From Bacteroidales bacterium (GTDB lineage Bacteria > Bacteroidota > Bacteroidia > Bacteroidales > F082), in contig JALVAQ010000103.1 of NCBI GenBank assembly GCA_027011095.1, positions 1 to 35,372 of the forward strand: DNA of 35,372 nt, read 5' to 3'. Positions 1 to 35,372 of this stretch are shown in pieces. The first letter of the stretch is position 1. Every line of letters starts with the position of its first letter. A model generated the notes under the pieces. The model saw only the letters and a program-made list of their open reading frames with translations, was not told the origin of the DNA and did no database searches. The position numbers were made by a program, and so were the translations under genes.

Positions 1-1083
1 GCTCAAAGGAATAGTATCCACTGAAACCCTACTGCTACATGGTTTCCATGAGATAATGCATACTTTAAGTAGGCTCAAAGGAATAGTATCCACTGAAACA
101 CTCATGATTGACGTCATGCTCCCATCTCCAAAACTTTAAGTAGGCTCAAAGGAATAGTATCCACTGAAACGTTTTTCACTTTCGTGATCAAGAAACATCA
201 CCCTTTAAGTAGGCTCAAAGGAATAGTATCCACTGAAACATTGTATGGAAAAGGCAGCGTGAAATGTTGTCGGCTTTAAGTAGGCTCAAAGGAATAGTAT
301 CCACTGAAACCCAGTTTTTTGAATGTTATTTGCAATTGTCTTTAAGTAGGCTCAAAGGAATAGTATCCACTGAAACCTTTCTCGTTCTTGGAACCATTAA
401 ATCTGCAAACTTTAAGTAGGCTCAAAGGAATAGTATCCACTGAAACATAGTTTTGCGATGCGAGAATCCTTTCGGGTATATCTTTAAGTAGGCTCAAAGG
501 AATAGTATCCACTGAAACATTAACGGCCAATTTTTGAGAAAAACCAATAGCCTTTAAGTAGGCTCAAAGGAATAGTATCCACTGAAACCTTTGTTACCAC
601 AATATTTTTATTCCAAGGAATCCTTTAAGTAGGCTCAAAGGAATAGTATCCACTGAAACCTTTCATTATAGCCAAATGTAAAAGGATTAACATCTTTAAG
701 TAGGCTCAAAGGAATAGTATCCACTGAAACTTATGGAGGCTATAGAGCCGCCACCGTACAAGACTTTAAGTAGGCTCAAAGGAATAGTATCCACTGAAAC
801 ATCGGTAAGCATACGCATGCGCGTTTGTGATTTTCTTTAAGTAGGCTCAAAGGAATAGTATCCACTGAAACATCAGCATAATAAGAACTGCCATCTCCAT
901 AAAACTTTAAGTAGGCTCAAAGGAATAGTATCCACTGAAACGGTAGTAGTCATGTTTAATTTGGACTGTTACATCCTTTAAGTAGGCTCAAAGGAATAGT
1001 ATCCACTGAAACATTCCAGGCATTTTGGAAACTTCATTTCAATGTTCTTTAAGTAGGCTCAAAGGAATAGTATCCACTGAAAC
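1..1083 (+). CRISPR. CRISPR array, distal (trailer-side) part; 16 repeats (first truncated by window edge), 15 spacers
   Basis: 37-nt repeat CTTTAAGTAGGCTCAAAGGAATAGTATCCACTGAAAC at 63-99, 134-170, 203-239, 274-310, 340-376, 410-446, 482-518, 552-588, 623-659, 694-730, 764-800, 835-871, 905-941, 976-1012, 1047-1083, plus a partial copy at 1-27. Spacers are 29-35 nt and all different. The GAAAC 3' end suggests + strand orientation with the leader left of the window. Confidence 0.99.
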
Positions 1084-1204
1084 GGCTAACAATGTTGCAA
1101 TTAATTTCGGATTCATTGGTTTGAGTAAGCCTGCCGTAAAATGCGCTGTAACCAAGGACTTCGCTCCAAGCGAAACCCCCGGATACCTTTAAATTTCTGT
1201 GGGA

Positions 1205-1246
1205 TAAAAAAAACAGGAGCCTGCCCATTGGCAGACCCCTGTTTTA
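1205..1246 (-). terminator. Rho-independent terminator of the sdh/frd operon
   Basis: Stem AAAACAGG/CCTGTTTT (1210-1217 / 1238-1245) and CTGCC/GGCAG (1221-1225 / 1230-1234), loop CATT. On the minus strand it is followed by a T-run and lies just 3' of sdhB. Confidence 0.8.
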
Positions 1247-1283
1247 GAAGACATATCCCCTCTTAAAAAGATTGTCTCTTATG

Positions 1284-2024
1284 TTATCCCAGCTTAGCCT
1301 TTATAAACTCGCGGTTCATGCGGGCAATGTTGGCAACCGAAATCTCTTTCGGACATTCGGCTTCACATGCATAGGTGTTGGTACAGTTACCAAAGCCAAG
1401 CTCGTCCATTTTGGCAACCATGGCTTTAACACGGTCGTGCGCTTCAATTTTACCTTGCGGTAACAGAGCAAATTGCGAAACCTTTGCCGACACAAACAGC
1501 ATGGCGGAAGCATTTTTACAGGCTGCCACACAAGCTCCGCAGCCAATACAGGCTGCTGCATCCATGGCCAGCTCGGCATGCTCTCTGTTAATGGGAATGC
1601 TGTTGCCATCGGGTACGCCACCGGTAGTAACCGAAATATATCCACCCGATTGAATGATTTCGTCAAATGCCGAGCGGTCAACAATAAGGTCCTTAATTAC
1701 CGGGAAAGGTTTGGCGCGCCAGGGTTCAATAACAACGGTTTCACCGTCTTTAAACTTACGCATATGTAACTGGCAAGTGGTGGTAGCCGCTTCGGGGCCA
1801 TGGGGGTGGCCGTTGATGTACAGGCTACACATTCCACAAATACCTTCACGGCAGTCGTGGTCGAAAGCTACCGGACGTTCTCCTTTTTCAATAAGTTCAT
1901 CGTTTAGGATGTCAATCATTTCCAAAAAAGAGGCATCGGTTGATATATTATGAACGTCGTAATCTACAAATTGGCCTTTATCCGTTGGGGAAGCCTGACG
2001 CCATATTTTTAATTTTAAATCCAT
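1284..2024 (-). CDS. sdhB: Succinate dehydrogenase/fumarate reductase iron-sulfur subunit
   Basis: 246 aa; Cys clusters [40 protein letters not shown] and CEAECPKEI typical of SdhB/FrdB; next to SdhA and SdhC. Confidence 0.96.
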
Positions 2025-2064
2025 TGTTCTAATCTTTAATGTTATAAAATCTGTTTATTCTCAA

Positions 2065-4014
<1,950 letters not shown>

Positions 4015-4034
4015 AACGTGATACGATTTTAATA

Positions 4035-4694
4035 TTATCGAAAATAAATTACTAACGGGATAATTACAAAGCCAAGCGTTATAACAATGGCATAAACACG
4101 GCTCAAGCCTTTAATAAATCCCCAGTAGGTAGGGTGATTCAATCCCAGCGTTTGAAAAGCCGACTGAAAGGCATGATCGAGGTGGAACCCCATCAATAAA
4201 AACATAATAACATAAAAGGCAACATAGCCTCCGTTACTAAACAAATCAATAACCAGTTGTCCCATGTCTTCTTTGCCGCCCAATTCGGGAACACCGTTTC
4301 CAACCCAACCCATTTTAACAAAGAAAAAGTTTCCGAGATGGATGGCCAGGAAAATAAAAATGATAATTCCGGTATAAATCATGTACTTTGAAAAGGGTGA
4401 CTGCTCCATCCAGGCTCTTTTTTTGTAGCCTTTTGGACGAGAGACCCAGTTTTGAATCTGGAGGATAATTCCATAGAGAATGTGGATGGCGAAACCGGCG
4501 AACAGCACCCACTGAAATACCTGAATAAAAGGATTGGTGCCCATAAAATGAGCGCCTTCATTAAACAGGTTTTTGTCGAAGAGCAAAAACGAATTTAAGG
4601 TGAGATGCACCAATAAAAACGTTAGTAAAAACAGCCCCATCAACGACATAATAATCTTCTTCGTAATGGAAGAGTAAAAATGTGAACTACTCAT
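4035..4694 (-). CDS. sdhC: Succinate dehydrogenase cytochrome b subunit (Bacteroidetes/B. subtilis-type, single membrane anchor)
   Basis: 219 aa, multiple TM helices with conserved His residues; first gene of the sdhCAB cluster. Confidence 0.92.
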
Positions 4695-4752
4695 AACTTA
4701 AGTGTTTTACCTATTATTTTAAATTAACTTTTCCTTAATCCTTAAGGATTTA

Positions 4753-4760
4753 CAAATATA
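4753..4760 (-). promoter_or_regulatory. Candidate -7 box (TATATTTG) upstream of sdhC
   Basis: Minus strand TATATTTG matches the Bacteroidetes TAnnTTTG consensus in the intergenic region upstream of sdhC; no clear -33 element identified. Confidence 0.4.
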
Positions 4761-4893
4761 GAAAAGTAACGTTTGCAGAAATAAAATGATGTTAATTTAA
4801 AACAATTATAGAAAGTACGGGAAAACAGCTATGAATCAATCAACGAAGTATGTTCGGACTTTTAAATAACTAATAAAGATTTCTAAATAGGCG

Positions 4894-5298
4894 TTATCCT
4901 ATACCGGCAAGCGCTTTTCTGATGTTTTCGGCGATGGCTTTAAACTCAGCATCTTCCAATTTTAGTTTGGGTTGCTTAAAATCCATATCGTAAATGGAAT
5001 TAATGGGAATAAGGTGGATGTGGGCATGGGGCACTTCGAGGCCGATAACAGTAAGGCCAATGCGTTTGCAGGGAATAACCTTTTCGATGGCCGGTGCTAC
5101 TTTGCGGGCAAAGGCAAATAAACCTTTATACAGTCCTTCTTCAATATCAAAAATATAATCAACTTCCTTTTTGGGAATTACCAGCGTGTGGCCTTTTGCC
5201 AGTGGGTTAATGTCGAGAAAGGCGTAATAATTTTCATCTTCGGCAATTTTATAGGAAGGGATATCGCTGTTAACGATTTTGGTAAAGATAGATGCCAT
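4894..5298 (-). CDS. HIT family protein (histidine triad nucleotide-binding hydrolase)
   Basis: 134 aa; HIT-family fold and HAHIHLIP triad (VPHAHIHLIPI). Confidence 0.93.
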   Translation of the reverse strand: MASIFTKIVNSDIPSYKIAEDENYYAFLDINPLAKGHTLVIPKKEVDYIFDIEEGLYKGLFAFARKVAPAIEKVIPCKRIGLTVIGLEVPHAHIHLIPINSIYDMDFKQPKLKLEDAEFKAIAENIRKALAGIG

Positions 5299-5341
5299 GA
5301 TTTTAAATTTTAATTTGCTTATGCAAAATTAATAAAAACGG

Positions 5342-5815
5342 CTATCGTGATACCTCAACTACTTCAAAAGGTATAATACCGGCAGGAACCTGAATTTCAA
5401 CTTTGTCGCCAACTTTTTTTCCGAGAAGCCCTTTGGCGATGGGGGAGTCCACCGAAATTTTTCCCTTTTTCAGGTCGGCCTCTTTTTCCGGAACCAGGGT
5501 ATAACTCATAGCGGCACCGTTTTTCAGGTTTTTTATTTTTACGGTGGATAAAATCAACACTTTGGAGCTGTCCATTTTCGATTCGTCAATAATACGGGCA
5601 TTATGCACCAGCTCCTGTAATTTTGAAATTTTAAGTTCAAGCATTCCTTGTGCTTCTTTGGCTGCATCGTATTCGGCATTTTCAGAAAGATCGCCTTTGT
5701 CGCGTGCTTCGGCTATTTGAGCTGAAATAGAAGGGCGTTCTACCCTGATTAAGTGATCCAGTTCATCCTTTAGTTTCTGCAATCCTTCCTCGGTGTAATA
5801 TTTGGATGCTGACAT
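5342..5815 (-). CDS. greA: Transcription elongation factor GreA
   Basis: 157 aa; MSASKYYTEEGLQKLKDELDHL...EARDKGDLSENAEYDAAKEAQ and SPIAKGLLGKKVGDKVEIQVPAG motifs. Confidence 0.96.
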   Translation of the reverse strand: MSASKYYTEEGLQKLKDELDHLIRVERPSISAQIAEARDKGDLSENAEYDAAKEAQGMLELKISKLQELVHNARIIDESKMDSSKVLILSTVKIKNLKNGAAMSYTLVPEKEADLKKGKISVDSPIAKGLLGKKVGDKVEIQVPAGIIPFEVVEVSR

Positions 5816-5850
5816 AGTACAATATTTTAATAATGTTGATTAATAAAAGA

Positions 5851-5883
5851 TAAAAAAGACCCTTAACAATTAATTAAGGGTCT
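5851..5883 (-). terminator. Rho-independent terminator hairpin between the PorV-like gene and greA
   Basis: AGACCCTTAA (5857-5866) / TTAAGGGTCT (5874-5883), followed on the minus strand by TTTTTTA. Confidence 0.8.
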
Positions 5884-5894
5884 CTTTGAATTTG

Positions 5895-5924
5895 CAAAGA
5901 TAAAAAGATTTGTCTTGCCGACAA
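5895..5924 (-). promoter_or_regulatory. Candidate Bacteroidetes-type promoter for greA, upstream of the terminator hairpin
   Basis: Minus strand TTG (5924-5922), N19, TATCTTTG (5902-5895), matching -33 TTG / -7 TAnnTTTG. Confidence 0.55.
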
Positions 5925-5930
5925 TATTTT

Positions 5931-6992
5931 TTAGAAATTCAGAATAATGCCGATGGTATGATTTCCGTTAAAGCTAACGGTTTCACGATAGGAATAATCG
6001 ATTGAAAAGTAGGATCCGGTTTCTTTGTTAATCGGCACCTGTACGGTTGCTCCAAGGCTTAACCCACTGGTGACATTACTCCTTTCGGCAGTTAACATGC
6101 TATCCCAAATACCTTTTTCATAGGTATATCCTCCACGAATCATTACCCAGTCTTTCATGCTAAACTCCATGCCTACTGCAAACTGGTCTTTTGTAAACGA
6201 GTTGGATATAAAGGTAAGTGCCGGGGTTAACCTCAACTCTTTTCCAAGCAAAAAATCGTAGGAGGTACCTATGGTTAACTGAGCAGGAATTTCAAAGGCA
6301 TCGGCACGATGTTCCAGAGTAAACTGGGTTTCCTGTCCCGGAATAAAGGCTTTTATTGACAAACCATCGCCGGAGAATTTCATGGTAGGCCCGATGTTTT
6401 TCAAAGCAACACCAAAGGCAAATTGGTCGTTTGCACCACTAACATATTGAATGCCAATATCAATGGCAACACCTACAGCCGTTACGTCGGAAACGCCTTC
6501 CGAAATAATTTTAAACACGGCACCTGCACTAATGCTGTTTGAAAACGATTTTGAATACGACAGAGCAAAGTTAATTAGGCTGGGGCTGTATGTTCCCAAT
6601 CCGCCATCAGGGTTATCGGTGGTTGTAACTTCGATATCGCCAAAATTCATCGACATTACCTGTAACCCAAACACACCGGACTCGCTGACACGCTGCGCCA
6701 GGCCGAAAGCAAAGATATTGGTTCCGGTACCTTTAAGCCATTGTGTGTGTGCAAAGTTAACCTGTGTTTTATGGGTAAAGGCTAATCCACCCACGTTTCC
6801 CCACATGGCCTCCAACCCGTGTACTCTGGCCATATTGGCTGAACCCCAACCGGAGCTGCGTGCCCAGGGGTTTATCAGTAACTCGGAGGCACCTGCCTGG
6901 CCGGAACGGTCTTTGTTTCCGGCCTGAAGAAACTGAGGTGTAAATACCACCCCAATTAATAATAGTGCTAAATATTTATAAAGAGTTTTCAT
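5931..6992 (-). CDS. PorV/PorQ family outer-membrane beta-barrel protein
   Basis: 353 aa with signal peptide; N-terminal GQAGASELLINPWARSSGWGSANMARVHGLEAMWGNVGGLAF resembles the start of PorV/PorQ-family barrels; C-terminal aromatic residue (IILNF). Confidence 0.8.
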   Translation of the reverse strand: MKTLYKYLALLLIGVVFTPQFLQAGNKDRSGQAGASELLINPWARSSGWGSANMARVHGLEAMWGNVGGLAFTHKTQVNFAHTQWLKGTGTNIFAFGLAQRVSESGVFGLQVMSMNFGDIEVTTTDNPDGGLGTYSPSLINFALSYSKSFSNSISAGAVFKIISEGVSDVTAVGVAIDIGIQYVSGANDQFAFGVALKNIGPTMKFSGDGLSIKAFIPGQETQFTLEHRADAFEIPAQLTIGTSYDFLLGKELRLTPALTFISNSFTKDQFAVGMEFSMKDWVMIRGGYTYEKGIWDSMLTAERSNVTSGLSLGATVQVPINKETGSYFSIDYSYRETVSFNGNHTIGIILNF

Positions 6993-7034
6993 AATCCAAA
7001 CGGTTTATTCTTATTCCAATTGATATTCATTTTT

Positions 7035-10000
7035 TTAGAAAGTATTTAGGTCGGGTACACGCTGTGAGCAGAACCATTTAACCACATGTTCACCTTCGGG
7101 GGCTTCAACATGGATATAATAGATACCACCCGAAATGGGTACACCTGCAAAGTTTTTCAAATCCCATTCAAGTGCTGTAACCGGATCATCCTTGGTAAGT
7201 TGTCTTACCTTAACGCCTGAAACATTATAGATTGTAATGGTACACTTTTTCGGCAGGTTTGTAATTTTAACCCTTGTATCCAAGGCATTGTGTTCATAAG
7301 CCGAATAGGCGTAATACGGATTTGGCACTACTCTTATTTCATCCAAATCGGTAACAAGCTTTTCAGGATTGCTGTATTCGGTACTGATACCTTTTGTGGT
7401 AAATTCATAAATAGGATATTGATTGTTGGCATCCATACCGGGATAAACAGTATCCAAAGCAGCAGAAGTGTATCCTCTGCGATAGGGAGTGGCAATACGA
7501 ATTTTAACGGTAGCCTGATTGCTTAACCATTCCTTACCTTTGGTAGCCATGGGCATACCTACGTACATTATTTGCGAGTAGAAGTTAGGAGTCAAGAAAT
7601 TGTTGTAAGGATCTGTTATTAATGTGTCAAGAACAGTGTGGGCATATTTTCCGGCATCATAAGCGGGGGAGTTAAATTCGGCGTAAAAACCCAGCTGGTC
7701 AAATACGGAACGGTTGTGTTTCATAATATAAACATAATGTTTTCCACCTAAAACCGGCATGCGATTAAAGCCTTCTCCACTAAATATGTTGTTATCGTTA
7801 TATTGATGAACAGCATCGGGATCTTTTGCCGTTGGATTGAACAGCATATCACGGCCGTTAAAGGCACCGAGGTAGGAATCTTCACTAAATATTATATTTA
7901 ATCGTTCGCCGGTTTCAACATTAATAACATATCCGGGGAACCAACCCATGCCATGATCGCTAATGTAGTTGGGATCATCTGGGTTGTTGCTGGGGCCAGA
8001 ACCCGGAGTGGCAAAGTTTCCGTCTTTATCAACAGATGGTGAAGCACGTAATCCAAATTGAACTGCATGGCCTTCAGCCAAAAGTGAATCGAAGCTCATT
8101 TCAATTACCGGACAACGTGACCATTTTGATTTATCAGGTGTAAACACGATGTCAACACTGGCTAAATCATCCAGGCCAGAAAATATTTTTGATGAACTAT
8201 TAAAAGCTGGACCTATTCTTGATTGAACAACACCACCACCAATTAACGAATTGTTTCCATAAGTAGTAAGTGCATAAGGAGCCCATGTACCATTGGCAAT
8301 TTTTTCGTAGGCCTCAGTAGGATCCCATGGATTTGGTGGTTTCGTTTGCATACCCCAGTCATCGTCATTAGATAGTTCCTGACTTTGGTAGGTACCTGAA
8401 CGAATCCAGTTTAAAACATATCCGGGAACGTCTTCATCTTCCACACCACTAAGCCACATCTGTGAGCTATCCTCATAAACCACCGATGAACTAATCAGCC
8501 CGTTGTTATCTGACAACACCACTTTTACAGGTTTCATGTTATTATCAATAGACACTTTACCAACAGTAATAGGACCCGGTTGATAAGGTTGTGTCATTTG
8601 AACCGAAAGTCCCAGATCGTTAAAGAGCTGCTCATTGTTCATAATAATGGTGGTATCGGCAGTATAAATGGTGCCGGTAGCTTTGTCTTTAATATGCCAT
8701 TTGGCAACCATTTTTGAAGTGGTGTCGCCAACCAGGCCAACCACATCGCTTACCCCATATATTTTAACGCGTTCCAGCGAGTCGAGCCACAATTCAAAAT
8801 TACCTTCTTTAACGCCAAGCGGATTGATAACTTTAACATTAACAGGGCCTGCATTGGTTTTATAGGTTGGATTATAAACCATTGGGTAGTCGGGTCCACC
8901 AAAAATATTGGTTTCGCTGGCAGGTGGTTTGCTTAAAATCTGTTCAACGGTTTCATCAGACAATTCCAATGTCATGCCACCATTTCCATAACCTGCAATT
9001 CTGGTAATTTCGGGCCGTGTACCGTAATCACCTTTAATAATAGTACCATTAACAGTACGGTGAGGCATGGCAGAATAAAGTTTAATGTTTTTACGTCCTG
9101 ACAGATACGGTTTCTTTTGGCCATACAAACCTTTGTTAACATTCGGGTCTTCGTTGTAATCCATGTAGTTATTATATGCATATGCAATGGCTGTATAGTA
9201 ATAAACTTTGTTGTTTACCAACCGCACATCGCCCGATGCAAAGGCATCTTGTGTTATTTCGAATGAGTGTGAAATACCATTGTCACCTCCTTTAACTTCA
9301 ACTACCGGAACGTTACCTCCAATAGATTCGTCGTAATTGTAATTTACAAGCTTGGTAACGCCGTTTTTAAGGTCAAACTGGGCAACCAGTCGCATCAAGT
9401 CAGGATCATGAATACTTTCGATGGTTACCTGATCGTTTTTCAACTGGAATATTTGATAACCTTCAAACCTGTAAAGAGAGTCGCTACGTTTGGTAGGATC
9501 CAACGGATAAGGTTGAATAATGTTTTGATCATATTCAGCATATCCTTCCTGGTAATTATTGGATGATCTGGAGTTAGAAATATAAAAAACAAATTTTCTG
9601 TCCAACTCAGATACCGATAAATCGGGAGCAGTTGGCCCGTCAATCACTTTAAAGCAGTTATCGAAAAGTGCCTGACATTTATCATCAACTACCCTTAATA
9701 GTTCCACTGACGCCCAAGCGCCACCTGAAGTAGCACGTGCCCATGGAATACCAACGGTAATATAGTTAACGGCACCCGGTTTCAAGGTAAATGGCCCTGC
9801 CGACTGCATAAAACGACGGTCACCGGGAGGGTTAGGACTTCCGTTGTTACCGGTTTGTTCAGTCCAATAAAAACCATTTTGACCAAATCCACCGTTAGGT
9901 GGTTGGCCTCCGGTACCCCAGTTGCAAGGGTCGGAGTCGCCGGGAAACATGAAATCACATTCAGGTCCCACAGTTCCCTGACCTGTAATGTAAGCAGTAC

Positions 10001-11387
10001 CACCATAATACATTTTAGTACCATCTTTCCATATACCACGCAACAGATTATAATACTGAGGAGCAATTTCGGGGTCACTCTGTGCAGGGTTTCCCCCGTT
10101 ATTATGGTAAACAAAGCGTCGCATTCCGAAACGTTCGTCGTCAATAATGCCATTTCCAAAGTTTACACCGTTGATACTTTCATCGCAACGCTGAACGGTT
10201 GTCATATCACCGGTATTCGGGTCAACTACAGAATCATACTTAGGATTGTCAATTCCATCGGGATCCATATATGGCCCCTGGAAAAAGTCAACACCTATGG
10301 CAGGTGGTTGATCGCCATACGATTCCACTTCACCGTTACCGTCAACATCCTTTCCGTTGTAACAATATCCTAATCCTCTGCTAACATCACAACCCACAAA
10401 GTCATCACGGGCATATCCAAGGTCGGTATCCACCCATGGTGAAAAATAGGTGTTGGTTAATTCATAGGTAGAGCGGTTAATAATTTCATAACTGTAAAAG
10501 GTCATGTTATTAATCACATCGTTGGTAGCAAAGGCAAAGGCCTGTGCTCTGATTTCCATACCGATGGCAGAACCCTGCGTTTCAGTATGTGCATTCCCTT
10601 TATCGTTAAAAACCCACCATAAAGTTTGGTCACCTTTAATAACCTGGTCGGAAAGTACACTACCATGAATAACGCCTTCAAGTTCTTCATCTTTAGTAGG
10701 TGTTTTGGTGTGGCATAATGAGTTATCAATATCGTAATAGGGGTAGTCACCTTTAAAAGGATCGTACTCTCCATCTCCATCGTTATCGTAAAAGGGTGCT
10801 AAATAATAGCTTTGTCCTTTGGATGGATCGCCATGAGCAGGCCAGTTTAGGATAGATTCGGGGATGTGATATTTTTCGTCCGGAACAAAAACACCGGTTT
10901 CAGGGTCGGTATGCGACAGAAACTCATCAACATCGGCACGATAAATTTTAAAATGTTTATCGTATTGCGAGCAGGTTGCTGCATCAATAGCTGCTGTTCC
11001 GTCGATGGTTAAGGGGCCTGTCCAGTAATCGACTCCTACCTGACGATAACGCAAAGCAGCCAATTTAAGCTGGTTGTTAATGTCGAGGCCACCAATCCAT
11101 AAAGCACCCGAAAACATAGAGGTAGCAGTACCATTTTTAGGTATATAATATTTGGAGCCTGTACCACCGGGTAAGTCCCACCACATATCACCACCTGTGT
11201 TGATACGTGCTTTCACATTGTTAATGTCAAGCCACTCAAAACCGGCAGCAGGAGCACAACCTGCCGTGGTATTTTTTAAAACGCGCTTTACTTTAAGACT
11301 GTCGTATTGCACCTCTCTTCCATAGGTTGTGGAAGCCATAAGTGATGAAATGAAAACAATCAATAAAATATGAGTAATATTCTTCAT
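7035..11387 (-). CDS. Large secreted protein, putative T9SS-type surface protein with C-terminal sorting-like beta domain
   Basis: 1450 aa, signal peptide (MKNITHILLIVFISSLMASTTYG); C-terminal VVPNPYYAY...TITIYNVSGVKVRQL...LEWDLKNFAGVPISGGIYYIHVEAPEGEHVVKWF resembles T9SS/FlgD-Ig-like C-terminal domains. Confidence 0.7.
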   Translation of the reverse strand: MKNITHILLIVFISSLMASTTYGREVQYDSLKVKRVLKNTTAGCAPAAGFEWLDINNVKARINTGGDMWWDLPGGTGSKYYIPKNGTATSMFSGALWIGGLDINNQLKLAALRYRQVGVDYWTGPLTIDGTAAIDAATCSQYDKHFKIYRADVDEFLSHTDPETGVFVPDEKYHIPESILNWPAHGDPSKGQSYYLAPFYDNDGDGEYDPFKGDYPYYDIDNSLCHTKTPTKDEELEGVIHGSVLSDQVIKGDQTLWWVFNDKGNAHTETQGSAIGMEIRAQAFAFATNDVINNMTFYSYEIINRSTYELTNTYFSPWVDTDLGYARDDFVGCDVSRGLGYCYNGKDVDGNGEVESYGDQPPAIGVDFFQGPYMDPDGIDNPKYDSVVDPNTGDMTTVQRCDESINGVNFGNGIIDDERFGMRRFVYHNNGGNPAQSDPEIAPQYYNLLRGIWKDGTKMYYGGTAYITGQGTVGPECDFMFPGDSDPCNWGTGGQPPNGGFGQNGFYWTEQTGNNGSPNPPGDRRFMQSAGPFTLKPGAVNYITVGIPWARATSGGAWASVELLRVVDDKCQALFDNCFKVIDGPTAPDLSVSELDRKFVFYISNSRSSNNYQEGYAEYDQNIIQPYPLDPTKRSDSLYRFEGYQIFQLKNDQVTIESIHDPDLMRLVAQFDLKNGVTKLVNYNYDESIGGNVPVVEVKGGDNGISHSFEITQDAFASGDVRLVNNKVYYYTAIAYAYNNYMDYNEDPNVNKGLYGQKKPYLSGRKNIKLYSAMPHRTVNGTIIKGDYGTRPEITRIAGYGNGGMTLELSDETVEQILSKPPASETNIFGGPDYPMVYNPTYKTNAGPVNVKVINPLGVKEGNFELWLDSLERVKIYGVSDVVGLVGDTTSKMVAKWHIKDKATGTIYTADTTIIMNNEQLFNDLGLSVQMTQPYQPGPITVGKVSIDNNMKPVKVVLSDNNGLISSSVVYEDSSQMWLSGVEDEDVPGYVLNWIRSGTYQSQELSNDDDWGMQTKPPNPWDPTEAYEKIANGTWAPYALTTYGNNSLIGGGVVQSRIGPAFNSSSKIFSGLDDLASVDIVFTPDKSKWSRCPVIEMSFDSLLAEGHAVQFGLRASPSVDKDGNFATPGSGPSNNPDDPNYISDHGMGWFPGYVINVETGERLNIIFSEDSYLGAFNGRDMLFNPTAKDPDAVHQYNDNNIFSGEGFNRMPVLGGKHYVYIMKHNRSVFDQLGFYAEFNSPAYDAGKYAHTVLDTLITDPYNNFLTPNFYSQIMYVGMPMATKGKEWLSNQATVKIRIATPYRRGYTSAALDTVYPGMDANNQYPIYEFTTKGISTEYSNPEKLVTDLDEIRVVPNPYYAYSAYEHNALDTRVKITNLPKKCTITIYNVSGVKVRQLTKDDPVTALEWDLKNFAGVPISGGIYYIHVEAPEGEHVVKWFCSQRVPDLNTF

Positions 11388-11438
11388 AATATATTCTGTT
11401 TATTCTTTAGTTACTATAACAATTATTAAGGTGTGACA

Positions 11439-14400
11439 TTAAAAGTTGAATGAAACGCCAAATCGAATCTGTCTCGGAGCACTATAGTTTCCGGGACGAT
11501 TAACATATATGCTGTATAATTCACGGTATGACTCGGGATCCAATTGGTTGTTAATTTCACGTTGCCATTCCGGTGCTGCAAGGTATCCGTCATCGTCGGC
11601 ATTGCCTGTGTAAGGATAAACGTTCATCACATTATGTGTATTGAGCACATTAAGTACGAGGAAGTAAACATTCATGTATGACTGATGGGTAGAGCCATCT
11701 TTCTTTTTACGTGCTTTAAAGTAAAAGTCTTTGTCAACACGCATATCAATTCTGAACTGCCATGGCAAGCGTGAACCTCCATAGGTACCACGAAGCAGGT
11801 GTACGCCGCCTGAAATGGGTGATGTAACATTTCGCGAAGCGGTGTAAGGAACACCTGAACCACCGCTCAGAGTCATGTTTACACCAAAATTGCTAAGAAG
11901 ATCAATGGGAGCTTTGCCTGACTTATCGCGATTAATGCGGGGGCCGTTGTATTTTTTACCATCGGCATAGCGAAAATCGAATACAATGTTAAACTGATGG
12001 CGTCTGTCCCAGGGCATTGGGAATGTGGAACGCAGGTTTGGTAATCCGGCAGCAATCAGCGAGGCAGCTGTTGTTGTGGATGAACCGGTAGCATCGGCAA
12101 ACTGAAGTGTATATGAGGCTCTCAGCTGGATGTTTCCGGTACGGCGTAAATCGTAGTCAACGGTTAATCCTTTTACGGTTCCAAAGTCGAGGTTATTATA
12201 AGAGGTATAATCTTTAGGGTAGGCTCCGTTAAAACGATACAACTGAATCATATTACGCATTTCACGATAAAAGGTTGAAAAGGTAATGGCTGATGTGTTG
12301 TTTAGTTTTTGAGTAAATCCCAATTCATAATCAATGGTTTTTTCAGGAGTAAGCGATGGGTTGTTGATTGCTCCGCTTATGGTGTTAAAATAGTAATAGG
12401 TGGCCGGTGTGGTATAAGTATTACTTGATGGCCGTTGTGTTAACACATCATAGTGGGCAAAAAACAGGGCTTCATCCGAAATAGGGAATGAAAATGAGAT
12501 ACGTGGCATAATGCTGACCTGAGGGTCGTAATCTTTAAATGAGTTGATATCAACCCTGTCTTGATTCTGATTCTGAAGCACTGGTGAAATTCCACTACCT
12601 ACATCCAGTATAGAAGGGTCTTGAATTTCAACTCCCTGAGCATTGTACCAAATATTTCCATTACGGTATCCTGTTACTCTGGTTGGGTTTTCAACTTTAT
12701 CGGCATAAACAACATAATCGCTTCCTATGTTACCGGGATGTGAGATTTGATTGCCACCAAGGTTATTTACCTCACTTGCTGTTTTGGCAGGGAATAATAA
12801 ATAGGGGTCTTTTAATACTTTTTGGTTGGCATCGAACCGGTCAACACGAACACCTATATTAAAGATAAGGTCTTTAATGGAGAATTTATCCTGAATATAG
12901 CCGGCCATATAAATTGGTTTGAAAGAGCCGATATTACGGGTGTACATGCCGTTTGCATCTTGTTTGCCAAAAAAGTCATCGTAAGTGGGTTGGTTTTTTA
13001 GTTTGTTTCCTTTATAGTCGAAACCATAATAACTAATGTATGAGTTACCGTCATTCCAAAGTTCATCGGGAGCAAACATGTCGATGTTAAAGAGGTCTTT
13101 ATCCAGTTGAACAGTGTGCTTATCGCCATTCTTATCAAAATACTCAATCGTCTGATTGTCGTAATCATAAGAGTCGATGGTGATAAAATCAAGGCCGTCA
13201 ACAGGAAGCCCGAGTTTTTCGCGCAGGTTTTTGTCAAAAGTACGTTGAGTAAGGGCATCGTATTTTCTATAATAGATAATGGTGTCAACTATACCATCGT
13301 GTTGTACTAAATATGGGTTGTCCTTATCCAGTTCCATAATGTGAAAGTTTGTAAGTTGACGCATCAGGTTCCACATGCCTGTGGTTGCCCAACTGATTCC
13401 CGAATTGGAACGTTGTTCGTATTGGAATCCCAGTTTAATATCGTGGTCGCCAAGATCCATCGAAGCATCCAATTTCAGGTTATACTGGTCGTTGTCGTAT
13501 CTGCCGTAGCCAACCTGGTTGGTACCCGGTGACTGATACAATCCATATACCGATCCCGGCCGGCTTCCGTTAAGTAAACCTCCACCAAGTAAAATGTTAT
13601 CGGTGTTATCGTAATGGCCTTCAGAATATCCGGCAAATGTATTGTAATAACTTGTGGTGTATTGTGCAACAAGCGGATTGTAATCTTCGGGTGTCCATGT
13701 AGTTAACGTATCGTAATCCCATTTGTTTAACAGCCATACATTATCGTAGGTAATGCCGTTAACTGTGTCGCTACCCAATTCATAGGTAGGGCTTTTATAA
13801 GTACTGAATTTTCCAAGATAGCCATATTTAAAAATGTCATCCCAATGGTTGGGGTCGCCATGTTCGCCGCGAACTTTGGTGTAGTCGGCCTGAATGGTGT
13901 ATAACACATTTTTTAACAACGATTTGCTATCGCTTGCCGAGGGGAAACGTTGGGTGAACCTGACGTAACCACGAATGGTTTCATCGTTGAAAACGCCATT
14001 TTTTTTGTAGTTTAATAATGAAGGGTCGGGACCATTAGAAGATCTGAATGCATTTCGGTGCGAACGGTTATAGGCACCGCCGAAAGTTAAGGTGATATTT
14101 TCGGTTGTACGTACGCTTATGTTACCAAGCAGGTTAATATTCCAATTGGTGGTGTTTTTTGAATAATTTAATTTTTGCAGGTCGTCATTCCGTAAAAAGT
14201 TACCATTAATAAAGGTACCGGAACCAGAACCGGCAGGCCTTAACGGATTTTGTTCGAGGTTAGCCAGCACATCATCTTTGGCATAATAATGTCCAACAGC
14301 TGATAGCGCCCCGTCTTTACGGTAGTATCCATCGCCGGCAATGAAAAAACCGAGCAGTGCGGTACCATTTTTATCTTTTCCTTTAATTAACGGCCCCATA

Positions 14401-15161
14401 ACATTGAATCCCAGACGGTTGTAACCGAAAGCATCGAGAAATTGAGAGGTTTCCATTTCGAGTCCTGCACCAAATTTACGCGAAGCACCCTTGGTAGTAA
14501 CATTAATAACTCCCGATGTGGCATCGCCATACTGAGCTGGTGTACCACCGAGGATTACGTCAACTTGTTCGATGGCCGATTGCGGAACGGAGGAGTTACC
14601 AATTACTCTGATACCATCAATGTACATGGCTGTTGCGTTTGAACGGGCACCCCGGACACTACCGCGCTCACCATCTTTTGAAAACACACCTCCCACTGTG
14701 GTTGCAACTGCGTTGGCACTACGGTTAGGCATTTTTGAAATCTCTTCGGAAGTTACCGAAGCACCGCTGGAAGTTTCATCCTTTGAAATAAGTGGAACCG
14801 TGTAGTCCACAATTTCAACTTCATCAAGGGTTTCCGAAGTTGGTGTCATTACGATGTCGTAAAACCGGGTTTTATCGGCCGAAATGGCCATGCCGTTTAC
14901 AATAACTGTTTTGTAGCCGATGTAGGTGGCTTTTAAACTGTATTTTCCCGGAGGGATGGGTTTAATCTGATAGTTACCATCAAAATCGGAGGTGGCACCT
15001 CCAATCATTGTTCCGTTGTTTTCCAACACGATATTTGCAAAAGGAACGGGTTCTTTGGTAGTTTTATCAATAACTTTTCCTTTTAGAGCACCTTGCTGAG
15101 CAAACAACATAATGCCACCGGAAAGAATCAAACCAAATGTAAGGAGTAATTTTCTAATCAT
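11439..15161 (-). CDS. TonB-dependent receptor with N-terminal carboxypeptidase-regulatory-like domain and plug
   Basis: 1240 aa; signal peptide, ALKGKVIDKTTKEPVPFANIVLENNGTMIGGATSDFDGNYQIKPIPPGKYSLKATYIGYK, plug ATAMYIDGIRVIGNSSVPQSAIEQVDVILGGTPAQYGDATSGVINVTTK; terminal Phe (RFGVSFNF). Confidence 0.93.
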   Translation of the reverse strand: MIRKLLLTFGLILSGGIMLFAQQGALKGKVIDKTTKEPVPFANIVLENNGTMIGGATSDFDGNYQIKPIPPGKYSLKATYIGYKTVIVNGMAISADKTRFYDIVMTPTSETLDEVEIVDYTVPLISKDETSSGASVTSEEISKMPNRSANAVATTVGGVFSKDGERGSVRGARSNATAMYIDGIRVIGNSSVPQSAIEQVDVILGGTPAQYGDATSGVINVTTKGASRKFGAGLEMETSQFLDAFGYNRLGFNVMGPLIKGKDKNGTALLGFFIAGDGYYRKDGALSAVGHYYAKDDVLANLEQNPLRPAGSGSGTFINGNFLRNDDLQKLNYSKNTTNWNINLLGNISVRTTENITLTFGGAYNRSHRNAFRSSNGPDPSLLNYKKNGVFNDETIRGYVRFTQRFPSASDSKSLLKNVLYTIQADYTKVRGEHGDPNHWDDIFKYGYLGKFSTYKSPTYELGSDTVNGITYDNVWLLNKWDYDTLTTWTPEDYNPLVAQYTTSYYNTFAGYSEGHYDNTDNILLGGGLLNGSRPGSVYGLYQSPGTNQVGYGRYDNDQYNLKLDASMDLGDHDIKLGFQYEQRSNSGISWATTGMWNLMRQLTNFHIMELDKDNPYLVQHDGIVDTIIYYRKYDALTQRTFDKNLREKLGLPVDGLDFITIDSYDYDNQTIEYFDKNGDKHTVQLDKDLFNIDMFAPDELWNDGNSYISYYGFDYKGNKLKNQPTYDDFFGKQDANGMYTRNIGSFKPIYMAGYIQDKFSIKDLIFNIGVRVDRFDANQKVLKDPYLLFPAKTASEVNNLGGNQISHPGNIGSDYVVYADKVENPTRVTGYRNGNIWYNAQGVEIQDPSILDVGSGISPVLQNQNQDRVDINSFKDYDPQVSIMPRISFSFPISDEALFFAHYDVLTQRPSSNTYTTPATYYYFNTISGAINNPSLTPEKTIDYELGFTQKLNNTSAITFSTFYREMRNMIQLYRFNGAYPKDYTSYNNLDFGTVKGLTVDYDLRRTGNIQLRASYTLQFADATGSSTTTAASLIAAGLPNLRSTFPMPWDRRHQFNIVFDFRYADGKKYNGPRINRDKSGKAPIDLLSNFGVNMTLSGGSGVPYTASRNVTSPISGGVHLLRGTYGGSRLPWQFRIDMRVDKDFYFKARKKKDGSTHQSYMNVYFLVLNVLNTHNVMNVYPYTGNADDDGYLAAPEWQREINNQLDPESYRELYSIYVNRPGNYSAPRQIRFGVSFNF

Positions 15162-15275
15162 ATCCGCAATTTTATATCCATAATGATAGACTAACTGTAT
15201 TATTAAAAGGGTCGGTAAATTTATAATTAATTAATAAATCAACTACTAAATCACCAAATTTTTAACCAATAAAAA

Positions 15276-15737
15276 TTATATATATTTCTGATTTAATATT
15301 TCAGAATAAATAAATGCTTTTTTCAAATTAAAATTTCTGTTACTTATTTCTCTTTTCTGTTTATTAGTCTTGACAACAATTTCAGTTTCATCCAATGCTG
15401 ATCTTGCTTCCAGCGACTCTTCACTTTCCTCCTCTTCATAAATGTCGGAATCGGTAAAACGCCTTACCGTTTCAATAGAGGACTCATTCTTTTTGTTTTC
15501 GGTTGCAATGTTAAAATCGTTTTTAACATTAAAGTTTTCTTCCGGTTCTATTTTGGTGCCTTGTGTGTATTGTGCAAGCAGCTCCTCAAAAAGGCTGTTT
15601 TTTTTGCTTGTTTTACCATGGGAAACTGCAGTGGATGACTTCTGCTTTTTCTTGCCGGAACGAAAAGCCGAATAGCCTATCCAGACAAGCCCGGCAAGTA
15701 CTAAAAAAACATCCTGAAACGATCCTTGATATACCAT
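15276..15737 (-). CDS. Hypothetical single-pass membrane protein
   Basis: 153 aa; N-terminal hydrophobic segment DVFLVLAGLVWIGYSAF then a charged linker and C-terminal FNLKKAFIYSEILNQKYI. Confidence 0.7.
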   Translation of the reverse strand: MVYQGSFQDVFLVLAGLVWIGYSAFRSGKKKQKSSTAVSHGKTSKKNSLFEELLAQYTQGTKIEPEENFNVKNDFNIATENKKNESSIETVRRFTDSDIYEEEESEESLEARSALDETEIVVKTNKQKREISNRNFNLKKAFIYSEILNQKYI

Positions 15738-15953
15738 AAAAATGCTTATCGTTAAGAAACGTTAAAAGTATAAAAATAAATGAAAGTGGCAGGTATAATG
15801 CGAAATTTTTTTACAATCGCTTGCAGTACTATTTTTTATACTGATTTATTTTTAATATTCTTGCTTTTTCTAAACAAAAAATCCCCAAAAACAAATCTCA
15901 ATAATCAAATCGGTTTCAAGTTTTGGAATTTGTTATTTGTAAATTGTCTTTTC

Positions 15954-16346
15954 CTATTTATTCGGGTTTGGCTTGTTCATACCAAGTAAAACTGCAACTT
16001 CATAAATTAAAAGTGCCAGATAATAGACTAAAAATGTTAAAATAAACGAAACGGCATCGTCGGGATTAAGCCATGCATAAACAAATAGCAGTACTGCAAA
16101 CAGTATCATTTTTCCAAAACTAACCAGCAGGTAGGTGTTTACAAATTTTACCATTCTGGCTTTTAATGAATTTACCAGGAGGTATAAAACTCCCAGTGTA
16201 AGAATATACATAACAAGTAAAATTACAGGCCAGTGTATGGTTGGTTTTAAAGCGGGCATCCACTGCTCAGCAGCAAAGGACAAAGCAGTTATAAGCAATA
16301 CAAAAACAGTAAACCGTATTGCCAGTTTTTTAAAGGTTGTTTCCAT
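15954..16346 (-). CDS. Hypothetical multi-pass membrane protein, likely co-transcribed with the AtpZ-like gene
   Basis: 130 aa, about four hydrophobic helices; start codon 3 nt after the stop of the upstream gene. Confidence 0.7.
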   Translation of the reverse strand: METTFKKLAIRFTVFVLLITALSFAAEQWMPALKPTIHWPVILLVMYILTLGVLYLLVNSLKARMVKFVNTYLLVSFGKMILFAVLLFVYAWLNPDDAVSFILTFLVYYLALLIYEVAVLLGMNKPNPNK

Positions 16347-16349
16347 TAT

Positions 16350-16646
16350 TTATCTTTTTTCTTTTTTCTTTTTTCTTTTTTCTTGCTCCCCACTATCCCT
16401 GTTATACCTGAACAATTCGCGCATTCCGCACAATACCGAAATTATTACACCCAATATGGTAAGTACCAAGGTGAATACCGGGAATTTCCATGCGATTAAT
16501 TTGTCCAACTCTTTACCACCAAAGGCTCCGGCAATAATAATTACACCCATTTGGATGGCCAACGATGAATACTTGGCGTAAAACTTTAACGGATTTTCTT
16601 TTTGTTCTGCCATAATATTGTGTGCGGAATTGTTGAGACTGGTCAA
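16350..16646 (-). CDS. AtpZ/AtpI family protein (putative F0F1 ATP synthase accessory)
   Basis: 98 aa; YAKYSSLAIQMGVIIIAGAFGGKELDKLIAWKFPVFTLVLTILGVIISVLCGMREL typical of AtpZ/AtpI. The likely true start is the internal Met (MAEQKENP...) at 16613. Confidence 0.75.
   Translation of the reverse strand: MTSLNNSAHNIMAEQKENPLKFYAKYSSLAIQMGVIIIAGAFGGKELDKLIAWKFPVFTLVLTILGVIISVLCGMRELFRYNRDSGEQEKRKKKKEKR
16354..16381. repeat. Heptanucleotide tandem repeat (CTTTTTT)x4
   Basis: Four perfect copies at 16354-16360, 16361-16367, 16368-16374, 16375-16381, encoding the C-terminal EKRKKKKEKR of the AtpZ-like ORF. Confidence 0.95.
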
Positions 16647-16736
16647 CGTTTATCTATACAAAGATAGGTTATTTTAAGAGATTTGTGGATGAAAAACAGG
16701 AAATAGCTATATTGTATCCCCACTATACTCTTTGAT

Positions 16737-16773
16737 CGTCCGAACGTGCCGGACGGGCAGGCAAATCCGAACG
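16737..16773. repeat. GC-rich REP-like intergenic element
   Basis: Inverted repeat CGTCCG/CGGACG (16737-16742 / 16750-16755) and direct repeat TCCGAACG (16739-16746 and 16766-16773) in an otherwise AT-rich intergenic region. Confidence 0.5.
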
Positions 16774-16789
16774 AGCTTGGATAGCGATA

Positions 16790-19492
16790 TTACTCAAAGT
16801 TATAATTCTCTTTCATAAATTCGAGATAACCTTTTACATCTTTGTCGCGGTACATGATGGGATAGTTTTTGGTGGAAATGGGGAAAATCTGATAGTCGTC
16901 TTTGCTTAAGCCCGACAAAACATATTCGTCGTTTTTAATGGCTCGGTAGTAGTTGGCGGCATCGTTTTTATTGCTGAAATTACCAATGGTAATAAGTACC
17001 CGTTGGTTATCGAGTTGCAGGCTTTTTATTCTTAGTTTTCTTAACCGGAAATACTTTTTATCAAAGTCGGAAATCCTGACTTTCAGCGGGTTGATTTTAA
17101 CTTTATTGCCATCAACAGCCAATATTACAAAGAATGGAATTTTTTTAAGCACCTTATATTTTACATTCTTTTTAGCTTTTTTTCCTTTTTCTGCTTTAAC
17201 GCCTCCGTCAAAACCATATTCGGCTCTCAGGGTTTTTAAAATTTGTTTTGCCTGTGGTGTTACTTCGCTTTGCGGATAGGCTGCCACGAGGGCTTTCATT
17301 TCGGTGTACATGGAGTCAGCAGTGGTAGCTTTACCGAGGGCAATGGCTCGTAGATAGAGGAATCGCGGCATCAGTGATTTGTTGTCGGGGTATTCTTCGA
17401 TGGCTTTGTTGGCAAACGAAAGCACTCTGAAATACTGTTCGCGTTCGAAGGCTTTATAAGTACGGTCGTACAGTTTTACAATCTGACCTTTTTTTTGTGC
17501 CAGTTTAACAAAATAATCAGGGTCAATAATTACTTTGGCAAAATCGCTGTCGGGGTATTTTGTTAAAATCAGATTTTTATATTTGGCAGCTTCCGAAACT
17601 TCTTTTTTTCCCGCATATAGTTGATACAAAGCAAACCACGACTCGAGTTCATACTTATTTTCAGGAAATCGTTTCAACAGTTTGGTATAAACCGAGATAG
17701 CGCCGGTAGTGTCATGCAACGATTCTTTGTACAGTGTTCCCAATTTGTGATAGGCTTCTAAAATCATTTTATCGGAAGCTTCAAAATCGGCATCTGTTTT
17801 TGGTAATCCGTTCAAATAAAATTCTCTGTCATAAGGGGTAGTTTTTGATGATGCTTTTGAGATGGAATCGGATATCGTGCTGTCAGCCCGTGCTGTTTCT
17901 CCATTTAAATCGTCTGTTTCAAGCATCATTTGGCGCTTATCGCTTAACCTCCAGTTGTCGGTTAGCCGGCGTTTACCCCATTTACGTACAAACTCACTGT
18001 ATCCTTTACTGAGTGCCTGAGGGTTGTAAAAATACCATTTTCCGTTTCCTGCACCCAGCGACGGAGGGCCACCCGGGCCACTACGTCTTCCCATACCCAT
18101 TCCGGGCTGCATGCCGTTTTTTAAAGCAATCTGTTCAGCCTCTTTGGCCTCCTTTTCTTCTTCCTCTCGTTTAATCCGTTCTTCTTCAGCAACTTTATAT
18201 CGTTCAATGGCGGCGTCAATTATTGCGTTTCGCTCCTCGGGACTCATCCTTGCCAGGGTTTGCAGGCTGTCCTGCTCTTTGATAGTTTGGTGTTGTTCGA
18301 CAATACCGGTAAGAATTTCGGCTCTCTCTTTAATTTGAAAATAGTTGGGAAAATCTGCCGGAAGCGCCATCATGGCGGTATCGTAGTACAGTTTGGAAAA
18401 TTTATATTCTGTTTCCTTAAAGTAAAGATCGGCAACCTTTAACGAAGAAACCGTTTTTTGATAATTGTTGTTGATGCTGCTGGCGACTGATTTACGTAAG
18501 TAGTTAACAGCCAAGGTGTCATTGTTGTCTTTTAAAGCCACATCGGCCAGTGCATAATAAATTTGGTCTAAAAATTCTTTGTTTTTCGACTCTTTGGTCA
18601 TTTTCATCAGCAGTTTGGTAATGGCTTTGCTGTTTCCTGTTTTTGAGTCGTACGACTGTGCCAGGTTAAGACGGGCATTAAAGGCAAGCTCGTAGTCGGG
18701 GTTTCGTTTTATCAGTTTGCTGTAATAACGCGTGGCTCGTTGGAAATCACCGTCCTTTTGATTAATCTGTCCAAGAATGAAAAGCACTCTGTTTGTAAAA
18801 AAACGATTTTTATTAAGCTCCAGGGCACGTTCGAGGAATGGGTATGCAGCAGCATAATTCTTTTGTGAAAGGTAAAAATCGGCTTCAACCAAAGGCAGCT
18901 CATTATATACTTTTGTTGGAAAAATGTCATCATCTGTTTTTGAGGTGAGGAGATTTAAAGTTGCCTCGGCTTTGGCGGGGCGTTCCATTTGAATGTAGGT
19001 TTTTGCCAACCAAAGCAGTCCTTCATAGCGGATGGGATTGTCTTTATATTCGTTGTAAACATAGTCGAACACACGTCGGGCAGGAATGTAATCCTGTTTA
19101 TAAAAGTGGGCAATTCCCATCATAAGATAGCTTTGAGCCACCCATTTTACCTGCTCTTTTCCTCCAAAATACATGGAGTGTTTTTGAATGGCGATGGATG
19201 CTTTTTCGATGGTTCTGTCCATTTTAGGAAACAGTGTTTTAGCATCGGCCTTGGTGCCGTAATTGTAAACTTTTAGAATGGTTTTGTAGTTATCTTTTAT
19301 TTTTTCGTGTTGCAATACTTCGCCTTCTTCGAGGCTCATCAAACCGTTCCAGTAAACATTATAGTGGCAGGTAACATTGTGATAGGCACGGCGTGTCCAG
19401 GTATTTTTTTTAGTGGAGCAGCTGTTAAGCGTTATGCCTGCCAACAACAAGAATAGGACAAATAGTAAGGTGTATGTTTTTCTGCCAATCAA
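16790..19492 (-). CDS. porW: T9SS-associated TPR lipoprotein PorW/SprE
   Basis: 900 aa; lipobox LNSCSTKKN, then TWTRRAYHNVTCHYNVYWNGLMSLEEGEV typical of SprE/PorW, followed by TPR repeats. Confidence 0.85.
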   Translation of the reverse strand: MIGRKTYTLLFVLFLLLAGITLNSCSTKKNTWTRRAYHNVTCHYNVYWNGLMSLEEGEVLQHEKIKDNYKTILKVYNYGTKADAKTLFPKMDRTIEKASIAIQKHSMYFGGKEQVKWVAQSYLMMGIAHFYKQDYIPARRVFDYVYNEYKDNPIRYEGLLWLAKTYIQMERPAKAEATLNLLTSKTDDDIFPTKVYNELPLVEADFYLSQKNYAAAYPFLERALELNKNRFFTNRVLFILGQINQKDGDFQRATRYYSKLIKRNPDYELAFNARLNLAQSYDSKTGNSKAITKLLMKMTKESKNKEFLDQIYYALADVALKDNNDTLAVNYLRKSVASSINNNYQKTVSSLKVADLYFKETEYKFSKLYYDTAMMALPADFPNYFQIKERAEILTGIVEQHQTIKEQDSLQTLARMSPEERNAIIDAAIERYKVAEEERIKREEEEKEAKEAEQIALKNGMQPGMGMGRRSGPGGPPSLGAGNGKWYFYNPQALSKGYSEFVRKWGKRRLTDNWRLSDKRQMMLETDDLNGETARADSTISDSISKASSKTTPYDREFYLNGLPKTDADFEASDKMILEAYHKLGTLYKESLHDTTGAISVYTKLLKRFPENKYELESWFALYQLYAGKKEVSEAAKYKNLILTKYPDSDFAKVIIDPDYFVKLAQKKGQIVKLYDRTYKAFEREQYFRVLSFANKAIEEYPDNKSLMPRFLYLRAIALGKATTADSMYTEMKALVAAYPQSEVTPQAKQILKTLRAEYGFDGGVKAEKGKKAKKNVKYKVLKKIPFFVILAVDGNKVKINPLKVRISDFDKKYFRLRKLRIKSLQLDNQRVLITIGNFSNKNDAANYYRAIKNDEYVLSGLSKDDYQIFPISTKNYPIMYRDKDVKGYLEFMKENYNFE

Positions 19493-19640
19493 TGCTTTTT
19501 TCTACTTTTTGATATAACTCGTTTATGGCTTTTTTATTATTCAACCGGTAAAATAGAGGGCAAATTTAATTATTTATTACTTGCAAAAGAAAAGAATGGA
19601 TTTTTTGGGGAGATAGAAGGTTATTTCTTAATTTGATATA

Positions 19641-19816
19641 GAACTTGTTTAAAGTCTTTTATTTGAACTACTGGTAAAATATTGTAAACCAGAAAAGTGA
19701 ATATGTTTTCTCATAGACCCACCCCTTTATCCCCTCCAAGGAGGGGAATGTGGAATTCATTTTCTGATTTACAATATTTTACACCCATTGTCATTAGGTT
19801 AACTTTAAACAAGTTC
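19641..19816. repeat. Long imperfect intergenic inverted-repeat element with apical CCCCTCCAAGGAGGGG hairpin
   Basis: GAACTTGTTTAAAGT (19641-19655) pairs with ACTTTAAACAAGTTC (19802-19816); TAAAATATTGTAAA (19675-19688) with TTTACAATATTTTA (19768-19781); CAGAAAA (19690-19696) with TTTTCTG (19760-19766); TGAAT (19698-19702) with ATTCA (19755-19759); apex CCCCTCC-AA-GGAGGGG (19731-19746). Confidence 0.85.
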
Positions 19817-19864
19817 GTACTAAAGGTTTTGTCAAATCAAATAGGACGCTGATTATTTTGATTT

Positions 19865-21970
19865 TTATGATATGCGACCCCAGTTGGCTTTGTGTTTGGT
19901 GAGGTCTAATAGTTTTCTTTTTAAACGGTTGTTTTCAGGGAGTTCGAGGTTGGTATCTTTGTCAAGGATTTTTTGAGCGATGGTGCGGGTTTCGGTAACC
20001 AGAAGGCCGTCCTTTGCAAGGTTTACAATTTTAAACTCGAGCATTCCCGATTGGCGGGTTCCCTGCATATCGCCGGGGCCACGAAGTTTGAGGTCGGCCT
20101 CGGCAATTTCAAAACCATCGTTGGTTTTAACCATTATCTCCAACCGTTTTCTTCCTTCGTTTGATAGTTTATGGCCTGACATCAGAATACAATACGACTG
20201 ATCGGTTCCACGTCCTACCCTGCCTCGCAGCTGATGTAGTTGCGACAGGCCAAACCGTTCGGCATTTTCAATAATCATCACCGAAGCGTTGGGCACATCA
20301 ACACCCACTTCAATTACGGTTGTGGAAACCATAATATCGGTTTTTCCCTCCACAAAGCGTTTCATTTCGTACTCTTTATCTTCGGGTTTTAGTCTTCCAT
20401 GTACCACGCTAACCTGATATTCGGGCAGTGGAAAGTCGCGCTGCATCTGTTCATAGCCATCCATTAAATTTTTTAAATCCAACGTTTCCGACTCGTTTAT
20501 CAGCGGATAGACCACATAAATCTGGCGGCCTTTTTTAATTTGGTCGCGCATAAAACCGATTACCTTAAGTCTGTTGTTGTCGAAAAAATGAAGGGTTTTA
20601 ACGGGTTTTCGTCCCGGAGGCAGTTCATCGATAACGGATACGTCGAGATTGCCGTACACGGTCATGGCAAGGGTTCGTGGAATGGGTGTGGCTGTCATAA
20701 CAAGTACATGGGGGGGGAGGCTGTTTTTTTTCCAAAGGCGGGCACGTTGCGCCACACCAAAACGATGTTGCTCGTCGATAATAACCAACCCGAGGTTTTG
20801 AAATTCCACTGTATCTTCAATGAGCGCATGGGTGCCTATTAACAGTTGCATTTTTCCCTCTTTCAGCCGTTTGTGAATTATTTTACGCTGTGCTTTTTTG
20901 GTTGAACCTGTTAATAAGCCCACTTCCACATCCATGTCCTGAAGCATGGTGGTTATGGAATGAAAATGTTGAGTAGCCAATATTTCGGTGGGCGCCATCA
21001 TGGCTGCCTGAAAACCATTGTCGAGGGCTATTAAAACCGACATAAGCGCCACCAGTGTTTTGCCGCTTCCCACATCGCCCTGTAGCAACCGGTTCATCTG
21101 TTTTCCCGATTTCATGTCGAGTCTTATCTCTTTAATAACCCGTTTTTGAGCATCGGTTAAGGTAAATGGCAGGTGGTGATGGTAGAAGTCGTTAAAAAAC
21201 GAACCCACAACACTGAAAACCCGGCCTCGTATTTTTTGTTGAATATTTATTTTTTGTTTAAGCATTTGAAGCTGCAAAAAGAGCAGTTCTTCAAATTTTA
21301 AACGCCGTTCGGCCTCTTTTATAATTTCAGGTGATTCGGGAAAATGAATATTCATGTAGGCTTGTTTTGCTGACAGCAGTTTGTAATGTTTGGTAAGGTA
21401 GTCGGGAAGGGGTTCCGGTATTACTTCAATCACCTGGGCAAGCAACAATTTCATTAACCGTGCAATGGAGCGGGTTCCCAGCCCCATGTTTTTCATTTTT
21501 TCGGAAGTACGGTAAATGCCTTCGAGGCGGTTGCCCTGAATTAAGGGTTCACCGTCAATAACGTCTTCTACTTCGGGATGCACAAAATTAAAACGTCCTT
21601 TAAAAACCGAGGGTTTGCCAAAAATAAGATATTCTTTACCCGGTTGAAATCGGTTTTTTACCCATTGTAGTCCTCTGAACCACACCAGTCCGATACTTCC
21701 CGTATCATCGGTAAAGGTGGCAGTAATATATTTTGTTCTTTTGTCGCCAACAGGTGTAACATTCGATACTTTTCCTTTCAGTTGAAACCAGGTGGTATCG
21801 GTGGTAATGTCGCGTACTTTATAAAATTTGCTTTTATCAACATATCTGAAAGGAAAGTAATTGAGCATGTCTTCGTAGGTAACAATGTCCAATTCCTTTT
21901 TAAGCAGGTCGGCGCGTTTAGGCCCTACTCCTTTTAAATAGGTGATATTGGTTTCGAGCAGATTATTCAT
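19865..21970 (-). CDS. recG: ATP-dependent DNA helicase RecG
   Basis: 701 aa; LLQGDVGSGKTLVALM (Walker A), IIDEQHRFGVAQR, MTATPIPRTLAM, QLRGRVGRG helicase motifs. Confidence 0.98.
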   Translation of the reverse strand: MNNLLETNITYLKGVGPKRADLLKKELDIVTYEDMLNYFPFRYVDKSKFYKVRDITTDTTWFQLKGKVSNVTPVGDKRTKYITATFTDDTGSIGLVWFRGLQWVKNRFQPGKEYLIFGKPSVFKGRFNFVHPEVEDVIDGEPLIQGNRLEGIYRTSEKMKNMGLGTRSIARLMKLLLAQVIEVIPEPLPDYLTKHYKLLSAKQAYMNIHFPESPEIIKEAERRLKFEELLFLQLQMLKQKINIQQKIRGRVFSVVGSFFNDFYHHHLPFTLTDAQKRVIKEIRLDMKSGKQMNRLLQGDVGSGKTLVALMSVLIALDNGFQAAMMAPTEILATQHFHSITTMLQDMDVEVGLLTGSTKKAQRKIIHKRLKEGKMQLLIGTHALIEDTVEFQNLGLVIIDEQHRFGVAQRARLWKKNSLPPHVLVMTATPIPRTLAMTVYGNLDVSVIDELPPGRKPVKTLHFFDNNRLKVIGFMRDQIKKGRQIYVVYPLINESETLDLKNLMDGYEQMQRDFPLPEYQVSVVHGRLKPEDKEYEMKRFVEGKTDIMVSTTVIEVGVDVPNASVMIIENAERFGLSQLHQLRGRVGRGTDQSYCILMSGHKLSNEGRKRLEIMVKTNDGFEIAEADLKLRGPGDMQGTRQSGMLEFKIVNLAKDGLLVTETRTIAQKILDKDTNLELPENNRLKRKLLDLTKHKANWGRIS

Positions 21971-21976
21971 TTTTTA

Positions 21977-21984
21977 CAAAGATA
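21977..21984 (-). promoter_or_regulatory. Candidate -7 box (TATCTTTG) immediately upstream of recG
   Basis: Minus strand TATCTTTG matches TAnnTTTG; only 6 nt before the recG ATG. No convincing -33 element at the usual spacing. Confidence 0.4.
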
Positions 21985-21996
21985 AAAAACCGGAGC

Positions 21997-22031
21997 AAAA
22001 AAAAACTCTTCGGTATCGAAGAGTTTTTTTT
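21997..22031 (-). terminator. Rho-independent terminator of the por operon
   Basis: CTCTTCG (22006-22012) GTAT CGAAGAG (22017-22023) flanked by A-run and T-run; usable in both directions. Confidence 0.9.
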
Positions 22032-22050
22032 GTTTTTTTAAGCAGAGCGA

Positions 22051-22893
22051 TTAATATTCCCAAAGAAACTGTTCAAAATTAAACATTTCGTCTTTAATTC
22101 GTTTTGATTCGAGCAGAGCATCAACGCCGGTAGCGTACTGCGAAATACGGCGGTCGAATACGTTTTGTTCTTTGTAAATATAGCTATCGAAAAGCCTTTT
22201 GATAAATACCTGATCGAACGAAAGGCGCATGGCTGAGTTAGCGCCATTGAACACATACGAGTTGGCCAGAACGGGACGGGCTTCGGCATAGGAGAACCAA
22301 AATAACGGCTCGGTACCTTCTTCGCCGTTACGTTCTTTAATAATTACCGGACACATATCGAGGATACGAACCATCATTTGTGAACGTTGTTTATCAAAAT
22401 ACCAGTCTTCTTTAATACGCAGGCGCATTATTTTGGTTGGGTCGAAGGTGGTATAAATAACCGTATCGTACTCATCGTAAGGAGGGTAAGGCCTCCTCAT
22501 GGTTGTGTAAGAAGTGTCGATTTGGCGTCCAACAATTTCGTTGTAGGTAATCGGAATCAGCAGTTCATCGGTATTGTTGATATCGTAGGCAGTAATTTCG
22601 CCCTCTTTAACGGCATCCAAAATGGTAACCGTAAACGATTTCCAGTTTTGCTGGGTTTCGATTGGATAATATAGCTTTTGGTTAAATTTTTGCCTGAAGT
22701 CGATTTCGCGCCATATTCTTTTTGACCACATTACATCTGCCTTTCTAACGGTTGGCAACGGTGCAGGTTTTATATTTTCACCATCATTGTTAGCATACAC
22801 CTGGTCGAGGGGTTGGTTATCCACAATCTGGGCAAAAATGCCGCCCCCAAAAAGCAGGGTGAATGTAACAAATGCAACAAAAAACTTTTTCAT
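22051..22893 (-). CDS. porN: T9SS component PorN/GldN
   Basis: 280 aa; signal peptide; DVMWSKRIWREIDFRQKFNQKLYYP...ITAYD typical of GldN; downstream of gldKLM. Confidence 0.95.
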   Translation of the reverse strand: MKKFFVAFVTFTLLFGGGIFAQIVDNQPLDQVYANNDGENIKPAPLPTVRKADVMWSKRIWREIDFRQKFNQKLYYPIETQQNWKSFTVTILDAVKEGEITAYDINNTDELLIPITYNEIVGRQIDTSYTTMRRPYPPYDEYDTVIYTTFDPTKIMRLRIKEDWYFDKQRSQMMVRILDMCPVIIKERNGEEGTEPLFWFSYAEARPVLANSYVFNGANSAMRLSFDQVFIKRLFDSYIYKEQNVFDRRISQYATGVDALLESKRIKDEMFNFEQFLWEY

Positions 22894-22910
22894 ATCTTAT
22901 AAATAATTAA

Positions 22911-24587
22911 TTATTTCAATTCGAGGTTGACAGGGTTCAGGCTACGCTTGGATCCGTCAGGCCCTTTTGCTTGTATGTTCTCAAAGAAGAATTTCTGTTT
23001 TCTTTTTCCGCTTCTGATGCGTTTAATAATATCTTTTGAAAAGGTATTACCCTTGGCTTTAATGGTAAAAAAGTCGCCATTAATAAGGGTTGTAAACGAA
23101 TAGGAAGTAATACGGAAATAGAAGAGGTCAAATTCAAATCCTTTCATTTCGGGGATAATAGCTCCGGCTGCAAGCAGCTGGTTTTTGTCGATAGCACCGC
23201 CTGTCATACCCGCAATGGTAGCGGTTGGGTTGGGAACACGTTTAACCCTAAAGTCAACTGCACCAAGATTATAAGGTTTTCCATCAATTTTAGCAGAAGC
23301 TGAAACGGTAACGTTTTTCATACCTTTACTAACTTCAACAATCCACTGACCTTTGTTTTTGGGATCCTTATAAAGTTTACCTTTCGAAATGGAAGGTGTT
23401 ACCTTATCCATTGACAAGCCCGGTACTGAAATAGAAACGGGGTTTTTAACACCAATATAAAACACATTCATTTTTAAAGGAGATACCGTAAGCGATGGTG
23501 GAGCTACCACATAACTACCATTAAATTCGTATTGTGTAGGTTTGTTGGTTTTTGGGTCAATCATTTCAATAACACCTGCATATTTTTTTATACCCTCGCT
23601 GGTTGCCGGAAATTCCAATTTAACAGTTCCTTCGGTACCGGTAACTTTTTTAGCACGTTTTTTATAATCCGGTTTCCACTTATCAACGCCGGTTACATAA
23701 TAAACATCAGGTTTGGTTTTTGTGTCGTAGGCTGCAACCAATACTTCGGCTTCGTACTTTTTGTTTTTAAGAACATAGGTACTTTTGGGAATAATTTTAG
23801 CTTCAACATGGTCGAATTTATAGTCGGTGGCCGAAACAGAAGCATACAGATAATTTGCAGCATCAAATTCAGCAGATTGTACTTCGTTAATAATTTTATT
23901 TATTAACGTAATATCGGCAGCAAGAATGGTGTGGTTAAAATTATGATACTCCCAGTCCTCTTTGGTTCCGGAGGCATCGTGGTAAACTTTTCCGGGTTTA
24001 ATGACAAGTCCTATTTTTTTAGAGTTTTCAGGCTCATTCATTTTTTGCAACATAAAGCTACGATACTCTTTTAACTTTTGGCTAAGTTTATACGCTTCGC
24101 CATTATTTTTGTTGCCAATCATATAGTGCGTAGTGTTGTCGTATTTGTCTTTTGTAGGTACTTTGTCAAGCAGCAGGTATTTTTGTTGAACGCCGTTTAT
24201 AACAGTGTCTTTGTAATATAATTCTCTGATTTTAAGCGAATCCTCTTTGGTGTTTTTCGGCAACACACCCATTTCGGAGGCTTTTACCAAATTAAACTTC
24301 AAATCCTCGAGGTAGTTTAAAAGCTTTTCGCTTTCCTCTTTTACCTGAACAGCTTCCTGGTACTTGGGGCCGACTTTATCTTTGTTTAATTGGTATTGGA
24401 CTTTAAATTTATCATAAATATAATCCACTTTGTTTTCCAGGCTTGCATTGGTAGTTTGCATGCTTTCGTTCACAACAAGAAATGCATTTAGCACGTCCTT
24501 TGATACATTTAATGCCAGTAAAGCATAAAGTACCAAATACATCATGGAAATCATTTTTTGCCGTGGGGTTTCTTTATATCCAGCCAT
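22911..24587 (-). CDS. porM: T9SS inner-membrane component PorM/GldM
   Basis: 558 aa; N-terminal MAGYKETPRQKMISMMYLVLYALLALNVSKDVLNAF signature of GldM. Confidence 0.97.
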   Translation of the reverse strand: MAGYKETPRQKMISMMYLVLYALLALNVSKDVLNAFLVVNESMQTTNASLENKVDYIYDKFKVQYQLNKDKVGPKYQEAVQVKEESEKLLNYLEDLKFNLVKASEMGVLPKNTKEDSLKIRELYYKDTVINGVQQKYLLLDKVPTKDKYDNTTHYMIGNKNNGEAYKLSQKLKEYRSFMLQKMNEPENSKKIGLVIKPGKVYHDASGTKEDWEYHNFNHTILAADITLINKIINEVQSAEFDAANYLYASVSATDYKFDHVEAKIIPKSTYVLKNKKYEAEVLVAAYDTKTKPDVYYVTGVDKWKPDYKKRAKKVTGTEGTVKLEFPATSEGIKKYAGVIEMIDPKTNKPTQYEFNGSYVVAPPSLTVSPLKMNVFYIGVKNPVSISVPGLSMDKVTPSISKGKLYKDPKNKGQWIVEVSKGMKNVTVSASAKIDGKPYNLGAVDFRVKRVPNPTATIAGMTGGAIDKNQLLAAGAIIPEMKGFEFDLFYFRITSYSFTTLINGDFFTIKAKGNTFSKDIIKRIRSGKRKQKFFFENIQAKGPDGSKRSLNPVNLELK

Positions 24588-24633
24588 TTTTTAATTTTTT
24601 ATTTAAAACAATTAAATACCTTAGTTAATAATA

Positions 24634-25329
24634 CTAGTCATTAACATTCATGGCTGAAAGCATATTGCCATAAACCTTGTTAAGGTTACGCATGCGTTTA
24701 TTAAGTTCTTGTACCTGATTGGAAAATTCAACGGTGGAGCTATTCGACTCGTCAAAAGTTTTTATTAATTCGTTTGCATTTTCGGCAACTTTGGCAACGC
24801 TTTCGGAGTAGCTTGTAGCGGCCGATAAATCCTGGGTCATAACTTCATTCAGTTTATTAGCGGTTTCGGATGCACCTTTTAAGCTTGTTGCAAATTCTTT
24901 GGTGGCAAAAACAGCTTCATTGGCCTGTCCTATTTGATTGGCGGTTTCGGAGAGTTTGCTTAAGCCTTCACCTAACCTTCCCAGCACCTCATCGTTGACA
25001 TTATTTTTTTCAAACATTTCATCCAGTCGTTGAGTGGGTGTTTTTCTTTGCTCCAAAACATTATCATTCACATCATCGCGATACATTCCGGCAAGTTCGG
25101 GATAAACGAGACTCCAGTCGGGTTCAACATGAGGTGGTTCAAATGCTGAAAGGAAAAAGATAACAGCTTCAGTAAGCAAACCTACCGTTAACATTTCGTT
25201 GGCACCGGGTAGGTGGATGATTTTAAAGAGTGCTCCTACCAATACGATGGACGCACCAAAACCATATACTTTAGCCATTATGTTTCTATAAATTCTTGTG
25301 TGTGTGAAATCCATTAAGCCCATGATCAA
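24634..25329 (-). CDS. porL: T9SS inner-membrane component PorL/GldL
   Basis: 231 aa; two TM helices (KVYGFGASIVLVGALFKIIHLPGANEMLTVGLLTEAVIFFLSAFEPP) typical of GldL. Start possibly at the internal Met (MGLMDF). Confidence 0.96.
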   Translation of the reverse strand: MIMGLMDFTHTRIYRNIMAKVYGFGASIVLVGALFKIIHLPGANEMLTVGLLTEAVIFFLSAFEPPHVEPDWSLVYPELAGMYRDDVNDNVLEQRKTPTQRLDEMFEKNNVNDEVLGRLGEGLSKLSETANQIGQANEAVFATKEFATSLKGASETANKLNEVMTQDLSAATSYSESVAKVAENANELIKTFDESNSSTVEFSNQVQELNKRMRNLNKVYGNMLSAMNVND

Positions 25330-25377
25330 ATAATTTTATTGATTTTGTTATAAATTTAATTCAAATAATTGTTCTTA

Positions 25378-26757
25378 TTAATGATAAACCCGTGAAGCTT
25401 TGCTTGGGTTGTCGCCTTTGTTTCGTCCAAGGTATGGCTGAATACATCTGAACCCTATGTAGGCCTTGGCTGTATCCTGATATTCATAGGCACGGGTAGT
25501 GACCTGTAAATAATATTTAATATCTTTCCACGAACCACCACGAATTACTTTACGTTTCATGGCTGGCGGATCGTCCTCTTTTGCATTATAGGTGTAGTTG
25601 GGGTTCATATCCCATGTAAAGTTGTAAGAGGACGGGTCGTAAGCCGAGTTTGTCCATTCGGCCACGTTTCCGGCCATATCGTACAAGCCCCAGTCGTTGG
25701 CAGGATAGTGTGCTACAATAACTGTACGTAATCCGCCATCGGCAATGTAATTTCCTCTGCGGGGTTTAAAGTTTGCCAAAAAGCATCCTTTTTCGTTAAG
25801 GGTATAAGGCCCGCCCCAGGGATAGGGATTAAGCTGGTACCCCCCTCTGGCAGCCCATTCCCATTCGGCTTCGGAGGGAAGACGGAATTCTGAAAGTTCC
25901 ACATTGCCTTTTTTATGTTTAATATGTGAATTAAGCAGTTGTGTTCTCCAAACGCAAAATGCCCGTGCCTGACGCCAGTTTACACCTACTACAGGGTAAT
26001 TGTCGTAAGCGGGATGCCAAAAATATTTTTCGGTCATGGGGTCGTTAAACGAATAGGTATAATCAGCAATCCATGCCAATGTATCAGGATAAACGCCAAT
26101 CATTTCGTTACGAACATAAACCGATCGGTCGCGAAGTCCCTGCGGACGGTTTGCCAGTCCGGCATTACGATAGTCGCCGGGTTCTGAAAAATCCTTTTTA
26201 GCAGCAGCGTGTAGGTCAACCCATTGATATGTGTACATTAATTTACGGGTGTCAATTTCGCGGCGGCGGAAAAATCTTTCGTTTTCGGGGAGGTACATCT
26301 CTTCGAGTGCATCTCTTACATCCTGGTCTTCGCTATCCCAGTTGATGTCTGTTTTCCAGTTTAGGTAAGGGGGGTCGTAAACTTCGCCGGTTTTTTCATT
26401 TTCTTCAATCAGAAAATCTTCGGGGTCAACATTTCCCAAAAGAGTTCTGGCGATTGAGTCGCGAACCCAGTTAACGAACTGGCGATATTCATTATTTGTA
26501 ATTTCTGTTTCATCCATAAAAAAGCCTGAAACTGAAATTGTTTTCGGTTCTGCCAAATAACTTTTTGCAATGTCTTCATCACCGGCACCCATTACAAAGC
26601 TTCCCTGTGGAACGAAAACCATCCCGTAAGGGTCGGCCTGATAGAATGGTTTTGATGAAGTTCGTGCTCCAACTAATTCTCCATTACCTGAGTTATTACA
26701 ACTTGCCAATAACCCGGCAACGAGAATGTAAAAAATCAACCTTTTCATACTTAACAA
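25378..26757 (-). CDS. porK: T9SS outer-membrane lipoprotein PorK/GldK (FGE-sulfatase fold)
   Basis: 459 aa; lipobox LLASCNNSG, FVPQGSFVMGAGDED, EVEWAARGGY-like EAEWEWAARGGY, VIRGGSWKD, IGFRCI. Likely start at MKRL (26748). Confidence 0.96.
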   Translation of the reverse strand: MLSMKRLIFYILVAGLLASCNNSGNGELVGARTSSKPFYQADPYGMVFVPQGSFVMGAGDEDIAKSYLAEPKTISVSGFFMDETEITNNEYRQFVNWVRDSIARTLLGNVDPEDFLIEENEKTGEVYDPPYLNWKTDINWDSEDQDVRDALEEMYLPENERFFRRREIDTRKLMYTYQWVDLHAAAKKDFSEPGDYRNAGLANRPQGLRDRSVYVRNEMIGVYPDTLAWIADYTYSFNDPMTEKYFWHPAYDNYPVVGVNWRQARAFCVWRTQLLNSHIKHKKGNVELSEFRLPSEAEWEWAARGGYQLNPYPWGGPYTLNEKGCFLANFKPRRGNYIADGGLRTVIVAHYPANDWGLYDMAGNVAEWTNSAYDPSSYNFTWDMNPNYTYNAKEDDPPAMKRKVIRGGSWKDIKYYLQVTTRAYEYQDTAKAYIGFRCIQPYLGRNKGDNPSKASRVYH

Positions 26758-26854
26758 TTTGATTTTATGTGTCTTACCTTATTTTCCTTTTTTAACGAGC
26801 ACCAAAAATAAGAAAATCTGCAATGTAACTTAGTTTTGGGCTTAATATTTTCAA

Positions 26855-27808
26855 TTACAAATACCGAGTGTTTTTATAACTGGTTTTTGAATGGTCACCT
26901 TTTATTTTAAAACAGTAGCTTAATCCTATTTCGTGAGACCCTGGCATACCGTATCTCATGGTATTGATATCATAGGAATAGCTAATATTGAAATCTCTGA
27001 ACTTAACGCCAACCATAACGCCCACCGACTCTAAAAACCGATAGCTGACACCGGCGTAAAATCTGTCTTTGTACCTAACGTTGGTTGAAATAATATATTG
27101 CGTGGAGGCTAAATTACTCTCAATCATAAATCCAGGATCAATTTCATAGTCTTGGTTGGTAAGAAATATCCGGTACATTCCGGTAAGAAACAGGGTGCGG
27201 TCGGTTTTGTAACGAACCACCTGATTATCGGAGGTACTTAAATTTTTTCCGTGCGATTCGAGCAGGTTAATTACTGATAACCCCACGTAGTAATCTTCGG
27301 TTTTAACAAATATGCCCAGGTTGCCGTCAAAAATCATCGCTCCCTGTTCGGAGGACAACAAAATTGGGTCTCCCGATTGTTCCGGTTTTAATTTTGAGAA
27401 ATCAATGCTGTGGTTCATCAAACTAACTCCTGCGCCAATGCCCACATCGGCAAACGAAAGTGAAGCATGAAACGAATAAGAAAGGTTAATGCCTACTGAT
27501 TTTTCGAAGCCCAGTTTGTCCTGAATAATTGAACCGCCAAGCCCTCCGTGTAAAACTTTCATGGGTGAGTTAATGGTAACAAGGTAGGTTTCGGGAGCAA
27601 CTTTATTGCCTTCATCGTCGGTAAAACCGGCCCAGTGTTGACGCAAAAGTCCGTTTACACATACGCCATCACCCATTCCTGCAAATCCGGGATTAATGTA
27701 GGTTAAGGTATTATTATATTGCGTAAAAGTTGAAAGCCTCTGCCCGTAAGCAGTTGCCGAAACAACAATTAGAAAAATAATACTGTTGTAAAACTTTTTA
27801 AAACTCAA
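26855..27808 (-). CDS. porP: PorP/SprF family T9SS outer-membrane protein
   Basis: 317 aa; signal peptide, FTQYNNTLTYINPGFAGMGDGVCVNGLLRQHWAGF typical of PorP/SprF; first gene of the por cluster. Confidence 0.95.
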   Translation of the reverse strand: MSFKKFYNSIIFLIVVSATAYGQRLSTFTQYNNTLTYINPGFAGMGDGVCVNGLLRQHWAGFTDDEGNKVAPETYLVTINSPMKVLHGGLGGSIIQDKLGFEKSVGINLSYSFHASLSFADVGIGAGVSLMNHSIDFSKLKPEQSGDPILLSSEQGAMIFDGNLGIFVKTEDYYVGLSVINLLESHGKNLSTSDNQVVRYKTDRTLFLTGMYRIFLTNQDYEIDPGFMIESNLASTQYIISTNVRYKDRFYAGVSYRFLESVGVMVGVKFRDFNISYSYDINTMRYGMPGSHEIGLSYCFKIKGDHSKTSYKNTRYL

Positions 27809-27953
27809 TACTCTGTTCTTTTTATTTTTCCTTTTATTAACGCAGGCTAAAGTATAAAAATTATAGTTTGGTAAACCTTTTTTTTATTTTATTTCGCTGT
27901 AATGACACCGTTAATCATTTGTACGTTGCAAAGAAAAGCTATTTTATTACACC

Positions 27954-28511
27954 TTACAACAATTTATATTTATCCAAAATAACATATTCGGGTCCATGAG
28001 GGTGCAGGATACTTTCGTATAAAAATATTTCATGTACATCAATTGTTTGAAAAAACACCTCTTTATATAGGACAATGGATTTTTGAAAAAATGCTTTATC
28101 CTGTACCTGTTTAATTCGTGCAAGGGTAAGGTGCGGCACAAAGTTTTGCCGGTCGTTGGGAAAGCCGGCTTGTTCAAGTTCAAATCGCAAATTATTTCCC
28201 AATCTGATAAGCTGCTTGTCGTTGTTAATATTTACCCTGATGATTCGTGGGCGATAGGTACTGCCAAAAATGCCAATTCCTTTTAAATCGAAAGAAAACG
28301 AATTTGTGGAGTCGGTAACTTTTTTGATTGTTTTTGAAATGATATCAATTTTATCTTCCGTTGTTTCGCCAATAAATTTCAGGGTAAGATGAAAAAGCGA
28401 TGCATCAACCCATTTAATTCTACCCTGGCTGCATCGGGCTTGTAAATCGTTACATGCTTTTAACAAGGTTTGGTTGGGATAAATATTAATAGCAATAAAA
28501 AGACGTTTCAT
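27954..28511 (-). CDS. thpR: RNA 2',3'-cyclic phosphodiesterase (2H family, LigT/ThpR)
   Basis: 185 aa; paired H-x-T motifs HLTLKFIGET and HLTLARIK; MKRLFIAINI start. Confidence 0.92.
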   Translation of the reverse strand: MKRLFIAINIYPNQTLLKACNDLQARCSQGRIKWVDASLFHLTLKFIGETTEDKIDIISKTIKKVTDSTNSFSFDLKGIGIFGSTYRPRIIRVNINNDKQLIRLGNNLRFELEQAGFPNDRQNFVPHLTLARIKQVQDKAFFQKSIVLYKEVFFQTIDVHEIFLYESILHPHGPEYVILDKYKLL

Positions 28512-28573
28512 AAACTTTAAAAATAGAAAAGCAAAAATGCATAAAAAATAAATGAGTCTGGCCTAAAAAATTA

Positions 28574-28604
28574 TTGCATGAAAAAACAAATTGTTATATC
28601 TTTG
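28574..28604 (+). promoter_or_regulatory. Candidate promoter of tRNA-Ala
   Basis: TTG (28574-28576), N20, TATCTTTG (28597-28604), matching Bacteroidetes -33/-7 consensus, 26 nt before the tRNA. Confidence 0.65.
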
Positions 28605-28630
28605 CCGCCGCAATTGAAAAAATTGCAGAT

Positions 28631-28704
28631 GGGGGATTAGCTCAGTTGGCTAGAGCGTTTGACTGGCAGTCAAGAGGTCATCGGTTCGATTCCGATATTC
28701 TCCA
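28631..28704 (+). tRNA. tRNA-Ala, anticodon GGC
   Basis: 74 nt cloverleaf GGGGGAT..ATTCTCC-A, anticodon loop CTGGCAG (GGC), T-loop TTCGATT; acceptor G3-U70 wobble pair, the alanine identity element. CCA not encoded. Confidence 0.97.
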
Positions 28705-28713
28705 CGTAAAGAG

Positions 28714-28748
28714 AAGGTTATTAATCAATGGGTTAGTAACCTTTTTTT
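28714..28748 (+). terminator. Rho-independent terminator after the tRNA
   Basis: AAGGTTATTAAT (28714-28725) pairs with GTTAGTAACCTT (28732-28743), loop CAATGG, then T-run. Confidence 0.85.
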
Positions 28749-29247
28749 ATGTCCTTTACCCTCCTTTATGGTTTCCCTCTCTATTCTCACAATGACTATT
28801 TATCATTATAGGAATGACTTTTACTATGACTTTTTACAATTTAATGTAAAATGGCAAAGTGTAAAATTATTGTAAGAAAGAACCCCACTTTAAAAAATTG
28901 TATTTTCTTATTTATGCTCATATTTCCTTCCCTATCTCCATCCAACATTCCCGGCATAGTAAAAACAATCAGGATGATTAGATTTTGATTTCGAACCATG
29001 GTACTTAATTTCTAAATATTTTATAAAGACTAATTAATAAGGTAATTACTGGTTTTGACGATTAGTGGAGGTGCTGACAAAATTTACCAATGATGACCTT
29101 TTGATGACCTCTAAATCTTGCTTCTTACCATTAAATGGGGTTCTTTTGTAATGATTTATAATGTGATGATTACCTCCGTTGGTAATTTGGAGTGTAAAAA
29201 ACCCACATTACAATAAAAAGCTTAACGATTACTAAAGATTTCGTCTT

Positions 29248-32200
29248 ATGAAAAAAGTTTACCTCAAAAGTTTGTTGTTTGCATTAACAGTAATGGCCGG
29301 CCTCACCCTTTTTGGTCAAAACAGTAAAAGTGGTGCACCGCAAAAGGCGGCAGCATCCAAAAACAATTTCTATTCCATCGAAAAATCGTTTAACGATAAG
29401 TGGTCTTCTTACAACATTGACAGGAATGGTTACTACATTGATGAGAATGGTGAAGAAAAAAGAGTTCCCGGCTACAAACAATTTAAACGTTGGGAGTGGT
29501 ACTGGGAGACCCGTGTTGATAAAACCACCGGTGACTTCCCCCGAATCAGGAAGTCTGATGTTTTTATGGAACGTGCAAACAACGGTAATCCTTCACGGAG
29601 CACTTCCGGCAGTTGGACATCATTGGGGCCTTCGAGCAGTGCAGGAGGTTATTACGGCTTGGGAAGGTTAAACTGCATCGGTTTCAGAAGCGGTGACAAC
29701 AACACCTATTACGTAGGCTCCCCTTCGGGAGGATTGTGGAAAACAACCGATGACGGTGCTTCATGGACTGCCCTCACCGATGACAATCCTGTTTTGGGTG
29801 TCAGCGATGTGGTGGTACTGGCAGGAAGTACAACTTCAAATGATACCCTTTACATTGGTACCGGTGACCGTGATGGTGGCTCATTGTGGAGTATGGGAGG
29901 TGGACAAACCGGCGACAACAATAGTATTGGGGTGCTTAAGTCAGTTGATGGTGGAGCCACCTGGAATACAACAGGGCTGTCGTTTCAGGCTTCGGAAGGC
30001 GTGTTGGTAAACCGGTTGATTGTTAATCCCGACAACCATAACATATTATATGCGGCAACAACCAACGGACTTTATAAAACTACCGATGGTGGTAACAACT
30101 GGACACAACTATCCAACACCGACTTTTACGACCTTGAATTTAAACCCGGCAACCCTCAAACCATGTATGCCGGTGGCAACACAAGCGGCAGCATCTATTT
30201 ATCAACCGATGGAGGTGCTACATGGTCGGAAGTGCTGACAACAAACGGGTATCGTGTTGTGGTTGGCGTAAGCCCCAACCAAAGTACATGGGCTTATGCG
30301 GCTATTGTTGACTCTTATGGTTCATTAACAGGTTTTTATAAATCGGAAACTTCGGGAAGCTCCTGGTTTTTGCCCGGCGACTTTGTTAATTTAATGGGTG
30401 CTAACTGCGATGGTTCAGGTAGTTATCAGGGGTGGTACGATTTGGCGCTTGGTGTTGACCCCACCAACGCCGCTATTGTTTTTGTGGGTGGAATCAATAC
30501 CTGGAAAACCTCTGATGGTGGTGTAAACTGGCATCTTAACAACTACTGGCATGGAACCTGTGGCGGGTCGGCACCCGAAGTACATGCCGATAAACATTGC
30601 CTTAAATTTCAAAATGAAACAGCAACACTTTTTGAATGTAACGACGGCGGCGTATATAAAACCACCGATGGCGGTATAAACTGGAATAACAAAGGAAACG
30701 GAATTGTGTCGGGCCAAATTTATCGACTGGCCGTTTCGCAAACGGTGCAGGGTGATGTTATTGCAGGATTACAGGATAATGGAACAAAATCCATTAATTC
30801 AGGAACCTGGGAAGATGTTTTGGGTGGTGATGGTATGGATTGTGATATTGACTATACCGACAATAATCTGCAATATGGCGAAAGTCAAAATGGTTATTTA
30901 ATAAAAACCACAAACCACTGGACAACTTCTACTGATATGGGATTTATTGATGGCCGCTGGATAAGTCCTTTTGCCATCGACCCCACAACCCATACTACCC
31001 TCTATTTTGGTGCTACCAGAAGTGATAGATTTGATCCAAGGCTTCACAAATCAACCGATGGCGGGAGTACATGGAGTGCTATCGGTGACTATAATTTCCG
31101 TGAATTTGCCGTGGCTCCTTCAAACTCCGATTATATTTACGGAGTGGATAATAAGGGGTTCTTAGAAGATGTTGCCGGTGTTTATAAAACCGACAACGGT
31201 GGGTCATCCTGGTCTGATATTACAGGAACCCTGCCTGTAAACAGTGCTACACCAACTTATGTAGCCGTTAAATACGACGATCCGAATACGGTATGGGTAA
31301 CATTCGGACAATACAACAACTACTCGGTTTACCAAACAACCGACGGAGGCACTTCGTGGATGGATATCTCTTACGGATTGCCGTCAGTACCTGTAATGTG
31401 CATTGTTCAAAATCGTCAAAATACCTCTGAAACAGAGTTGTATGTGGGAACCGATGTGGGCGTTTATGTAAAATACGGAACCGCACCCTGGCAACTTTTC
31501 AGCACCGGATTGCCCAATGTTGTGGTTACCGAGCTTAAAATATATTACGATGATGCCACTCCGGCAAACAGCCGCATCAGAGCGGCAACTTACGGAAGAG
31601 GTGTGTGGGAATCCGATTTATATACCTTTACGGCTGCGGCTCCCATAGCCGACTTTATTGCAGATGATACGGTTCCCATACCCAATCAAACCGTCAGCTT
31701 TAACGACTTTTCTTCCAATCAGCCTACTTCCTGGCAATGGACTATCACACCTTCGTCTTATCAATACGTTGATGGTACAAGTGCCACTTCGCAGTACCCC
31801 AAGGTGCAATTTATGGCATTGGGTTATTACACCATTCAGTTAACGGCATCCAATGCATTGGGCAACGATACCAAAACAAGAACCTCTTACATTAACGTCG
31901 GGACGTATCACAACTATTGCAGTGCTTCCGGTGGCGGCAGCGATTATATTGAGAGTGTCGAAACGGGAGACATCAGCAATACCAACACATCTTCCGATGG
32001 GTACCACGATTACAAATCACTTTCCACCGCTTTATATCAGGGGCAGGCCGAAATACCCATTACTATTTCCAACGGGTTGGCAAACAGCACCTACGATGTT
32101 TCTGTATGGATAGATTTTAATCGTGACGGAACTTTTGATGAGTTAGCTGAAAAAATTGTGTGCGAATCAAATACTTCAACAAGCCCGGACATTTACTATT

Positions 32201-35200
32201 TTGATGTTCCTGTTGATGCCGATACCGGTATTACCGTTATGCGGGTACGTATTAAACGATTATATTCCGATTGCGGTTCACCCTGTGGAACCACAACCTA
32301 TGGCGAAGTGGAAGATTATTCGATTCAACTGAACGAAATGCCAGCCTGTCCTCCTCCCTCCTATCAAACCGAAAGTAACCTTACGGGAACATCCGTTGAT
32401 TTGGGCTGGTCGCAAATTGGTTCGGTATCCTCGTGGGATATCCGGCTTGTAACAGCAGGAACCGACACTTCGGGAATAGCGTTCAGCACAACATCATCCA
32501 ACCCGCTAACGGTAGATACCTTAACCGGAAACACGGATTACGAATGGTATGTAAGATCTGCTTGTGGCAGTGCATGGATTGGCCCGTCATCATTCCATAC
32601 CTCCTGTACATCGCTCACGGCACCGGTTTCCGAAAATTTTGACGGGGTTTCCACTCCCGACCTGCCCAATTGCTGGACAAAGATTGTAAACACAACTTCG
32701 GGTTACTCCTATGTTAGAACAAGCACATACAATCCCAACTCTTCACCCAACTCGGTTATCTTTTATAATAGTGATGATACAACAGGTACATTTCTTCTGA
32801 TAGCTCCTCAATTAACCGATTTGCCAACGCAGCAAAATATGATTACTTTTTATGCTAAAGGAGCCGATGGCGGAGAAGCATTTATTGTGGGAACCATGAC
32901 CGACCCGTCAGACGAATCAACCTTTACACCATACAAAACCATAACCCTGACCGATACTTACATTCAATACAAGGTTTATTTCGGGTCGGGATATACTTTA
33001 AACGATACCTACATAGCTTTTAAACACGGCATGAACGACCGGTATCTGAATATCTATTTTGATGATTTTGTATATACTGCCATGCCCGTATGCCCCGAAC
33101 CGTCAGACCTTGCTGCCGATAGCATTTCCGATACCGCAGCAAAACTTTCGTGGACGGAAAACGGTACGGCAACCTCATGGCAATTAAGAATTGTTACCTC
33201 AGGAACCGACACTACGGGATTAAGTTACAGTACAGTAACTGCCAATCCGCTTTGGATAGACACCCTTTTGGCGAACACTTCTTATGATTGGTATGTGCGG
33301 GGTGATTGCGCTGGTGAATGGTCGGCCAATGCAACCTTTTCCACCATGTGCAGCAGCCGTACCGCTCCGTTTTCCGAAAACTTTGACGGGGTAACTGCAC
33401 CCGATTTACCCGATTGTTGGAGCAGTATAGTTTATTCTAACTACACGCAGGCTGCAGTGAAAACCTACACTTATTCTTATCCCCATTCAAGTCCAAACCA
33501 TATTTTGATGAATGACGATGGCGGAGCCAACGGTGCACTTTTGTTAATCACGCCTGAACTAAGCGATTTGACCTCACACTTGAATCAAATCAGATTTTAC
33601 GCAAAATGTTACGATGAAGGGGAATATTTGATTGTGGGAACTATGACTGATGCTTCGGACACAGCTACTTTCACCGCTTTTAAAACCATTCAACTAACAA
33701 CCGATTATACCGAATACACAGTAATGTTTGGAAACTCTTACAGTGAAAGTGACAGTTATATCGCATTTAAGCATGGTGAGAATGGAGACGGATTTTATAA
33801 CAATATCTTTATTGACGATTTTGTGTACGAACCCATGCCCACCTGTCCGCCGGTTTCCGATTTGAAAGAGAGTAATATAACAACTACCTCGGCAACACTC
33901 TCCTGGACACAAAACGGTTCGGAAACAAGCTGGGATGTGAGAATCGTTACCAAAGACAGCGACACTACAGGTACGCCTTATGCTACCAAAACATCCAATA
34001 TGATTATTGTGGACACCTTGTCGGCCAATACTTATTACGATTGGTACGTACGTTCCGGCTGTGGCAGCGACTGGGCAAAAAGTACTTTTGTTACCGATTG
34101 CGGAACCTACAGCGCACCCTACAGCATGAATTTTGATAACGAAACCGTACCCGACATCCCCCATTGCTGGTCAACCATAGTCAGTTCATCCAGTTCTTAT
34201 GCCAAGATTGAAACACTCACTTCACAGTTTCCGAATTCAACTCCCAACCATGTGGTAATGGATGAATACAATGACGACAATGCAACACTTTTGCTTATCT
34301 CTCCGCAGTTTACCGACCTCACAACGCAGCAAAGGCAAATTACCTTTTTTGCAAAAGCCAATAACGACGGCGACAGTTTATTGATCGGAACCATGTCGGA
34401 CCCGGCAGTTGCTTCCACCTTTACACGCTTCAAAAAAATATCACTCACCACCACTTACACTCAATATACGGTAATGTTCGGAGCAACCTATACGCTAAAC
34501 GATGAGTACATAGCCTTTAAACACGGAGGCGGAGGTAATTACGAAAAGATTTATCTTGATGATTTTAATTACACTTACATGCCTGTGAACCCGCCTCCAT
34601 CCGATTTGTATGAAGCCGGTATTACCCAAACATCGGCACAGTTGGGATGGACTGAAAACGGTACGGCAACCTCATGGGATGTGCGCATTGTAATTGAAAA
34701 TGCCGATACTGCCGGCGTGGCCTATGCAACCACATCCAACAACCCTTTTACGGTAGATACTTTAAATCCAAATACTTATTACGACTGGTATGTGCGTGAA
34801 CAAGGTAGTGAAAACTGGGCCGGCCCGTCAACTTTTGTAACTGATTGTGGTGCTTACACGGCAACCTATTCTGAAAACTTTGATAACGTTACCGCTCCTG
34901 CCATTCCGCATTGTTTTAGTACCATTGTAAACTCAACTTCAGCTAACGCTGTTGTTAAAACTGATACTTATGGAGAACATTCCTATCCAAACCAAGTGAA
35001 TATGTCTAATGCCTACGATGCCAATGCAACACTTATGCTTATTTCCCCGCAGTTCAGCGATTTAACCTCGCAACAAAATGAGGTTCGTTTTTACGGCAAA
35101 GGCTACTCCGGGGTAAAGGTTATTTTGGGCACCATTGATAATCCGGCTAATGCTTCCGGTTTTACAGCCATTGATACCATTGAACTTACAAGTACATACA

Positions 35201-35372
35201 CGGAATACACCCGATATTTCGGAGCCGGCTATACCGGTACGGATGAATATATTGCATTTAAACTCGGTACAGGTTCCAGCTCTAAAACTGCTTATATCGA
35301 TGATTTTGTGTACGAACCCATGCCGGCTTGTCCGCACCCCACCAACCAGTCGGAAAGCAATATAACAACCAC
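29248..35372 (+). CDS. Giant secreted multidomain protein, putative T9SS cargo/adhesin; incomplete at right edge
   Basis: Continuous open frame of at least 2041 codons from ATG at 29248 to the window end (spot-checked in frame at 31621, 32281, 33061, 33841, 34021, 35341). MKKVYLKSLLFALTVMAGLTLFGQ signal peptide; repeated Asp-boxes (TTDDGASW, SVDGGATW, TTDGGNNW, STDGGATW, TSDGGVNW, TTDGGINW, STDGGSTW, TDNGGSSW, TTDGGTSW); PKD-like ADFIADDTVPIPNQTVSFNDFSSNQPTSWQWTI; GEVED domain ending TTYGEVEDYSIQL; then tandem FnIII/adhesin modules. Confidence 0.93.
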   Translation, partial: MKKVYLKSLLFALTVMAGLTLFGQNSKSGAPQKAAASKNNFYSIEKSFNDKWSSYNIDRNGYYIDENGEEKRVPGYKQFKRWEWYWETRVDKTTGDFPRIRKSDVFMERANNGNPSRSTSGSWTSLGPSSSAGGYYGLGRLNCIGFRSGDNNTYYVGSPSGGLWKTTDDGASWTALTDDNPVLGVSDVVVLAGSTTSNDTLYIGTGDRDGGSLWSMGGGQTGDNNSIGVLKSVDGGATWNTTGLSFQASEGVLVNRLIVNPDNHNILYAATTNGLYKTTDGGNNWTQLSNTDFYDLEFKPGNPQTMYAGGNTSGSIYLSTDGGATWSEVLTTNGYRVVVGVSPNQSTWAYAAIVDSYGSLTGFYKSETSGSSWFLPGDFVNLMGANCDGSGSYQGWYDLALGVDPTNAAIVFVGGINTWKTSDGGVNWHLNNYWHGTCGGSAPEVHADKHCLKFQNETATLFECNDGGVYKTTDGGINWNNKGNGIVSGQIYRLAVSQTVQGDVIAGLQDNGTKSINSGTWEDVLGGDGMDCDIDYTDNNLQYGESQNGYLIKTTNHWTTSTDMGFIDGRWISPFAIDPTTHTTLYFGATRSDRFDPRLHKSTDGGSTWSAIGDYNFREFAVAPSNSDYIYGVDNKGFLEDVAGVYKTDNGGSSWSDITGTLPVNSATPTYVAVKYDDPNTVWVTFGQYNNYSVYQTTDGGTSWMDISYGLPSVPVMCIVQNRQNTSETELYVGTDVGVYVKYGTAPWQLFSTGLPNVVVTELKIYYDDATPANSRIRAATYGRGVWESDLYTFTAAAPIADFIADDTVPIPNQTVSFNDFSSNQPTSWQWTITPSSYQYVDGTSATSQYPKVQFMALGYYTIQLTASNALGNDTKTRTSYINVGTYHNYCSASGGGSDYIESVETGDISNTNTSSDGYHDYKSLSTALYQGQAEIPITISNGLANSTYDVSVWIDFNRDGTFDELAEKIVCESNTSTSPDIYYFDVPVDADTGITVMRVRIKRLYSDCGSPCGTTTYGEVEDYSIQLNEMPACPPPSYQTESNLTGTSVDLGWSQIGSVSSWDIRLVTAGTDTSGIAFSTTSSNPLTVDTLTGNTDYEWYVRSACGSAWIGPSSFHTSCTSLTAPVSENFDGVSTPDLPNCWTKIVNTTSGYSYVRTSTYNPNSSPNSVIFYNSDDTTGTFLLIAPQLTDLPTQQNMITFYAKGADGGEAFIVGTMTDPSDESTFTPYKTITLTDTYIQYKVYFGSGYTLNDTYIAFKHGMNDRYLNIYFDDFVYTAMPVCPEPSDLAADSISDTAAKLSWTENGTATSWQLRIVTSGTDTTGLSYSTVTANPLWIDTLLANTSYDWYVRGDCAGEWSANATFSTMCSSRTAPFSENFDGVTAPDLPDCWSSIVYSNYTQAAVKTYTYSYPHSSPNHILMNDDGGANGALLLITPELSDLTSHLNQIRFYAKCYDEGEYLIVGTMTDASDTATFTAFKTIQLTTDYTEYTVMFGNSYSESDSYIAFKHGENGDGFYNNIFIDDFVYEPMPTCPPVSDLKESNITTTSATLSWTQNGSETSWDVRIVTKDSDTTGTPYATKTSNMIIVDTLSANTYYDWYVRSGCGSDWAKSTFVTDCGTYSAPYSMNFDNETVPDIPHCWSTIVSSSSSYAKIETLTSQFPNSTPNHVVMDEYNDDNATLLLISPQFTDLTTQQRQITFFAKANNDGDSLLIGTMSDPAVASTFTRFKKISLTTTYTQYTVMFGATYTLNDEYIAFKHGGGGNYEKIYLDDFNYTYMPVNPPPSDLYEAGITQTSAQLGWTENGTATSWDVRIVIENADTAGVAYATTSNNPFTVDTLNPNTYYDWYVREQGSENWAGPSTFVTDCGAYTATYSENFDNVTAPAIPHCFSTIVNSTSANAVVKTDTYGEHSYPNQVNMSNAYDANATLMLISPQFSDLTSQQNEVRFYGKGYSGVKVILGTIDNPANASGFTAIDTIELTSTYTEYTRYFGAGYTGTDEYIAFKLGTGSSSKTAYIDDFVYEPMPACPHPTNQSESNITT
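32347..35372 (+). repeat. Tandem ~744-nt FnIII + adhesin/jelly-roll modules (4 complete, fifth beginning)
   Basis: Modules at 32347-33090 (744 nt), 33091-33843 (753), 33844-34587 (744), 34588-35328 (741), fifth from 35329. Each follows PSDL...TSAxLxWxxNGxxTSWDVRIV...YDWYVR...SENFDxVxxPDxPxCW...LLLISPQxxDLTxxQ...IVGTMTDxxDxxTFTxFKTIxLT...YIAFKHG...IYIDDFVYxPMP. Confidence 0.93.

Follow-up and report, generated by a model that had tools for sequence, protein, structure and literature searches.

What is encoded at the right-hand end of this contig, where an open reading frame runs off the edge, and how would its product reach the cell surface? The window, i.e. the whole stretch of DNA analysed (35,372 nucleotides), is the entire contig C103 (JALVAQ010000103.1) of an uncultured Bacteroidales bacterium, whose genome is in 527 contigs. 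The product is probably a surface adhesin of 3,031 residues exported by the type IX secretion system (T9SS). That it is a T9SS adhesin of known kind is a well-founded reading, and its one unusual feature is an apparent exchange of the middle part. What had been an edge fragment is now a complete giant adhesin, tied to RemA and to GH74-like heads with an altered active-site hairpin.

Reading frame and contig join

From the ATG at 29248 the frame comprises 2,041 codons (29248–35370, forward strand) and has no stop before the window ends, as a sequence-only reading of this DNA had reported. The giant surface-protein ORF within the window (29248–35372) holds codons 1–2041 of 3031, about the first two thirds of the protein. 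An in-frame stop lies at most four codons upstream of the ATG (the stop-to-stop frame is 2,045 aa), and thus the start is closely constrained. The ORF is missing from the ORF track supplied with the sequence because that listing requires a stop codon and none is present within the window, which is the reason that had been suspected; when the ends are treated as closed, no ORF listed within 29248–35372 exceeds 156 aa.

Comparison of contig ends across the genome shows that the window ends in 127 bases (35246–35372) that recur exactly at the start of contig C186, the sole matching contig. The overlap looks like a k=127 assembler residue at an unresolved branch. Extension to the right until a stop codon had been recommended; when this is done, the frame continues onto C186 (128–3095), ends with a stop at 3096–3098, and gives a joined protein of 3,031 residues without internal stops. 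The C-terminus, which had been placed beyond the window, is located here. A homologue in another Bacteroidales MAG (JALVZH010000230.1, termed L079) is one unbroken ORF that matches residues 1–3031 in a single alignment with 83.3% identity, and this confirms the join.

Domain organization

The protein starts with a signal peptide of about 24 residues (MKKVYLKSLLFALTVMAGLTLFGQ; 29248–29319), which has no lipobox Cys. Plain reading of residues 1–24 bears out its earlier identification. A GH74-like tandem beta-propeller (residues ~111–790; 29578–31617), defined by profile search, AlphaFold model and Foldseek, is followed by a PKD domain (residues 797–884; 31636–31899) and a GEVED domain (residues 951–1027; 32098–32328). 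The matches to PKD, GEVED and fn3 all exceed Pfam cut-offs, and the first two of these domains had been named correctly from the sequence.

A series of modules, each consisting of an fn3 domain and an unnamed jelly-roll, is delimited by Pfam and by repeat comparison. Four are complete in the window: module 1 (residues 1032–1279; 32341–33084), module 2 (1280–1530; 33085–33837), module 3 (1531–1778; 33838–34581) and module 4 (1779–2025; 34582–35322), all, like the domains before them, on the forward strand. Module 5 (residues 2026–2275) begins at 35323–35372, and its remainder in the joined protein is on C186. These five modules are 247–251 residues each and have a mutual identity of 49–60%. They are followed on C186 by a sixth, more divergent module (32–35% identity), a domain termed NW (~2537–2609), a RemA-like region of ~330 residues and a sorting domain (2941–3031). 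The repeats had been read as adhesin modules, with fn3 and cleaved adhesin among the models proposed for a check. The fn3 part stands, as found by Pfam, but Pfam Cleaved_Adhesin has no match in the giant protein. A Pfam search with single modules gave no named jelly-roll family, and the last module has a weak MAM match.

Each module is 83–95% identical to its own L079 counterpart and at most ~61% identical to the others. For module 5, mostly on C186, the respective figures are 94% and no more than ~61%. Since L079 has the same module order and number, repeat collapse is unlikely. Relatives of ~1,560 aa (L081, L087, L054–L056) have the propeller, PKD and GEVED domains, with ~51% identity in this head, and the RemA-like end, and are without the fn3/jelly-roll array. 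The giant size is thus due to the array, which doubles the length.

The propeller head

The propeller contains eight strict Asp-boxes (S/T-x-D-x-G-x-x-W/F) and one Asn variant, and with the variant included the total reaches the lower limit of the nine or more that had been counted. Composition shuffles (2,000) gave a mean of 0.09 Asp-boxes and a maximum of 2. A propeller profile made from 24 homologues has the GH74 xyloglucanases as top match (E=4.7e-26). When the AlphaFold model of the propeller (pLDDT 83, pTM 0.78) is used in Foldseek, the 25 best matches are all GH74 (E=1e-29 to 6e-23; best TM 0.68 by target length), and PorZ of Porphyromonas gingivalis (PDB 5m11) is at rank 35 (E=1e-17). 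The domain had been described as a BNR/sortilin-like propeller. Both the model and the Asp-boxes uphold the propeller, but the closest structures are GH74-type tandem propellers; sortilin and SorCS2 are far below GH74 in the profile search and in Foldseek, and a sortilin/VPS10-type receptor was rejected on these grounds.

The GH74 xyloglucanases (PDB 6p2o, 2cn3, 6mgj) share with the giant protein a tandem beta-propeller with Asp-boxes, but they differ at the active site. Their first catalytic Asp can be recognized because the chains of 2cn2 and 2cn3 differ there (D/A) and 6mgl carries D60A, and we take it to be D70 of 2cn3 in published numbering and D60 of 6mgl. By alignment, the corresponding hairpin of the giant protein is VGSPSGG (residues 156–162; 29713–29733, forward strand), which reads Ser-Pro-Ser with Pro at the position of the Asp. 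Among 23 homologues this position is Pro in 20, Ala in two, Val in one and Asp in none. The giant protein is probably not a xyloglucanase, and an active GH74 enzyme was rejected because of the replacement in all homologues. D510, in the motif QDNGT, is a possible counterpart of the second GH74 catalytic Asp.

Other residues are strongly conserved. An invariant Asp/His set consists of D207, H446, D448, H450, D466, D510 and D528, with D209 nearly invariant; part of it is an invariant HADKH (residues 446–450; 30583–30597, forward strand). An alignment of 24 homologues with identities down to 29% shows full or almost full conservation of D207, H446, D448, H450, D466, Q509, D510, D528 and C532. These residues are candidates for a site of binding, of metal coordination or of catalysis.

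This conservation bears on the alternative that survives best, namely that the protein is a T9SS-secreted enzyme whose propeller hydrolyses or lyses a polysaccharide at an active site other than that of GH74, with the fn3/jelly-roll modules keeping the enzyme on its substrate. Such an enzyme is unlikely, although the GH74-like fold found by both profile search and Foldseek speaks for it, as does the location of several of the conserved residues in hairpins like those that bear the GH74 catalytic Asp. However, the same residues could be structural or metal-binding, the first catalytic Asp is lost throughout the homologues, and no glycoside-hydrolase Pfam domain matches in the giant ORF. The F510_1955 family glycosylhydrolase model NF045728 resembles the propeller to the extent of a match of 120.9 bits, which is below the cut-off of 175, and differs in that the family spans just 246 positions.

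C-terminal region and sorting domain

RemA is a gliding lectin, and RemA and RemZ of Flavobacterium johnsoniae are T9SS type A cargo. A profile of the C-terminal part of the giant protein matches RemA (E=4.4e-42) and RemZ (E=8.4e-30), with alignments that span the NW domain, the linker and the sorting domain. A single-sequence PDB search with the C-terminal 747 aa found nothing, and detection of RemA needs the profile. Like these two, the giant protein would be a large surface protein exported by the T9SS; unlike them, it has a propeller, PKD, GEVED and fn3/jelly-roll array, which are unmatched in RemA and RemZ. Both of the Flavobacterium proteins have been observed as cargo in the translocon, where a conserved Lys of RemZ contacts PorV (PMC10994853). 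This Lys, near the C-terminus, is kept in the giant protein as K3027.

The sorting domain itself is divergent. It scores 20.4 bits with TIGR04183, for which the cut-off is 23, PF18962 is insignificant (E=0.22), and the YPNP start that is usual for type A domains is absent. On the other hand, a profile of 26 type A ends from the same genome matches the C-terminus with E=1.6e-7 vs 0.0036 for the best of 500 shuffles, and no internal segment of the giant protein is among the best scores listed. The C-terminal 228 residues have homologues at 11 further places in the genome, and at the corresponding position several of these score above the TIGR04183 cut-off. The TIGR04183 search had been proposed beforehand, with a C-terminus lacking a T9SS signal to count against a cargo role. 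What is present on C186 appears to be a divergent type A-like domain: the own-genome profile, the paralogues and RemA/RemZ all give homology, but the score stays below that needed for formal TIGR04183 membership. Curated sorting-domain cut-offs can thus overlook probable cargo. It should be pointed out that the model of the C-terminal part has a pTM of only 0.50, and its Foldseek neighbours are generic fn3/jelly-roll proteins with low TM.

T9SS genes and gene neighbourhood

A T9SS core operon on the complementary strand (22051–27808), from PorP/SprF to GldN, is divergent from the giant gene. It comprises genes for PorP/SprF (26855–27808), a GldK-like protein (25378–26757), GldL (24634–25329), GldM (22911–24587) and GldN (22051–22893), and PorW is also encoded in the window. 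The genome encodes PorV (484.8 bits), PorU (up to 1,331.6 bits, with three strong places) and SprA_N (550.8 bits). Two tandem full-length PorU-like sortase genes are found right before porV (contig C277, 2615–9709), with a third copy on C347. For SprA_N, a single 2,146-aa frame on contig C28 has two matches and the end of C36 has one, so the sprA gene could be divided between contigs or occur in two copies.

The giant protein had been considered a good candidate T9SS cargo on account of the por genes upstream. A cargo role is supported by the C-terminal homology, but the adjacency is weak evidence and was set aside: the gene is divergent from the operon, at least 150 type A sorting ends are scattered through the genome, and the linkage, which is conserved in a same-genus homologue termed L080 (with LigT, PorP, GldK, GldL and GldM), is absent from L079.

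An RNA family search shows a tRNA-Ala (GGC) between the operon and the giant gene (28631–28705, forward strand); the gap of ~540 bases from this tRNA to the giant gene start codon has no Rfam family. Three further genes on the complementary strand encode large or T9SS-related products. A protein of 1,450 residues (7035–11387) is without a Pfam match and has a weak PorZ-type/TIGR04183 end, its gene is adjoined by one for a PorV/PorQ-family protein (5931–6992), and a large TonB-dependent receptor with a carboxypeptidase-regulatory N-terminus is encoded at 11439–15161.

Proposed export and function

The export route proposed here follows established T9SS biology (PMC10202324, PMC12618676). The signal peptide would take the giant protein via Sec, and the SprA/PorV translocon would recognize the C-terminal type A-like domain. 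The chain would then pass the outer membrane, with the PorU sortase probably trimming it, and would be anchored or released as is other type A cargo. The NW domain and RemA-like region could form a base at the cell surface and the five or six fn3/jelly-roll modules a stalk, whereby the GH74-like tandem propeller, PKD and GEVED domains would constitute an outward head with a polysaccharide or a glycoprotein as ligand. We infer secretion, anchoring, adhesion and ligand alike, the binding role from the types of domains present.

A head-stalk-anchor layout with a GEVED domain is also a property of CshA-type fibrillar adhesins (PMC10952558). These have another head, and a Gram-positive wall anchor in place of the T9SS end of the giant protein. 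PorZ of P. gingivalis also combines a double propeller with a T9SS sorting domain, but it is a member of the T9SS attachment complex and is without PKD, GEVED and an fn3 array.

The head domains of binding type, the residue set strictly conserved in the propeller and a base homologous to the gliding lectin RemA all argue against a structural surface-layer or biofilm-matrix protein that has no specific ligand. Such a role is improbable, even though the large size and the beta-rich repeats would suit it and S-layer proteins are also exported by the T9SS (PMC10202324). An assembly artefact, where repeats would have led to a wrong join of C103 and C186 or a wrong protein length, gains some plausibility from the position of the contig end within the repeat array (the break probably stems from strain or repeat-number variation), but the exact overlap with a single partner contig and the same modules, module by module and in one frame, in L079 make it scarcely credible.

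Possible exchange of the middle part

Similarity between the giant gene and L079 is very uneven. Identity per 150 residues is 85–97% from residue 111 to 2360, but drops to 53–58% at 2536–2940 and to 40% in the sorting domain. The dS values follow the same pattern: 1.49 for the N-terminal residues 25–110, 0.54 for 111–790, 0.34 for 791–1031, 0.32 for 1032–2275, 0.50 for 2276–2372, and, towards the C-end, 0.81 for 2373–2535 and 2.0 (saturated) for 2536–3031. The low dS of the centre is not accounted for by selection at the protein level. Fourfold sites differ between the centre and the C-end with p=1.5e-14, a figure that is only indicative as codons were taken as independent.

The organisms themselves are more distant. 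RecG of this genome has 69% amino acid identity to that of L079's bin, with a saturated dS of 2.17, and 89% identity to that of L080's bin. From RecG, L079 appears to belong to another genus. Nevertheless, in the centre of the giant gene the L079 copy is far closer than RecG is, and closer than the same-genus L080 copy, which has 61–83% amino acid identity per segment compared and 19–58% at fourfold sites.

These comparisons favour, by a modest degree, the view that the exposed part (residues ~111–2372) moves between genera by recombination, while the C-terminal sorting ends, and perhaps the leaders, differ between the copies and stay in place; the N-terminal breakpoint is weakly supported (p=0.08). 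L079 may be misbinned or chimeric. The GC content of its flanks is 34–38% and that of the giant gene 45.6%, and the aldolase gene that adjoins the giant gene on L079 is lacking from this genome and from that of L080. The dS contrast within the gene holds even if L079 is misbinned. A cargo swap, if true, would represent a testable route for Bacteroidota to alter surface binding without touching the export signal.

Positions of the NW domain

The NW domain, of 75 residues (W-x-G...W...NW), occurs at two fixed distances before a stop codon. Seven copies in this genome are 491–503 residues before the stop and are followed by the RemA-like end; in seven copies the distance is 69–74 residues, and the protein ends there with no sorting domain. 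The loci concerned are L163, L164, L166, L167 and L174–L176 in this genome, as well as L049, L059, L081, L087, L161 and L162. No NCBIfam family matches the domain. In its terminal position it may serve as an alternative C-terminal signal or just be the last domain of the protein, and this form is rare among loci sampled from the wider order.
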